This document shows positions 1 through 64,000 of a DNA stretch of 64,000 bases, in pieces. The DNA lies in assembly GCA_022510485.1 (NCBI GenBank), contig JAFLTI010000009.1, positions 1 to 64,000 of the forward strand. Reading direction: 5' to 3'. Source of the DNA: Lentimicrobiaceae bacterium (GTDB lineage Bacteria > Bacteroidota > Bacteroidia > Bacteroidales > P3). Under the pieces are notes generated by a model that was not told the DNA's origin, did not search any database, and saw nothing but the letters and a program-made list of their open reading frames with translations. Each line of letters begins with the position of its first letter. The first letter of the stretch is position 1. The position numbers and the translations under genes were made by a program.

Positions 1-53
1 CGGTTTTGACAGAAGCCAAGCTTGCTTGGATTATGGAAAGACCGCAACCCTAT

Positions 54-77
54 GCCAGCCACGTAAACGTGGCTGGC
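54..77. repeat. Inverted repeat (hairpin)
   Basis: GCCAGCCACGT and ACGTGGCTGGC form perfect 11-nt arms separated by AA, so the practical stem is about 10 bp with a 4-nt loop. No T-tract follows on either strand, which argues against a simple intrinsic terminator. CAGAAGCC at 10-17 can also pair with GGCTTCTG at 75-82, so a larger folded structure is possible. Confidence 0.6.
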
Positions 78-78
78 T

Positions 79-125
79 TCTGCCGAAACGCAGTATATTC
101 AACGGAGCGGAGCGAAGTTAAATAT
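79..125. repeat. 47-bp direct repeat, copy 1
   Basis: Begins TCTGCCGAAACGCAGTATAT and ends GAAGTTAAATAT. It matches the copy at 162-208 over all 47 bp with one mismatch (GGAGCGGAGCG versus GGAGCGAAGCG). Only two copies are present in this window and their function is unknown. Confidence 0.85.
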
Positions 126-161
126 ACACTCCATTAATTCTCGCTATGGCATAGCCCAATT

Positions 162-208
162 TCTGCCGAAACGCAGTATATTCAACGGAGCGAAGCGAAG
201 TTAAATAT
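162..208. repeat. 47-bp direct repeat, copy 2
   Basis: Second copy of the 47-bp repeat, 83 bp downstream of copy 1 start to start, with one base difference. The 36-bp spacer is unrelated and A/T-richer. It lies about 60 bp upstream of the sufS start. Confidence 0.85.
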
Positions 209-265
209 TATACATTTTATTTTTTTATATTCGCACCGCTCAATGCCAGCAAGCCCATAAGAAAA

Positions 266-1480
266 ATGGACCTACAACACATCAGAAAAGAGTTTCCCTT
301 GTTGAATACAACTGTCAACGGCAAGCCGTTGGTGTATTTAGACAATGCCGCCACCACGCAAAAACCGTGTGCGGTAACAGATGCGTTGCTTTCTTATTAC
401 CGAACAATCAACAGCAATATTCACCGGGGGGTGCATCATCTGAGCCAGCAAGCCACCGAAGCTTTTGAAGAAAGCCGTGAGTGTGTACGCAAGTTCATGA
501 ATGCCGCCCGTCAGGAGGAAATTATCTTTACCAAAGGCACAACCGAAGCCATTAACTTGGTGGCACACGGATTTGCCCGCAAATTTTTGAAAAAGGGAGA
601 GCGGGTATTGGTTACGGTGGCAGACCACCATTCTGATTTTGTGCCTTGGCAGCAGGCGTGCCTGCAAAGCGGAGCGGAGTTCGACGTTATGCCCGTTGAG
701 CGGGACGGCAGTTTGAACTTGGCTCTTTTGGAACAGAAATTGGCTCTGAAACCCAAACTGTTTGCCTTTCCCCATATCTCCAACGTGCTCGGCATAGAAA
801 ATCCGGTTAAGCAAATCTGTGCTATGGCGCACGCGCAAGGGGTTACCGTGCTGGTAGACGGAGCGCAGGGAATAGCCCACTGCAAGGTGGATGTAAACGA
901 GCTTGATTGCGACTTTTACTGTTGGTCAGCTCATAAGATTTACGGCTCTACGGGCATAGGCGTGCTGTACGGCAAGTATGATTGCTTGGAAAAACTGCCC
1001 CCCTACCAGTTTGGCGGGGAAATGATAGAAGAGGTGGACTTGGGGCAGACCTCTTTTGCCGCGCTGCCATTTAAGTTTGAAGCCGGCACCCCTCCTATTG
1101 CCGAGGCAATATCCCTTAAAAGCACGCTTGAATTTGTGCAAAACATAGGCTTTGATGCCTTGCGGAAACACGAAGAAAAACTGACAGGTCTTGCCATAGA
1201 GGGTCTGCGGCGGATAGACGGCATTGAAATCTACGGAAAGGAAGAAGGACATTCGGGGGTGGTTTCGTTTAACCTCGAAGGGGCTTATCATTATGATACC
1301 GGCGTGATTTTAGACCAATTGGGCATTGCCGTAAGGACAGGACACCATTGCGCCCAACCGCTTATGAAACATTTTGGAATACCCGGTTGCGTGCGCGCCA
1401 GCTTTGCCATATATAATACAGAAGAAGAAGTGGAACGCCTGCTTGCGGGCGTTGAAAAAGCGGCACAGATGCTTCGATAA
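266..1480 (+). CDS. sufS: Cysteine desulfurase SufS
   Basis: PLP-dependent cysteine desulfurase of the SufS group, which takes sulfur from L-cysteine as a persulfide for the Suf Fe-S cluster assembly system in the cytoplasm. The 404-aa length is normal for the family. The PLP Schiff-base lysine is visible in SAHK (K224), and the active-site cysteine lies in RTGHHCAQP (C362), the short-loop context typical of SufS rather than IscS. The C-terminal GCVRASFAIYNT motif is also diagnostic. In most Bacteroidales it follows sufBCD, which would lie upstream of the window; that is inference. The ATG at 266 is the natural start because the family N-terminus (IRKEFPLL) follows directly. Confidence 0.95.
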   Translation: MDLQHIRKEFPLLNTTVNGKPLVYLDNAATTQKPCAVTDALLSYYRTINSNIHRGVHHLSQQATEAFEESRECVRKFMNAARQEEIIFTKGTTEAINLVAHGFARKFLKKGERVLVTVADHHSDFVPWQQACLQSGAEFDVMPVERDGSLNLALLEQKLALKPKLFAFPHISNVLGIENPVKQICAMAHAQGVTVLVDGAQGIAHCKVDVNELDCDFYCWSAHKIYGSTGIGVLYGKYDCLEKLPPYQFGGEMIEEVDLGQTSFAALPFKFEAGTPPIAEAISLKSTLEFVQNIGFDALRKHEEKLTGLAIEGLRRIDGIEIYGKEEGHSGVVSFNLEGAYHYDTGVILDQLGIAVRTGHHCAQPLMKHFGIPGCVRASFAIYNTEEEVERLLAGVEKAAQMLR

Positions 1481-1514
1481 AAAATAAACCATCAACAAAA
1501 TACAAAACAAAACC

Positions 1515-3683
1515 ATGAATTTCTTAAAAAACTCCGTACTCGCGGCTATAGGGTTCTTCCTGTTTGCCACGACTGCTCTGTTGGCTCAGGATTATGTAGA
1601 CAACGCGCTGTACATAAGACTTAAGGAGGGTTCTTCGGTGAGTGCAAAAAGTTTCGGGAGGGATATAGTTCCTCTCAAAGCCCTGCAACTCAAGATTTCG
1701 GACAAAGAACTCACGCAAAACGGTTTTCACCGGGAAGCCGCTTCCATGAGCCTGTTCAACAATTCTGAATTGGACCGCACTTTCCGGATTCAATTCGACA
1801 GTACCAAAAGAATGCAGCGGATTATCCGCCTCCTGCAAAAAGATCCGAATGTGGAATTGGTGGAAAAAGTGCCTATGTTCAGAATTTTGTCGGCAAACAC
1901 CGCCAAAACCGTACCCAACGATCCCTACTACGCTCCTTTTGAGGGCAAAAACCTTCAATGGTATCTGAAAATGATCAATGCCGAAGAAGCATGGGCTTTG
2001 CAAGAAGGAGACCCTAACATCCGGGTGGCGGTGGTAGACGGTGCCGTTTGGGGAGAACATCCCGACTTGGATATTCCCAAAAACCTTCAATATGACGCTT
2101 GCAGCGGAGATGTAGGCAATTCAAAACCTGACTATTCTCCTCAAAATTATCTGTGTGAAACTCTTACCCCGACAGGCTATACGGATCCTTGCCCTATTTA
2201 CACATGGTCGCACGGCACACATTGCGCCGGTGTAGTGGGAGCGAAAAACAACAACGGTATAGGTATCGCCTCTTTGGCAAGCGGGGTAACGCTTATGGGG
2301 GTAAAGGCAACTACAAAAAATTATCACGAATACGTAGTGGCGGGCTATGAAGGAATTCGTTGGGCAGCCGCCAACGGAGCTAATGTAATCAGCTGCTCTT
2401 GGGGTACCGGCTCGGGCGGCAGCGATGTAGGGAACTCCCTTCTGAGAACCTGCTACGACAATAATATCGTTATTGTAACGGCAGCCGGCAACGAAAACCT
2501 TGACTCAAGAGGCGACCCCTCTGCCTCGATGTACGTTATTACCGTAGGTTCAGTAGATGAAAGCAAAAACAAATCTAGTTTCTCGAACTATGGCAATTGG
2601 GTGGATATTTTGGCTCCCGGAGGATCTGCTTCGGTAGAGAACGGAAGAATAGGTATTTTTAGCACCACTTACTGTTTTGGGCAAAGCATCCGCCTGCTCA
2701 GAGGCATTTCGGAATTCGACGACAAGCCATTCGACGAAATGGTAGGAACATCTATGGCTACCCCCTTGGTTGCCTCCTTATGCGGCCTAATGCTGTCCAG
2801 AGATTCCACGCTTACTCCGGCACAGATCAAAGATATTATGCAGAATACCTCTACGGACATCAGGTCTATATTTTTTACTCCTCTTGCCGGTATCATCAAC
2901 GCCGAAGAGGCTATCAAGGCAATTGACAATAAAAAATTCGACGCGCCTGTAGAAAATCTCAAGGTTAGCCGGATTCGTGCCGATACCACATGGATTACTT
3001 GGGAAGCGCCCAAAGACCCTGCCCATGCCATTGTAGGATACCGGGTGTTCTGCAACGGTAACATAGTAGATACCTGTACCAAAGAAACCAGCGGTCAATA
3101 CTATCCTATGCCAAGCGGACAAAATGTCTTTTTAGTGAGCGCATTGTACGAAGATGATTTTGTTTCTCCCCGTAAAGAGGTGCGCGCCATCACACCGAAT
3201 ATGATTCAGCTTAGCGTGGCGGCAAACCCGAAGGATGGCGGTACCGTAACGGGCGATGGTAATTATGTCATTAACTCTAGGGCTACCCTTTCCGCCACCC
3301 CCAACGAAGGCTATAAGTTTTTGCATTGGAAAAAGGTAGGAAGCAGCGCCATTTTGTCTACAAATCCCCAATATTCTTTCAGCGTAACAGAAAAGGGTAC
3401 TTACGTGGCTTATTTTGAAAGCGAGGGTACGGCAAACGAACAGACGGAAAACCTTTCTTTCAGCCTTAGCCCCAACCCTGCCCGCGATCAGGTAAAAATC
3501 AGCTCTCCCGTTGCGATAGACCGCATTTCGGTGCTTGACCTGCAAGGTCGCACGCTCAAACAGATAGACCGCGTAAACGCCACCGAATGGACACTCGATG
3601 TTCAGAACCTTGAAAACGGAACGTATATAATTTCCTTGCAGACCACACAAGGAAACCTGCAACAGAAATTCGTTAAGCTTTAA
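1515..3683 (+). CDS. Secreted subtilisin-like (S8) serine protease with T9SS sorting domain
   Basis: 722-aa exported protease. A signal peptide occupies about residues 1-24 (ends LLAQD), then an N-terminal propeptide to about residue 140, then the S8 catalytic domain. The triad is recognisable: Asp175 (AVVDG), His233 (SHGTHCAG), Ser413 (GTSMATP), with oxyanion Asn326 (AAGNEN). A fibronectin-III-like segment follows (about 475-560), then a divergent InlB B-repeat-like module (about 565-635, KDGGTVTG...YVAYF), and finally a T9SS type A C-terminal domain starting at SPNPARDQ. It is therefore predicted to be secreted through the outer membrane and attached to the surface or released. It sits 34 bp after sufS with no terminator between them. 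Its 3' end overlaps the convergent exonuclease gene by 11 bp. The substrate is unknown. Confidence 0.92.
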   Translation: MNFLKNSVLAAIGFFLFATTALLAQDYVDNALYIRLKEGSSVSAKSFGRDIVPLKALQLKISDKELTQNGFHREAASMSLFNNSELDRTFRIQFDSTKRMQRIIRLLQKDPNVELVEKVPMFRILSANTAKTVPNDPYYAPFEGKNLQWYLKMINAEEAWALQEGDPNIRVAVVDGAVWGEHPDLDIPKNLQYDACSGDVGNSKPDYSPQNYLCETLTPTGYTDPCPIYTWSHGTHCAGVVGAKNNNGIGIASLASGVTLMGVKATTKNYHEYVVAGYEGIRWAAANGANVISCSWGTGSGGSDVGNSLLRTCYDNNIVIVTAAGNENLDSRGDPSASMYVITVGSVDESKNKSSFSNYGNWVDILAPGGSASVENGRIGIFSTTYCFGQSIRLLRGISEFDDKPFDEMVGTSMATPLVASLCGLMLSRDSTLTPAQIKDIMQNTSTDIRSIFFTPLAGIINAEEAIKAIDNKKFDAPVENLKVSRIRADTTWITWEAPKDPAHAIVGYRVFCNGNIVDTCTKETSGQYYPMPSGQNVFLVSALYEDDFVSPRKEVRAITPNMIQLSVAANPKDGGTVTGDGNYVINSRATLSATPNEGYKFLHWKKVGSSAILSTNPQYSFSVTEKGTYVAYFESEGTANEQTENLSFSLSPNPARDQVKISSPVAIDRISVLDLQGRTLKQIDRVNATEWTLDVQNLENGTYIISLQTTQGNLQQKFVKL

Positions 3684-4494
3684 GCTCGCGAAGCCTGATT
3701 TCGGTCAGGATCTTTTTAGTATAGAGGGGGAAGTCGGCCTTTTGAACCCAATCGTAATACGAGGGTTCTTCACGGAAGACTTCCTCCACTTTTTTTCCCT
3801 TGTGCTTGCCAAAGCCGAACACTTCCGCCCCGCTCTTGTCGTATAGGATAAATCCCGCTAAATCCGCACTCCTGTGCAGGGCGGAAAACTCAGCCAATGC
3901 CGCCATATTGTTCTGCACCGGAAAGGATGACGTACCGTCTTTTTCGGTATATCCGGTATTCTCGTAGCGTTGTATTTGCGCCTTGAGCACCGCCAAGGTG
4001 GCGCGGGTATCCGCCATTGCCTCGTGCGCGTTTTCTATGTCTTGGTTCAGGTAAAAACGCACGGCGGCAGCCAAGGTTCGCTGCTCCATCTTATGAAAGA
4101 TATTCTGCACGTCGATGCAACGGCGGTTCTTTATTTCAAAGTCTACCCCTACGCGCAAAAATTCTTCTACCAAAACGGGAATATCGAACTTGTTGGAATT
4201 AAAGCCTGCCAGATCGCTGTTGCCTATAAACTGCGCTATCTTGGGTGCCAATGCCTTGAAGGTGGGTTCCAATGCCACATCGGCATCGTAGATATGATGC
4301 ACTTCCGACGCTTCGGCAGGTATGGGCATTTCCGGATTGATCCGTTGTACCATTTCTTCGGTATGCCCGTCGGGAAAAACCTTGATGATGCCTATTTCCA
4401 CGATACGGTCAACGCCTATCTTCAGTCCGGTGGTCTCCAAGTCGAACACGCACAAGGGCTTGGTAAGGTTCAGTTGAAAGGCTGCATTTTCCAT
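3673..4494 (-). CDS. DnaQ-like 3'-5' exonuclease (ExoX/Pol III epsilon type)
   Basis: 273-aa DEDDh exonuclease. ExoI motif FDLETTG gives D18 and E20, ExoII is in GFNSNKFD (D104), and ExoIII is HEAMADT (H157, D162). It is therefore a 3'-5' exonuclease of the Pol III epsilon/ExoX superfamily, acting in proofreading or DNA/RNA trimming. After the nuclease fold a C-terminal segment (about 210-273) carries the FGKHKGKKVEEV pattern seen in DUF3820/ExoX C-terminal extensions, so it is more likely an ExoX-like stand-alone enzyme than the replicative epsilon subunit. The stop overlaps the end of the protease gene (convergent, 11 bp). The upstream neighbour dus is on the same strand, 24 bp away. Confidence 0.88.
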   Translation of the reverse strand: MENAAFQLNLTKPLCVFDLETTGLKIGVDRIVEIGIIKVFPDGHTEEMVQRINPEMPIPAEASEVHHIYDADVALEPTFKALAPKIAQFIGNSDLAGFNSNKFDIPVLVEEFLRVGVDFEIKNRRCIDVQNIFHKMEQRTLAAAVRFYLNQDIENAHEAMADTRATLAVLKAQIQRYENTGYTEKDGTSSFPVQNNMAALAEFSALHRSADLAGFILYDKSGAEVFGFGKHKGKKVEEVFREEPSYYDWVQKADFPLYTKKILTEIRLRELKA

Positions 4495-4518
4495 ATTGCT
4501 TATCTCTTAATTTCTTTT

Positions 4519-5481
4519 CTAAAAATCGGTTCTATCAAACAGTGTGCGGCATACCTGCCTGTACTGTGCAAGGCTTTGGGTACACTTTACGGCATCAAAA
4601 CCTCCCTGCGGCACGCTCCGCCCCGAAAAACGGCTCCAAAACATCTTTTGCCGCTGCAAGACGGTGCTTTCGGGATAGTCCGACAGGCTATAGCTGCGCA
4701 ACAAAGCGGCTACAAAGTTGGCAAAAAGTTTTTTTTCCTGCCCTTCTTCAAATTCGTTGCCGCTCAAACGGCAAGGCAGAAAAGGGTCTGCAATTACGCC
4801 ACGCCCCAACATAATGCGCTCTATATCGGGAAATTTCTGTGTAAATTCCTTTGCCGCCTGAACGCTGTGGATATTGCCGCTATGCACCACAGTATGCCGC
4901 GAAAGGGAAATAACCTCTTGTTCCGCCGCCCAATCCACCTGCCCTCCATACAGCTGCACGCCCACGCGCGGATGCAAGGCTACATAGCGCAAGGGATAAC
5001 GGTTAAGCACTTCCATTACCGCATAGATTTCCTCTCGGCTTCGGTAACCCAAGCGAATCTTGACGGAGATGCCTATCGAAGTAGTGGAAAACGCCTTTTC
5101 TAAAAATGCGTCTATCAAGTCCGGATAAGGCAGCATGCCGCTGCCCCGCCTTTTATGCGCCACCCGCTTGACGGGGCAGCCCAAGTTCCAGTTTACCGAA
5201 GTATAGCCTAAGTCTGACAGTGCCGCCGCCATAGGCGGAAAAAAATCGGCTTCGTTGCCCAAAATCTGAGGTTCCACCTCCATACGGTTGTTCTGCGGCA
5301 ACAAATCCGAAAGGTGGGATGATTTTACCGCCGTTCCGCGCACCAAGGTAACGAAGGGGCTAACTGCTTTGCGCATCCGCGAATATTTGCCCAGTACTTC
5401 TACCCAAGCATTGCGGTAGTAGCAGTCGGTAATCCCGTCCATAGGGGCTAAAATCCATGTGAGCTTAGAAAGCGGATCCAT
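4519..5481 (-). CDS. dus: tRNA-dihydrouridine synthase
   Basis: 320-aa FMN-dependent enzyme that reduces uridine to dihydrouridine in the D-loop of tRNA. Visible family motifs are the N-terminal APMDGITD, the catalytic cysteine region NWNLGCPVKR (C102), KIRLGYR, ALHPR, HSGNI and the FMN phosphate-binding LGRGVIADP. Compared with E. coli DusA/B/C the segment after the cysteine is unusual (KRVAHKRRGSGML), but the GxGxML pattern is kept. It probably forms a two-gene unit with the exonuclease downstream. It is divergent from dnaK with a 188-bp gap. Which Dus subtype it is cannot be told from the sequence by eye. Confidence 0.9.
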   Translation of the reverse strand: MDPLSKLTWILAPMDGITDCYYRNAWVEVLGKYSRMRKAVSPFVTLVRGTAVKSSHLSDLLPQNNRMEVEPQILGNEADFFPPMAAALSDLGYTSVNWNLGCPVKRVAHKRRGSGMLPYPDLIDAFLEKAFSTTSIGISVKIRLGYRSREEIYAVMEVLNRYPLRYVALHPRVGVQLYGGQVDWAAEQEVISLSRHTVVHSGNIHSVQAAKEFTQKFPDIERIMLGRGVIADPFLPCRLSGNEFEEGQEKKLFANFVAALLRSYSLSDYPESTVLQRQKMFWSRFSGRSVPQGGFDAVKCTQSLAQYRQVCRTLFDRTDF

Positions 5482-5591
5482 ACGGCGAAATTACACTATC
5501 CTTTGCAATTTACGGCATCCCTTTTGTCATATTTTGCCGTTCTGTCGCAATAAAAACCACCCAAATCTGCCACATTGACACATACACGCGA

Positions 5592-5607
5592 TTGGCACGC
5601 CCTTTGC
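5592..5607 (+). promoter_or_regulatory. Sigma-54 (RpoN)-like -24/-12 promoter of dnaK
   Basis: TTGGCACGCCCTTTGC fits the sigma-54 consensus TGGCAC-N5-TTGC exactly, including the obligatory 12-nt spacing between the GG (5594-5595) and GC (5606-5607) dinucleotides. Predicted transcription start is about 5619, giving a leader of about 50 nt to the dnaK ATG at 5670. No good TAnnTTTG box was found in this intergenic region. Use by RpoN is inference; no activator gene is in the window. Confidence 0.55.
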
Positions 5608-5669
5608 CAAGACTGCTTTCGCGCTTTTGAGAACAAAAGCCACCTAAAACAGAAAAAAATTATTGAATC

Positions 5670-7592
5670 ATGGGAAAAATAATCGGTATCGACCTGGGAA
5701 CTACAAACTCCTGCGTAGCTGTTATGGAAGGCAGCGAAGCCGTTGTTATACCCAACAGCGAAGGTCATAGGACAACTCCTTCCATCGTTGCCTTTGTAGA
5801 TAATGGCGAACGTAAGGTGGGCGACCCCGCAAAACGTCAAGCCGTTACCAATCCGCAAGGCACTGTATATTCTATCAAGCGCTTTATGGGCGAAACCTTT
5901 GATCAGGTGAGCGGCGAAGTGAGCCGTGTTCCCTATAAAGTGGAAAAAGGCGACAACAACACCCCTCGCGTAAAGATAGGCGACAGGGCTTACACACCTC
6001 AGGAAATCTCGGCTATCGTGCTGCAAAAAATGAAGAAGACTGCCGAAGATTACTTGGGAACCACCGTTACCGAAGCGGTGATTACCGTGCCTGCCTACTT
6101 TAGCGACTCTCAGCGTCAGGCAACCAAAGAAGCCGGTGAAATTGCCGGTCTTACCGTAAAACGTATCATCAACGAACCTACGGCGGCGGCTTTGGCTTAC
6201 GGTTTAGACAAATCGCAAAGCGACAAGAAAATTGCCGTGTTCGACCTTGGTGGCGGTACTTTCGATATTTCGATATTGGAATTAGGCGACGGTGTGTTTG
6301 AAGTAAAATCCACCAACGGAGATACCCACCTTGGCGGCGATGACTTTGACCAACGCATTATCGAATGGCTTGCCGACGAATTTCAGAAAGAAGAAAACAC
6401 CGACCTGCGCAAAGACCCGATGGCTTTGCAGCGTTTGAAAGAAGCGGCAGAAAAGGCTAAGATAGAACTTTCGAGCTCTACGACCGCCGAAATCAACCTG
6501 CCTTACATCACGGCTATCGACGGTACGCCCAAACACTTGGTAAAACAGCTTAGCCGCGCCAAATTTGAACAGATTTGCGACGACTTGATCCAGCGTACCA
6601 TCGAACCTTGCAAAAAGGCTATGGCGGATGCCGGTCTGCAACCTTCGCAAATAGACGAGGTAATTCTCGTGGGCGGTTCTACCCGTATTCCCAAAGTGCA
6701 GGAAATGGTGCAGAGCTACTTTGGCAAGGTGCCTTCCAAGGGTGTGAACCCCGACGAAGTGGTTGCTATGGGTGCCGCCATACAAGGGGGTGTGCTCACG
6801 GGCGAAGTAAAAGACGTGCTTTTGCTTGATGTTACTCCGCTTTCGCTGGGTATTGAAACCTTGGGCGGTGTGTTCACCAAACTCATCGAGTCGAACACCA
6901 CCATTCCTACCCGTAAGAGCGAAGTGTTCAGCACTGCCGCCGACAACCAGCCTTCGGTAGAAATCCATATTCTGCAAGGGGAACGCCCGATGGCGAACCA
7001 GAACAAGAGCATAGGCCGTTTCCACTTAGACGGTATTCCTGCCGCTCCGCGCGGTGTGCCTCAAATCGAAGTTACCTTTGATATTGATGCCAACGGTATT
7101 CTCAACGTTTCGGCAAAAGACAAGGGTACGGGCAAGATGCAGCAGATCCGCATCGAAGCTTCGTCGGGCTTGAGCGAGGATGAAATCAAGAAGATGAAAG
7201 CCGAAGCCGAAGCCAACCGTGATGCCGATATGAAAGCCAAGGAACAGGCTGACAAGATTAACGGCGCAGACGCTATGGTTTTTCAAACCGAAAAGCAGCT
7301 TAAGGAATACGGCGACAAGATTCCTGCCGAAAAACGCTCGGCTATCGAAGCGGCTCTGAAAGATACCAAAGCGGCTCTTGAAAGCAAGGATTTGGCGCAG
7401 ATAGATGCTGCCACTGCTAAGTTGAACGAAGCTTGGCAGGCTGCCTCGCAAGAGATGTATCAGGCGCAGCAGCAGGCTGCCGGCGCGCAAGGTGCCGACC
7501 CGAATATGGGGGCGAACCCCGGTGCGGGCGCAGCTTCGCAAGGCTCCGAAAACGGCAATGTTACCGACGTTCCCTTTGAGGAAGTGAAGTAA
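5670..7592 (+). CDS. dnaK: Chaperone DnaK (Hsp70)
   Basis: 640-aa Hsp70 chaperone, full length. The N-terminal actin-like ATPase domain is complete ([46 protein letters not shown]). The substrate-binding beta domain follows ([20 protein letters not shown]), then the helical lid, and a G/A/Q-rich tail ending in [10 protein letters not shown], the DnaK-type C-terminus that in other bacteria engages partner proteins. It refolds or protects proteins with DnaJ and GrpE. It is a single-gene unit here: dnaJ and grpE are not adjacent. A 17-bp terminator hairpin lies directly downstream. The upstream element resembles a sigma-54 promoter rather than CIRCE or a sigma-32 site. Confidence 0.98.
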
Positions 7593-7611
7593 AACCAAGA
7601 CCGTTATATGC

Positions 7612-7654
7612 GGGCGGGGGGCAGGTTTTTCAAACCTGCCCCCCGCCCTTTTTT
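7612..7654 (+). terminator. Intrinsic terminator of dnaK
   Basis: Perfect 17-bp stem (GGGCGGGGGGCAGGTTT / AAACCTGCCCCCCGCCC) with a TTC loop, followed by T6. The T-tract runs into the stop codon of the convergent cysH. Read from the cysH side the hairpin lacks a T-run, so it mainly serves dnaK. Confidence 0.92.
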
Positions 7655-8357
7655 ATCTATGATGTAATCCACACTCGCGGTGGTCGGGAGATTCCCACCA
7701 CCAGCGGCCTGAACGGATATCCTCGCCGAGTTCTACGGCTCTTGTGCAAGGTTGGCATCCTATACTTGGAAAACCGTTATCGTGTAACTTGTTATAGGGC
7801 ACCGCATTCTGGTAAACATATTCCAAAACCTCATCCTCGCTCCAAGAAATCAAGGGATTGAGCTTAATCAAACCATGGGCTTCATCCCATTCAATCAGCT
7901 GCATGTTTTCGCGCGTTACCGACTGTTCGCGACGCAAACCGCAAATCCAAACTTCCAAACCCTTGAACGCCCGCGCCAAGGGTTCCAGCTTGCGCACGTG
8001 ACAGCAGCGTTTGCGGTTTTCCATACTTGCGTAAAAACCGTTTATTCCGCACTCGCGAACCAAGTTCTCTACCGATTCGCGCTCGGGAAAATATACCGAC
8101 AGACGTATACCGTAGTGCATTTCGGTACGGGCGATAAGGAGATATGTTTCGGAAAACAACCGCCCCGTATCGAGCGTAAAGATCTTGGGGGTTTTGCTTA
8201 TTTTACACAGCATATCGGTAAGCACCTGATCCTCTAAGCCCAAGCTTGAGGATAGGGCTATGCGATCGCCATACTGTTCCAAAAACCAACGCAATACATC
8301 TTGCGGTGCAGCATCGGCAAATTTTTCGTTGAGAGCCTTGATTTCTTCCTGTTTCAT
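7653..8357 (-). CDS. cysH: Assimilatory adenylyl-sulfate (APS) reductase, CysH family
   Basis: 234-aa thioredoxin-dependent reductase that converts activated sulfate to sulfite. It has the catalytic ECGLH motif at the C-terminus (C229) and, importantly, the CC...CxxC cluster ligands C118/C119 (KRCCH) and C201/C204 (GCQPC) that bind a [4Fe-4S] cluster. By established knowledge this marks APS reductases rather than cluster-free PAPS reductases. That agrees with the neighbours: cysD and cysN make APS and there is no APS kinase (cysC) in the operon. It is the last gene of the pst-cys run, 13 bp after cysN. Sulfite reductase must be elsewhere. Confidence 0.93.
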   Translation of the reverse strand: MKQEEIKALNEKFADAAPQDVLRWFLEQYGDRIALSSSLGLEDQVLTDMLCKISKTPKIFTLDTGRLFSETYLLIARTEMHYGIRLSVYFPERESVENLVRECGINGFYASMENRKRCCHVRKLEPLARAFKGLEVWICGLRREQSVTRENMQLIEWDEAHGLIKLNPLISWSEDEVLEYVYQNAVPYNKLHDNGFPSIGCQPCTRAVELGEDIRSGRWWWESPDHRECGLHHR

Positions 8358-8370
8358 AGCTTCAGGGGTT

Positions 8371-9636
8371 TTAGATTATCATTCCCGCTCCTACGGTATC
8401 GTTGGTATCGGGGTCTACAAAGACCACGCTGCCGGTTGTTCGGTTGGCGGTGTAGGAATCGAATACCAGAGCCTGCGCCGTGCGGATCCGGATGCGGGCT
8501 ATATCGTTGGCGTTTAATTCGCTTACGCCTTTTAGCTGTTCCAAGGTATTGATGTCTACCTTGTATTCGATTTCCTTAACCATACCGACGGTTTCTGCCG
8601 TTGCCTGACGGATAAGGTAACGTTTGCCTAATTGCAGCTTGTCTTCTCGAAGCCAGCACACCATCATCGTAATATCCTGCGAGGTTACGGGCTGGGGTTC
8701 ATCGCTGCGCACAATCAAATCGCCGCGGCTTATGTCTATATCGTCGCTAAGGCAAACCGTAACAGATTCGGGAGCGAAAGTTTCTTCCTTGCGCTTGTCG
8801 GCGAACCACAGCGACTCTACTGTGGAGCGTTTGCCTGAGGGCAAGACCGTAACGGAATCGCCTACGTGGAGCGTTCCCGCACACAAACGGCCTGCATATC
8901 CGCGAAAGTCGTGAAATTTGTCGGATATGGGTCTTATAACGTGCTGCACGGGTATCCGCAAGGGCTGCTGCGGCAAGTCGTGCCCTACGGGAACAGTTTC
9001 CAAAAGGTTGAGCAGCGTGCCTCCGTTGTACCAAGGCATATTGCTTGATGAAGAAACCACATTGTCGCCGAATTTTGCCGAAATAGGCATAAACGTTATC
9101 TTGCCCACAGGCAGTTTTTCCGCCATAGCCAGATAGTCCTGCTCAATCTTAGAAAAGACTTCCTGCGAGAAATCCACCAAATCCATTTTGTTTACGCAAA
9201 CCACAATATGGGGAATACCCAAAAGCGCGGCGATATAGGTGTGGCGCACAGTCTGTTCCAGCACGCCGTGACGGGCATCTACCAAAATAACTGCCAAATC
9301 AGCCGTAGAGGCACCGGTAGCCATATTGCGGGTGTACTCTACATGCCCCGGCGTATCGGCAATGATGAATTTACGTTTGGGCGTGGCAAAATAGCGGTAT
9401 GCCACATCAATGGTGATTCCTTGTTCGCGCTCGGCACGAAGACCGTCGGTGAGCAGGGCAAGGTTGAGTTCTTCGTTGCCACGGCTGCGCGAAGCGGTTT
9501 CCACAGCTTCAAGCTGATCCTCAAAAATCGACTTGCTGTCGTAGAGCAGACGGCCTATAAGCGTGCTTTTACCGTCGTCAACGCTGCCGGCAGTGGTAAA
9601 GCGCAGCAGCTCCATATCTAAATATCCTTTTTCCAT
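8371..9636 (-). CDS. cysN: Sulfate adenylyltransferase subunit 1 (GTPase)
   Basis: 421-aa regulatory GTPase subunit of ATP sulfurylase, which drives APS formation from ATP and sulfate. EF-Tu-like GTPase motifs are clear: P-loop GSVDDGKSTL, DTPGHVEYTRNM, NKMDLVDF. The length stops after the beta-barrel domains, so there is no fused CysC kinase as found in some NodQ/CysNC proteins. It follows cysD by 18 bp and precedes cysH by 13 bp, giving a compact sulfate-activation cassette. Confidence 0.96.
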   Translation of the reverse strand: MEKGYLDMELLRFTTAGSVDDGKSTLIGRLLYDSKSIFEDQLEAVETASRSRGNEELNLALLTDGLRAEREQGITIDVAYRYFATPKRKFIIADTPGHVEYTRNMATGASTADLAVILVDARHGVLEQTVRHTYIAALLGIPHIVVCVNKMDLVDFSQEVFSKIEQDYLAMAEKLPVGKITFMPISAKFGDNVVSSSSNMPWYNGGTLLNLLETVPVGHDLPQQPLRIPVQHVIRPISDKFHDFRGYAGRLCAGTLHVGDSVTVLPSGKRSTVESLWFADKRKEETFAPESVTVCLSDDIDISRGDLIVRSDEPQPVTSQDITMMVCWLREDKLQLGKRYLIRQATAETVGMVKEIEYKVDINTLEQLKGVSELNANDIARIRIRTAQALVFDSYTANRTTGSVVFVDPDTNDTVGAGMII

Positions 9637-9654
9637 AGTGCGTTTCGTTCTCGA

Positions 9655-10563
9655 TTAAAAATAGCCGGCTTTCTTTCTGTCTTCCATAGCGGTTTCAGAA
9701 CGCTTGTCGTCGGCACGTCCGCCGCGCTCGGTAACCCGTGTGGCGGCTATCTCGTCGATAATCTCTTCTAATGTATGGGCGTGCGAAAGGGTAAGTCCCG
9801 TGCAGGTTATATCGCCTATGGTGCGGCAACGAACCTCTTTTTCCACCACTTCTTCGTTCGGTTTGAGCTTCATGCACGGCTCGGCGGCAAGCCATTGTCC
9901 GTCGCGCTCAAAAACTTGACGTCTGTGGGTAAAATAGAGGCTCGGCATCTCTATCTTTTCTTGATAGATATACTGCCATACGTCCATTTCCGTCCAATTG
10001 CTGATAGGAAACACCCGAAAATGCTCGCCCATGTTCTTACGACCGTTAAAGATATTCCACAATTCGGGGCGTTGGTTCTTGGGATTCCATTGACCGAACT
10101 CGTCACGGTGCGAAAAGAAACGCTCTTTGGCGCGGGCTTTTTCTTCGTCGCGGCGCGCTCCTCCTATGGCGGCGTCAAAACGGTATTTTTCTATGGTGTC
10201 GAGCAGTGTTACAGTCTGCAATTTGTTGCGGCTGGCGTTGTAGCCCGTTTCTTCCTTTACCCTGCCTTTGTCTATTGACTCCTGTACCGAACCAACTACC
10301 AATTCCACGCCCAATCTCTTTACCAAGGCATCGCGGTATCGGATAGTTTCGGCAAAATTGTGTCCGGTGTCGATATGAACCAAAGGAAAAGGAATCTTAG
10401 CCGGATAAAACGCTTTCCAAGCCAGATGCACCACTACGATAGAATCTTTACCGCCCGAAAAGAGAATGGCAGGACGCTCAAACTGCTCCGCCACCTCGCG
10501 CAGAACGTAGACAGCCTCTGCTTCGAGTTCTTTCAGATGGGTCAATTTTCTGTTGTTGTCCAT
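9655..10563 (-). CDS. cysD: Sulfate adenylyltransferase subunit 2
   Basis: Catalytic ATP pyrophosphatase subunit of ATP sulfurylase. The PP-loop SGGKDSIVVVHL and the conserved C-terminal EDRKKAGYF are present. The track gives 334 aa from 10659, but the first 32 residues are rich in Arg/Lys/Cys, lie over the end of pstB and do not look like CysD. The ATG at 10563 (MDNNRKLTHLKELEAEAVY) gives the usual start and a length of 302 aa. It lies only 25 bp after pstB, so it is probably co-transcribed with the transporter genes. Confidence 0.95.
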   Translation of the reverse strand: MDNNRKLTHLKELEAEAVYVLREVAEQFERPAILFSGGKDSIVVVHLAWKAFYPAKIPFPLVHIDTGHNFAETIRYRDALVKRLGVELVVGSVQESIDKGRVKEETGYNASRNKLQTVTLLDTIEKYRFDAAIGGARRDEEKARAKERFFSHRDEFGQWNPKNQRPELWNIFNGRKNMGEHFRVFPISNWTEMDVWQYIYQEKIEMPSLYFTHRRQVFERDGQWLAAEPCMKLKPNEEVVEKEVRCRTIGDITCTGLTLSHAHTLEEIIDEIAATRVTERGGRADDKRSETAMEDRKKAGYF

Positions 10564-10588
10564 ATATGCTTTCTTTTTTCTTGCTTTA

Positions 10589-11434
10589 CTAACTGAACAC
10601 TCCCGACAGATAGTTGCGCGTAAGCTCATTCTGCGGATTGTGGAATACCTGTTGGGCATCGCCTGTTTCTACAATGCCTCCCATATAGATAAAAATCACG
10701 TGGTCGGCTATACGCAATGCCTGACGGAGCGTATGGGTCACCATCACAATCGAATAATTTTCCTTTAACTTGACAAACAGGTCCTCTACCGTTTTGCTCG
10801 ATACCGGGTCGAGCGCCGAAGTTGCCTCGTCGGCAAGGATATATTCGGGTTCTACGGCAAGACTGCGTGCCAAACAAAGGCGTTGCTGCTGACCGATAGA
10901 CAGGCGCGTGGCAGGTTCCCTCAGGCGGCCTTTTACTTCTTCCCAAAGCCCCACTTCGCTTAGATAATGCTTTACTACTGCATAGAGCCTGCGTCTACCG
11001 CGGATTCCATGAATCCGGCACCCGTAGGCTATGTTGTCGAATATCGACATCGGCAGCGGGCAAGGCTTTTGCGGCACAAGCCCGATACGGCGCCGTATTT
11101 CGGTAATCTCGGTGGCACCGCTGCGCACGATATCCTTATTGCCCAACATAATGCTACCGCTAATCTGCACATGCTCTATGGAATCGGTAAGGCGGTTGAG
11201 CGATTTGAGCAGCGTAGATTTGCCGCATCCGGAAGGACCGATGATGCAGGTGATTTTGTTTTTGGGAATACGCACGCTTACATCTTTGAGAATCTTCTGC
11301 CCGTCTATCGACAGGTTCAAGCCGCGTACCTCCAGCTGGGTATCAGGGTCGGCATGCCTGAACTTGGCATCCGGTGCAAAACGACCGGGTTTTCTTTCTT
11401 TATCGCGCAGCGATATGTTTTTGAAAAGGCTCAT
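10589..11434 (-). CDS. pstB: Phosphate-type ABC transporter ATP-binding protein PstB
   Basis: 281-aa ABC ATPase of the PstB family. Walker A is GPSGCGKSTLLKSLNRLTD with the PstB-specific NRL after it, the signature is LSIGQQQR, and Walker B is EYILADEATSALDP. It energises the PstC/PstA channel at the inner membrane. The start abuts the end of pstA (no gap), as expected in a pst operon. Unusually no phoU follows; instead cysD begins 25 bp downstream. The assignment to phosphate is by family only; the operon context raises the possibility of another oxyanion such as sulfate. Confidence 0.9.
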   Translation of the reverse strand: MSLFKNISLRDKERKPGRFAPDAKFRHADPDTQLEVRGLNLSIDGQKILKDVSVRIPKNKITCIIGPSGCGKSTLLKSLNRLTDSIEHVQISGSIMLGNKDIVRSGATEITEIRRRIGLVPQKPCPLPMSIFDNIAYGCRIHGIRGRRRLYAVVKHYLSEVGLWEEVKGRLREPATRLSIGQQQRLCLARSLAVEPEYILADEATSALDPVSSKTVEDLFVKLKENYSIVMVTHTLRQALRIADHVIFIYMGGIVETGDAQQVFHNPQNELTRNYLSGVFS

Positions 11435-12280
11435 TCAGACTTTGTTTTTCGAGAATTTTTTCATGATAAAACGAGAGGACAGGCTTATTACAAGCACTAT
11501 TATCGTCAATACTACAGCGGCGGCATAGGCGCGGTTCTGAACTTCCGCCTGCGGTGCACTGAGCTGAAAGAATATCGACAGCGGAAGCGTGGCGGCAGGC
11601 TGTGTAAGCGAGGTGGGAATGGAGTCGGAAAATCCTGCCGTAAACATCACCCCGGCGGCATCTCCTATGGCACGACCTACCGACAGCAAGGTGGCGGTGG
11701 CGATACCCGGCGCAATCTGGCGCAACATAATGCCGATAGTTTCCAAGCGTGTAGCCCCTAACGAATAGGAGGCATCCAGCAATTCGCGGGGAAAATTCTT
11801 GGCAACCTCGTCCATCGACCGTATCATAATCGGAACAATCAGCAAGGTGGTTACCAAAATACCTCCGGCAAGCGAGGTGCGCCAGCCCATATAAATCATC
11901 AACGTAAAGGCGAACGCGCCGTAAACTATGGAGGGAATACCGAAAAGCACATCGTAGGCAAGCCGTGCCACATAGGCAAATCGTGAATCTTTTTTGAGAA
12001 AGACGTTTAGATAAAAAACTACCGGAATACTGATGATAAGCCCCAACAGGGTGGATGCCAGCACAATGTAGAGCGACCCGACAATGGCATTGAGAAAACC
12101 GCCCTCCTTACCGATATAGAAACCTCCGCCGGGCAGGGAACTTACCATTTCCCACGTGATACAGCTCCAGCCGCGATGGAAAATAGTCCATACAATCGCC
12201 GCCACGAATCCGAACACGGTGAGCAGGGATATTATCATCAGCCCCTTGATGATGATTTCTTCTATGTATTTCGATCTCAT
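11435..12280 (-). CDS. pstA: Phosphate-type ABC transporter permease PstA
   Basis: 281-aa inner-membrane permease with about six transmembrane segments, beginning with a hydrophobic helix at about 15-35 (GLMIISLLTVFGFVAAIVW). The cytoplasmic EAA-like loop is visible around ELLDASYSLGATRLETIG. Family features such as VYGAFAFTLMIY and RAIGDAAGVMFTAG match PstA. It pairs with PstC to form the channel. Stop and start are flush with pstB and separated by 4 bp from pstC. Confidence 0.9.
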   Translation of the reverse strand: MRSKYIEEIIIKGLMIISLLTVFGFVAAIVWTIFHRGWSCITWEMVSSLPGGGFYIGKEGGFLNAIVGSLYIVLASTLLGLIISIPVVFYLNVFLKKDSRFAYVARLAYDVLFGIPSIVYGAFAFTLMIYMGWRTSLAGGILVTTLLIVPIMIRSMDEVAKNFPRELLDASYSLGATRLETIGIMLRQIAPGIATATLLSVGRAIGDAAGVMFTAGFSDSIPTSLTQPAATLPLSIFFQLSAPQAEVQNRAYAAAVVLTIIVLVISLSSRFIMKKFSKNKV

Positions 12281-12284
12281 ACCC

Positions 12285-13178
12285 TTATGCGTTTACTCTT
12301 TTAATGCGGTAAAGAATCATGCGGGATGCCAGATTAAACACCAGCACCACTATAAACAGAATCAGTGCCGCAAACATCAATGCCGCCTCGTACAAAGGCA
12401 GCGACAACATCTCTCCGTAGTTGTTGGCTATAAGTGCCGGAATGGGATAGCAGGCGTCTAACAAAGAGCGCGGCACTTCGGGCAGATTACCGCAAACCAT
12501 CAGCACGGCTATGGTTTCGCCCAGCGCACGCGATACGGCAAGCACCACCGCCGCAAAGATTCCCGGCAGTGATTTGCGCAACACTACCCTTTTAGCCGTC
12601 TGCCAGCGAGTGGAGCCTAATGCCTTGGAAGAATCGCGGAGTTCTTGAGGCACGGTGTCGAACAACTCCACAAACAGGCTCACCAACAGCGGCAGTATCA
12701 TAACGCTCAGCACGATGCCTCCCGTCAGTACGGTATATCCCGACGAGAATTTTACAAAGTGAGGTGCCAAACGGTCGGAAACCCAAGGCACAACAAGCAA
12801 GGTTCCCCATACACCGTAGATAACCGAAGGCAGGGCTGCCAATATGTCCAATGCCGGATATACCCAGCGTTTGACCCATGAACGCGCATATTCGGTAAGG
12901 AACACCGCCGTCAGCAAGGATAGAGGCAATGCCAAGGCAAGGGCAATGCCCGTAACCCAAACCGTTCCCATAATGAACGGAAAGAAGCCGAATTTATTTT
13001 TGAAAGGTTTCCATTCGCTTGCCGAAAGCAAATCCCATAAAGAGTGCTCTTCAAATATGGGGGCTGCCTTGAGATACAATCCCAGCCCCATAACGATTAC
13101 GAGCAACAACGACAGGGCGGTCATAACAAACATTACTCCGCCCGCTGCCCTTTCTCTGGCTATCCGCAAGGAACTCAT
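12285..13178 (-). CDS. pstC: Phosphate-type ABC transporter permease PstC
   Basis: 297-aa inner-membrane permease with a typical N-terminal hydrophobic helix (about 15-40) and the EAA-like loop ELRDSSKALGSTRWQTA followed by SRALGETIAVLMVCGN, both characteristic of PstC. Residues LAALPSVIYGVWG match the family loop. The start overlaps the stop of pstS by 4 bp, indicating translational coupling. Confidence 0.92.
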   Translation of the reverse strand: MSSLRIARERAAGGVMFVMTALSLLLVIVMGLGLYLKAAPIFEEHSLWDLLSASEWKPFKNKFGFFPFIMGTVWVTGIALALALPLSLLTAVFLTEYARSWVKRWVYPALDILAALPSVIYGVWGTLLVVPWVSDRLAPHFVKFSSGYTVLTGGIVLSVMILPLLVSLFVELFDTVPQELRDSSKALGSTRWQTAKRVVLRKSLPGIFAAVVLAVSRALGETIAVLMVCGNLPEVPRSLLDACYPIPALIANNYGEMLSLPLYEAALMFAALILFIVVLVFNLASRMILYRIKRVNA

Positions 13179-14155
13179 TCCGCCGTGGTTTTATCCTCCG
13201 GATGCAACAGCTGCATCGAATGTGCGATTTTTTCCTGCGACATACCGATGTAACCTGCCGGAACATTCTTTTGCTGTCCTTTACTCAAAACGTAGTCTAA
13301 AAACGCAATCATAACGGGATCGGCAGGAACGCCATTCGTTACTAAATACAGGTCGCGCGCCGGGGGCGAGGGATAGCGGTCGGCTGCTATCGCTTCGATG
13401 AACCGTTCTTTGGTATCGTAAAAATATTCTTCATCAGAAATCGTTCCATCGCCATCGGTATCTATGGGCAACACCGCCAGACCATCATTGGGACGGTGCG
13501 TATCGTTATCGTAGATATAGCCGATATTGTTGAGCCCTATACCGTAAACATCTTTCTGTATGGCAGCCGCCACCCCCGGATCTCCGAATACGGCAGTGCC
13601 GCCTAAATCTTCTTGTTTGGCACCAAGCCATAAAGCCCAAGTTTCCGCAGCGCCACAGGCATCGGAACGTGTATAGGCGTGCAAGGGTGTTTCATCGTCT
13701 GTACCCAGCACTTGTCCCCAAGTTGTAATTTCTCCCGTAATCCAAATCTTGATGGCTGTTTCCCGCGACAGTCCGTGTTTTAACAATTCCGGCAACAGGG
13801 GGTTGGCGGCATTGACGGTAGGTGCCACGGCATCCTTTGCCACAGCAAAACCCACAGCTCCTTTTGCTTGCTCGGGAGGATATACCTCTCGTGAAACCAT
13901 ACCGAAATCTACCACACCCGCCAATACGTCGGTCATACCTTTTCCGGCTCCTCCTGCCGAAATATCCACTCTCACGCCCGGATGTTCGGCTTGAAACTCG
14001 CCTGTCCACTGCACCGCCAGCGGATATAAAGCAAAAGCCCCTGATAGCGACAACTCTCCGCTCAAACCGTCTGCCGGCTTCCTTTTGGCGCCGCCGCAAG
14101 CCGAAAACAGCACAAGGGCAGCGCAGATACCACATCCTAAAAGATACTTTTTCAT
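13175..14155 (-). CDS. pstS: PstS-family substrate-binding lipoprotein
   Basis: 326-aa periplasmic binding protein with a lipoprotein signal peptide (lipobox FSAC, Cys20). PstS/PBP-like features include SLSGAFALYPLAVQW at the N-terminus, the anion-binding-type loop SAGGAGKG, and RSDACGAAETWA. A perfect EF-hand-type calcium loop, DTDGDGTISDEE, sits near residue 240. Similar loops occur in a subgroup of PstS-like proteins as I recall, so it may be structural. First gene of the seven-gene pst-cys operon, 4-bp overlap with pstC. The ligand is uncertain: phosphate by family, sulfate or another oxyanion by context. Upstream are a TATATTTG -7 box and a palindromic operator. Confidence 0.85.
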   Translation of the reverse strand: MKKYLLGCGICAALVLFSACGGAKRKPADGLSGELSLSGAFALYPLAVQWTGEFQAEHPGVRVDISAGGAGKGMTDVLAGVVDFGMVSREVYPPEQAKGAVGFAVAKDAVAPTVNAANPLLPELLKHGLSRETAIKIWITGEITTWGQVLGTDDETPLHAYTRSDACGAAETWALWLGAKQEDLGGTAVFGDPGVAAAIQKDVYGIGLNNIGYIYDNDTHRPNDGLAVLPIDTDGDGTISDEEYFYDTKERFIEAIAADRYPSPPARDLYLVTNGVPADPVMIAFLDYVLSKGQQKNVPAGYIGMSQEKIAHSMQLLHPEDKTTAE

Positions 14156-14187
14156 AATGGCGAATACCTTTATCTGTTAATTTGCCG

Positions 14188-14195
14188 CAAATATA
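14188..14195 (-). promoter_or_regulatory. -7 box of the pst-cys operon
   Basis: On the minus strand this reads TATATTTG, fitting the Bacteroidetes consensus TAnnTTTG. It lies 33 bp upstream of the pstS start. The -33 region would fall inside palindrome 1 (14198-14224), so a protein bound there would block or contact RNA polymerase. Confidence 0.6.
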
Positions 14196-14197
14196 CT

Positions 14198-14224
14198 TAA
14201 TCTACACTATATTTGTGTAGATTA
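14198..14224. promoter_or_regulatory. Palindromic operator 1 (candidate Rrf2-family site)
   Basis: TAATCTACAC-N7-GTGTAGATTA, perfect 10-bp arms with an A/T spacer (TATATTT). An identical-arm copy lies 56 bp away at 14254-14280. It is placed 2 bp upstream of the pst-side -7 box. Size and symmetry suit a dimeric winged-helix regulator, and the adjacent divergent Rrf2 gene is the obvious candidate (inference). Confidence 0.8.
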
Positions 14225-14253
14225 CACGGAACAAGCTATTTTACTTGCGTTTA

Positions 14254-14280
14254 TAATCTACACTTATTTTGTGTAGATTA
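14254..14280. promoter_or_regulatory. Palindromic operator 2 (candidate Rrf2-family site)
   Basis: TAATCTACAC-N7-GTGTAGATTA with the same 10-bp arms as operator 1; only the spacer differs (TTATTTT). Centre-to-centre distance is 56 bp. It covers the expected -33 region of the promoter whose -7 box is TACCTTTG at 14301-14308, so autoregulation of the Rrf2 gene is likely (inference). Confidence 0.8.
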
Positions 14281-14300
14281 AATTGATGTAGAGAAATATG

Positions 14301-14308
14301 TACCTTTG
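14301..14308 (+). promoter_or_regulatory. -7 box of the Rrf2-family gene
   Basis: TACCTTTG matches TAnnTTTG. Transcription would start near 14315, leaving about 18 nt before the ATG at 14333. This placement also argues against the TTG start at 14306 used in the ORF track. Confidence 0.6.
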
Positions 14309-14332
14309 CCCTATCAAATTTCTTACTTAAAG

Positions 14333-14749
14333 ATGTTGTCGAAACAGACCCGCTATGCCATGCTTGCCACGATTTTTTTGGCTCGCCGATATGGTGGCGA
14401 AAAAGCCACCATCGCTCAGATTGCCGAATCGGAGCGTATTCCGCAGCGTGTGCTGGAACGCATTCTGCTCAAATTGAAAAACCGGGGCTATTTAGAGAGT
14501 GTACGCGGCAAGGTGGGCGGTTATCTGCTGGCGTGCCGTCCCGAGGATATTACATTGCTCGATATTGTAATACTTTTTGAGGATTCGGTTAGTATGCTGG
14601 CGTGTCTGTGCACGGATGACGAATACCGCGAGTGCGAATTCTGCAAAGACGAAGCCACCTGCCCTATCCGTAGCACGTTTGCAGGAATCTACCACCAAAC
14701 CGTTGAAGTTCTGCGCACCACCACCCTCGCCGACATCATCAAGCACTGA
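14333..14749 (+). CDS. Rrf2-family transcriptional regulator
   Basis: 138-aa Rrf2 protein, the family of IscR, CymR and NsrR. The N-terminal winged helix is typical (SKQTRYAMLATIFLARRY, then IPQRVLERILLKLKNRGYLESVRGKVGGYLL). The C-terminal half carries a cysteine cluster, C91, C93, C101, C104 and C110 (CLC...CEFC...C), which could hold an Fe-S cluster or sense thiol/oxidant state; the spacing differs from IscR. I chose the ATG at 14333 because the family N-terminus starts there; the track start at 14306 is a TTG lying inside the promoter box. It is divergent from the pst-cys operon and two identical palindromes lie between them, so it is the likely regulator of sulfate assimilation here, analogous in role to CymR (inference). 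Confidence 0.9.
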   Translation: MLSKQTRYAMLATIFLARRYGGEKATIAQIAESERIPQRVLERILLKLKNRGYLESVRGKVGGYLLACRPEDITLLDIVILFEDSVSMLACLCTDDEYRECEFCKDEATCPIRSTFAGIYHQTVEVLRTTTLADIIKH

Positions 14750-14789
14750 AAAATAATATATTATTCCACTATCTCCTGTTTACTACTGC

Positions 14790-14823
14790 AAAAAAAATAG
14801 AGAGAGCATTAGCCCTCTCTATT
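14790..14823 (-). terminator. Intrinsic terminator of the thioredoxin-like T9SS protein gene
   Basis: Stem AATAGAGAG / CTCTCTATT with a 10-nt loop at 14796-14823. Read on the minus strand the hairpin is followed by T7, ending the transcript of the gene that stops at 14852. It lies between convergent genes and could weakly serve the Rrf2 gene too. Confidence 0.85.
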
Positions 14824-14851
14824 AATAAAATCTCTGATGCGTTTCTATGCC

Positions 14852-16663
14852 TTAGCGAACCACCAATTTTACAGTGGATTCTCCCTTGTCGCCGCTTATC
14901 CATACGATATACAGGCCGGCGGAAAGACTACGCAAAGAAACCGTAAGCCTGTTCGTGCCTGCCATACCCGAAAAGTGGCATACCGGAAGCTGTTCCCTGC
15001 CGTCTACAGAACGGATACCATAGCGAACAATACCACTATGGGCAAGGGTAAACGACAATTCCGCCGTTTCATACGCCGGATTGGGATAAACCCTCAACTG
15101 AGAGATATTTTCAAATTTCTGTACCGCTACAGGACTGTAAGTGATCATCCATACAAGACTGTCGGTATAGGTTCCATCGTTGAATGCCACCCGGTTGCCG
15201 TTCTTGTCTAAAAGTTCTATATGCCCTTCTCCGCTTACATTGTTAATGCCGTCTTTTGCCAAGTCGTGAACAACAAACGTATTGCAGCCCTGAGCCAAGC
15301 TTATATCATGCGTGTGTTTTTCGGCTTCGCTCACATCCAAATCGGGATAAGCATCCAGTTTTTCATAAACCTGCCCATTCTCGTCTGTAAAAGACCACGA
15401 AATTTCGGAGCCCCAGCGGTCTTGCCAAAAGTTAAGACTTACCTCAGCATCGTTCACAATATAATAATCCTTGTGCGCCACAATGGTAACAGGGTCTTGC
15501 AAAAGGCTCAGTGTTTCTCCGTTTACCGCCTTTACCTGTACTTGCAGGCTGTCTTTTTGCCCTGCCTTGTCAAGCAAGACCGAGGGAATCTCTACCCGTA
15601 CCATTGAACCGGTGGCAAAACCCTCCGTTGCAACCGTAAATTCCTGTTCTTCGCCACGAGCGGTACGAAATACAAAACTCACATTTTCTATCCTGTCCGT
15701 TTCGGAGTTGCGGCTTTCCAAATCAAAACCGACACGTACTGCATTATTGCAGGTAGTCTGAGCGGCGGTTTCAAAGTTCTTCATTTGAAAAACATATTCG
15801 GGTCCATTAGAGAACATAGGTTCGGTACGGCAAACGTTCAACACCTCCAGTTCGCTTTCGGTAACAAAAGCCACCACCTGCAGTTGAAGGAAATCTACCG
15901 GCACATAGCGGTAATCCTCAGGCAATTCCAAGGTATAGGTTCTGCTTACAAAACTTCCCTGCGTGGTAGTTTCTACCACATCGCCCTCAATGCCGGTAAG
16001 CAAATCGCGCAACACATGAAGGTGCATATACGAACCATCGGACAATACTTGCAAGGGATTGAGTTCCGAACCGTCTTGTGTTCCTTTTATATTGTCCTGA
16101 ACCAACATTACATGAATGTAGTTTTGAGCCTCTGCAGACGATTCCGTATAGTAGAGCTGCACCGTAACGCTCAATTCGCGCTTGCGCCAGTCGATACCGG
16201 CTCTAGCGGCGATATTGACGGAGGCGGTGGCACGCTCATCGCCATTCCACAAGAGTTCCTCCACATAGTTTAACCAATTGCCCCTGTCGGCAATAGCAAG
16301 TGCCATTGAAGCAGGAAACATATGACGGCTGATTTCCGCAGAGGGAATACCCGTAACATCGGCACGGCTTGCCAAAGCTTCTCCGTATGCCGAGCGCAAA
16401 TCCACCTCCCCGGTGCGGGGGGCAGCCAAGGTACCGGCATGGATATTCACAAAAAAGCAATCTTCGGGATAAAGCTCTCCTATCTCCCTTGCGATTTTAT
16501 GACCGGCAGGGCAGTTCGGGCAATGGATTCCCGTAAATTCTTCCATAAGCACCTTACGGTATTGCGGCGTTTTGTCCACAATGGTGTCTTGCGCACCGAG
16601 CGTTCCCACACAGGCTGCAAAAGCGGCGAGGAGGAATATCGATCTTACTTTTTTGAGTTTCAT
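14852..16663 (-). CDS. Secreted thioredoxin-like (Omp28-related) protein with T9SS sorting domain
   Basis: 603-aa exported protein. The true start is probably the ATG at 16663 (MKLKKVRSIFLLAAFAACVG), which opens a signal peptide ending near LGAQ; the track start 18 codons earlier adds residues without signal character. After it comes a thioredoxin-fold segment with the dithiol CPNC in EEFTGIHCPNCPAGH, as in Omp28-related proteins of Bacteroidetes, then beta-rich domains, and a T9SS type A domain beginning VYPNPAYE. Function may be thiol-disulfide exchange or adhesion at the cell surface; unproven. Last gene of the cargo block, with terminators on both sides. Confidence 0.85.
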   Translation of the reverse strand: MKLKKVRSIFLLAAFAACVGTLGAQDTIVDKTPQYRKVLMEEFTGIHCPNCPAGHKIAREIGELYPEDCFFVNIHAGTLAAPRTGEVDLRSAYGEALASRADVTGIPSAEISRHMFPASMALAIADRGNWLNYVEELLWNGDERATASVNIAARAGIDWRKRELSVTVQLYYTESSAEAQNYIHVMLVQDNIKGTQDGSELNPLQVLSDGSYMHLHVLRDLLTGIEGDVVETTTQGSFVSRTYTLELPEDYRYVPVDFLQLQVVAFVTESELEVLNVCRTEPMFSNGPEYVFQMKNFETAAQTTCNNAVRVGFDLESRNSETDRIENVSFVFRTARGEEQEFTVATEGFATGSMVRVEIPSVLLDKAGQKDSLQVQVKAVNGETLSLLQDPVTIVAHKDYYIVNDAEVSLNFWQDRWGSEISWSFTDENGQVYEKLDAYPDLDVSEAEKHTHDISLAQGCNTFVVHDLAKDGINNVSGEGHIELLDKNGNRVAFNDGTYTDSLVWMITYSPVAVQKFENISQLRVYPNPAYETAELSFTLAHSGIVRYGIRSVDGREQLPVCHFSGMAGTNRLTVSLRSLSAGLYIVWISGDKGESTVKLVVR

Positions 16664-16680
16664 TTTCTGTTTATTTGGAA

Positions 16681-16714
16681 TAAAAAAAAGGGGTGATACA
16701 GCCGTATCACCCCT
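16681..16714 (-). terminator. Intrinsic terminator of the giant adhesin gene
   Basis: AGGGGTGATAC-AGCC-GTATCACCCCT, an 11-bp perfect stem at 16689-16714, followed on the minus strand by T8. It lies in the 62-bp gap before the next gene of the same strand, where I found no clear promoter. Confidence 0.9.
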
Positions 16715-16725
16715 CAAAACACAAA

Positions 16726-19700
16726 CTATCTTATTATGATAAAACGACCGGCAGCCTTACGTTTTCCGTCTGACAGAACCAGCGTATAAAGACCTGCGGG
16801 CAGGTTCAAATCGAATTGGCTAACGCCTTCCATTCTATCGGCTTGCCATACCAATGATCCGTCAAGCGCATAGACGCTTACCCTACCGTTATAAGGCAGG
16901 TTCAACGAGAAAATACCCTTGTTCGGATTGGGATTTATAACAAGCGATTCAAAACCGGCTTCTTCCAGTTCTTCGTTAGCTACGCCCTTACCCAAGTGGT
17001 CGGAGAAAGCATAGGCGGATTCACCCGTAGCATAAATTGCCTTAACCGCATACATATACCAATCATCAGGCAAATCGGCATGGCTGTCTTGCAGAGTCTT
17101 TTCGGTGGTGTTTTCTTTAAGCAAGGTCCAGCGGTCGGGAACGGTCATATCGCCTTCACGTAAACGATAAACCGTATAGGACTTCACAAAATCTTCGCCA
17201 TCCGCCTTAACCGCCTTGCTTTCTTCCACACCGGCTTCTATGGCATCGGTACAATATGCCTGAATCATCCAGTTGTAATCCAAATCGGGACTGAGGTCGG
17301 TGATATGCGCCCAGCTGCCATCCACATTAATCATATTACCCCTGCCGCGAACCGCCGGACCTCGGTCTATACCGCAACCCCAGCCTTGGGTGAGATTTGC
17401 CGTATAACCCACAAGAACGGTCTTGGTTCCATCAATATAGTACGGTTTATCCAATACAACTTCGTTCCATTCGTTGTACTTGATAGACGAAGAGGGAACA
17501 TTTTGAGACAATACGGCAATACCGTCTTCTCCTTCCCAGATTTGAACACGGTAAGTACCTCGGGTAGGTTGCGTTTCCTGAGAGGCGGGATAGAACCTGA
17601 TTTTGTAGATATACATACCCACCACATTGTTGTCCGCCAAATCGGAAGTGGTGTATTTATGCGCGCAGGAAGCCGAAAAACCGCTGTTCTGCTGTCCGAT
17701 ACCGGTAAAGAAGGTTTCGGTGCTCCACGTGATATAATGCGGATAGGAGCCGGGATTTACGGGCGAATACCAATCTACCCTCACCTCTGCATCACTACGC
17801 TTAAAGGCACGTACAATAGGTTTATCAAGCTTTTCTTTAAGTTCGTTGCCCTCCAAAACGGTTTTGGTATCCGAAATGCTTACGGTTTTGGTAAGTTTTT
17901 CAAAATGCGGTTTTTCAATTTCTAAGGTATAGGAAGCTTTCAATACCGCAGGCACCTCTACGGAGCCTTCCGCACCGAGCACTGCCGAATAGGTTTTTTC
18001 TGCATTGAAAAGCCTTACCGTAGCACCCTGAGCGGATGTTCCGTTATTGGTGGTGGCTTTTACCGTAACCACCGACACCTTGCCTTTGGGCAACATTGCC
18101 GAAAGAACGGTATCGGAGGTGTTTCCTGTCTGTGAACGGGAGAATACGGCATAATAGTAGTTGCCGTCGGCTTGGTTCTTCCAATCGTTGTCTACATAAC
18201 CCAGTTCCTTAAAGTCATTGCCGGAAAGCTTGCTCCACGAAGCGGGATTGGCAATATTGGCTTCGGTAAAGCGATACAGTTCGTAGGTATAGTTAAAATC
18301 ATCTCCGTCGGCTTTCGACAAAGTTTTGGAAGCACCGCGTATGTTGGAAACCGTAGCGCGTATCATCCAGTTGAAATTGTAGATAGCAGGACCGTAACTG
18401 CAGAACGAAACCCAATTGTTATTAAAGAAAAGTAAATCACCGTCTGTTACCAGAGGTCCATTATCGGAACCGATAGGATAAGACCCCGGCGACATATAAG
18501 CATTATACCCTATGATGTAGCTTTGTTCGGCATTGATTAAAACCGGTTCGTCTAAAACAATGGTGTTCCATTGTTCCATTACCAAATCGGCAGAAGATAC
18601 GGTTTGCGAATAAGCTTCTTTTTCGTTTCCTACATTGTCGCTCTTCCATACCTTAACCGTAAAGTCGGCACTGGCGGCAGGATAGAACGAAATGCTGTTG
18701 ATATAGAATCCGTCTACACCGGCGTTCTGCAATTCCTGCGGAGTATAACGATGTCCTACACTCATATCACCGCCTGCATTGATACCGTAACCGGAATTAA
18801 ATTCGCTTTGGGTTTTAGACAGTTCCACTTCCTGCTGTCTTCTGGGTTTTTCCCAGCTGCAATCTACATAGTCTACCCAGTCTACGGCATTAAATTCCAA
18901 AGGCGGGCGAACATCTTCGGTTAAAGTTATCGTACCCAAATCGTAATGGAGGGAATCCAAAACAATGTCTTTTTCGGTATAAGTAACAAAACCTTCCTTG
19001 CGAACGGTAATATCGTAGGTACCGTAGTGGATATTGGCAAGATAAGCGGAATCGTTTTGATTCACCGTTGCCGTGTAGGTGTTGTTGATGCCCTTAAGCT
19101 GCACCGTAGCTCCGTAGGCTTTTTCGCCCGTATTGGTAAGTACCTTTACGCGAACATCCACATATTTGCCTTTATCCACAGCGCGGGAGAAAGTGTAATC
19201 GGAATAAGAACCGACCCTGACACTGCGCACGGCATAACGCCAAAGCGTATCTTTGAGCGCATGCCAGCCAAGGTCGCGCAACTGCATATCGGCAATCGGG
19301 TTCTCGGTAAGTTTTGTCCATACGGATTGGTCTTGTTCCTCTCCGTTCAACAAACGGTAAACTTCGTAGGTATAGTCTTCCGTTGCCTTGCCGGGGGCTT
19401 CTTTTTTCAGTTCCGAAGCCTTGCGTTTGGCTTTGCTGCACAGTTTAAGCGTATAAACGGCGTTTTGAGCCGCAACCGCCGGAGCATTGTTCAAAGCCGG
19501 CATCGAAAACTCCGAAGAACCATATTTGCCCAAGAAGTCAAGATTTCCAGTTGTGGGACGAACACTCAGCAATTCTGCCGGATCGGTAGGTGTTGAATTA
19601 GGATTTGCCGAGCAATAGGTATGAATCAACCAGTTGTAATTCATGCTGGGAGATACCATAGCTACCTTTAGCCATGTGCGACCGTTATCTGAAGAAAACA

Positions 19701-22700
19701 AATCGCCGTTTTCTACGGCAGGCCCCCGGTCAAAGCCTACCGGATGCGAACCGGAACTCTGCTGCACCTTAAGCGCCACGATGTAGTGCTTGGAGGGGTC
19801 GATTGCCACAGGTTGCTGTAAGTCGTATTCGAACCATTCGCCAAATTGATCGATATTCACTTTTTCTTCGCGTACCAGAGATTCCACATTTTTTTCTCCA
19901 GCATAAATCTGCAAAACAAAAGTAGCCACCGCATCGGGCCAGAAACGTACCTTGGTGATGGCAGAAGCGGAGGTGATTCCTCTCTTTTCAAAATCCTGCG
20001 GCGTATAACGGTGTCCTACCACATAGGCTTGGTCGGAATTACCGCCAAAGCTACCGTAAATAGAACCTTGGTCTAACTGCAACCATGCCACCGGAACGGG
20101 ATCGGTCCATTCTACGAGCGCATAGTCCGTTTTGTCATAGGCAGTTACCGAAGACGGCATATTGATCATTTCTAAAAGCACGATGGTGTCTGCCACCAAG
20201 TCGCTTGCCTTTACTTCAAAAGGTTCGGCATAGTCGGAATAACCCGAAGCCTGAATCCGTGCGGTGTATGTAAGGTTGCCATATACGTTTTCTATAGAAT
20301 AGCAGCCGTTTTCATCGGTAACCACCGTGTATTTGCTGGGACCGTCTAAGGTAAGTTCCACCAAAGGCAGACCCTTGTGCGGATTGTCGCTGCCTACAAT
20401 CACGCCGCTTACCTTTACCTCCGGCTTAGACTGCATGGTAACATTCAAGCTTGTAGCTGTACCGGCGGCAATGCTTGCCGAAAGGCTTTGGTCTTCGTAA
20501 CCCACCTTGCTAAAGTTTACCGTATTGCTACCGGCAGGCACATAGGGAAATTCGTAATTACCCGACGCATCCGTAGTGCGGCTTCCGTTCAAACCGTTTA
20601 CCGTTACACGCACATCCGCCATAGCATTGCTGCCTGCTTCGGAAACCTTGCCTTGCAGGCTTCCCATACCGCTTATATCAAAGTAGAAAGTGGTATTAGG
20701 TCTAATCGAATAGAAACTTCCCACTAAATTGTTCATTTCGTCATCGTCCATGCTTACTCCCCCATAACCGTAAGTGGAACGATGTACTGCCGATGTACTC
20801 GATTCAGTACACAGAAAATACATTCCCGAATGTCCCAAAGTTCCGTAAGGGTTGCGCCCTTCTATGCAGATTACAAGGTTTCCTCCCCTATAATCGTAGG
20901 CGTGCTGCAAAGGCAGATACCAATCGTAACAGCCGTTTTCGATAGTAACCGTAGAGTCGAACACACAGGTAAGTTCATTTTTGCCGAACCAACCCGCACT
21001 CATATCGTAGCGGTCGCTCTCGCCCATCCAGATACGGAAATGCTGGTCTTCCAAAGGTTTATTGGTTTCAAAACCCACCATAAGCTGATACGAAATAGCC
21101 CGGATAGTTCCTACAAGACCCTGCATACCGGAAATGGGATATACCGTTTGCCCGAAACCTTCGTTGTAAACATACCAAGGTACGCTATAGGACTTTATCT
21201 CACCGTCGCCTATCTGCACTGCCCTGTATCCGTCGCCCTGCATCCTTACCGTTATGCCTTCGCCTATGTTGTTTTTGGCTACCTCATCATCTGCCCAAAC
21301 CACTTCGGCGCGTACCAAAAACACATCGGTATTCTGCGGAGTCCATTCTATGGCAATATCGTTTGTGCGACCCGAAGCCACGGGGCGGGTCTGTTCGGCA
21401 GAGGCGGCAAGTTCATTGCCCGCTTGGTCCAACAAACGCACCTTATAGTTACGGGCAGAGGCAGTACCCTTGTTTTCTACCGTAACCACATAGGTGGTGC
21501 TTTCGCCTTTCTTGGGCGTATGGGATCCCTTGATGGCTGAAACTGCCAAATCGTTGGCGGCTATTTCTTCTACCCACAGGTCATCTATCCAAAGGTAGCC
21601 ATCGTCTGTATGATAGAGAAAGCCTATACAGAAGCTGCCCGTTTCGGGAACGGTAAATTCCGCGCTCCTTTCCGTAAAATCACCCAAACTGCCCTCCACC
21701 ACATTGTCGAGAAGTTGACTCATTGCCTGCGAATTGGCAGTCTTGCCCAAAGAAACGCGCAAGTGTATATCCGAAAAAATAACACCCTTTACCCAATAGC
21801 GCAAACGGTAGTTCTTTCCTTTTTCAAAACGCATAAGCGGAGAAAACAGATAGTCGTTGGCAGGAGGAGGATTGAAAGTATTGTCGTAGCGGTCACTCCT
21901 ACCCAACAGCCAATTGTACCAAGCCGCGCCCGGTTTAAGATTGCCCCGGTAAGTTTCGCGGGTCCATACGCAGCCGTCGTTGTTCAAATCTGCCATTGAC
22001 CACAGGGCGCGGAAAGATTCTTCGTCTTCAAATTCTTCATGGTAAGGCAGGTTCATTGCCGTGCCTGCCTTTATTCCCTCGCTTACCGCCTTTTGTCCCA
22101 AACCTTTGGCATTGCGGGCGGTTACTTCGTAGTAAAAATAACCCAATTCTGCCACAGCATCCGTTTTGGTTTTAGCTTGGAGCGCGGTTTCCAGCACGGT
22201 ATAATTGGGATTCTTAGCCACCAGATAGGTTATGTTCTGCTTATCGTACCAGCCGCCGTTCTGCCCGAACTCGCCCGGTTCATCCCAAGTAAGGGTAACA
22301 TCGTTGCCGTTAACCGCCACTTTCAGGTTGCGCGGTGCGGAGGGCAGGTCTTCGCCCACAAAGGTATTTACCACCGAGGGATAACTGCGACCCGAAGCAT
22401 TGACCGCATATACATGATAGGTAACCTTGCCCGGTTGAGGGTCGGGGTCGGTCCAAATAACTTCCGCGCCCGGAGCCAGCGAAAGATTATAGGCTTGGGC
22501 GGTATTGCCATAGTTCTTGTAAATTTCGATGGCAGAAAGGCTTTCTGTAAGGAAATCCCCCTTTTCGTTTTGGCTCGGGTTTTTCCATTTAAGCTGCATT
22601 CCCGTGCCTTTGTTACCCGGAACCTGTACCAATCCTACAACAGGAGCCGGTACAGCAAACTCTATTTCTACCGTAATGGCAATATTGTCCACATACAGAC

Positions 22701-23244
22701 CTGGCCGACTGTTAGGTGCGGATACTGCCCTTACCGCTAAACAATATTGACCATCGGAAGGAACGGTAAAGGTTTGTGTGCGCCATGTTCCATTAGGCAT
22801 ATCCGACACATGGGTGCTATCCAAGCGCATATTCATGTGCGCCACATCCCGTTCGGTACCCAACCACATCTCTACGTCTTCTTCGTAATAGAGGTTGTTG
22901 GCAAAATACGAAAGCCTATAGACACGGTCTGCTTTCAATGTAAAGAATTTGGAAATGGCGTAATCATCTGCCTTGATATTGCTATATCCGTAAGACAATT
23001 CATAGGAATTACCCGGCGTAGAAGATGCCAAAGTAAAATTCCATGTTCTACCATCCTTATTGTTATCCACAATAAGCCATTCTTCTTTTGCCACATCGGC
23101 AGATAGAAATTCGTCGTAAAATACCGTATCGGTCTTTACGGCAGGCAGTTTCTGCACATTTTCTGCCTGCACGGAGACTGTACCTCCGGCAAAGAACATT
23201 CCCACTAAAGCGAGAATGTTCCAAATCTTTGCAATTCCTTTCAT
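16726..23244 (-). CDS. Giant T9SS-secreted modular adhesin (cleaved-adhesin / FN3 / CARDB / Cna-like repeats)
   Basis: 2172-aa exported protein. Signal peptide about 1-27. Then a cleaved-adhesin/choice-of-anchor-J module (about 43-190), two FN3-like domains (about 195-390), a second cleaved-adhesin module (about 395-560, starting LPYHEEFEDEESF), a CARDB-like domain (about 565-660), an unassigned beta domain (about 670-850), and carboxypeptidase-regulatory-like repeats (about 860-1020). Three copies of a roughly 165-residue module ending in YNW(L/M)I follow (about 1040-1207, 1465-1630, 1830-1997), each accompanied by FN3-like and regulatory-like spacers. A T9SS sorting domain (NPNPNKG...) closes it. 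Architecture recalls Porphyromonas HagA/gingipain adhesin regions. It follows the protease gene by 6 bp, so the two are surely co-transcribed. Ligand unknown. Confidence 0.88.
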   Translation of the reverse strand: MKGIAKIWNILALVGMFFAGGTVSVQAENVQKLPAVKTDTVFYDEFLSADVAKEEWLIVDNNKDGRTWNFTLASSTPGNSYELSYGYSNIKADDYAISKFFTLKADRVYRLSYFANNLYYEEDVEMWLGTERDVAHMNMRLDSTHVSDMPNGTWRTQTFTVPSDGQYCLAVRAVSAPNSRPGLYVDNIAITVEIEFAVPAPVVGLVQVPGNKGTGMQLKWKNPSQNEKGDFLTESLSAIEIYKNYGNTAQAYNLSLAPGAEVIWTDPDPQPGKVTYHVYAVNASGRSYPSVVNTFVGEDLPSAPRNLKVAVNGNDVTLTWDEPGEFGQNGGWYDKQNITYLVAKNPNYTVLETALQAKTKTDAVAELGYFYYEVTARNAKGLGQKAVSEGIKAGTAMNLPYHEEFEDEESFRALWSMADLNNDGCVWTRETYRGNLKPGAAWYNWLLGRSDRYDNTFNPPPANDYLFSPLMRFEKGKNYRLRYWVKGVIFSDIHLRVSLGKTANSQAMSQLLDNVVEGSLGDFTERSAEFTVPETGSFCIGFLYHTDDGYLWIDDLWVEEIAANDLAVSAIKGSHTPKKGESTTYVVTVENKGTASARNYKVRLLDQAGNELAASAEQTRPVASGRTNDIAIEWTPQNTDVFLVRAEVVWADDEVAKNNIGEGITVRMQGDGYRAVQIGDGEIKSYSVPWYVYNEGFGQTVYPISGMQGLVGTIRAISYQLMVGFETNKPLEDQHFRIWMGESDRYDMSAGWFGKNELTCVFDSTVTIENGCYDWYLPLQHAYDYRGGNLVICIEGRNPYGTLGHSGMYFLCTESSTSAVHRSTYGYGGVSMDDDEMNNLVGSFYSIRPNTTFYFDISGMGSLQGKVSEAGSNAMADVRVTVNGLNGSRTTDASGNYEFPYVPAGSNTVNFSKVGYEDQSLSASIAAGTATSLNVTMQSKPEVKVSGVIVGSDNPHKGLPLVELTLDGPSKYTVVTDENGCYSIENVYGNLTYTARIQASGYSDYAEPFEVKASDLVADTIVLLEMINMPSSVTAYDKTDYALVEWTDPVPVAWLQLDQGSIYGSFGGNSDQAYVVGHRYTPQDFEKRGITSASAITKVRFWPDAVATFVLQIYAGEKNVESLVREEKVNIDQFGEWFEYDLQQPVAIDPSKHYIVALKVQQSSGSHPVGFDRGPAVENGDLFSSDNGRTWLKVAMVSPSMNYNWLIHTYCSANPNSTPTDPAELLSVRPTTGNLDFLGKYGSSEFSMPALNNAPAVAAQNAVYTLKLCSKAKRKASELKKEAPGKATEDYTYEVYRLLNGEEQDQSVWTKLTENPIADMQLRDLGWHALKDTLWRYAVRSVRVGSYSDYTFSRAVDKGKYVDVRVKVLTNTGEKAYGATVQLKGINNTYTATVNQNDSAYLANIHYGTYDITVRKEGFVTYTEKDIVLDSLHYDLGTITLTEDVRPPLEFNAVDWVDYVDCSWEKPRRQQEVELSKTQSEFNSGYGINAGGDMSVGHRYTPQELQNAGVDGFYINSISFYPAASADFTVKVWKSDNVGNEKEAYSQTVSSADLVMEQWNTIVLDEPVLINAEQSYIIGYNAYMSPGSYPIGSDNGPLVTDGDLLFFNNNWVSFCSYGPAIYNFNWMIRATVSNIRGASKTLSKADGDDFNYTYELYRFTEANIANPASWSKLSGNDFKELGYVDNDWKNQADGNYYYAVFSRSQTGNTSDTVLSAMLPKGKVSVVTVKATTNNGTSAQGATVRLFNAEKTYSAVLGAEGSVEVPAVLKASYTLEIEKPHFEKLTKTVSISDTKTVLEGNELKEKLDKPIVRAFKRSDAEVRVDWYSPVNPGSYPHYITWSTETFFTGIGQQNSGFSASCAHKYTTSDLADNNVVGMYIYKIRFYPASQETQPTRGTYRVQIWEGEDGIAVLSQNVPSSSIKYNEWNEVVLDKPYYIDGTKTVLVGYTANLTQGWGCGIDRGPAVRGRGNMINVDGSWAHITDLSPDLDYNWMIQAYCTDAIEAGVEESKAVKADGEDFVKSYTVYRLREGDMTVPDRWTLLKENTTEKTLQDSHADLPDDWYMYAVKAIYATGESAYAFSDHLGKGVANEELEEAGFESLVINPNPNKGIFSLNLPYNGRVSVYALDGSLVWQADRMEGVSQFDLNLPAGLYTLVLSDGKRKAAGRFIIIR

Positions 23245-23250
23245 AGCTGT

Positions 23251-26007
23251 TTATTGTTTGATTATTTTTTTAGATTCTTTTGTATTTGCGGCTTCTACCA
23301 CCAAGGTGTACACCCCGGCAGAAAAGCGTTTCATATCTATCGTTTCGTTAAGAGAGGGATTGTCAATCCGCAACAAAAGCCGCCCGGCAGGGTCATAAAG
23401 CGAAAGGCTGCTCATTCCTTCGGGCATCCTTACCGAAAGCACATCTTTTACAGGATTGTTGCATACAAGCGATTGCCCTGCTTCAGGCAGTTTTTCGTTT
23501 GCCACTGTGCCTTGGGCAATACGGATATTGTCGATAGCCACACCGTAGCCAAAATGCGAAATACCCTCAAACGCCACAAAATATTCCCCGCTCGGTTCAG
23601 GCAGGCTCAGCACGGTATCGCGCCATTGGGCAACATTACCCTCTATCCACGCCAAAAGCCGCCATTCGGAAAGCGCCGAAGTTCTAACATATACTTTCAA
23701 TTCGTCTTGATCGGTTATCCACACCGGCTGGGCAAAGCTGAAGCGGAGTTCCGGATCACTTATCCTGCTCAAATCCAGCTGGGGCGTTATGAGTTTGGTA
23801 GCAAAGCCCTCGTAACTTTCGGCACGGAAAAAAGCGTTGTATTTTCCTTGCGCGGCTGCTGTAACCGGGGATTCCGGATTATCCATTCCGCTTATAAATT
23901 GCCAGTCGATGCTGTCTTTTACATATTCCTGCGTATAACATTCGGGAATCCGCCCTTCTTCAAAACTTTCGATATAGGGAAATTCTTCTATCCGGTCGCA
24001 AACCACATACAGGCTGCGGTTAAAATATTCATCGCAGAGATAAGGTTCCGATACACGCACGGTAAAATAAAAGAAACCGAATTCTATCGGAGTTCCGCTT
24101 ATAAGTCCGTTTGTATCTAACTGCAAGCCTTCCGGCAAGCGACCTGCACTTATTTCGTAACGATACTCGGCATTGCTGCCTTGCGCCTGTAATTGCAAAC
24201 TATATGACTGCCCTACGTGAGCGTTTTCCGCTTCTTCGGGATAAAGGCTCAGTTTTACGCAAGAGTTGCCTGCCACGCGCACCCTTGCCGTATCAAAACC
24301 TTGGGTGGTGAGATAAACCCATGCCGAGTCGCGGCGTATGCCATGAGGATTATAACGCACATATACCGTGCCGCTTTCGAAACGCTGCGTATGGGTGGAA
24401 AAAACATTGCCGTCGGCAGATACTTCAAAAGGTTCGGTAGTCCAGATACGCACCTCTTCAGAAAGATTTACCACTTTTATGGAAAATGTATCGGCTTGGG
24501 AAGCTTGGTTATAATCGTCTGTGCGGAAAGTTTCCAATACTTTACGGCTTAAGTCGATGCGCGGAGCGGCAGGGTCGATGTAAATGGCGTCTAAGGTTTC
24601 CGCCCCTGTGTTCAGCGGGTCGAGCCAATAATCGAAACGGGTGGAGGAATCGGTGCCGTAGCGGTTCCAATGATACCACAAGCGACCATAATAACCGTAA
24701 CCTGCGGTATTGTTGCAAGAGGTATTTCCGCCCGTGAGCGTGGCGATAAAGCGATGCTCGGTATTGAATACTCCCGAACCCGAAGAGCCTCCCTCCGTTA
24801 CGGAACGCCCGTGTTCGGTAGGCATATATCTTACCCGTATATGCGCGTTTGTATCGCCTTCGCTTTGGTACATAGGCCAATAGTCTATATTCATTTCACC
24901 TAAAAGCGAAATCTTCTTTATATCGCCGGCAGGGTGATGAATGTTGATGGCTATAGAGTCGGAAGGCAGTGCATCGCGCCTGTCCCAACCGCAATAAAGC
25001 ACGCCCCATTCTTCGGGAATCTTGGAGCTTAGCTCCAGCAGCAAACCGTCGGAGCCGCCTTTTTGCGGGCTGGCGGCACGAAAAACGCAACCTACCATTG
25101 TTTTGGGAGCCAAAGGTTCGTCATCGTCGCATCCCGGTGCTTCGTAATCAAAAGTGAACTGCCATTTTGAAAAATCTATGTTGTCTGGCGTACCGCCCGA
25201 AAGACAGTGTTCGGCACTGGCAATAAAGGGTCTTATGTTTTGTGCCGTATTGTTTAGCAAAGTGCCGCTGCACAGATACCAACCGTTGTTGACAAACATC
25301 AGCATCTGCACCACCGATTTTTTGGTTTCTTGCCAATCGGCACCCTCGCTGCAGTTGATATTAATCGTGCACCATTCCGATTCGCCGTATTTGGCACCGC
25401 TCTGTGCCATGCCCGGTCTATGGCGAACGCTTATTTTATTAAAACAATAACCTAAGCCGTCTATTTCAAGACGCAAGGTTTCTAATAATTCAGGTATATC
25501 GGTTTCTGTTTTGCCGGCAGGGGCTACCCATTCCAATACCGCCGCTTCGCCCGGAAGCATTTCGGTACTGAAGGAACCACCCTGCGGATGTGTCTGATGG
25601 GTAAACGCGCCCAATATACGGGTATATTGAGGCGTATACAGATAAAGTTCGCTGCCTTGAGGCAATAAAAAATCGCGATAAGAAACAATAAGGGCAAGCG
25701 CACCCTCCATTTTCAGGTGCAGCCGCCAAACCAATCTTCCGGAAATCATTTCCCATTCGCCACTGTTTTTGGGGCTGTAATTTACAGGAATATGTTCCGC
25801 CACTTTGGGAGCCATACCGAGGCTTTCCGCCTCCTGTTCGGCAAGCTGCAATGCCTGTATGTTTACAGTATGCCGTACTTCTACCGCTTCGGGTATGGAT
25901 AATGCCTTATGATGCCTGTAAGAAAGAGGAATACCTTTGGCGGCAGGCTGGGCAAAGAGCGGAAACGCCAAGCATAGCGACAATAAACCCGTCAAAAATG
26001 TTTTCAT
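23251..26007 (-). CDS. Secreted trypsin-fold serine protease (lysyl-endopeptidase-like) with T9SS sorting domain
   Basis: 918-aa exported S1-fold protease. A signal peptide (about 1-20) and a long propeptide lead into the catalytic domain. The triad is His near 265 (ASAEHCLS), Asp near 318 (GGSDGLLLEL) and Ser near 405 (GGSSGSGVF). The extra cysteines and overall layout resemble bacterial lysyl endopeptidases. After it come an Ig-like putative module (SAGRLPEGLQLDTNGLISGTP, about 610-680), a choice-of-anchor-J/cleaved-adhesin module (about 690-850) and a T9SS type A domain (LVCNNPVKDVLSV). Six bp upstream of the giant adhesin gene, which suggests a protease-adhesin pair like gingipains, where protease and adhesin act together in nutrient acquisition or attachment (inference). 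Cleavage specificity cannot be proven from sequence alone. Confidence 0.85.
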   Translation of the reverse strand: MKTFLTGLLSLCLAFPLFAQPAAKGIPLSYRHHKALSIPEAVEVRHTVNIQALQLAEQEAESLGMAPKVAEHIPVNYSPKNSGEWEMISGRLVWRLHLKMEGALALIVSYRDFLLPQGSELYLYTPQYTRILGAFTHQTHPQGGSFSTEMLPGEAAVLEWVAPAGKTETDIPELLETLRLEIDGLGYCFNKISVRHRPGMAQSGAKYGESEWCTININCSEGADWQETKKSVVQMLMFVNNGWYLCSGTLLNNTAQNIRPFIASAEHCLSGGTPDNIDFSKWQFTFDYEAPGCDDDEPLAPKTMVGCVFRAASPQKGGSDGLLLELSSKIPEEWGVLYCGWDRRDALPSDSIAINIHHPAGDIKKISLLGEMNIDYWPMYQSEGDTNAHIRVRYMPTEHGRSVTEGGSSGSGVFNTEHRFIATLTGGNTSCNNTAGYGYYGRLWYHWNRYGTDSSTRFDYWLDPLNTGAETLDAIYIDPAAPRIDLSRKVLETFRTDDYNQASQADTFSIKVVNLSEEVRIWTTEPFEVSADGNVFSTHTQRFESGTVYVRYNPHGIRRDSAWVYLTTQGFDTARVRVAGNSCVKLSLYPEEAENAHVGQSYSLQLQAQGSNAEYRYEISAGRLPEGLQLDTNGLISGTPIEFGFFYFTVRVSEPYLCDEYFNRSLYVVCDRIEEFPYIESFEEGRIPECYTQEYVKDSIDWQFISGMDNPESPVTAAAQGKYNAFFRAESYEGFATKLITPQLDLSRISDPELRFSFAQPVWITDQDELKVYVRTSALSEWRLLAWIEGNVAQWRDTVLSLPEPSGEYFVAFEGISHFGYGVAIDNIRIAQGTVANEKLPEAGQSLVCNNPVKDVLSVRMPEGMSSLSLYDPAGRLLLRIDNPSLNETIDMKRFSAGVYTLVVEAANTKESKKIIKQ

Positions 26008-26022
26008 GATTCCTTTTGTTTG

Positions 26023-26059
26023 GTTAAAAGGCGGCGGAAAATTCTTTTCCGCCGCCTTT
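26023..26059 (-). terminator. Intrinsic terminator of the 1531-aa adhesin gene
   Basis: Perfect 15-bp stem AAAGGCGGCGGAAAA / TTTTCCGCCGCCTTT (26027-26059) with a TTC loop; on the minus strand the stem's T3 runs on into a further T and AACC. It nearly fills the 65-bp gap between two same-strand genes. No separate promoter is apparent in that gap, so partial read-through is possible. Confidence 0.85.
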
Positions 26060-26072
26060 GCCGTAAATCAAA

Positions 26073-29000
26073 TTAGTTGGAGCTTTTTACAACACGCTGC
26101 AACAGATGTTGTCCGTCTACGGTTTCCACCGATACGATATACATACCGTTGGGCAAGTTCAGATTAAACGAGAACGAAGTGGCTCCGCCAACATTTCTTT
26201 GCAGTACCACTTTACCTTGCAAGTCAACCATACGGATGGTCTTAACCGGCATGGTGGATTTTACGCACAGCTCGGAAACAAACGGATTGGGCTGAACGCT
26301 CAACACACAGGCTTCCATACCTTGGTTGGCTGTTTCTACCTTGAATGTGGCAGCTAACGAATGGTTGGCGGCAACGGCTTGGAATGTATAAGTTTCTACC
26401 GCACCTACCGAAACACCGTCTACCTTAACATCGTCAATAACATAGCCTTCGTTGGCGGCAATGCTTACTTCGAGGTCTTCGCCTTCTTTAACGTTAAGCG
26501 TGCCGGAAGGACTTACGCTACCGCCTTCACCCGCACTGAGCGTAATGGCAAAGGTTTTTTCGGCAAAGCGGGCTTCGATAGAAACATTGCTTTCGCAAGT
26601 AAAGCTATACGGATTTTGGTCGGTAAGCAATTCGGCATCTTTATACCAACCTGTAAAGTAGTAGCCCGTGTTCGCTACCGCCGTAAGGCTCACTTCTTCT
26701 CCTGCAATAAAGGAACCGGCACCCTGCACCGTTCCTGCCTCAGCGGGATTAACGGTAGCGGTTACGGTATAGCCTTGCGGATCGTAAACATATACGCTGT
26801 CTAACAACAGGCGGTATTGGTCGGTGCAGTCGAAATGACGGAAAGCCACATAAATCACTTCGTTGCGGTAACCGTTCAATTCAAGCACGATATGCTGCAA
26901 TTCATCGTTTTCGAGCGTTTGCGTATGAACAGGAACAAATAAAGCGCTGTCCATATTCGAGCGGGTAGAAACCAGCACTTGGAACTTTTCGGCAAAGTAT
27001 TCAACATCTCCTGCCTGTACATAGAACGAAAGATATGCCTTGGAATACTTGATGAACAAACCGGGAGTAACCAACCAGTTGTCGGGATTCACTGCCCCTA
27101 ATTCATCATCCATAGAAGCGGAATTGGCGCAAGCCTTGCCAAAAGGCGCCTTGATGTCGCTTCCGGTGGTATCGCGGAACCAAGCCTGACGAACATCATC
27201 CGAATAGGTAAAGTTCTGCCAATCCCTGTTCCAGTTTTCGGTTTCAAAATCCGCTACAAAAGGCAGCTCGTAAGCTTTCTTGGCATATACGTTCTTTTCT
27301 ACGCGGTCGTTAAACGAGTTGATGTCGCCCGTAGCTTCCACTTGGGCATAGATGCTGAAATTTTCACGATAGCCTATCGCCACCTTGGCGGCAATTTCCA
27401 CTACCGTATCTTGGTCGGGAGCAAGACTGCCTGTCCATACAAGGCTGCCAATTTCTTCTCCGTCTATTCCGTAACGGATAGTGGCGGAAGTGAGTTCTTC
27501 GGAACCCGAATTGAGCAGCACCGCACGCAAAGGCATCTTAATGGAGTCATAACCCCATACGGTATCGGCAGGCACACTCAAAGCCGTCAGTTCGGCATCT
27601 GCATCAAGCGCAGGACGTATTACCAAGTTGTCGAAACGCATAAATTCATACGAGGAATATCCGGATGCGTTAAGATGCGGCACTGGGCGCAATATCAGGA
27701 AACCGTTCTGCATTTGCGGTAGTGCTACCGTAAAGGTATAGTGATTCCAACCCTCAACAGCCCCTTCGGGATAGCCGGTAAACAAACGGTTTACACTGTC
27801 GATAAACACTGCGTTTTCCCAATCCGGCAAGGCGGAAAAGCCCAATTCGATACGGTCGGGGCGGTCTGCACTCTTTTGCTCGCGATAAATATCCAGACTT
27901 ACTTCGTATTTTTCGTAACGCAAGTCTAAATAAGGAGAAATCGCCCAGTTTTCGCCCGTATAGAACGACGCCTGCAAATAGTTGTCGCCTGCGGCGGGTT
28001 CCACCGGATTATAACTCGGTTTGGATGCCCAAGCCGTACTGCTGCCGGTAAACATCCAAAACGGATGGCTTATATCTTCAAAACCATCTTCAAAACGCCA
28101 AAGTTCGGACTGGTAAATAATCGAATTAAAGGTAAAGGCATTGTCAAAAGCCGAAGCGTCGGAGGGCAGTTCGGCAACAAATTCCATATCGGGAGTCGCT
28201 TTTTCGATGCTTACTTCAAAAGCAAGCGTATCGTACTCGCCCGCCGGCAGGTTTTTGCTCTGTGCCACACCTACCTGTTCACCGTCGGCATAAAGGCTAA
28301 CTTCTTTAACTGCCGCTTGCGTACCGTCGTTATACACCACAGCTTTTACCGTAAAGGGCTTGCCTGCCACTGCCACTTGGGTGGGATCTACAAAAGCATT
28401 GACCAAAGCGAACTGGTCGGCACGGCTTGCCAGCATAGGTCCAAAAACTTCGTCTAAGTCTAAAGAGCCCTGCAACGACATAATCGCTACATAGCGGTTG
28501 CCGAAAAAGTCATCGTCTTTGTCGTTAAAGAAGAACTTCTGCAAGGTATAGATATGGGCGGCGTTGTATCCTCCGGTAATGGAGGCCTTACCTAAAGTAT
28601 CCCATTCTTTGGCATCTACCGATGTTAAAACGGCAAACTCCGCCGTAGCCGCCTGTGTTGCTATATAAAAACAGAGGGAATCGGTTTTTGTAATTTGCAG
28701 AAGCGGAGTAATTAACTTATAACCAGCATTATAAGTGTTTACATAAGCATTTCCCTTGTAGGCATTGGTATTATTGGCAAAATTACTTACACTCCAACCG
28801 TATCCATAAGCTGTTCTGTCGCAAGACCAGTATTGGGGCGGGAACGTACTGTAATCTACTTCTTCAAAGCCTTCTATAAAGTAGCCGGCAGGATAGGTCT
28901 GCAAAGAGAAACCGGAGGCATTGTTGATATTGTTGTCATCTTCCGGCACGCAAACTTCAAAATTGAAGAGCCCTGCTTCGGGTATTTCATATTCAAATAT

Positions 29001-30668
29001 CAAGGTATCGGAAAAGGCGCCGACCGCCAAGGCTTGGATAGTTTGAGAGCCGACTTCCGCACCCTTGGCTTTTAAGGAAACCTTAAGATTGCTTATGGCT
29101 TCGGTTCCGTTGTTTTCCACTCTGCCTCTTACCGTAATTTTTTCTCCGGCAAACCAATAACGGGTAGGATTATCCATCTGAGCCATCACTACGCGGGCAT
29201 CATTGGCAGCGGAAAACAAGTCGATATTTCCGCCCACTTCGTCTAAGTACACAGCTATCCCCGCTCCGGTTTTGTCTATCATGGTAAAAGAAACGAAGAT
29301 ATTTTGGTCTTTATATTTAGAAAGATCCACCTTGTATTCTTGCCATGCCGCCGTCAAAGACTTTTCACCAGATAAGCCGTAAGTGGCTACCGTATCGGTA
29401 AAATCTCCTATCGAAGCCGTAGTTGCAGATACCAAAACATGCACTTTCAAGTCGGCAGGTGTAGTGCTCGTTGAGCCCAATCTGGCAAAGAAAGAAAGCT
29501 CATCCCCATCTTTAATACGCAATTGCGGCGTAATCAAGGCTCTTACTCCCCCATTCAAAGGAAGGCTGGAAGCATATACACCACTCCAATATACATATCC
29601 GCTGGAAGAAGTTGCACCTGCTCCGGTACTCCACCAACCCGAGGTTCCATAGTTATCCACATTGGAATATATATCCCAGTTTTTGGGCTGCCCTTTGCCT
29701 GCGTAGAAATCTTCTACCAATGTGTTGGCAGGATGCACTTCAATATTAGATAAGGTTATACTGTCGTTCGTCTTATTATCATCTTGCGGTACGGATACTT
29801 TCAGTTCATAATTGCCGGTTTGGGCAAAAGTGTACTCAAATTTCAGGGTATCTGTCTTTCCAACCTCTATGGTTCTCTGTGCCGTAATCGGTTCTTGCTC
29901 GCTACCGTCTATCGATACAACGAGCGAACCGGTAACCTCCGCTGCTGTCGTACCCCGGTTTTCCGCCATAACGCAGAGCGTTCTTGCATCTCCCTCAAAA
30001 ACCGTAAATCCGGGATTCAGAAAGATAGTTTTCAGATTGATGTCGTTGTCAAAAACTGCCAAGGGAACACCTGCAATGCTATCTAATTGAACCTGAATAA
30101 GATTATTTTTTCGCACCCGGAAAGCAAGGTACACCGGCTTATCCTTATAAGCTGTCATATCCACCGTTTGTTTGACCCATTTGTTTGTCAAACCTCCGCC
30201 CTTTTCCTTGTTCTCAACGGTCAAAAGCGTGGTAGTAAAGGATTCCAAGTCGTTTCTACCCTCCGAAAGCAAAACTTCAAAAACGGTATTATCCAGAGTA
30301 TCTTTATCGTAGTGGTCTGCATAACTATAATAATGCGACTCTCTGAGATAAAACGTCAAGGTAGACTTTCCCTCTATCGGCTTTACTTGAGAAGTAATCA
30401 ACCATGCATCGTTTTCAATAGTAACTTGGGGCGAAACATAAGCATATCCGGGAGCTGCGGAATCGACTCCTATTACATTGTTTCTGTACCACATGTAGCT
30501 AGAGGAACCTTGCCTCAAGTTCTGCCATTCTGTAGGAGGAAATACTGAAGAGGCAAATGTTCCGAGACTGTCAATCATCGGAGCATCCGCTGCCCGGGCT
30601 GCCAGCCCAAGGCTCAAAGAAGATAGCGACAATAGCAGCCATCTTCTCAAGTAGCTAATTTTCTTCAT
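26073..30668 (-). CDS. Large T9SS-secreted adhesin with repeated choice-of-anchor-J and CARDB modules
   Basis: 1531-aa exported protein with signal peptide (about 1-26, ending ARAAD). Five cleaved-adhesin/choice-of-anchor-J-like modules alternate with CARDB-like domains. Each module opens with a short acidic-aromatic segment such as GFEEVDYSTFPPQYW or DFETENWNRDW, and the CARDB domains carry PE(A)G.(Y/F)..(E)V phrases. Near the C-terminus are two InlB B-repeat-like domains (about 1285-1440, e.g. AGTVQGAGSFIAGEEV and AGEGGSVSPSGTL), then a T9SS type A domain (VQPNPFVSELCV). Predicted to be a surface adhesin. First gene of the leftward cargo block; a CTTG-N21-TAATTTTG promoter-like sequence lies upstream. 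No catalytic motif seen. Confidence 0.86.
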   Translation of the reverse strand: MKKISYLRRWLLLSLSSLSLGLAARAADAPMIDSLGTFASSVFPPTEWQNLRQGSSSYMWYRNNVIGVDSAAPGYAYVSPQVTIENDAWLITSQVKPIEGKSTLTFYLRESHYYSYADHYDKDTLDNTVFEVLLSEGRNDLESFTTTLLTVENKEKGGGLTNKWVKQTVDMTAYKDKPVYLAFRVRKNNLIQVQLDSIAGVPLAVFDNDINLKTIFLNPGFTVFEGDARTLCVMAENRGTTAAEVTGSLVVSIDGSEQEPITAQRTIEVGKTDTLKFEYTFAQTGNYELKVSVPQDDNKTNDSITLSNIEVHPANTLVEDFYAGKGQPKNWDIYSNVDNYGTSGWWSTGAGATSSSGYVYWSGVYASSLPLNGGVRALITPQLRIKDGDELSFFARLGSTSTTPADLKVHVLVSATTASIGDFTDTVATYGLSGEKSLTAAWQEYKVDLSKYKDQNIFVSFTMIDKTGAGIAVYLDEVGGNIDLFSAANDARVVMAQMDNPTRYWFAGEKITVRGRVENNGTEAISNLKVSLKAKGAEVGSQTIQALAVGAFSDTLIFEYEIPEAGLFNFEVCVPEDDNNINNASGFSLQTYPAGYFIEGFEEVDYSTFPPQYWSCDRTAYGYGWSVSNFANNTNAYKGNAYVNTYNAGYKLITPLLQITKTDSLCFYIATQAATAEFAVLTSVDAKEWDTLGKASITGGYNAAHIYTLQKFFFNDKDDDFFGNRYVAIMSLQGSLDLDEVFGPMLASRADQFALVNAFVDPTQVAVAGKPFTVKAVVYNDGTQAAVKEVSLYADGEQVGVAQSKNLPAGEYDTLAFEVSIEKATPDMEFVAELPSDASAFDNAFTFNSIIYQSELWRFEDGFEDISHPFWMFTGSSTAWASKPSYNPVEPAAGDNYLQASFYTGENWAISPYLDLRYEKYEVSLDIYREQKSADRPDRIELGFSALPDWENAVFIDSVNRLFTGYPEGAVEGWNHYTFTVALPQMQNGFLILRPVPHLNASGYSSYEFMRFDNLVIRPALDADAELTALSVPADTVWGYDSIKMPLRAVLLNSGSEELTSATIRYGIDGEEIGSLVWTGSLAPDQDTVVEIAAKVAIGYRENFSIYAQVEATGDINSFNDRVEKNVYAKKAYELPFVADFETENWNRDWQNFTYSDDVRQAWFRDTTGSDIKAPFGKACANSASMDDELGAVNPDNWLVTPGLFIKYSKAYLSFYVQAGDVEYFAEKFQVLVSTRSNMDSALFVPVHTQTLENDELQHIVLELNGYRNEVIYVAFRHFDCTDQYRLLLDSVYVYDPQGYTVTATVNPAEAGTVQGAGSFIAGEEVSLTAVANTGYYFTGWYKDAELLTDQNPYSFTCESNVSIEARFAEKTFAITLSAGEGGSVSPSGTLNVKEGEDLEVSIAANEGYVIDDVKVDGVSVGAVETYTFQAVAANHSLAATFKVETANQGMEACVLSVQPNPFVSELCVKSTMPVKTIRMVDLQGKVVLQRNVGGATSFSFNLNLPNGMYIVSVETVDGQHLLQRVVKSSN

Positions 30669-30753
30669 CTTAACTTTTATTTTTGGTTAGTTATACTTTG
30701 GTTTTCCACCAACAAAAAACACGTGTCAGAACGGGTCTTCCGTGTTTGGAGCC

Positions 30754-30786
30754 CAAAATTATACCTAGCGGAAAGAATGATACAAG
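30754..30786 (-). promoter_or_regulatory. Candidate promoter of the 1531-aa adhesin
   Basis: On the minus strand CTTG-N21-TAATTTTG, close to the Bacteroidetes TTTG-N19-21-TAnnTTTG consensus with one mismatch in the -33 box. Predicted leader about 80 nt. Confidence 0.5.
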
Positions 30787-30945
30787 TTTATGCAAAAAAT
30801 AACGGTAGATAAACGGTAGATGCTATGGTAGATATTTGGTATATAAAATTTTTAGTAGTTCAATAAATCAATATTTTATGTTTTTTTCGACAAATAGATT
30901 TGCAACTTCATTTATGGTTCGTGCAGGCTGTCTTTTCAAAAATTT

Positions 30946-30953
30946 TATCTTTG
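30946..30953 (+). promoter_or_regulatory. -7 box of the TPR regulator gene
   Basis: TATCTTTG fits TAnnTTTG and lies 41 bp upstream of the ATG at 30994. No good -33 TTTG was found at the expected distance. Confidence 0.45.
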
Positions 30954-30993
30954 CTCTGTTTTCTATCGGAAATTTAAGACAACATTATACATC

Positions 30994-32730
30994 ATGGCTA
31001 AAAGAGCATTGCTTATTTCTTTGTTATTCAGCACATTCCATTTGCTCGCTTTTGGAACATCCGAAGTTTATCATTGGAGAGTTATCCACCATGAATTCGA
31101 CTCTATTGCCGCTACTTTTGAAAACATGGAGCCTAATCAGAACGGTATCACAGGCAGCCTTAATAAATTGGAAATCATATCAAGACAGCCAAACAACCCG
31201 ATACTTCGCGCCCGTTATCGGTATTGGAACGCCTACTTTAACGGAGATTCTTGGAACACCTTTCAAAACAGCACGGCAAAAAGAGATTATATTACAGAAA
31301 CTCTGATACTTGTAAACACTTCCGAATACGATTACGACTATGCCCGGCTTCTGTTTTTAACCTTGGATATTAAAGGCGAGCCATCCGGAAACTATTTGGA
31401 GCAGTACCAGCAAATCAATCAAGCATTAACTATTTTTCAGAAATACAACGATATAAAACACGAAGGAGGTTGCTATCAGATTTTAGGAATTCTCTTTTCC
31501 GAACTGAGGGAATATGAAAAAGCCTTGGAATACTTTGAAAAGTCAGACTCTAAATACAAGGAAATCAATTTAGAACGCTCCCTCATATCCAATCAGGCAA
31601 ATAAGGCGGTTGTCTATTTCTATATGGGGAATGTAGATACAGCCAAACATACCCTGAGGGATTTGTTGCAAAACCAAACGGACCGGCTCGATACGAATTT
31701 GGCTATGTCGCTCTACAACAATCTTTCCCTAATGACCGACAGCGTAGAAGAACGTGTATTCTGCCAACATAAGACCATTGAGATAGCACAAAATCATTCC
31801 GGGTCTAAGCAGAACTATTACAGAGCCTTGGTTGCTACCAACATTGCCTTGCAGTATGCACAGTCAGAAGAATCGGTAGACTCCGCCATTTTATTATACG
31901 ATTTTGCTTATAATCTGGCGCAGCAAGACAATGCCTACCGTATTATGCTGCACTGTCTGTCCGGTTTATCCGATTGTTATTCAAAGAAAGGGGATTATCC
32001 CAAGGCGTATAACTACCTTTCTCAATTCCAAGCCTTGCAAGATTCCGTTATGGGACACAACAAGATTATGGAAATAAACCAGCAGGAAGCCAAAAAAGCC
32101 ATAGACGAATACCAGAGCCGGCTTAACCTGCAAGAACAGAAACTACGGTTACAGCATAAATTCAATTGGTTTTCGTATTTAATCATCATATTGATTGCCT
32201 GCGTTTTTATGCTCTTTACCTTTTATATGCTGCAAAAAAAGCGTACGGATAGAATCGCCTTGCAGACCAAAGAACTGCAAAATCAGCAACTTCAGCAGGA
32301 AATAGACCACCAAAACCGCGAACTGGCATCCAATATGCTTATTTTATGCGAGAAAAAACGTTTCCTGCAACAAATCCTAACCCAACTCGAAAAATCCCGG
32401 GACAGAAAAGAGATGTCGGCTGCCTGTGAACAAGCTTTGCGAAAGAAAATTACCGAACATATCCGCAGCGAAGACGATTGGGATTCCTTTAAGATACATT
32501 TTGAGAGTGTTCACCCCAATTTCTTTGACAAGCTCAAATCCAATTACACTGAACTTTCTCCTAACGATCTCAAGCTCTGCGCCTATATCAAAATCGGGCT
32601 GTCTATCAAACAGATTGCCCAAATGACGGCTGTACTGCCCGCCACAGTAAAGACAAACCGCTACTTACTAAGGAAAAAATTCCACCTGAGCGAAGACCAA
32701 TCCTTAGACTCGTTTATCTTTAACGTTTAA
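30994..32730 (+). CDS. TPR / transmembrane / helix-turn-helix signalling regulator
   Basis: 578-aa membrane-anchored protein. A signal-like N-terminus (about 1-22) is followed by TPR repeats (about 80-370, e.g. YEKALEYFEKSDSKYKEI and GDYPKAYNYLSQ), a single transmembrane helix (about 393-414, YLIIILIACVFMLFTFYML), a coiled coil (about 415-455) and a C-terminal LuxR/GerE-like helix-turn-helix (about 510-575, LSPNDLKLCAYIKIGLSIKQIAQM). This TPR-TM-HTH architecture is widespread in Bacteroidetes; the periplasmic TPR part is thought to sense something and the cytoplasmic HTH to bind DNA. It is divergent from the T9SS adhesin block, which makes that block a candidate target (inference). Ends 12 bp before a convergent gene. 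Confidence 0.8.
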   Translation: MAKRALLISLLFSTFHLLAFGTSEVYHWRVIHHEFDSIAATFENMEPNQNGITGSLNKLEIISRQPNNPILRARYRYWNAYFNGDSWNTFQNSTAKRDYITETLILVNTSEYDYDYARLLFLTLDIKGEPSGNYLEQYQQINQALTIFQKYNDIKHEGGCYQILGILFSELREYEKALEYFEKSDSKYKEINLERSLISNQANKAVVYFYMGNVDTAKHTLRDLLQNQTDRLDTNLAMSLYNNLSLMTDSVEERVFCQHKTIEIAQNHSGSKQNYYRALVATNIALQYAQSEESVDSAILLYDFAYNLAQQDNAYRIMLHCLSGLSDCYSKKGDYPKAYNYLSQFQALQDSVMGHNKIMEINQQEAKKAIDEYQSRLNLQEQKLRLQHKFNWFSYLIIILIACVFMLFTFYMLQKKRTDRIALQTKELQNQQLQQEIDHQNRELASNMLILCEKKRFLQQILTQLEKSRDRKEMSAACEQALRKKITEHIRSEDDWDSFKIHFESVHPNFFDKLKSNYTELSPNDLKLCAYIKIGLSIKQIAQMTAVLPATVKTNRYLLRKKFHLSEDQSLDSFIFNV

Positions 32731-32742
32731 GACCATCTACGC

Positions 32743-34296
32743 TTACAACCGGATAATCTTGGCAGATTTTTCGGCATAATCGGGCATACTTTCCCCCACC
32801 CCGGCACCTATATAGGTAGGATCGCAACAATAATACTTTCCGTCGTCGAGCTGAAAGTAAGAACCTGCCGCCTCTTCGTTAAACCGAATGGCGGTAGAAA
32901 GGTGGTCGTCGTATTCAACCAGCACTGCTTCAAGCCCCAAAAGATCGGCAGATAAAATGGAAAGCAAGATAGCCCGGTCTTCGCAATCGGTATAGGGATA
33001 AAAAAAGGTTTCATCGCCGAAAAGAGGTCTTTCGTAGCCGAACTGTTCGCCGTCGGTTTGATATTCAAATCCTTTTTGAATAAAGTGCAGAAGAAAATTT
33101 ACCGCTTCAACTTCGCTCTTTCCATCAATTTCTCTACGCAAAATCGGATAGAGCGCATATTTAGCCTCACGGCTAAGCGAAGTATTTACATAGTAATTCC
33201 ATTGATTGGTACGCGGCAAGGCATCATAATAGAGCATAAGATTTCTATTGGGCTTAACTTTTGCCGACAGTTTACGCCCGTCTTTGTCCTGAACCTTTAT
33301 CTCGCGGGATGGCGCGCCTTCGTACGCCAATGCCGGAACAGACGAGAGCGCAGACGAAAACAACCTTGTGCCGCCGCTCTGGGGCAGATTCACCACATAA
33401 CACTCCGAGGCTTCGTCTGTATTGAGTATATAATGCTTCAATCCATCAATAGTAACATAGCTATAGCCATAAACGGTTTCCTCCACGCCCACCATAAGCG
33501 CCAAATGTTTATCCATACGACAAATCTTTACCTGATATCCGTCGTAAACCAACATCATAAAAGAAAATAAAACGGATTTGTCGCTGTTACCATAATAGGC
33601 TTTGCCTATGGCGTCTAATAAACCGAGGTAGCCCCAATCTCCTAAACGCATAGCCTTTTTCAAAGCCCTGCAATCGTCAGAAAGAGCTTTTATATCTGCC
33701 TGCGACAAGAGTTTCCACGCATCCGCACAACAATTCTCATCCACGCCGTTCAAGGTAAAAGCGAAGTCCTTGCCCATACGCACCCGGCAAGTTGAACCGA
33801 GATAGGCAAATTGAAATGCCGCAGGATTTCCGGCTTCCGCCATCAAGGTTTTGGGAGCCGGTTCGGGTTCGGGAGCCGGTTCGGAATCGTCTTCTAAAAA
33901 ATTTGCCAGATCATCAAAAAAATCTTCCGGAATATCGTCATCCAAATTACCTCCCGCCTTGCGGTTCAAAGACGACACGCTTCCCATTACCTCCGACACG
34001 GGCATCAGTCTGTTTTCCGTATTCACCACCTCAGGTCTTACCGGCTGTTGGCGAGGTTCGGGGCGCAGCCTCATATTTACTTTCGCTTGAACCGTAAATT
34101 CTTCCCATTGCTTGCGTATACTTTCTTCGTAAGCCCTGAACGCTTCTTGCTGCTGTTGACGGTAGGCGTCGAACGCCTGTTGCTGTTGTTGGCGGTAAGC
34201 CTCAAATTGCCGCCGATATTCCTCGCCGATATTCTGTGCCAAAGCCGCACATCCCGACAATCCGATAATGATTCCTATCAACAATATCTTTTTCAT
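32743..34296 (-). CDS. Exported transglutaminase-like protein with Gln-rich repeat
   Basis: 517-aa protein with a signal peptide or lipoprotein signal (LSGC at 13-16, alternatively cleavage after ALAQ). Directly after it is a Gln-rich, probably coiled-coil segment (about 25-65) with repeated AYRQQQQ(Q/E)AF units. The middle part is unassigned. The C-terminal part has a transglutaminase/papain-like fold signature: Cys near 437 (TDCEDRAIL), His near 463 (DDHLSTAIRF) and Asp near 489 (CCDPTYIGAG). Enzymes of this fold may be proteases, cross-linkers or inactive; the actual reaction is unknown. It follows the AsmA-like gene by 9 bp, so they share a transcript. Confidence 0.7.
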   Translation of the reverse strand: MKKILLIGIIIGLSGCAALAQNIGEEYRRQFEAYRQQQQQAFDAYRQQQQEAFRAYEESIRKQWEEFTVQAKVNMRLRPEPRQQPVRPEVVNTENRLMPVSEVMGSVSSLNRKAGGNLDDDIPEDFFDDLANFLEDDSEPAPEPEPAPKTLMAEAGNPAAFQFAYLGSTCRVRMGKDFAFTLNGVDENCCADAWKLLSQADIKALSDDCRALKKAMRLGDWGYLGLLDAIGKAYYGNSDKSVLFSFMMLVYDGYQVKICRMDKHLALMVGVEETVYGYSYVTIDGLKHYILNTDEASECYVVNLPQSGGTRLFSSALSSVPALAYEGAPSREIKVQDKDGRKLSAKVKPNRNLMLYYDALPRTNQWNYYVNTSLSREAKYALYPILRREIDGKSEVEAVNFLLHFIQKGFEYQTDGEQFGYERPLFGDETFFYPYTDCEDRAILLSILSADLLGLEAVLVEYDDHLSTAIRFNEEAAGSYFQLDDGKYYCCDPTYIGAGVGESMPDYAEKSAKIIRL

Positions 34297-34305
34297 AACC
34301 TTATG

Positions 34306-37300
34306 TTATTGTATCGTGTCTAAAAAATATTCAACCTCACTTTCGCCCGTGCTGTCAATCGGAATTTCCATTTTCGGAAAATTCACCTCCGAAAGGCGTC
34401 GGCGTTCACGGTTCATCCAGCCTTCAAACTGAAGCATTATCTGCTTACCCAGTGCCAGACGGGATTCGTCAATCTGTTTTACAAAGGCAGGTGTGGCTAT
34501 ATTTTTATACAAAGGATGCCCGAATTTCAAGCGGGGGCGTTTCGATTCATTAAAATTTCCATGCAGTGTAACCGCGTCTCTCGTTACCATCTTTACAAAG
34601 GGAGGAACAGCGAGCAAAGTAATATGATAGCGATAGTTCAGATCCATATCCTGCTCCCCTCCTAACGCCACTTTGTATTTGTCAATTTCTATCACAAAAG
34701 GATATACCGTAATCTTGTCGTCTTGTACCGTAACAACAACGGAAAGGCTATCGATTAAATTGCGTTTCTTATTCTTAAAATTCAGTTTTTGCGAAATCAA
34801 AGCAAAGGTTTCGCCGTCCAACACCACCAAAGAATCTCCGTGCAGGTTCAACGCTGCCGTAAGGGAAGGCAGCTGTATATTGACATTTGAATCTAATTGC
34901 GCGGAAGCGGTAGCCTGTAAATTCACCGTGCCCTCAAACGAACGCAACATCGGCAAGGTAGAATCCAAAGCAGAGAAACTCCGCACCAAGGAATCCACGC
35001 GGATACCGTTAAGCGATATATCCGCCCCTATATCGGCACGCTGACGGTTGCGGCTGGCATAAACCAAATTCATCATCATATCGGCATTCCATGCCCGCAT
35101 TTGGAGTTCACGCAAATTAACCGCTTTGTTACGAACCCTGATTTTTCCGCGTATGCTGTCGAAAACAGAACGGTCGTAATACACTTTTTGGGCATCGATA
35201 TCCACACGCAAATCCAAATTATCGGGCACCATCAAAAGCCTTATCTGTTGCAGGCTGTCTGCCACATAATCCGCCCCGACCTCACAGTCTATGCTCTTGT
35301 CTGCCAACGCGGCTCCCGCTTTGGCTTCGAGCTGCGCCGTGTCGATAGGCTGCGCAAGGATATTAAGCAATTGATTGCAATCTATCATTCGCGACTTAAC
35401 GAGCAAATCGGCTTTGATTTTTCCCTTCTGCAAGGTAATTGCCGATATATCCCATATTTTTCCGCTTATGCTGAGGCGGGATTCCCCTAAACGGAAACGT
35501 GCCTTTTCAATTTCCAAGTCCTTGCCATCCAAGCTGCCTTTGAAACGCCGGATTTGAAGCGGTTCGGACAATTGCGGCATAGTAATCGCCATTCGTTGCA
35601 GATTGGCATCAACGGTGGGCCACCACGAAGTGGGCGTATGACGGGTCAGACGGGCGTTAACCTTTGCATTGGCAAGCCGTGCCCTATAATCGTCTTTCTG
35701 CACAAACAGGGAATCGGTTTGAAAATCTATTGTAACAAGCGGTTTGTAGGGATTTTCCGGCTCCGGAACCACCTTAGCCTTAATGGCAGAAGCCATACTG
35801 AAGACCCTTAGGCTATCTCCGAGCTTAGCAAAAAGGCGGCTGTAATTTACCGCACAGGCTATCGGCACGATAGTATTCTCGCTCCGCTCCGTAATTCTTT
35901 GAGTTACAGCCTTCATCTCCAAGGAGTCTACGTAGGTACGGACTCCCGGCATCGTGCCACGCATTTTATTCAGCACAACCGCAGCACCCAAATATTTACC
36001 GCCCTTGAAACGGCATTGAGCATCAGCAGCCCAATAGATGCCCGAAAGGGTGTCGTTAAAGAACACATCCTCCATATCGAATTTGCCGCGTGCCTGAATC
36101 TTGCCGTAATTGGCTTTCTTAATATAGGACAGACGGAAATTCCCGTCTATATCGGCATCCATAATACCGCCCAGCGCCAAACCCTCCCGCAGCGGAACAA
36201 GGTCGGAAATCCTGTCTAAATTCACCTTGGTACTGAGCTTCAAATCTACCGAAGGGTCTGAAAACAAATTTTTTACCCTGCAAACCGAAACCACATCCAC
36301 ATCTTTTGCCACCAAAACCAAGTCTTCTATATTGATGTACGAAGGTTTCTTCTTGCCCGGAGCAAGATGAGCCGTAAGCCGGACAACAAGCGTGTCGATA
36401 GGATAAGGCATACCCTCGTAATGCGCCCGACCGTTTTCAAGTTCCAAATGCATATCCACCTCGGGCATTTCTTTTTCTGCCAAACAACCGTATATATGCC
36501 CTTGCATATTGATTTGCCCGTCTGCCTGCACGCCTTGTGTCTGCAAGTATTTGGGAGGAATCATATCAAGCATTTCCTTTAGGGAATTCGTCTGCAGGTC
36601 TACTTTCATATCCATACCCACCCTGCCTGCCGTATCCATAAAGAAATCGCCCTGCAAGTCGAGTTCCAATTGCTTAACCTGTATGCTGGAGTTTAACAAC
36701 GAACCCTTTCGTTCTTGGTAATTATAGGCGGTCTGTATTTTTCCTTTCAGCGGAATGTTATTTACTATCTTTTGATTGGCTTGCGAGAACTTAATATCCG
36801 AAACCTCAAAATTTATCGATGCCTGCATACCTGCCGTATCGCATCCGCCCTCGCCATCCATCGCTAAGTTTCCTATCCGCGCCTCCGTTCCCGAACGCTG
36901 ATCTTGCAAACTCACATCCACATGGCCTATGCGAAACCGCTTTATCTCCATAGGGGGAATCTGTGCAGCGGTGGAATCGTTAGACAAAGTGTCGATACCA
37001 AAAATTTGATAGTTGGAAAGCCCGTCTGCATCGGTAAAAAGGCGGCAGTTCACACTATCCAGCTCTACGGTAGCAAACGAGAGTTTTTTGTTGCGGGTGT
37101 ACTCTTTGAAATTGATTCCGACCACACAACGATGAAAAGCGCAAAGGGTGTCTTCCGTTTCAAAGGCAGAATCCCGCAGGGCGTGCGATACCACAAAACC
37201 GTCTTTTAGTTCCAATCCTAAATGTGGAAACGTAGAAAGGGTAAAATCCACCTTGCGGATCCGCACCTCGGCACGGAGGTTGTTGGAGGCTAACTGATTG

Positions 37301-37434
37301 ACAAGCGGGGTAAGATGCTTAGGCGAAAGGACAATGAAAAACGCAAGCCCCACTGCCAACAAAGCCGCAGCCAACAAGCAGCCAAAGCTTATCAGCGCAA
37401 TTTTCAAGATTCGTTTTGCCGGAAAAGGTTTCAT
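34306..37434 (-). CDS. AsmA-family protein
   Basis: 1042-aa protein with one N-terminal transmembrane helix (about 10-35, IALISFGCLLAAALLAVGLAFFIVL) and a long, beta-strand-rich periplasmic region. The opening pattern LVNQLASNNLRAEVRIRKVDFTLSTFPHLGLELKDG and the C-terminal YRYHITLLAVPPFVKM are typical of AsmA/YhdP-type proteins. By established knowledge of that superfamily, these act in outer-membrane biogenesis, probably moving phospholipid between membranes as bridge-like proteins. A TACTTTTG -7 box lies at 37457-37464 on the minus strand, 23 bp upstream. First gene of a two-gene unit with the transglutaminase-like protein. Confidence 0.8.
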   Translation of the reverse strand: MKPFPAKRILKIALISFGCLLAAALLAVGLAFFIVLSPKHLTPLVNQLASNNLRAEVRIRKVDFTLSTFPHLGLELKDGFVVSHALRDSAFETEDTLCAFHRCVVGINFKEYTRNKKLSFATVELDSVNCRLFTDADGLSNYQIFGIDTLSNDSTAAQIPPMEIKRFRIGHVDVSLQDQRSGTEARIGNLAMDGEGGCDTAGMQASINFEVSDIKFSQANQKIVNNIPLKGKIQTAYNYQERKGSLLNSSIQVKQLELDLQGDFFMDTAGRVGMDMKVDLQTNSLKEMLDMIPPKYLQTQGVQADGQINMQGHIYGCLAEKEMPEVDMHLELENGRAHYEGMPYPIDTLVVRLTAHLAPGKKKPSYINIEDLVLVAKDVDVVSVCRVKNLFSDPSVDLKLSTKVNLDRISDLVPLREGLALGGIMDADIDGNFRLSYIKKANYGKIQARGKFDMEDVFFNDTLSGIYWAADAQCRFKGGKYLGAAVVLNKMRGTMPGVRTYVDSLEMKAVTQRITERSENTIVPIACAVNYSRLFAKLGDSLRVFSMASAIKAKVVPEPENPYKPLVTIDFQTDSLFVQKDDYRARLANAKVNARLTRHTPTSWWPTVDANLQRMAITMPQLSEPLQIRRFKGSLDGKDLEIEKARFRLGESRLSISGKIWDISAITLQKGKIKADLLVKSRMIDCNQLLNILAQPIDTAQLEAKAGAALADKSIDCEVGADYVADSLQQIRLLMVPDNLDLRVDIDAQKVYYDRSVFDSIRGKIRVRNKAVNLRELQMRAWNADMMMNLVYASRNRQRADIGADISLNGIRVDSLVRSFSALDSTLPMLRSFEGTVNLQATASAQLDSNVNIQLPSLTAALNLHGDSLVVLDGETFALISQKLNFKNKKRNLIDSLSVVVTVQDDKITVYPFVIEIDKYKVALGGEQDMDLNYRYHITLLAVPPFVKMVTRDAVTLHGNFNESKRPRLKFGHPLYKNIATPAFVKQIDESRLALGKQIMLQFEGWMNRERRRLSEVNFPKMEIPIDSTGESEVEYFLDTIQ

Positions 37435-37456
37435 GGTATACTTTCCATACGCAAGG

Positions 37457-37464
37457 CAAAAGTA
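37457..37464 (-). promoter_or_regulatory. -7 box of the AsmA-like gene
   Basis: Minus strand TACTTTTG, matching TAnnTTTG, 23 bp before the start codon. The nearest TTTG upstream (37481-37484) is at a 16-nt spacing, shorter than usual. The rest of the 146-bp gap contains only a weak GAGGC/GCCTC hairpin without T-tract. Confidence 0.5.
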
Positions 37465-37580
37465 TAGTTTTTTTTACAAGCAAAGAGATTTCAAAACTTT
37501 ACCGTCACTTTTCCCCGGAGGCACAAAGCCTCTCGTTTTCCCTGTTACGGGGTGATTACGGTCTGGTTAATTCGGAAATT

Positions 37581-38405
37581 CTACAGAAACATTTCTGCCT
37601 CGGCGCGGCGGGTGTAGAGGTCTTCTAATTCGTGTTGGTGGTAGAGGTAGCCGGCATCATCGTAATAACGGGCGTTTTGCGGGCAGCCTTTGATACAGGC
37701 TCCACACTTGATGCAGATTCCCGTGTACTGGCGTATGTTCTGGCGGCTTATGGAACCCATAGGGCAAAGTTCGACGCAATGCTTGCAGTCGTTGCAGCGG
37801 TCGTTAACCAAGGGCTTTACCTTTAAGATGTTTATCGCCGCGCCGTGGCGGTCGCAAGGCTGATAATAGCCCCTGTAGGGAAAAGGCGTACCCTGCACGG
37901 CAACCGGCGATTCGGGAAGCCCTTTATCGGCAAGAGCCTCTATTTTTTCTGCCACCGAGAGCGCAAAACGCTCCACCGCCGCCATATCTTGCATATCCGG
38001 ACGCCCCGCCCCTAAAACACGCGAAAAGGCGTGTTCTCCCACAAAGGCAGCCGCAGCCACAGTTCGGATTCCGGCGTTTTCCATCAGGTCGCGCAACTCT
38101 ATCAAGGCATCGTCGTAATTACGGTTGCCAAACACCGTTACGGGAACTCCTATCGCCCCTGCCCCGCTCATTGTCTGCAAGTATTTAAGCAATACGTTGG
38201 GCACACGCCCCGCATATACGGGCGTACCCAGAACCACAATGTCTTGGCTGTTAAAGACAAGCCTTTCGTTACGGGCAGAGGGCAGTGTAAAATCCATTTC
38301 CGAACAGGGCAGCCCCAAATGTTCCGCCAATTTTCCGCACAGGGCGCGCAACACGCTCCGCGTGGTGCCTGTGGCACTGAAATAAACGGCTCTAACAACT
38401 TTCAT
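37581..38405 (-). CDS. EFR1-type flavodoxin/ferredoxin fusion protein
   Basis: 274-aa protein with an N-terminal flavodoxin-like fold whose FMN phosphate loop is FSATGTTRSVL (about 9-19), and a C-terminal bacterial ferredoxin domain with two [4Fe-4S] motifs: CNDCKHCVELCP and CIKCGACIKGCP. This matches the EFR1 family (ferrodoxin), a predicted electron-transfer protein common in anaerobes. The electron donor and acceptor are not known. The start overlaps the end of tilS by 14 bp, so it is translationally coupled to the infB-tilS operon, although there is no obvious functional link. Confidence 0.88.
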   Translation of the reverse strand: MKVVRAVYFSATGTTRSVLRALCGKLAEHLGLPCSEMDFTLPSARNERLVFNSQDIVVLGTPVYAGRVPNVLLKYLQTMSGAGAIGVPVTVFGNRNYDDALIELRDLMENAGIRTVAAAAFVGEHAFSRVLGAGRPDMQDMAAVERFALSVAEKIEALADKGLPESPVAVQGTPFPYRGYYQPCDRHGAAINILKVKPLVNDRCNDCKHCVELCPMGSISRQNIRQYTGICIKCGACIKGCPQNARYYDDAGYLYHQHELEDLYTRRAEAEMFL

Positions 38406-39762
38406 CTTGCAGTAATCTTACCACAAAGGCGGTCTTCCGCCCCGGTGTGGAAAAATCAATCTTGTAGCGGTCGTCAAGGCGTAAGCCCGCCACCCATACT
38501 ATATCCTTTCCCGAACACAGCAGCCACGCCGTTTCTTTCTGCGCGCCCCCCAAATGCAGGTCTTTGAAAAAATCACTCAGCTTTCTAAAACCCTTCATAC
38601 CCAAGGGGCGGAAACGGTCGCCCAGCATCCAGTGCCGCCAAGTGAGCGGAAACTGCAACTTATCAAAATCTATATAAGCTACGGCAGGATTCGGGTCCAC
38701 CTCTTCCTTACGCTCTATTTCTATCTTTTTTGTTTCGTGCAGAGGCTCTTTTTCCTGCCCCGCAAGCCCTTGCGGAATCCAGCGCCAACCCTCCGGTTCC
38801 CGCAATAGAAAACCGCTGCCGTCGGCATTGTAAAAGCGTCTGCCCGAAATGCCGTTCTTACGGTTCAAGGCTATTTGCTCTATCTGTTGACGGTTAAAGG
38901 CATGGTTTCGCAGATACAGTTCCCAAAACAATTCCTGATGCGCTCCGGCAAGCAAGAGTTTTTCCGCAGCGATAAATTCTTCGCCCATATTTGCGCTTTC
39001 CGTCTGCCGTTTCTCTACAATTTGCAGGCACAAATCACCAAACCAACCATCTATCAGGGCATCTACCAAACGCAAGGTATGCATACTCTGATTGAGTTTG
39101 CCCACAAAGCCGCCGCAACAGTTTTCCGCCACCGGCAAGAGTTCATGCCGCACGCGGTTGCGCATATACATCGTCTGCGCATTGGTGCTGTCTTCCACAA
39201 AATCGAGACGGTTCTGCAGGGCGTATGCTAAAATTTCGCAACGTTGCGCAAATAAAAGCGGTCTGATATAGCGACCGTCAGGACTTAGGGGCAACATGGC
39301 CTTTAATCCCTTAACACCGCTGCCGCGAAAGAGGTTGATAAAAAAAGTTTCGGCATTGTCGTTGGCATGATGCGCCAGCAAACAGGCGTCAAAACCCGGC
39401 TGTTCCTTGCCGTTCAACAGTTGTTCAAAAAAAGAGTATCGCAGTTCGCGTGCCGCCATTTCTACCGAGATACCGCCTTGCCGTGCATGGCTCTCCGTTT
39501 CAAATTCGGCAAAAAATAAAGGAATACCGGCTTTTTCCGTCAAAGCACGTACAAAACGCTCATCGCGCATGGATTCTTCGCCGCGAAGATGAAAATTGCA
39601 ATGCGCCACCGCTATTTCCAAGCCTCCGTATTGAGCCGCATAACGCCTCATAAGGTGTAGCAGCACCACCGAATCCACTCCGCCGCTAACGGCAAGGAGC
39701 AACCTCCTGCACTTGGCAAAAAGTTGCTCCTTTTCCACATATTCGACAAAACGTCTGTACAT
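38392..39762 (-). CDS. tilS: tRNA(Ile)-lysidine synthase
   Basis: 456-aa enzyme that converts C34 of the CAU anticodon of tRNA-Ile2 to lysidine, an essential decoding step. The PP-loop SGGVDSVVLLHL is near the N-terminus and the TilS-specific HCNFHLRGEESMRDE, AHHANDNAETFFINLFRGSG and RNRVRHELLP motifs follow. The C-terminal part carries the TilS C-domain (RFRPLGMKGFRKLSDFFKDL). The track start (39813) lies inside infB; the ATG at 39762 (MYRRFVEYVEKE) is 10 bp past the infB stop and gives a normal N-terminus. Confidence 0.95.
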   Translation of the reverse strand: MYRRFVEYVEKEQLFAKCRRLLLAVSGGVDSVVLLHLMRRYAAQYGGLEIAVAHCNFHLRGEESMRDERFVRALTEKAGIPLFFAEFETESHARQGGISVEMAARELRYSFFEQLLNGKEQPGFDACLLAHHANDNAETFFINLFRGSGVKGLKAMLPLSPDGRYIRPLLFAQRCEILAYALQNRLDFVEDSTNAQTMYMRNRVRHELLPVAENCCGGFVGKLNQSMHTLRLVDALIDGWFGDLCLQIVEKRQTESANMGEEFIAAEKLLLAGAHQELFWELYLRNHAFNRQQIEQIALNRKNGISGRRFYNADGSGFLLREPEGWRWIPQGLAGQEKEPLHETKKIEIERKEEVDPNPAVAYIDFDKLQFPLTWRHWMLGDRFRPLGMKGFRKLSDFFKDLHLGGAQKETAWLLCSGKDIVWVAGLRLDDRYKIDFSTPGRKTAFVVRLLQDESC

Positions 39763-39772
39763 AGCAATGATA

Positions 39773-42700
39773 CTACAAGGTGCGCTTGATTTCCACCTGT
39801 TCGTAGCCTTCAATGATGTCGCCCGTCTTGATGTCGTTGAAATTCTTGATGTTCAAACCGCAATCTTGACCCACCACCACTTCTTTCACATCGTCTTTGA
39901 AACGGCGCAAGGAGCCTAATTCTCCGGTGTAGACCACAATACCGTCGCGGATAATGCGGATTTTGGTATTGCGTCCCAAACGACCGTCTAAAACGATACA
40001 TCCGGCAATCGAACCCACTTTGCTGATCTTGAACACTTCGCGCACTTCGAGGTTTGCCACGATCTTTTCTTGGATAACGGGCGAAAGCATACCTTCGATA
40101 GCGTCTTTGAGTTCGTTGATGGCATCGTAGATAATGGAATAGAGGCGAATATCTATCTTTTCGTTTTCCGCCAGCTTGCGCGCCGCTACCGAAGGACGTA
40201 CTTGGAAGCCCACGATAACGGCTTCGGAGGCAGCTGCCAACATAATGTCGCTTTCGGTAATCTGACCCACCGATTTGTGGATAACGTTAACCTGAACTTC
40301 GGGCGTGGAAAGTTTGAGCAAGGAGTCGGAAAGGGCTTCCACCGAACCGTCAACATCCGCCTTAACGATAATGTTGAGTTCCTTGAAGTTTCCGATAGCG
40401 ATACGGCGGCCGATGTCGTCGAGCGTGATATGCTTTTGGGCACGCAGACCTTGTTCGCGTTGCAATTGCAGGCGTTTTCCGGCAATTTCCTTGGCTTCCC
40501 TTTCGTCGGTCATTACGTTGAACACATCGCCCGGTTGGGGCGCGCCGTTTAAGCCCAGCAGCAGAAGGGGCTGCGAAGGACCGGCTTCTTTCAAGGGCTG
40601 ATTACGTTCGTTGTACATCGCTTTGGCGCGCCCAAAGGTGGGACCTGCCAAAATAAAGTCTCCGATACGCACCGTTCCGTCTTGAACCAATATCTTAGCC
40701 ACATAACCACGACCCTTATCCAAGGAGGATTCGATAACCGTACCCTTTCCTCTCTTTTCGGGATGCGCCGTAAGCTCCAGCATTTCGGCTTCCAACAATA
40801 CTTTTTCGAGCAAGGCTTCTACTCCGATACCGGTTTTTGCCGAAATATCCTGACTCTGATACTTACCGCCCCAATCTTCTACCAATAGGTTCATCTCGGC
40901 AAGTTCCGACTTGATTTTTTCGGGATCGGCACCCGGCTTATCCACCTTGTTTATGGCAAAAACGATAGGTACGCCCGCCGCTTGGGCATGGTTGATGGCT
41001 TCTACCGTCTGGGGCATCACCCTGTCGTCGGCAGCCACCACGATAATGGCTATATCGGTCATCTTGGCACCTCGGGCACGCATAGCGGTAAAGGCTTCGT
41101 GACCGGGCGTATCGAGGAAAGTAATCTTTCTGCCGTCTTCCAATGCCACTTCGTAAGCCCCGATATGCTGCGTTATACCGCCCGCCTCACCGGCAATCAC
41201 GTTGGTTTTGCGGATATAGTCGAGCAAAGAGGTCTTACCGTGGTCAACGTGTCCCATTACCGTAACGATAGGTGTACGTGCCACTTCTTCGCCCAATTCT
41301 TCGCTGTCTTCGGTTTCGGATTCCAATTCCTGAATCACTTCGGCATCCACAAACTCTACCTTAAAGCCGTATTCTTCTGCCAAAAGCGAGATGGTTTCCG
41401 CATTGAGCCGTTGGTTGATCGATACAAAAAGTCCTAAGGACATACAGGTTCCGATAAGTTTCGTTACCGCAATACTCATCATCGAAGCCAGTTCGTTTGC
41501 AGTAACGAACTCGGTAACTTTCAAAATCTTTCTTTCCTGTATTTCCTGCTCCATCTCAGCCATTCTACGCTGGCGCATTTCCTCGCGTTTGTCGCGGTTG
41601 TGCCGAGAGGTTTTCGATTTGCCAATAGGAGCAACACCGGCAAGCGTTTCCTTAATCTTCTTTTCGATTTCCTGCTCGTCTATAACCTGCTGCTGTACGG
41701 GCGCGTTGTTGCGCTGCTTGCGGTTTTGGTTCTTAGCGGGGCGGTTGCCTCCAGCCTGCTGGTCATTGCCGAAGAGTTTCTTCAATCCTTCGCGACTGCC
41801 TTGTCCTGCAGGCGCACCGGGCGTTTCTTTCTTTATGCGTTTGCGACGCTTTTCGAGCGTTCCCGGATTTTCTTTAGAAGACGCCACCGGTTTGGGTTTG
41901 CGCTCAAACTGTGTCAAGTCTACTTTCTGACCCGTAATCTTAGGACCGTCTATCTTGATATATTCGGTCTTGATAAAGTTGTCGGCTTCTTGCGGCGGGG
42001 CAGGCTTGGTTTCCGGCTCGGGTTCCACCGCAGGTTCGGGTTCCACTATTTGCGGACGCTCAATCTTTTCGGGCTTGACGGCTTTTCCCTTGCGTGCCAA
42101 ATCAAGTTCCTTGGCATCCATCACCGACACGATCTTAGGTCCTGTAATATTGCTGCGTCCTGTGTCGAACAGTTTTTCTAATTTTTCCCTCGCGCTTTCC
42201 GCCTTGGGTTTTTCCGGCGCGGATTTTACTTCCGGCTCAGCTTCCGGTGCGGACTCCGGCTCCGGTTCCGGCTCCGGCGCGGGCTCTTCCTTGGCTTGGG
42301 GAACAACTGCCGGTTCGGCTTCTGCCTCCAATGCTTTTTCAACCTTGGTTTCGGCTTTGGCTTCGGGTTCTTCCTTGGCTGTTTCCTCGCTCTTTTCCGC
42401 CTTTTTCTTTTTGGCGGCAGGCTTTTTCTTTTCTTCCGCAACAACCTCTTCCGCTTTTTCCTCTACGGCTTCGGCAGGCTTTTCTTCTGCGGGAGCGGGC
42501 TGTTCTGCCTTGGGTTCTTTCGCTTTCTTGGCGGTTTTCTTTACCGGTGCAGCCGATATTTCGGAGGTCTTGATAAACAAATCCCCGTCAACGGAATCGG
42601 TGGGTTCATCCACTGTTTCCTTGGGAGATTCCTTAGCCTCTACAGGAACTTTCTTGGGTATGGCATCCAGATGCATGCCCTGTGCCTTTTCGGAGATCAC

Positions 42701-42877
42701 CTTGTCCGACTGAAATTCTTTCAATACAAGCATATACTGCTCGCCCGAAAGTTTCGTGTTAGGACTGGCTTCTACCTCGTGGCCCTTCTTTGCCAAGAAC
42801 TCCACTATCGTACCTACCGAAACATTTACTTCTTTGGCGGCTTTGGAAAGCCTTACCGGTTTTGTTTCTTCTGCCAT
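39773..42877 (-). CDS. infB: Translation initiation factor IF-2
   Basis: 1034-aa GTPase that brings fMet-tRNA to the 30S subunit. A short IF2-N domain (about 5-60) is followed by a very long low-complexity linker of Lys/Glu/Ala/Pro (about 85-420, including EPEPEPEPE runs). Then comes the second N-terminal helix domain, the G domain with GHVDHGKT (about 545), DTPGHEAF and NKVDKPGAD, and the C-terminal domains II-IV. The linker explains the length, which is above the E. coli size of 890 aa but ordinary for Bacteroidetes. Part of rimP-nusA-infB; the gap to nusA is 26 bp. Confidence 0.98.
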
Positions 42878-42903
42878 TAATATTAAAACTTCTGGGTTGT
42901 TGT

Positions 42904-44145
42904 TTAATTTTCAAACTCGGCTTGGAGTATGCGCCTTACTTCGGCAATGGTTTCTTCTTCCAAATCGGTGCGGTGCGCCAATTCTTCGGGATCCATAGCC
43001 AACACATCTTTGGCGGTATCGCAGCCTACGCTGCTGAGCTGGTCTAAGATCCACTGTTCTATTTCATCGCTGAATTCCTGCAAATCCACGTCTTCTTCGT
43101 CGGTGCCGGCGCTTTCGCGATAAACATCTATGTCGTAACCCGAAATGCGGCCTGCCAGCTTGATGTTGTAGCCACCCTTACCGATAGCCAGCGAAACTTG
43201 GTCGGCACGCATATACACTTCGGCTGTCTTTTCTTCTTCGTTAATCTTTATCGAAGAAATCTTGGCAGGACTCAAAGCGCGGGTAATCAAAAGTTCGGGA
43301 TTGTTAGTCCAGTTGATAACGTCTATGTTTTCGTTGCGCAGTTCGCGAACGATACCATGTATTCTGGCACCTTTCATACCCACGCAGGCGCCTACGGGAT
43401 CCACGCGGTCATCGTAGGATTCTACCGCAACCTTGGCTCTTTCGCCCGGTTCGCGTTCAATACGTTTAATTGTGATAAGACCGTCAAAAATTTCAGGAAC
43501 TTCCTGTTCAAACAAGCGTTCCAAGAAAATGGGAGATGTTCTCGAAAGCACAATCACGGGGGTGTTGTTCTTAACGTCTACTTTAAGCACCACCGCACGT
43601 ACCGTATCGCCCTTGCGGTAAAAGTCGGCGGGTATCTGTTCGGTCTTGGGCAAAAGCAATTCCACGCCGGCATCGTCTAATAACAATATCTCGCGTTTCC
43701 AAACCTGATATACCTCACCGGTAATGATTTCGCCGATTCTTTCTTTGTAGCGTTTGTAGATAACGTTGTGTTCGTAATCCTGTATCTTCGATACGAGATT
43801 CTGACGGATAGCAAGTATTTCGCGGCGACCGAAATCGCTGATGTAAACGGCTTCCGACACTTCTTCGCCCACTTCAAAATCGGGTTCTATCTTGATGGCT
43901 TCCGAATAGGGAATTTCCAACACGGGGTCTTTGAGTTCGCTGTCTTCCACAATAATGCGGTTACGCCAAATTTCCAAATCCCCTTTGTCGATATTCACGA
44001 TTATGTCGATATTCTCGTCAGTACCGTACTTTTTAATCAGCATGGTGCGAAACACATCTTCCAAAATACGCATCATCGTTTCGCGGTCTATGCTCTTCAA
44101 CTCTTTGAACTCGGAAAAGCTTTCTACCAAATTCAGATTTTCCAT
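42904..44145 (-). CDS. nusA: Transcription termination/antitermination factor NusA
   Basis: 413-aa RNA polymerase-binding factor. The N-terminal polymerase-binding domain (about 1-125), S1 domain (about 130-200), and two KH domains (about 225-345, with [18 protein letters not shown] and [19 protein letters not shown]) are present. A short C-terminal helical segment (about 365-413, [23 protein letters not shown]) resembles a single acidic HhH repeat. Located between rimP and infB exactly as in most bacteria. Confidence 0.97.
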
Positions 44146-44154
44146 AACTATATG

Positions 44155-44610
44155 TTATTTGAATGAGATTACAATTTTTGTTTCTTTTACCTGCCCGTAA
44201 GTAAATGTATGTTCGGGCGCTTCGGGCGTTTTCTTTTTGGGCGTTTCCCTAAGGCGGAACCCTTGTTCATCGGCGGAGATGAGTTCACCCTTGAGGCTCT
44301 GCCCTTCGGCGGTGAGCACCTTTACTTCCCTACCGATATTCTTGATGTACTGCCTTACCACACGGAACGGCTGATCCAAACCGGCGGAAGAAACGGTAAG
44401 CTCAAAATCCTCCGCATCGCGGTCGAGGCGCTGCTCTATATAGCGGCTCACTTCCACGCAGCGGTCTATGCTCACGCCTTTCATGCCGTCGATATACACT
44501 TTGATTTCGTTTTTGGGCGAAACCGAAACGCTTACGGCAAACAATTCCTCCTGCGGCATCGTTTCCAAGGCTTGCGAGAGTAATTCTTCTATCTGCTTTT
44601 TGTTTATCAT
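44155..44610 (-). CDS. rimP: Ribosome maturation factor RimP
   Basis: 151-aa factor needed for 30S subunit maturation. The family pattern is visible: VYIDGMKGVSIDRCVEVSRYIEQRLD, then DFELTVSSAGLDQPFRVVRQYIKNIGREVKV. First gene of rimP-nusA-infB-tilS-EFR1; the spacing to nusA is 9 bp. No TAnnTTTG box is obvious in the short upstream gap. Confidence 0.93.
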   Translation of the reverse strand: MINKKQIEELLSQALETMPQEELFAVSVSVSPKNEIKVYIDGMKGVSIDRCVEVSRYIEQRLDRDAEDFELTVSSAGLDQPFRVVRQYIKNIGREVKVLTAEGQSLKGELISADEQGFRLRETPKKKTPEAPEHTFTYGQVKETKIVISFK

Positions 44611-44651
44611 CTGTGCTGGCGGCAGGGCTTTTCACGCGCAAGAAACGGCAA

Positions 44652-44676
44652 TAAAAAAGGGGCTTCCTCCGCCCCT
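44652..44676 (-). terminator. Intrinsic terminator of the EamA transporter gene
   Basis: AGGGGC-N7-GCCCCT stem (44658-44676) followed on the minus strand by a T7 tract. It separates the leftward transcript of the EamA gene from rimP, so the rimP operon must have its own promoter in the remaining 40 bp or be partly read through. Confidence 0.8.
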
Positions 44677-44753
44677 CATTCCCGCTTCCGCCTCATCCAA
44701 TCCCTAAACCGAGCGCAAATGTACAGTATTTTATGCAAGAAAACAAGAGATGC

Positions 44754-45680
44754 TCAACTGTACCTTCTCTTTATAGGAAACATTTTCCTTACATGAAGAA
44801 TGAACTTATCTACCGAATTGCTTGTAACCACTATGGTTGTGGCTATTATTATCAACAGCCCGCCTGCAATTTCCCGTACCGATATGTCCTGTCCGAGAAA
44901 AACCACGCTTAAAACCACAGCAGTAAGGGGTTCCAAAGCGCCGAATATTGCTGTGGGCGTTGAACCTATTATATGTATGGCTGCCGAAGTGCAAGCCAAA
45001 GACAATACGGTGGGAATGATAGCTAAGGCAGTAAGGTTATACCATCCTGTGACTTTGGCAGGTAAGGTCAATTCTGTGCCGGCTGCCATTTTGAAGAAAA
45101 AGACTGTACTGCCAAAAATCAATACATAAAAAAGCAGTTTTGTGGTTGGGATTTTCGATATGGCTTTTGACCCATTTACAAGCACGATATATATTGCATA
45201 CGTCAATGCCGACACCATAACCAACAAGAAACCAAGCATATTTATACCTGCACCACCTTCAGGCCGCATCAATAGGATTAATCCAGTGCCCATAAAAAGA
45301 AAACAGAAAATAAAACTGGTCTTGAATCTTTCTCTAAAAAAGAATGTCATCATCACGGCAACCATAACAGGATATACAAAAAGTAAAGTCGACGCGACTC
45401 CGGAATTCATATAATTGTAACTTTCAAACAATGTCAAGGAGGATAGCGCCATCAATACGCCAAGAATAAAGACAGGTATCAATTCATCCCTTTTTAATTG
45501 AAAGTCTAGTTTGCGTATTCCCATTAATATTGCCAAAATCGGAATTCCTATGCAGTATCGGAACAATAAAACCGAATTTGGATTCATTCCGGTTTCATAG
45601 AGCGGAATGGCAAATGCCGGGTTGGTTCCATAAGCCGCCGCTGCAAATGCCGCCAATATATATCCCTTAAACTTTCCCAT
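44754..45680 (-). CDS. EamA/DMT-superfamily transporter
   Basis: 308-aa integral membrane protein with about ten hydrophobic helices arranged as two EamA repeats. The first begins GYILAAFAAAAYGTNPAFAIP; the second contains LACTSAAIHIIGSTPTAIFGALEPLTAVVLS, a typical EamA end motif. These drug/metabolite exporters move amino acids, nucleotides or toxins; the substrate cannot be predicted. The ATG at 45680 (MGKFKGYI) is chosen because the 27 extra residues of the track ORF precede a normal membrane start. The gene is more A/T-rich than rimP and is divergent from hipB, so it may belong to the accessory segment. Confidence 0.85.
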   Translation of the reverse strand: MGKFKGYILAAFAAAAYGTNPAFAIPLYETGMNPNSVLLFRYCIGIPILAILMGIRKLDFQLKRDELIPVFILGVLMALSSLTLFESYNYMNSGVASTLLFVYPVMVAVMMTFFFRERFKTSFIFCFLFMGTGLILLMRPEGGAGINMLGFLLVMVSALTYAIYIVLVNGSKAISKIPTTKLLFYVLIFGSTVFFFKMAAGTELTLPAKVTGWYNLTALAIIPTVLSLACTSAAIHIIGSTPTAIFGALEPLTAVVLSVVFLGQDISVREIAGGLLIIIATTIVVTSNSVDKFILHVRKMFPIKRRYS

Positions 45681-45754
45681 ATTGTTACACTGAAGCCATA
45701 TCTGGCGATTACAATGTAAAATTAGAAATATTATCGGTTCAGGTAGACACATCA

Positions 45755-45786
45755 TTTGCATACTAGAAAAATTATCTATACTTTTG
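45755..45786 (+). promoter_or_regulatory. Consensus promoter of hipBA
   Basis: TTTG (45755-45758)-N20-TACTTTTG (45779-45786), an exact match to the Bacteroidetes -33/-7 consensus. Transcription should start near 45793, giving a leader of about 46 nt that contains the operator-like repeats. Confidence 0.75.
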
Positions 45787-45838
45787 TAAATATCATTTAT
45801 ATGAATATTATAGTATATTATTAACTGTAAATATCATT
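45785..45838. promoter_or_regulatory. Candidate HipB operator: palindrome flanked by direct repeats
   Basis: A 13-bp perfect direct repeat TGTAAATATCATT occurs at 45785-45797 and 45826-45838, on either side of an A/T palindrome AATAT-N6-ATATT (45804-45819). The palindrome centre coincides with the midpoint of the two repeats. The second repeat ends directly at the hipB start codon. Position and symmetry suit autoregulation by HipB (inference). Confidence 0.55.
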
Positions 45839-46156
45839 ATGACGACACTTACAAATAAATCATTGGCGAGTCCGGATATTATCAGAAATCTTGGATTAAG
45901 GTTTCGTGATTATCGCTTGCGGCTTAGAATGACCCGCAAAGAGGTGTCCGAAGCCGCATCTATCGGCATGACCACCCTATACAAGTTTGAGTCCGGCAAT
46001 ATGACGGATGTATCGTTCAGCACTCTTTTGAGGTTATTGAAAGCTATCGGTTTGGGCGAAAGCTGGAATGCGCTGCTTCCGGAACTGCCGGAATCGCCAT
46101 ACTCTTATGACAACCAAAATAAAAAGATTCAACGCATAAGACATTCCAAAAAATGA
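45839..46156 (+). CDS. hipB: HipB-like antitoxin (XRE-family HTH)
   Basis: 105-aa DNA-binding protein with a Cro/C1-type helix-turn-helix at about 17-75 (LRFRDYRLRLRMTRKEVSEAASIGMTTLYKFESG). The C-terminal tail is basic (QNKKIQRIRHSKK). It overlaps hipA by 4 bp (ATGA), the classical arrangement for a type II toxin-antitoxin pair. Expected roles are to bind and neutralise HipA and repress its own promoter. Codon and base use are A/T-rich compared with the neighbouring housekeeping genes, pointing to horizontal acquisition. Confidence 0.85.
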   Translation: MTTLTNKSLASPDIIRNLGLRFRDYRLRLRMTRKEVSEAASIGMTTLYKFESGNMTDVSFSTLLRLLKAIGLGESWNALLPELPESPYSYDNQNKKIQRIRHSKK

Positions 46157-47649
46157 AATATCTAAAAGTTAATTTGTGGGGTAAGGAAATAGGTCGACTC
46201 GTGTGGGATTCCGCCACACGGTGTACCTACTTTATGTTTAATCCCAAAATACCGAATGAAATACCTGATGTTGCGCCTTTGATCTCTCCTGCCGGCAACA
46301 GAAATTTACAGTTACCGATATATGGTGACGAAAGACCGGTTTACCAAGGGCTGCCTCCCTTTATTGCAGATTCTCTGCCGGATTCATGGGGCAATACATT
46401 GTTTGACAGATGGGTAAAAGACAAGAAGATTCCTAGAAATAAAGTTACTCCGCTCTACAAGTTGATGTTTATCGGAACTAAAGGAATGGGGGCATTGGAA
46501 TATGAACCAAGTGCAATAGAACTCAATTATAGGAGGAAAGTTGATATAAAATCTTTATATGACCTATCGCTAAAGATTCTTGAAGAAAGAGGCAGCATAA
46601 CTCTCAATTCTAACGAAGAGTTGACAATGCAGGCATTACTTGCCGTTGGAACATCTGCCGGTGGTCGTCAGATGAAAGCGATTGTTGCCATAAACGATGA
46701 AACTGGCGAAATTCGCTCCGGTCAGACCGATGGATTAAAAAATTATGAATATTATATCCTTAAATTCGGAGACAATAAACTGCCTGTTGCCGAAATGGAG
46801 ATTGCCTATTATAACATGGCTATACAAGCCGGTATAGAAATGGAAAAATGCAGGTTGTTTACCGTTGAGGGAATCAATCATTTTCTTACCAAACGATTCG
46901 ACAGAAACAATGGCAAAAAAATCCACATGCAGACTTTAGCCGCAATCAATCCTGAAGCCCGAAGCTACGAACACCTCATAGCCACCTGCCGTGAACTGTC
47001 GTTGTCGGAATCATCGATTGAGCAACTTTACCGTAGAATGGTTTTTAATGTTATGGCTAACAATACCGATGATCATAACAAGAACTTTTCATTCCTGCTT
47101 GAAGAAAATGGCAAGTGGCGTCTGGCTCCGGCTTACGACATTACCTTTATTTTCAACACGCACGGTACGGGTCCAAACATTGAAAGAAGATTCAGTATCG
47201 GTGGAAAAACCGCCGAAATAACCAAGGAAGATTTGTTGGAATTTGCACGGCAGAATGATATAAAGAACGCCAAAGCAATAATCAAAAGAGTTGCCGAAGC
47301 GATAGGGAACTTCGGCAAGTATGCGGATGAAAACGGCATTTCCCAACCTTGGCGCAGTATAATTCAAAAAACATTGAACGAGACCCTTATGGCATACGGT
47401 TATAAGGAATATACGGAAGATGCCCATCAATCATTGTTTGATAGATACGGAAGAACCATACATGAATTTTCGATTTCCGTAAATTCTAAAGGTCTCTATG
47501 TGGTTTCCGCTCTCATAGACGGCAAAAGGCAGAGGCGTTTTATCCGCCCAAACAATTCTCTATATGCCGAGTTAAATCAAAAGGATAATATCTTCAGCCT
47601 CCCCGAAGCATACAAAACCCACCTCGTTGAACAGGTGTTTCCAAAGTAA
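46153..47649 (+). CDS. hipA: HipA-family serine/threonine kinase toxin
   Basis: 498-aa kinase toxin. The N-terminal subdomain (GLPPFIADSLPDSWGNTLFDRWV) is typical of HipA, the Gly/Ser loop is GTSAGGRQMKAIVA (about 160-175), the catalytic loop is NNTDDHNKNFSFLL (about 303-316), and the metal-binding region is LAPAYDITF (about 325). All key residues appear intact, so it is probably an active kinase; E. coli HipA phosphorylates GltX, but the target here is unknown. It is about 60 residues longer than E. coli HipA (440 aa), with an additional C-terminal segment (about 425-498, RTIHEFSISVNSKGLYVVSA) of unknown role. Co-transcribed with hipB. Confidence 0.88.
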   Translation: MKYLKVNLWGKEIGRLVWDSATRCTYFMFNPKIPNEIPDVAPLISPAGNRNLQLPIYGDERPVYQGLPPFIADSLPDSWGNTLFDRWVKDKKIPRNKVTPLYKLMFIGTKGMGALEYEPSAIELNYRRKVDIKSLYDLSLKILEERGSITLNSNEELTMQALLAVGTSAGGRQMKAIVAINDETGEIRSGQTDGLKNYEYYILKFGDNKLPVAEMEIAYYNMAIQAGIEMEKCRLFTVEGINHFLTKRFDRNNGKKIHMQTLAAINPEARSYEHLIATCRELSLSESSIEQLYRRMVFNVMANNTDDHNKNFSFLLEENGKWRLAPAYDITFIFNTHGTGPNIERRFSIGGKTAEITKEDLLEFARQNDIKNAKAIIKRVAEAIGNFGKYADENGISQPWRSIIQKTLNETLMAYGYKEYTEDAHQSLFDRYGRTIHEFSISVNSKGLYVVSALIDGKRQRRFIRPNNSLYAELNQKDNIFSLPEAYKTHLVEQVFPK

Positions 47650-47686
47650 CGTGCCGAGAGAAGAAGAAAAACCTATATAAACTGTG

Positions 47687-47694
47687 TATTTTTG
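47687..47694 (+). promoter_or_regulatory. -7 box in front of the helicase-nuclease gene
   Basis: TATTTTTG fits TAnnTTTG but ends only 5 bp before the ATG at 47700. If used, the transcript would be leaderless for that ATG, or translation would begin at the in-frame ATG at 47721 (MIVIDG) with a leader of about 20 nt. No clear TTTG at the -33 distance. Confidence 0.4.
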
Positions 47695-47699
47695 TAACT

Positions 47700-50513
47700 A
47701 TGCTTAATCTTCGTGAAAATATGATTGTAATTGACGGTCAAATCAAGACCGATCAAATTATGCAATGCACAATCAAGAATCGAGAAGACAAGTACGATAT
47801 AATATTTAATAACAGTCCACACAAAACATATTCATATAGCAAGCACAAAGTAAAATGGATGACCACTCCCATTTTATTCAAGCCTGAGCATTGTCATATT
47901 TATTACAACAACAATATCCTACACCCATTATCCTATATTGCGGCTTTTCAACAAGGATTTCAACAATTCTGGTATCTCGAATATCCGGATGGGACATACG
48001 CGAGTTATCAAGCCTCAGAAATAATTGTTTTAAAATCATGTTTAGACAATAAACAAGCCAAAAATTCCTTTGAATATCTGCGTAGTGTAGCTGCAATCAA
48101 TTCGCTCAAATCGGAGGATGACAATTTGCCTCTACTATTACAGCAATACCAAAATGTTGATTTTATCGGTAATGATAGCGCTGCCGCTGTATATCTTAAT
48201 CCTGATGATTTTCAACCTGCCAAATATGTACCACCAATACTGATATATCCTTTTGGTTGCAATGCCAGTCAGCAAAAGGCTGTTCAGTTGGCGTTCAGTC
48301 ATCAATTAAGTATTATTCAAGGACCTCCCGGAACAGGAAAAACTCAAACAATTCTCAATATCATTGCCAACATCCTTACTCAAGGTAAAAGTGTATTGGT
48401 TGTTTCTAATAACAATTCAGCTCTTACGAATGTAATTGAAAAATTGAAACATCATGAAATGGATTTTATTACAGCCCTATTAGGAAACCGAAAAAATAAG
48501 GAGGATTTTATAGCAGCCCAAAAGAATGAAAAAATCATTCCCGAATGTATCAAACAGTGGCACGATTTAAAGGCTGACCAGCCAGACTACCTTAAAACAA
48601 TTGATGTTCTTTCTGCTACTCTTGCCGATATATTCTCTAAACAAGAACGACTTGCACTTGCACGACAGCAACTTGAAGCACTGAAAGTTGAAGCCACACA
48701 CTTCCAAAACGAGATAGTAATTGATGAAAAAAACACACTACGAAATCCTTTATCATCAACCATGTTGATGGAATTATGGCAAATGTTGCAAGATATTGTC
48801 GAAAAAGACCGTTACTCTGGCATCTTTTCAAAGCTCTACAATGCTATTAAGAATTATTTTCTAAGCCGAAGACTTCATAAAATTTTCTCGGGTATTTCGC
48901 ATATTGTTTCCATGCAAGATATTACCTTTCTGATACCTATCATACAGCAACAGTTTTACACAATAAAACAGAAAGAGTTGATGACCGAAATTACAAAACT
49001 CGAAAAGACCTTGGCATCTGTCGAAGCAGAAAAAATAATGCAAAAGTTGCAAAACCAATCGATGGGTTATTTACGCAATGCATTGTTCAAAAAATATGGC
49101 AAAAAGCACAAACGACCTATTTTTACTCTTCGTTCAATGGGAGGTGAGATGATAAACGAATATCCTATCATATTGAGTACAACCTTCTCATCGCGTACAA
49201 ATTTTCATAACGATGTTGTATTCGACTATGTGATTATGGACGAAGCATCACAAATATCATCTGAAACAGGAGTATTAGCTTTAATGTGCGCACAACGGGC
49301 TGTAATCGTCGGTGATTCCATGCAACTACCAAATGTCATCACGGAAGAAGATAAAGTGCGTTTACAAGCCATTGCGATAAACAACAATATTGATGAACGT
49401 TATGATTGTGCTAAAAACAGTTTTCTTCAATCTGTATGTCGTGTGTTGCCAAATGCCCCACAGACATTACTTCGGGAGCACTATCGTTGCCATCCGAAAA
49501 TCATCAATTTCTGTAACCAAAAGTTTTATGGAGGCAAATTGATTATCATGACAAAAGATAACGGTGAGCCGGATGTTATTACAGCCAAAAGAACCGTAAA
49601 AGGATATCATGCTCGCGACAAAATGAATTTACGCGAAATTGAGGTCATAGCCCATGAAATTCTGCCAACTTTAAAGTATCCGAATAATGAAATTGGATTG
49701 ATTGTACCTTATAATAATCAAGCCGAAGCATTGAGGCAAACTGTAGAAAAACGATTCGAGGTAGACACTGTGCATAAATTTCAGGGACGAGAAAAGGATG
49801 TGATTGTCATGTCTACCGTAGATGATATCATTAAGGACTTCTCTGATGACCCTAATTTATTAAATGTCGCTATTTCGCGAGCCAAGAAACGATTTTGTCT
49901 TGTTGTATCAGGCAATGAACAACCTAAAGATTGTAATATATCAGATTTATTAGCCTATATCGAATACAATAACTGTACTGTTTCGGAAAGTAACATCCAC
50001 TCTGTTTTCGACCTTCTATACGATTCTTATACAGACGCCCGAAAAAAATTCTTGCAAAAACACAAACGTATTTCGGAATACGACTCCGAAAATCTAACTT
50101 ATGCCATGCTAGAAAACTTGCTGAACGGGAATGTCGCATATAGTCACTTGGGTATTATATGTCACCAACCTTTGCGACAATTATTGCGCGATGTATCATT
50201 GCTTAATGATGAAGATAAATCTTATGCGCTACATCCAGCAACTCATATTGATTTTTTGCTTTACAATCGAGTTAGCAAGCAGCCGGTATTGGCAATAGAG
50301 ACCGATGGCTATAAATATCATAAATCCGGAACAAGGCAATCTATAAGAGACAGTAAGAAAAACCGCATACTCAAAACTTACAACATCCCATTGTTGCGAC
50401 TCTCGACTATTGGCAGTGAAGAACAAAAACGGGTAGAAACTTATCTTGCCCGTATCAGTAATCCATCTTTTATTCCGGATGCACGTGGTGTGTCAAATCT
50501 ACCTGTAGATTGA
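47700..50513 (+). CDS. SF1 (Upf1-like/COG1112) helicase with C-terminal PD-(D/E)xK-like nuclease
   Basis: 937-aa multidomain protein. The N-terminal about 150 residues are unassigned. A superfamily 1 helicase core follows: Walker A QGPPGTGKTQT (about 207-217), a long coiled-coil-rich insertion (about 270-470), Walker B FDYVIMDEAS (about 510-518), motif III GDSMQLPNV, motif V VHKFQGREKDVIV (about 690) and motif VI NVAISRAKKRF (about 720). The C-terminal domain (about 840-925) has HIDFLL, AIETDGYKYH, RDSKKNRIL and a final ..IPLLRLST strand, a Vsr/DUF559/DUF2726-like nuclease pattern. Such helicase-nuclease fusions are found in defence islands. It lies 50 bp behind hipA and is A/T-rich. The start may be 47700 or 47721. 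The 3' end overlaps the convergent kinase-RapZ gene by 44 bp. Confidence 0.8.
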   Translation: MLNLRENMIVIDGQIKTDQIMQCTIKNREDKYDIIFNNSPHKTYSYSKHKVKWMTTPILFKPEHCHIYYNNNILHPLSYIAAFQQGFQQFWYLEYPDGTYASYQASEIIVLKSCLDNKQAKNSFEYLRSVAAINSLKSEDDNLPLLLQQYQNVDFIGNDSAAAVYLNPDDFQPAKYVPPILIYPFGCNASQQKAVQLAFSHQLSIIQGPPGTGKTQTILNIIANILTQGKSVLVVSNNNSALTNVIEKLKHHEMDFITALLGNRKNKEDFIAAQKNEKIIPECIKQWHDLKADQPDYLKTIDVLSATLADIFSKQERLALARQQLEALKVEATHFQNEIVIDEKNTLRNPLSSTMLMELWQMLQDIVEKDRYSGIFSKLYNAIKNYFLSRRLHKIFSGISHIVSMQDITFLIPIIQQQFYTIKQKELMTEITKLEKTLASVEAEKIMQKLQNQSMGYLRNALFKKYGKKHKRPIFTLRSMGGEMINEYPIILSTTFSSRTNFHNDVVFDYVIMDEASQISSETGVLALMCAQRAVIVGDSMQLPNVITEEDKVRLQAIAINNNIDERYDCAKNSFLQSVCRVLPNAPQTLLREHYRCHPKIINFCNQKFYGGKLIIMTKDNGEPDVITAKRTVKGYHARDKMNLREIEVIAHEILPTLKYPNNEIGLIVPYNNQAEALRQTVEKRFEVDTVHKFQGREKDVIVMSTVDDIIKDFSDDPNLLNVAISRAKKRFCLVVSGNEQPKDCNISDLLAYIEYNNCTVSESNIHSVFDLLYDSYTDARKKFLQKHKRISEYDSENLTYAMLENLLNGNVAYSHLGIICHQPLRQLLRDVSLLNDEDKSYALHPATHIDFLLYNRVSKQPVLAIETDGYKYHKSGTRQSIRDSKKNRILKTYNIPLLRLSTIGSEEQKRVETYLARISNPSFIPDARGVSNLPVD

Positions 50514-51888
50514 AGTTGCGTTCTATGAGGGTCTTCATTTTTTCGGCGCAGTACACCGAGCGGTGTTGACCTCCGGTGCAGCCAAAAGCGATACTGAGGC
50601 TTTCAAAACCGCGCCCGATATAGTTGCTTATTGCCGGTTTCAATAGTTCAAGGCAATTCTGCAAGAACGCATCCACTTCGGGGTAGGCAGCCAAAAACGC
50701 CTGCACTTCCGCATTTCTGCCGGTAAGGGTCTTGTATTGAGCCAAACGCCCCGGATTGGGCAAAAAACGGCAGTCGAACACAAAGCCGCCCCCATGTCCG
50801 TTGCTATCTGCCGGCAATCCCTGCCTAAACGAAAAGCTGCACAGATGCAACTTTAAGGTATCGGAAGACGGATTCTCAAACTCCGACCAATGCGAATCTT
50901 CCAAACGGGCGATAACCCTTTCTATTTCGGGATAGGGAGCAAAATGCCCCTTCTTTCTCAAAAACGACAGGTTGCGGATGGCGTATGGAATACTTTTCAG
51001 AAACAAATCCTTTTTCTGGCAAAGACCGCGCAAGCCGTAAGCCCCCATAGCCTGCAAGATACGCAAGAGCACGCAGGCATAAAACTCACGGCAAAAACCC
51101 TCCCTGTTGAAAGCTGCAATATCGCGCGATGCCGTATCAAGATAATATTCCAGCAGCATCTGCCTGAAATCTTCGGGCAGGGAGGCTTTGGCATCATAAA
51201 GCAAGGATGCCACATCATAAGCCAAAGGCCCTCTGCGACCGCCCTGAAAATCGATAAACCAAGGCATATTGTTGCGAACCATAATATTGCGCGACTGCAA
51301 ATCGCGATACATAAAGTACCGCTGCGGTTCAGGGTTCAAAAAAGCGCACAGCCTGTCGAAATCGGCTTCTAAGGCAGGTTCGTCAAAAGTTATATCCGCC
51401 GGTTTGAGAAACGAGTACTTAAAATAATTCAAGTCCCACATCATGGCAGTGCGGTCAAAGTCTGCCACCGGATACACCCGGCTGTAGTCAAGTCCTTTGC
51501 CGTTTTTCATACCCGCCCTCTGAAAGCGGGTCAGATTTTCTATTACCTGCCGATAAATCTTTTCCACCGGCTCCGGCATTGCCGATTGAGGATTCTTGGG
51601 AAGCAGCGAAAACAAAGTATCGTTGCCCAAGTCCTCTACAAAATAGGTGGTTCTGTCGGCGCCGACATACAGCACTTGAGGAACCGGCAGATTTTCTTGC
51701 AAAAACTGTTGCGTAAACGAAAAATAGGCTTCGTTTTCGGGTACCGAACGGTTAAAGGCACCCAACACCGTTTGGTTCTCAAAGCCGATACGGTAATACT
51801 GCCGGCTTGAACCGTTTGCCGAAAGCGGTTCTATGGATAAAGGGGCAAAACCTTTCCAGCCGATAAATTGCTGCCGTATATTTTCCAT
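50470..51888 (-). CDS. APH-type kinase fused to a RapZ C-terminal domain
   Basis: 472-aa two-domain protein. Residues about 1-320 form an aminoglycoside-phosphotransferase-like kinase (FVEDLGNDTLFSLL, then YRDLQSRNIMVRN with the catalytic Asp and Asn, and PWFIDFQGGRRGPLAYDVASLLYD, the Mg-binding DFQ). Residues about 345-472 are the RapZ C-terminal domain, including FDCRFLPNPG and GCTGGQHRSVYCAEKM. In E. coli the RapZ C-domain binds the small RNAs GlmY/GlmZ and senses glucosamine-6-phosphate; AmgK-type kinases phosphorylate cell-wall amino sugars. A fused protein suggests a role in amino-sugar/cell-wall metabolism (inference). It lacks the N-terminal P-loop domain of canonical RapZ. Gap to the upstream T9SS plug gene is 3 bp. 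Confidence 0.85.
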   Translation of the reverse strand: MENIRQQFIGWKGFAPLSIEPLSANGSSRQYYRIGFENQTVLGAFNRSVPENEAYFSFTQQFLQENLPVPQVLYVGADRTTYFVEDLGNDTLFSLLPKNPQSAMPEPVEKIYRQVIENLTRFQRAGMKNGKGLDYSRVYPVADFDRTAMMWDLNYFKYSFLKPADITFDEPALEADFDRLCAFLNPEPQRYFMYRDLQSRNIMVRNNMPWFIDFQGGRRGPLAYDVASLLYDAKASLPEDFRQMLLEYYLDTASRDIAAFNREGFCREFYACVLLRILQAMGAYGLRGLCQKKDLFLKSIPYAIRNLSFLRKKGHFAPYPEIERVIARLEDSHWSEFENPSSDTLKLHLCSFSFRQGLPADSNGHGGGFVFDCRFLPNPGRLAQYKTLTGRNAEVQAFLAAYPEVDAFLQNCLELLKPAISNYIGRGFESLSIAFGCTGGQHRSVYCAEKMKTLIERNFNLQVDLTHHVHPE

Positions 51889-51891
51889 AAT

Positions 51892-53133
51892 TTATTTCTC
51901 CCTGCTGTTTGCCTTTGCCACGCTTAAAAGGCGGTCGTAACGACCACCCGGTTCGCGGTAAAAAACATAGACGTAATAATCGTTTTCCGTTTCCTGATTG
52001 TTGCCCTCCACGCGGGGAACCGAAAGTTCTCCGTTATAGAGACCGGCAAACATATAGTCGTAAAAACCTTGTTTAAGGGGCAAAGTAAGCGTGTACGCCC
52101 CGATGCCTTCGCGATACTCCATACGGCTTTTGTCGTTGCAGAGCCAATCGTTGAACTTACCGATTACATAATAGCCTCCCAAAGGATTTCTATCTGCCTG
52201 CAACACAAAATGAACATTGACATATTCGGCTTCCAAATCCGACTTTTCCATATTTTCCGCCTTGATAACGTAATTTCCGTTAATATCGTCGTCGTTTACA
52301 TAGGGCTTGTATTCCCGGCTTTTCTGCAGCAGGGTCTGCGCGTTCCAGCGGTCGTTAACCAATACCACTTCTTCTATGCCGCGACCGCTGTAGCTTATCG
52401 GTCGAATATCTATGTTGCGAAATTCGTTCAAGCCGTCAAACACCAACTCGTCTTTATCGCGGTATTCGTACCGGCTGCCTGTCTGAAAGAGCATAGGCAA
52501 GAGCCGTATGGTCTGAGTGTTCATATTCTGCTGGGCAAAAACCTTAAGGCAGCGGTCTGCCTGTATAATCCTTACCGAAGATTTGGAGGCATCTACCGTA
52601 ACGGCAAGTTCTTGCTTAAAACGCCGCCATTCCACACGCCGAGGCACTTTTATCTCGATATTTACAAGTACTTCCGCCTCGCACACCATAAAAGGCACTG
52701 CCAAAAGCACCTCATCGGGTTCGTCGGGCGAAAATATCTCGAATCGGTAAGCTCCCGACAGCTTGAGACCACGCCCCTTTTCGGGAAAAGTAAAGGAATA
52801 ATGCGCGTAATTGCTGCGGGTGTTGAACGAATAATCCGATTCGGTAATATCTATTTTGTTGATGCCCGAAATATATTCTATCTCGCGCATATCGTTAGGC
52901 GTTCCGTCGGTGTTGAGCATACGCACCCTGTAGCGCAAAGCCATATCGCGGTCTTGCAAATCGTCGAAACTTACCTTTATATAATCGCCGCTGTGGAGAT
53001 TTATTACCGGCAGGTTCCCATATTCTTTGTTGGAAGATACCGCCTGAACCGAACCGAAACCGATGGCGGTCTGCGCTGCGGAAAACATCGGCAGACACAG
53101 AAAAAAAGCCCAAAAGACAAGCAGGGGTTTCAT
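51892..53133 (-). CDS. Type IX secretion system plug protein (DUF5103)
   Basis: 413-aa exported protein with a signal peptide (about 1-20, ending FSAAQ). The sequence phrases VINLHSGDYIKVSFDDLQ, YSFNTRSNYAHYSFTFPEKG and RYEYRDKDELVFDGLNEFRNID, with a C-terminal beta-rich segment (NPLGGYYVIGKFNDW), match my recollection of the DUF5103/T9SS Plug family. By established structural work the Plug protein closes the periplasmic side of the SprA translocon pore when idle. This fits the five T9SS cargo genes in the window. It lies in a three-gene unit with the SpmAB fusion and the kinase-RapZ gene. Confidence 0.8.
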   Translation of the reverse strand: MKPLLVFWAFFLCLPMFSAAQTAIGFGSVQAVSSNKEYGNLPVINLHSGDYIKVSFDDLQDRDMALRYRVRMLNTDGTPNDMREIEYISGINKIDITESDYSFNTRSNYAHYSFTFPEKGRGLKLSGAYRFEIFSPDEPDEVLLAVPFMVCEAEVLVNIEIKVPRRVEWRRFKQELAVTVDASKSSVRIIQADRCLKVFAQQNMNTQTIRLLPMLFQTGSRYEYRDKDELVFDGLNEFRNIDIRPISYSGRGIEEVVLVNDRWNAQTLLQKSREYKPYVNDDDINGNYVIKAENMEKSDLEAEYVNVHFVLQADRNPLGGYYVIGKFNDWLCNDKSRMEYREGIGAYTLTLPLKQGFYDYMFAGLYNGELSVPRVEGNNQETENDYYVYVFYREPGGRYDRLLSVAKANSREK

Positions 53134-53142
53134 AAATCAAAA

Positions 53143-54378
53143 CTAATGAAAGAACACGTATGCCACCAAAATGGCTGCCACCACGCCTATCAGGTCGGCT
53201 ATCAGTCCTGCCTGCACCGAATAGCGGGTCTTGCGGATTCCCACCGAACCGAAATAGAGGGCTATGATATAAAATGTGGTATCAGCCGAACCTTGAAAAA
53301 GACAAGACAGACGCCCCACAAAACTATCCGCCCCATAAGTGCCCATCGCTTCTATCATCATGGCTTTCGCTCCGCTCCCGCTAAGGGGTTTCATAAAGGC
53401 GGTAGGCAAAGCTCCTACAAAATCGGTGTTCAGCCCTATGGCGTCGACGCACCACGCCAAACCGTTTATCAGATAGCCCATAGCTCCCGAAGCGCGGAAA
53501 ACGCCGATACCCACCAGCATAGCCACCAAGTAAGGAATTATCTTAACACTTGTCTTAAATCCCTCTTTGGCTCCTTCTATAAAGGCTTCGTAAACATTGA
53601 TGCGCTTATACAGTCCGCCGCCTATAAATGCCGTTATCACCAGCAGCAAGATGCCGTTGCCCGCGATATTGGAGAAACGGGCAAGATTTTCGGGCGAGAG
53701 CGACATACAATATGCCATCAATAAGCCTATACAGAGTGTAATGCCGCCTAACCATGCCAAGACCGTTTTGTTGAACAGGTTTATCTTTTGCCGGATAGAA
53801 ACGTAGATGATACCGCCCAAGGTAGAACAATAGGTGGCTATCAGAAGCGGAACGAAAACATCGGTAGGATTGGCGGCTCCCATAATGGCGCGTTGCGCCA
53901 GCACGGCTATGGGAATAATGGTAAGCCCCGAAGTGTTGATGGCAAGGAACATAATCTGCGCGTTGCTCGCCGTATCTTTTTGAGGATTGAGCTGCTGCAT
54001 GCTTTCCATAGCCTTAAGCCCTATCGGCGTGGCGGCATTATCTAAGCCCAGCATATTGGCAGAAAAGTTGAGCAGCAGCTGCCCCGCTGCCGGGTGGTTC
54101 GCCGGAATTTCGGGAAAAAGCTTGCTGAAGAAAGGTCCTACGATTTTAGAAAGAAAACGGATTGCCCCCGCTTTCTCGCCTACGTTCATCAACCCCAACC
54201 AAAGGGTCATTACGCCTGCCAAGGGCAGAGCGATATCCAAAACCGCCATTTTGGCAGCAGAAAAGGTAGCATCGATAATGGCTTTGAAAACCTGTGCGTC
54301 GCCGGTAAACAGAAACGATGCCAGCGCCACCACGAAAGCCACTAAGAAAAATCCGATCCAGATATAGTTGAGAAGCAT
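53143..54378 (-). CDS. SpmA-SpmB fusion (nucleoside recognition/Gate domain membrane protein)
   Basis: 411-aa inner-membrane protein with about nine hydrophobic segments. The N-terminal half matches SpmA (LNYIWIGFFLVAFVVAL, then NMLGLDNAATPIGLKAMESM), the C-terminal half SpmB (IPYLVAMLVGIGVFRASGAM, then PLSGSGAKAMMIEAMGTYGADSF). In Bacillus these are two spore maturation proteins; in non-sporulating Bacteroidetes the fused form is common and its role is unknown, possibly transport. First gene of the unit with the T9SS plug and kinase-RapZ genes, 9 bp upstream of the plug gene. Confidence 0.85.
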   Translation of the reverse strand: MLLNYIWIGFFLVAFVVALASFLFTGDAQVFKAIIDATFSAAKMAVLDIALPLAGVMTLWLGLMNVGEKAGAIRFLSKIVGPFFSKLFPEIPANHPAAGQLLLNFSANMLGLDNAATPIGLKAMESMQQLNPQKDTASNAQIMFLAINTSGLTIIPIAVLAQRAIMGAANPTDVFVPLLIATYCSTLGGIIYVSIRQKINLFNKTVLAWLGGITLCIGLLMAYCMSLSPENLARFSNIAGNGILLLVITAFIGGGLYKRINVYEAFIEGAKEGFKTSVKIIPYLVAMLVGIGVFRASGAMGYLINGLAWCVDAIGLNTDFVGALPTAFMKPLSGSGAKAMMIEAMGTYGADSFVGRLSCLFQGSADTTFYIIALYFGSVGIRKTRYSVQAGLIADLIGVVAAILVAYVFFH

Positions 54379-54422
54379 GAAACGCCTTGGCTTAAAGCCT
54401 CAAAAATAGCGATTTTTTTTGA

Positions 54423-54430
54423 TACCTTTG
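54423..54430 (+). promoter_or_regulatory. -7 box of the large transglutaminase-like gene
   Basis: TACCTTTG matches TAnnTTTG after a T8 run. It argues that the TTG at 54419 used in the ORF track is not the start; translation from the ATG at 54446 leaves a leader of about 10 nt. Confidence 0.5.
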
Positions 54431-54445
54431 CCAAAAACACATTTG

Positions 54446-57064
54446 ATGAAAAAGCAGGCATATTGGGTAATGGGTCTTATCTTGGCACTTTCAGGCAGCG
54501 GATGCAAAAACAGACATTTCATTTCGGATTCTATGGAAAGACAGACTATCCTAAACGATTTTGAAGCAAAGAAAGGAATGTTTCCCCAAGAAACCTTCCA
54601 GGCGGTTTTCGATTTTATCGACCGACAGAATCCGCAGCAAAAAGAAGCCTTGCAATTTCTCTACGCCTATATGCCCATAGGAGATATAGCCGACTATTCA
54701 CCCGAATTTTACTTACAGAACGTGCAGTATTCTTTTCTTGCCCGAGAAGAATTGCCTTGGGGCAAGGACATTCCCCAAAGGGAGTTCCGGCATTTCGTTC
54801 TGCCGGTACGTGTCAACAATGAGAATTTAGATTCGTTCCGTATGGATTTTTATGCCGAGATTAAAGACAGGGTAAAGAATCTTTCTTTATACGATGCCGT
54901 GCTGGAAGTAAACCACTGGTGCCACGAAAAAGCCGTCTATACGCCCTCCGATATGCGCACTTCCTCTCCTTTGGCTACCGTTAGAACTGCCTACGGACGT
55001 TGCGGAGAAGAATCCACTTTGCTGGTGGCTGCCTTACGTTCGGTATGTATTCCCGCCCGTCAGGTGTACACTCCCCGTTGGGCGCATACCGATGACAACC
55101 ACGCATGGGTGGAAGCCTATGTAGACGGACAATGGCATTTTTTGGGTGCCTGTGAACCCGAACCGGTATTGGATCTGGCGTGGTTCAACAAACCTGCCTC
55201 TCGCGGTATGCTGATGCACACCAAGGTTTTTGGCCGTTATCAAAGTCAGGAAGAAATAATGGACCGTACACCTCTCTACACCGAGATTAACGTTACCGCC
55301 CATTATGCCGACACTGCGGCTGTGGAGGTGGAAGTATGCAACCAAAACGGCAATCCGCTGCCGAACCAAAAAGTGGAATTCAGGCTGTATAACTATGCCG
55401 AATTTTATCCTGTGGCGGTAAAGACCACCGATAAAGACGGCAAGGCTTACCTTACTGCCGGCAAGGGAGATATGCTGGTATGGGCAGAAAAAGACAATCG
55501 TTTTGGCTTTCTTAAGGTAAGTTTTGGCAAAGACACTGCCGTGCGGCTTGTATTGAGCAAGACTGTAGGCGATGAATTTTCGGCAGATTTCAATATGGTT
55601 CCCCCTCCGCTCAAACGCAAGGAGATAGCCGTAAGCCAAGAACAGCGTCTGCAAAACCAACAACGTCTGCAAGCCGAAGATAGCCTGCGCAACCTCTACA
55701 CTTCTACTTTCTACACCAAAGAAAACGCCGCGCAGAGAGCCGAATCCCTCGGACTTTCTCCTCAAAAGGCGGTGCCCGTGTTGGTTGGATGCCGGGGAAA
55801 CCGTGCGGTTATCGACTCTTTTCTGCAAAATGCGCCAAACAGGCAAAAGGCACTGGAATTGCTTGGGGTGCTGAGCGAAAAAGATTGGCGGGACATTAAC
55901 TTGGATGTATTGCACGAATGTTTGGCGCAAAATACCGACAACACCGCCTATGTAGCCAATCCCCGCGTGGACTACGAACAACTTACCCCCTACCGCACTT
56001 TCTTTAACGAAAATCTTCCGCCCGAATTTTCGGAACGGATACGGCAGCAACCTGAATGGTTTGCCCAATGGGTAAAAGAAAACATCTCGCTTAAGGATGA
56101 ATACTGCCTGCCCGCCTGCCCGATTTCTCCGATTGGCGTTTACAAGGCGCGTATGGCAGATAAAAAGAGCCGTTCTATCTTTTTTGTAAGTGTTTTGCGT
56201 GCCTGCGGGCTTGCGGCAAGAATCCATCCCGTTACCGGAGAGGTTCAATACGCCGGCGGGCAGGATACATGGAACACGGTATTTGCCGACACCCTCGGCG
56301 ATACGCGCTATGGAACACTTCAATTGGATTACCAAAGCCTCAAACTTTTTCCCAACCCCGAATACTACGGGCATTTTACCCTCTCACGGCACGAAAAAGA
56401 CGGCTTTTGCCTGCAAACTTATCCCGAAGACGGCAGCGTTACGTATAAATCCGATTTTTCAAAACCTCAGCCTGTCCTTGCCGCCTATTACCTGCTTGTT
56501 TCCGGAACGCGGCTATCAAACGGCGAGGTATTGGCGCAACTGAATTTCTTTAATGTAAAACCGCAGGAAAATACACGTATTCCGCTTATAATGCGCGATG
56601 ATCCTGAACGCTTAAAGGTTATCGGTTCTTTCAATGCCGAAACGCATTATTTCGATATAGAAAAAAACAAGGTTCAGAGTATCTTGCAACAGACCGGACG
56701 AGGCTATTTCGTACTTGCCGTGTTGGGAGCGGGGCAAGAACCAACCAATCACGCCTTGCGCGACCTATGCCGCCTCAAAACCGAACTGGAAGCGTGGGGG
56801 CGTCCCATTATCGGGCTTTTCGAGGATAAAAACGCATGGCTAAACTATCAGAAACATCCTGTTGAAGAACTGCCATCCACCTTATGTTTCGGCATAGTCC
56901 AAGAAAAAGAGGCGCTAAGAGAGCTGAGCGAAAAAATGGGCTTGCAGGAACAGAATCTTCCGTTGTTTATTATTTGCGACACCTTTAACCGTGTGGTGTT
57001 CGCCTCACAAGGCTACAATATCAATTTAGGAGATCAGTTGCTCAAAACCGTACGACAGCTATAA
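54446..57064 (+). CDS. Large transglutaminase-like lipoprotein
   Basis: 872-aa exported protein beginning at ATG 54446 (MKKQAYWVMGLILALSGSGC), which opens a lipoprotein signal with Cys20. A transglutaminase-like domain (about 120-235) has Cys near 186 (YGRCGEEST) and His near 218 (DDNHAWVEAYV). It is followed by a carboxypeptidase-regulatory-like beta domain (about 270-370), a linker, a second, apparently degenerate transglutaminase-like unit (about 540-620, CPISPIGVYKARMADKKSRSIFF), in which the catalytic Cys and His are not evident, and a thioredoxin-like C-terminus (about 740-870). Function unknown; perhaps peptide or protein processing at the envelope. The stop overlaps the convergent cutC by 6 bp. 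Confidence 0.78.
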   Translation: MKKQAYWVMGLILALSGSGCKNRHFISDSMERQTILNDFEAKKGMFPQETFQAVFDFIDRQNPQQKEALQFLYAYMPIGDIADYSPEFYLQNVQYSFLAREELPWGKDIPQREFRHFVLPVRVNNENLDSFRMDFYAEIKDRVKNLSLYDAVLEVNHWCHEKAVYTPSDMRTSSPLATVRTAYGRCGEESTLLVAALRSVCIPARQVYTPRWAHTDDNHAWVEAYVDGQWHFLGACEPEPVLDLAWFNKPASRGMLMHTKVFGRYQSQEEIMDRTPLYTEINVTAHYADTAAVEVEVCNQNGNPLPNQKVEFRLYNYAEFYPVAVKTTDKDGKAYLTAGKGDMLVWAEKDNRFGFLKVSFGKDTAVRLVLSKTVGDEFSADFNMVPPPLKRKEIAVSQEQRLQNQQRLQAEDSLRNLYTSTFYTKENAAQRAESLGLSPQKAVPVLVGCRGNRAVIDSFLQNAPNRQKALELLGVLSEKDWRDINLDVLHECLAQNTDNTAYVANPRVDYEQLTPYRTFFNENLPPEFSERIRQQPEWFAQWVKENISLKDEYCLPACPISPIGVYKARMADKKSRSIFFVSVLRACGLAARIHPVTGEVQYAGGQDTWNTVFADTLGDTRYGTLQLDYQSLKLFPNPEYYGHFTLSRHEKDGFCLQTYPEDGSVTYKSDFSKPQPVLAAYYLLVSGTRLSNGEVLAQLNFFNVKPQENTRIPLIMRDDPERLKVIGSFNAETHYFDIEKNKVQSILQQTGRGYFVLAVLGAGQEPTNHALRDLCRLKTELEAWGRPIIGLFEDKNAWLNYQKHPVEELPSTLCFGIVQEKEALRELSEKMGLQEQNLPLFIICDTFNRVVFASQGYNINLGDQLLKTVRQL

Positions 57065-57811
57065 CAAGGCTCCGATAGCCGCGCGGATTTTTTCTACGCC
57101 GCTTATCTGGTAAGCATAGCCGTCTATGGCTACGTGCTCTTCTTTGTCAAACTCGATATGGCGGAAGCTCATTTTACTTTCTTGGCGAACCCTGCCCGAA
57201 AGATGAAATTCCACAGCTCCTGTCTTTTGGGCAATCAAAGCGATATTTTCGGCAGAAACACCGCAACCCGGCATCACAATGATGCGTTTGGCTTTCTGAA
57301 TCAGGCGCGCTATCAGTTCGGAGCCAAGCAAGGCATTGGAGCGTTGCCCTGAAGTAAGAAGTCTTGTTACGCCGCAACTTTCCAGTACCTCCAAGGCTTG
57401 CACAGGATCGGCACAGCGGTCAAAAGCACGATGAAAAGTTACCGGGAGCGGGGCTGCCTCTTGCATACACTGCCTTAGAAATTCTTCATCTATACTGCCG
57501 TCTTCGCGCAACATTCCAAATACCACACCGTGCGCACCAAGTTCCTTGACAATGCGTATATCGCGCAGCATTTCCTGCCTTTCCACCGCATCGTAAAGAA
57601 AATCGCCGCCTCTGGAACGCACAATCACATTTACCTTTATCCCCCCAACAGCACACGCCCCGGCAATACAGCCATACGAAGGAGTGGTACCGCCCTCCGG
57701 CATTCCGGCACAAAGCTCCACCCTATCCGCTCCTGCCTCTTTCGCCGCCAATACACTGTTTACCGAATTGGCGCAGACCTCTATCTTAAACCGGCTTCTA
57801 TCTTGAAACAT
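57059..57811 (-). CDS. cutC: CutC family protein (PF03932)
   Basis: 250-aa TIM-barrel protein of the CutC family. Characteristic segments are EVCANSVNSVLAAKEAGADRVELCAGMPEGGTTPSYG, VIVRSRGGDFLYD, TFHRAFDRCADP and RLLTSGQ. The family was named for copper homeostasis in E. coli, but that link has been questioned and the reaction is not established. It is the last gene of a leftward unit, 7 bp after the nitroreductase-fucosidase gene; in Bacteroidetes cutC is often beside glycosidase genes, which may hint at a sugar-related role (inference). Confidence 0.93.
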   Translation of the reverse strand: MFQDRSRFKIEVCANSVNSVLAAKEAGADRVELCAGMPEGGTTPSYGCIAGACAVGGIKVNVIVRSRGGDFLYDAVERQEMLRDIRIVKELGAHGVVFGMLREDGSIDEEFLRQCMQEAAPLPVTFHRAFDRCADPVQALEVLESCGVTRLLTSGQRSNALLGSELIARLIQKAKRIIVMPGCGVSAENIALIAQKTGAVEFHLSGRVRQESKMSFRHIEFDKEEHVAIDGYAYQISGVEKIRAAIGALL

Positions 57812-57818
57812 GGGATAT

Positions 57819-59684
57819 TTATTTAGACTCCACCACTAATTCCACCACATGGTCTATCGCTTGCGGAACGGCATCCAAGGTAAGGTATATTCCCTCCTTA
57901 TCCTGACGGAACTTGACTGCTTTTTTACTTGCAAATTCTTTTGCCTCCTTTACCTTTACATTGCGCAACGGCACAAAAAGCACCCGGTCGGACAGTTCAA
58001 GTATATGCACATAACAACGGTTCTCTTTTTTCGTTACCACACCCCAAGGATGAGGAGGAATCAATCCACCACGTGTTCCGTACAAGGTCGGGCCGAAAGT
58101 CTGCAACCATTCGCCTATTTCGGTAAGCCGTTCCAATGCCGTTTGCGGCAGGCGACCGTCGGGTTGCGGTCCTATGTTCAGCAACAGATTGGCGTTTTTT
58201 CCTGCCGCCCGAACAAGATAATGAATCAAAGTACGTGTGTCCTTATAATCTTGGTCAGCAATCTTGTAGCCCCACATACCGTTCATAGTCTGACAGGTTT
58301 CTAAAGGCAGCGAAGCGATTTCCTGTCCTGAAAGACCTGCCGTATTCTCACCCGGCAGATCACGTTCAAAAATCTGTATATCCTCACCCGGGAAAGGTTG
58401 TTGATGATGGTTATTGCCGATAAGACAAGAGGGTTGCAAGGCATGAATCATCCCATATTGACCGGGCAGCTGCCAGTCGAAAGCACTGTCTTGATCGTGA
58501 TCCCACCAACCGTCGAACCATATCGCTCCTATCTTGCCGTAATTTGTCAGTAGTTCCCGCAGCTGGTTATTCATAAAAGCGTAATAGGTATCCCAACTGC
58601 CGTGCTCCGTGCGCCCCGTATTCCGCCCTGTTCTGCCCAAAGGATAGTAATCTTCCCTATCCCAATCTAAATGAGAATAATAGAGATGCAAATCTATTCC
58701 CTGCCGATGACAGGCATCCGCCAATTCCTTGAGCACATCCCGTCTAAAAGGGGTCGCCTTGACGATATTATAGTCTGAAAATGCCGTGTTCCACATCGAA
58801 AAACCGTCATGATGACGTGTTGTAAAGCAGATATAGCGGGCTCCCGCTGCCTTGATTGCCGATACCCATTCTTCGGCATCGAATCCTGCCGGATAGAAAG
58901 CCCCCGCCAACTTGCGGTATTCATTCCTGTCTATCCCCCGGTTCAGATACCATTCGCCCTGCGCGGTTATACTATACAGCCCCCAATGCAGGAAAATACC
59001 GAATTTGTTGTCGCGGAAATGCTCCCGGGCAGCGAGATTTTGGGGAGAGGGACAATAATTTGCAGTATCGGAAGCCGATACCCTGAACAGGCAGAAAACC
59101 CCGACAAGCAAGAAAAAAAGACGGTATATCAATTCCGAAACGGAACGCTTGGGCACGTGATGCACCTTGTCGGGCGTGCGCCAATAACGAACCTGCCCCT
59201 CCTGCATATCCTCAATCCTTACGGTTTCGGCTGGTTTTCCCAGAGCAAGCACATACGTAATTTCAAGTTGTTCGGGCAGTTGCAGCACCTCGCGCAGGGC
59301 AGAATCCTTAAACGATTTAATGATACAGCCACCAAAACCGGCTTCGGTGGCAGACAGCACCAAGGTTTGCAGTTGCAGTCCGTCGTCGCAAAGGCAATTT
59401 TCGGCAATGCCCTTATCCAACAACTGCACTATATAGGCAGTGGGGCGTTCATTTTCCTGAGGTCCGTTCCAATCTTTAAGATAGCCTGCCCACGCCAAGA
59501 GCGGAAATATGCGGTTGCAAACTTCCTTATCTGTAACCAGCGCGTATTTCAATGCCTGTATGTTGCGCCCCGACGGACAATAACGGCAGGCAGCCACCCA
59601 TTCCTGCAACATCTCCATACTGATAGGAACCGAAGGGTCGAAGCGGCGGTAAGACCGCGCACGTTTGAGAATATCGAGCAACAT
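57819..59684 (-). CDS. Nitroreductase fused to GH29 alpha-L-fucosidase
   Basis: 621-aa ORF made of two normally separate proteins. Residues 1 to about 183 are a complete small nitroreductase (RARSYRRFDPSVPI, CRYCPSGRNIQ, TEAGFGGCIIKSF), ending with VHHVPKRSVSELI, the usual C-terminus of this family. Immediately after it comes a signal-peptide-like hydrophobic stretch (about 186-204, RLFFLLVGVFCLFRVSAS). Residues about 215-621 are a GH29 alpha-L-fucosidase (KFGIFLHWGLYSI, TTRHHDGFSMW, nucleophile region AIWFDGWWD near 390). The fusion thus occurs exactly where a stop would be expected. An in-frame TTG (TTGATATACCG) just before the hydrophobic stretch could start a separate fucosidase. Fusion, lost stop and sequence error all remain possible. 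It follows the Na/Pi gene by 11 bp. Confidence 0.8.
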   Translation of the reverse strand: MLLDILKRARSYRRFDPSVPISMEMLQEWVAACRYCPSGRNIQALKYALVTDKEVCNRIFPLLAWAGYLKDWNGPQENERPTAYIVQLLDKGIAENCLCDDGLQLQTLVLSATEAGFGGCIIKSFKDSALREVLQLPEQLEITYVLALGKPAETVRIEDMQEGQVRYWRTPDKVHHVPKRSVSELIYRLFFLLVGVFCLFRVSASDTANYCPSPQNLAAREHFRDNKFGIFLHWGLYSITAQGEWYLNRGIDRNEYRKLAGAFYPAGFDAEEWVSAIKAAGARYICFTTRHHDGFSMWNTAFSDYNIVKATPFRRDVLKELADACHRQGIDLHLYYSHLDWDREDYYPLGRTGRNTGRTEHGSWDTYYAFMNNQLRELLTNYGKIGAIWFDGWWDHDQDSAFDWQLPGQYGMIHALQPSCLIGNNHHQQPFPGEDIQIFERDLPGENTAGLSGQEIASLPLETCQTMNGMWGYKIADQDYKDTRTLIHYLVRAAGKNANLLLNIGPQPDGRLPQTALERLTEIGEWLQTFGPTLYGTRGGLIPPHPWGVVTKKENRCYVHILELSDRVLFVPLRNVKVKEAKEFASKKAVKFRQDKEGIYLTLDAVPQAIDHVVELVVESK

Positions 59685-59695
59685 CGCAGGAGGCT

Positions 59696-61462
59696 TTATT
59701 GTTCGTGTCCTATATCTTGCATTGCCTGCGTTACATTAATGGCGTAATCGCCGGCTTTTTCACATTCGGAAACTATATCGTTGAGCAAGATTCCCGTAGA
59801 ATAGCTATAACGCTGTTCTTCGATGGCAATCATGTGTTCCTGCTTGAGCTTGGTGCGGTATTCGTTCAATTCGTGTTCCACCTCATACGCCTTTTTAGGA
59901 ACCACCGCCTTGTAATCGCCCGAAAGGTTGGTGCACATTACCGAAATGGATTCTTCCGCCAAGGCGAACATACGCTTTATCTTGCCCGACTGCTCGCCGT
60001 CGAAGGTTATCTTCTGTTCATTGCGGCGGGAAATCGTACCGGCAATATGCAAGGTGGTGTCGGCAATGCTCTCTATTTCCGAAACTATCTTGAACATGGC
60101 GCGGATACGCTGGGTGTTTTCGGTAGACATACGCGATTCGGAAACTTTGGTAAGGTAGTTGGCTATTTCCACTTCCACCAAATCGCTTTCGTCTTCTAAC
60201 TTGCGCAATTGCTCCATTTCTTTTTCAAACTCGCCGGCAGGCAGTTCATAGGCAGCCACCATACGACGGAACATCTTTAAGGTATCCTGTCCGTAAAGCA
60301 GTATTTCTTGTTGTGCTTGAAAAAGCGAGGCTTCGGGAGTGGAGAGCAAACCAATCTTGATATGCTTCAAGGTAAAGCCGCGTTCACCCTCTTTGTTGGG
60401 CAGCATCCGGGTTACTAAGCCGCAAAGCGGTTTAACGAACCAAATAAGCACAAACACGTTGATACATTTGAACACGGTATTGAACAATGCCAGCGTAAGC
60501 GGCAAAGAGAGCAAGACATCCGCACGCACCGCCTCCTGCATATAGGCAGGAACTTCCGCCTGCAAGAGCGCCATATTGCTGTACATAGGATTATAGTTGG
60601 CTATATGCAGGAACATACTTAAATCGCACACCATCTTGAGAAAGTACGGGAACACGATAAAGACCCACACCGCCCCGAACATATTGATAAGCATATGCGA
60701 GAAAGCCGCCCGCTTGGCAGGCACGTTTGCCACCGAGGCGGCGAGAACGGCGGTAATCGTAGTTCCGATATTTTCGCCCACAATCATGGCGGCGGCTTCT
60801 TCCAATCCAATCAGACCGCTGGCGCAGATAACCAAGGTAAGGGCAATCGTCGCGCTCGAACTTTGAAACAGCGCCGTCATCAACGCCCCTATCAATACAA
60901 AGATAAGGCGGGAAAAGATGCCGTGCGAATTGACAGACGTGATGAAATTCTGAACCGCCGGATAATCGTGGATATTGGCGGGCATACATTCTTGCAGAAA
61001 ACGCAAGGCAAGAAAAAGGGTACCGAAACCGATAATCATTTCGCCCACATTCTTACGGGAACGCTTTTGCGAAAAGAGCAGGGGCAGGGCAAAGGCAATG
61101 ATGGGCAGGGCAAGATCGCTGATGCTGAACTTACCGAAACCAAGCACGGAAACCAACCAGCTCGTTACCGTTGTTCCGATATTGGCTCCCAAGATAATGC
61201 TGATGGAACCCGCCAAATCCAAAAGCCCGGCGTTGACAAAACTCACCACCATTACCGTAGCTGCCGAAGAACTTTGTATCAAGGCTGTAATGAACAAACC
61301 TGTCAAAAGCCCCTTGAAACGGTTGGAGGTCATAGAAGACAAAATGCCGCGCATCTTGTTTCCCGCCAGCTTCTGCAAAGATTCACTCATCATCTTCATC
61401 CCATACAAAAAGAGCGTAAGGGAGCCGATAAGCTGCAAGAGGATAAGTATTTCCGATTTCAT
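59696..61462 (-). CDS. Na+/phosphate cotransporter (NptA/PhoU-domain family)
   Basis: 588-aa membrane transporter. The two inverted Na/Pi repeats each carry the QSSSA signature (ALIQSSSAATVMVVSFV and ALFQSSSATIALTLVI), each followed by GxNIGTT (GANIGTTVTSWLV and GENIGTTITAVLA). The C-terminal part (about 390-585) is a cytoplasmic PhoU-like helical domain. Family members import phosphate with sodium. If this is the cell's phosphate importer it leaves the pst-type system at 10589-14155 free for another substrate, though this is only an inference. It is 18 bp downstream of the unknown exported protein gene. Confidence 0.92.
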   Translation of the reverse strand: MKSEILILLQLIGSLTLFLYGMKMMSESLQKLAGNKMRGILSSMTSNRFKGLLTGLFITALIQSSSAATVMVVSFVNAGLLDLAGSISIILGANIGTTVTSWLVSVLGFGKFSISDLALPIIAFALPLLFSQKRSRKNVGEMIIGFGTLFLALRFLQECMPANIHDYPAVQNFITSVNSHGIFSRLIFVLIGALMTALFQSSSATIALTLVICASGLIGLEEAAAMIVGENIGTTITAVLAASVANVPAKRAAFSHMLINMFGAVWVFIVFPYFLKMVCDLSMFLHIANYNPMYSNMALLQAEVPAYMQEAVRADVLLSLPLTLALFNTVFKCINVFVLIWFVKPLCGLVTRMLPNKEGERGFTLKHIKIGLLSTPEASLFQAQQEILLYGQDTLKMFRRMVAAYELPAGEFEKEMEQLRKLEDESDLVEVEIANYLTKVSESRMSTENTQRIRAMFKIVSEIESIADTTLHIAGTISRRNEQKITFDGEQSGKIKRMFALAEESISVMCTNLSGDYKAVVPKKAYEVEHELNEYRTKLKQEHMIAIEEQRYSYSTGILLNDIVSECEKAGDYAINVTQAMQDIGHEQ

Positions 61463-61480
61463 CGTTTTACTATCAATGTG

Positions 61481-62290
61481 TTAATATTGAAACATCCATA
61501 TTTCAGGACAATCCCGGTAATCGTTTTTATCAAGAACTTCCCAATATCTGCCCACCACCGTCTTGGTTTTTCCCTCGCCGCAATCCCGCAGTATCTTTTG
61601 ATAAGCCTTTCTGAACGCCTCGTTCAACAAGCCGTCTTCTCCGAAAACAGGCTGCCGGTCCGAACCGAAAACCAATTGTTCTATATAGGCGTCTCTACGC
61701 TGTATGGCTTCTTCCCGAAAGAGAAAAGGAACCTCATCCAACAGGAATCCGTCCCAAAAACAAGCCCTTTGCGCCAATTCTCCGGGCGTAAAATCAACAA
61801 TCCCGGTATTGCCTTGGGCATTTGTATCTTGCTGCACGGCTTCAAAATAAGCGTATGTGCGGGGGCTTAGAAAATGTTTTAGCTCGGTCTGAATCCGCAT
61901 CAAATCGGGACGAACCGTAATCAGACCGTCTTTGCGGATTACCGAGAAATAATGTCCGTACAGTAGATCCGTATAATCGGCGGCAGCCTTTTTTTCCCAA
62001 TTGTTGCAGTCTTGGTTGCCGAAGCGGAGCAGAATCAGGTTAAAGTGGATGTTCCGGGTAAGCGACACGGCAAAATCCTCCAGCATCACGTATGCCGAAT
62101 CCGCCGTTTCCGGCGAGGCTTGGCGCAAAAGGTCTTTGTAATACCCTATCGCCATTTTCAAGGATTCCGAACGGTCGCTCCTCAATTCATCCAACTGATC
62201 CGAAAAATTTTGCAAAACTTGCGCCTTAGCAAAAGAAAAAGTCAGCAATACGAGCGGAAACAAGATGATTTTGCCACGATAACATTTCAT
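61481..62290 (-). CDS. Exported protein of unknown function
   Basis: 269-aa protein with a signal peptide (about 1-23, LLTFSFAKAQ). The mature part is mostly alpha-helical, with heptad-like character at 27-55, and has three cysteines (DCNNW, ACFWDG and RDCGEG) plus one near the end (DYRDCPEIWMFQY). I do not recognise the family. It is the first gene of a leftward unit (unknown, Na/Pi cotransporter, nitroreductase-fucosidase, cutC), all tightly spaced, so it may be a periplasmic partner of the unit. It is divergent from the riboswitch-controlled receptor. Confidence 0.7.
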   Translation of the reverse strand: MKCYRGKIILFPLVLLTFSFAKAQVLQNFSDQLDELRSDRSESLKMAIGYYKDLLRQASPETADSAYVMLEDFAVSLTRNIHFNLILLRFGNQDCNNWEKKAAADYTDLLYGHYFSVIRKDGLITVRPDLMRIQTELKHFLSPRTYAYFEAVQQDTNAQGNTGIVDFTPGELAQRACFWDGFLLDEVPFLFREEAIQRRDAYIEQLVFGSDRQPVFGEDGLLNEAFRKAYQKILRDCGEGKTKTVVGRYWEVLDKNDYRDCPEIWMFQY

Positions 62291-62364
62291 AAAGCAGTGT
62301 TTTTCTGCAAGAAAGGCATTTTATACCGCCTTTTACGACGCATAAAGGTACGTTATTGCCGCCA

Positions 62365-62396
62365 ATTGACGAAAAAAATAATTTGTTGTACCTTTG
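62365..62396 (+). promoter_or_regulatory. Promoter of the cobalamin riboswitch/receptor transcript
   Basis: ATTG (62365-62368)-N20-TACCTTTG (62389-62396), one mismatch from the Bacteroidetes TTTG-N20-TAnnTTTG consensus. The start would be near 62403, directly ahead of the riboswitch. Confidence 0.7.
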
Positions 62397-62439
62397 CGCC
62401 GGCTTTTTGGTCGGAAAGCGGTGCCGGGCACTTCTTGCG

Positions 62440-62600
62440 GAGGGCTTCATGCCGCGCCGATAATTTAGGAACACGGTGTGATTCCGTGACAGTACCCTCT
62501 ACTGTGATTCTCGCTGAAGCCGGACAATAGGTCACTGTACCGAAATCTAAGGTATGGGAAGGCGTCCGGGGGAGAGATAAGTCAGGAGACTAGCCAAAAG
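62440..62600 (+). ncRNA. Cobalamin (adenosylcobalamin-class) riboswitch
   Basis: Core segments of the cobalamin riboswitch are visible in order: GGAACACGGTGTGATTCCGT, then GACAGTACCCTCTACTGTGA, GGTCACTGTACCG, GGGAAGGCG, and the B12 box AGTCAGGAGACTAGCC (62580-62595). It precedes a BtuB-like receptor gene, the expected target. High cobalamin should reduce receptor expression. Confidence 0.93.
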
Positions 62601-62650
62601 AGGATTGGTTACAGACCAAGGTTTTAAAGGCTCTGGGGATTTGGAGTCTT

Positions 62651-62690
62651 GAAACGTATTGAATGTCGTTCTGACGTTTCTTTCTCTCTT
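62651..62690 (+). terminator. Possible riboswitch expression-platform terminator
   Basis: GAAACGT (62651-62657) pairs with ACGTTTC (62674-62680), with an inner GAA/TTC pairing, followed by the T-rich TTTCTCTCTTTC. The T-tract is interrupted by C, so this is a moderate candidate only. Confidence 0.4.
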
Positions 62691-62805
62691 TCATAGGGTC
62701 GAAAGCTTTTTACAAACATTTTAAGATTTCATCCTCAGGCGAGTTTTTGCCGGCATCGTCTTTTGTATGCCAATAAACCTTGTCTTGCGGTGTAAAGGTT
62801 TTGTA

Positions 62806-64000
62806 ATGGCTAAAAAGACCATAGTGTATTCCCGGCTCTTTCTGATGGGCTTTTTTTTTGCTCCGGCAACGGTCTGTTCCGCTATGCCCGTTAGCGATTC
62901 CATAAGCCGGCATTATTATCTGGACGAGGTTGTCATCAAGGCTCCTTCAAAAAACGTTATTTCTCCTCAAAAATTAGACGGGGCTGTATTGGAACGGCTC
63001 AACAGCCTTTCGGTTGCGGATGCCATCCGTTTTTTTTCGGGTGTTCAAATCAAAGATTATGGCGGCGTGGGCGGCATCAAAACCGTAAATATCCGCAGCA
63101 TGGGAACCAACCAAACAGGAGTATATTATAACGGTATTCAATTAGGAAACGCGCAAAACGGACAAATCGATTTAGGAAAATTTTCGTTGGAAAACATTGA
63201 TGAGATTGCACTCTATAACGGGCAGAAAAGCGACATTCTGCAGAGCGCGCGCGAATTCGGATCTTCTGGAAATATCTACCTCAACAGCCGTCGTCCCAAA
63301 TTTGAAGAGGGCAAAAATTTTCATCTGCGGGCAGCCATGAAAACCGGCTCTTTCGCCCTAATCAATCCTTCGGCCTTGCTGGAATATAGGCTGAGCGACA
63401 AAATCAGCCTTTCGATGAACGCCGAAGTGCTCAGTTCCAACGGTAAGTATAAGTTCCGTTACCGCCGTATCACTCCGTCTGGGCAAATCGCCTACGACAC
63501 TACAGCTGTCAGGCAAAACGGAGACATTAATGCCGTCCGTGCCGAAGGGGGGCTGCAACACTACTATTCCGGAAGCGGTATATGGAAATTGCAGGTTTAT
63601 CACTACAACTCCGAACGCGGCATTCCCGGAGCGATAGTTAACAACGTATGGCGACGCGGAGAACGGCTTTGGGACAGAAACAGTTTTGTTCAAACCTCCT
63701 GGCAAGACGAGTTTTTTGCCTGCTGGCAATTACGTTTCAACGCCAAGTATGCCTATGATTACACGCACTATATAAACAACGATGACAAACTGATACATGT
63801 TGACAATATCTATGTGCAGCGTGAATTATACGCCTCCTTGGTCAACAAAGTGGAAGTTTTCAAGTGGTGGGAGGCGTCCATAGCCTACGATTTTCAATGG
63901 AACGGCATGGAAAAATATCTGAATGTGAGCCGCAATTCCCATTGGCTGGCGATAGCAACGGCGATGAATCTGTTTGAACACCTCAAGATACAGGCATCGG
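62806..64000 (+). CDS. btuB: BtuB-like TonB-dependent receptor (partial, 3' end outside window)
   Basis: The reading frame from ATG 62806 stays open to the window end (398 codons visible) and is missing from the ORF track. A signal peptide (MAKKTIVYSRLFLMGFFFA...CSA, about 26 residues) is followed by a TonB-box-like segment (YLDEVVIKA) and the plug domain (LSVADAIRFFSGVQIKDYGG, then NIRSMGTNQTGVYYNGIQLG and LYNGQKSDIL), then outer-membrane barrel strands. This plug sequence is typical of Bacteroidales cobalamin receptors. The cobalamin riboswitch upstream supports vitamin B12 uptake. An in-frame ATG at 62767 is possible but would put 13 residues in front of the signal peptide, so 62806 is preferred. 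Confidence 0.9.
   Translation, partial: MAKKTIVYSRLFLMGFFFAPATVCSAMPVSDSISRHYYLDEVVIKAPSKNVISPQKLDGAVLERLNSLSVADAIRFFSGVQIKDYGGVGGIKTVNIRSMGTNQTGVYYNGIQLGNAQNGQIDLGKFSLENIDEIALYNGQKSDILQSAREFGSSGNIYLNSRRPKFEEGKNFHLRAAMKTGSFALINPSALLEYRLSDKISLSMNAEVLSSNGKYKFRYRRITPSGQIAYDTTAVRQNGDINAVRAEGGLQHYYSGSGIWKLQVYHYNSERGIPGAIVNNVWRRGERLWDRNSFVQTSWQDEFFACWQLRFNAKYAYDYTHYINNDDKLIHVDNIYVQRELYASLVNKVEVFKWWEASIAYDFQWNGMEKYLNVSRNSHWLAIATAMNLFEHLKIQAS

Follow-up and report, generated by a model that had tools for sequence, protein, structure and literature searches.

Among described members of the Rrf2 superfamily, the closest to the regulator analyzed here are CymR of Bacillus subtilis and Staphylococcus aureus, a cysteine regulator of sulfate and cysteine supply genes whose sites are long and AT-edged and whose DNA binding is controlled through a complex with CysK, and IscR, an Fe-S cluster-sensing protein with a C-x5-C-x5-C cysteine spacing that can both activate and repress. 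NsrR, RsrR and RirA are further cluster-binding relatives. B. subtilis CymR binds no cluster, and NsrR recognizes a 23-bp site that has a 7-bp centre (PMC9338935). Our search of the open-access literature returned nothing specific on a Bacteroidetes Rrf2 sulfur regulon or CymR consensus; judged from that literature only, an Rrf2 sulfur regulator of Bacteroidales is apparently undescribed. The control of sulfate assimilation also appears undescribed there for this order, which is abundant in the gut and matters for sulfide and cysteine supply.

Paired palindromes between rrf2 and a pst-cys operon

In the 64-kb window (the whole stretch of DNA analyzed), a divergent intergenic region of 177 bp (14156-14332) separates the start codons of a gene encoding a 138-aa Rrf2-family regulator (ATG at 14333) and of a pstSCAB-cysDNH operon. 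The region holds two perfect 27-bp palindromes of the pattern TAATCTACAC-N7-GTGTAGATTA, 56 bp apart from start to start, each with arms matching at 10/10 positions around a 7-bp spacer (Table 1). A sequence-only reading of this DNA had described the pair, the intergenic region and the size of the regulator, and all of these were borne out, the positions of the palindromes being exact. The 7-bp centre also agrees with the operator architecture of NsrR. At up to three mismatches, the pattern occurred twice in the window versus not once in 100 dinucleotide shuffles, and a pattern search of the whole 1.96-Mb genome recovered the same two palindromes and no more, with no match to a reversed control pattern.

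Table 1 Features of the rrf2 and pst-cys locus, in window coordinates.
Feature	Position	Strand	Basis
CysH-like (P)APS reductase, end of the operon	7653..8357	-	ORF; context and sequence; conserved beside the operon in relatives
CysN, sulfate adenylyltransferase large subunit	8371..9636	-	TIGR02034 above cutoff
CysD, sulfate adenylyltransferase small subunit; true start perhaps nearer 10560	9655..10659	-	Profile above cutoff
PstB-like ATPase	10589..11434	-	Profile matches
PstA-like permease	11435..12280	-	Profile match
PstC-like permease	12285..13178	-	TIGR02138 above cutoff
PstS-like substrate-binding protein, encoded first in the operon	13175..14155	-	Profile matches
Predicted -7 element of the pst-cys operon, TATATTTG	14188..14195 (read 14195-14188)	-	Pattern scan
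Candidate operator copy 1, pst-side palindrome TAATCTACACTATATTTGTGTAGATTA, adjoining the pst -7 box	14198..14224		In-register conservation in L095, L096, L097 and L099; -7 geometry
Candidate operator copy 2, rrf2-side palindrome TAATCTACACTTATTTTGTGTAGATTA, upstream edge of the rrf2 promoter	14254..14280		16-19/20 matches in L094-L097 and L099
Predicted -7 element of rrf2, TACCTTTG	14301..14308	+	Pattern scan; column conserved in relatives
Rrf2-family regulator, 138 aa; C91, C101 and C110 invariant, C104 nearly so	14333..14749	+	Pfam Rrf2 4.1e-35; alignments; fold closest to CymR

The regulator among Rrf2 proteins

The regulator passed the cutoffs of the Rrf2 superfamily (PF02082, 121 bits against 30; TIGR00738, 104.7 bits against 73.3) and missed the NCBIfam equivalog cutoffs of CymR (60.3 bits vs 195), IscR (63.2 vs 207.55), NsrR (42.4 vs 182) and RirA (59.6 vs 193). 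Its AlphaFold model (pLDDT 86) has a winged-helix fold in agreement with solved Rrf2 members. B. subtilis CymR was its best Foldseek match (2y75, TM 0.81), followed by IscR, RsrR and NsrR, and the 37 PDB matches at E<=0.001 were, by their descriptions, all Rrf2 proteins or putative regulators.

Besides the fold, conserved sites before sulfur-assimilation genes (cysDNH plus a transporter) are a CymR-like trait, but identity to CymR is only 28-29% and, unlike cluster-free CymR, the window regulator has three invariant cysteines, a GTGTAG/GTGTAC half-site and a Bacteroidales host. The protein would work like CymR yet is outside the CymR equivalog family. With IscR it has in common the Rrf2 fold (4cic, 4hf1) and three conserved cysteines in the corresponding part of the protein; linkage to a NifS-type cysteine desulfurase in some relatives is a further likeness. 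Its own neighbours are, however, sulfate-assimilation genes, and its cysteine spacing differs from that of IscR. The three cysteines, invariant among 38 orthologues and located in a loop modelled at low confidence, are arranged as C-x9-C-x8-C in the window regulator, with a first gap of x8 in most relatives. In contrast to NsrR and RirA, no NO or iron-regulation gene context was seen.

Conservation of the motif at orthologous loci

Orthologues of the regulator were detected in 49 of 393 Bacteroidales genomes (E<=1e-15) but in none of the other sampled members of the window's own family. We compared 80 named loci of relatives. In many of them rrf2 is divergent from porin-pstS-pstC-pstA-pstB-cysH/cysD/cysN genes, while in others a crp-rrf2 unit is divergent from an operon encoding an ABC-type ATPase, a CobW/HypB-like GTPase, a NifS-type desulfurase and an Fe-S protein; the gene context is one of sulfur metabolism throughout, with cysD, cysN, cysH, cysK, metY and nifS. 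The nifS-containing operon, typified by L055 (11090-14483) and present at many of the loci L054-L173, includes a CGACGC Fe-S protein gene, has the motif between itself and crp-rrf2, and includes three genes of four without a curated NCBIfam name. Two Rrf2 paralogues of this family are present in each of the genomes G030, G215, G344 and G360, one of those in G030 directly following cysDN (L082). At L076 and L079, the Rrf2 orthologues follow mnmH- and selD-like genes, which might indicate a connection to selenium.

The earlier reading had made its proposal depend on the motif occurring at orthologous loci, and there it was found. Among the closest relatives (L094-L099, L102, L103, L106 and L116), 16-19 of 20 positions match the window site, and the genomes of 8 of 10 relatives have one single match at up to three mismatches, always at the rrf2 locus. 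Twin sites are spaced by 57, 56, 56 and 57 bp in L095, L096, L097 and L099, respectively, and by 34 bp in L094; in the former four they were kept although the flanking and intervening sequence had diverged. In the wider clade the site is a shifted version, roughly TAATGTCTAC-N7-GTGTACATTT, whose genome-wide matches were no more frequent than those of the reversed-pattern control.

We trained a profile on 17 sites of one locus set and applied it to 63 held-out loci, with 570 other upstream regions as the background. The 99th percentile of the background was exceeded by 48 of the 63 regulator upstream regions, the remaining 15 being without a strong site, and the median best score was 19.2, compared to -0.2 for the background and at most 7.9 for column-permuted profiles. 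The associated p-value of 2.5e-32 overstates independence because the loci, held-out and training ones included, are kin. The top background matches preceded pstS, porin or crp genes and are probably true targets. A large regulon was rejected, the sites with up to three mismatches in the window genome and in 8 relatives being at the rrf2 locus only. The new Bacteroidetes sulfur regulon proposed from the sequence thus stood as regards a motif conserved beside the regulator at porin-pstSCAB-cysDNH or nifS operons, but the regulon is small. That many related gut and environmental bacteria carry matching sites next to an orthologous regulator suggests an apparently undescribed system for controlling sulfur supply.

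Sites accompany the regulator, not the operon

L098 has rrf2 and the porin-pstS genes in the same orientation, and there a site with 19 of 20 matches precedes the porin gene. In five genomes of the same family with an orthologous pst-cys operon but no detected rrf2, the best site in the whole locus had 12-13 of 20 matches, which is the background level, and only a few three-mismatch matches, not exceeding those of the control pattern, were found in 100 other genomes of the family. The sites therefore travel with the regulator and not with the operon, which argues that the palindromes are very probably operators of the adjacent Rrf2 regulator, in support of the assignment made by the sequence-only reading.

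A different binder is conceivable, for instance the Crp/Fnr-type protein whose gene precedes rrf2 in many relatives; where the two genes make up a single unit, as in many relatives, the site is found ahead of crp. We nevertheless consider this reading very unlikely, and rejected the Crp/Fnr protein as the binder because the strongest sites, those of the window and its closest relatives, occur without crp; crp-free units (L071, L172 and L118) also carry the site, and site and Rrf2 are jointly absent from genomes of the same family. An RNA hairpin, a terminator or a repeat element is hardly credible as an explanation of the palindromes. Perfect arms and a 7-nt loop could indeed form an RNA fold, but on both sides transcription is predicted to start downstream of the two elements, a repeat family would have just two copies genome-wide, and conservation tracks the consensus bases and the promoter register. 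Rfam searches likewise gave no credible family, the palindrome having miRNA-type matches only, far below the gathering score.

Promoter geometry and proposed mode of regulation

Transcription starts were predicted from the Bacteroidetes TAnnTTTG consensus. Only 2 bp separate copy 1 from the predicted pst -7 box, so that one copy does abut this box, as had been claimed, and the predicted rrf2 -7 box begins 20 bp downstream of the end of copy 2. The accompanying claim that copy 2 covers the -33 region of the rrf2 promoter was only partly accurate: the expected -33 position is touched by the palindrome, which is not centred there. In 7 relatives, a TAnnTTTG -7 box is found inside the pst-side site at a fixed offset.

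These elements are compatible with a model in which each 27-bp palindrome would be occupied by a dimer of the Rrf2-family protein, copy 1 directly beside the -7 box of pstSCAB-cysDNH and copy 2 at the upstream border of the rrf2 promoter. When sulfur is plentiful, the protein would repress sulfate uptake and activation as well as its own gene; when cysteine or Fe-S clusters are low, repression would be lifted, the signal being sensed directly or indirectly via the conserved cysteines. Taken as a whole, this explanation, with the palindromes as predicted operators bound by an autoregulated Rrf2 repressor of sulfate uptake and assimilation, is in our judgement likely. What the sequences show are the sites, how they are conserved, that they occur together with the regulator, and the predicted promoter geometry; the parts that we infer are that the protein binds, that it represses and does not activate, that the substrate is sulfate, and that a cysteine- or Fe-S-type signal acts through the three invariant cysteines. 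The presence of the -7 box within the pst-side site of the 7 relatives favours repression by occlusion, and cysteine or Fe-S status is the signal suggested by the conserved cysteines, the cysteine-supply genes and the linkage to nifS. The protein might alternatively bind the palindromes as an activator or dual regulator, like IscR at some promoters: copy 1 in the window covers the spacer and -33 region and not the -7 box, and copy 2 is upstream of the rrf2 -7 box. We regard this as unlikely, as the geometry in the 7 relatives fits occlusion of the polymerase.

The transporter may instead be a phosphate importer with an incidental cys link, in which case there would be no sulfur regulon. PstS and PstC resemble phosphate systems, the former being kin to phosphate-binding proteins, the porin of the relatives belongs to the phosphate-selective O/P family, and the genome has this PstC-type system and no second one. 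Against this, cysD, cysN and cysH repeatedly adjoin the transporter beside rrf2, and other rrf2 loci have nifS, cysK and metY as neighbours, making a pure phosphate importer quite improbable. Transport of sulfate by the PstSCAB-like system is the function that gene context alone suggests. The porin O/P gene found ahead of pstS in most relatives is absent from the window operon. On the other side of rrf2, the window (14852-26007) encodes three large, secreted-looking proteins (~620, 2172 and 918 aa) with C-terminal tails that resemble type IX secretion signals.

Evolution of the sulfur module and of the half-site

CysD of the window has 90-92% identity to its counterparts in L094-L096 versus 79-80% to copies from the same genus, whereas its DnaK has 93% identity to a same-genus genome versus ~79% to the L094-L096 genomes. 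In a PstC tree, the window grouped with L094-L097, and the regulator-less G530 of the same family was placed next to them (100/99), with moderate supports near the window. The discordance of the sulfur module (window 7653-14749) with DnaK kinship suggests horizontal transfer or differential loss.

A comparison of 42 regulators showed that the GTGTAG group and the GTGTAC group have no residue in common at positions 43, 57 and 58, which belong to the recognition helix and the wing. These groups correspond to two clades, and kinship confounds the covariation between residue 58 and the half-site; L054, with T57/R58 and a GTGTAC-type site, seems to be an exception. The pairing of two operator variants with corresponding differences in the protein would make this a natural case in which to study changes of Rrf2 DNA specificity. 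As a broader and tentative reading, to which we give a little less than even weight, an undescribed Rrf2 subfamily may be the sulfur-supply regulator across much of Bacteroidales, coupling sulfate import and activation (in some lineages, the nifS operon) to cysteine or Fe-S status via a three-cysteine site, with regulator, twin operators and operon moving or vanishing as one module and the half-site having changed with residues 43, 57 and 58. With a defined regulator, a defined 27-bp candidate operator and a set of listed carrier genomes, sulfur control in these bacteria is open to direct testing.

A second palindromic element

Another palindrome, AGGTATTTATACCT, was observed ~35 bp upstream of the pst -7 box, at about 7928-7941 in L095 and near the site in L102, L103, L106 and L116; in the window it is degenerate (about 14232-14247). 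As part of the Rrf2 regulon this second element, GTATTTATAC, was set aside: it is conserved close to the site in some relatives, but is degenerate in the window and precedes apparently unrelated genes elsewhere, among them carboxynorspermidine-decarboxylase-like and aminotransferase-like genes (named by eye). At similar spacing, AGGTATTTATACCT also precedes apparently unrelated genes in L231, L232, L244 and L247, and it could be an activator site.
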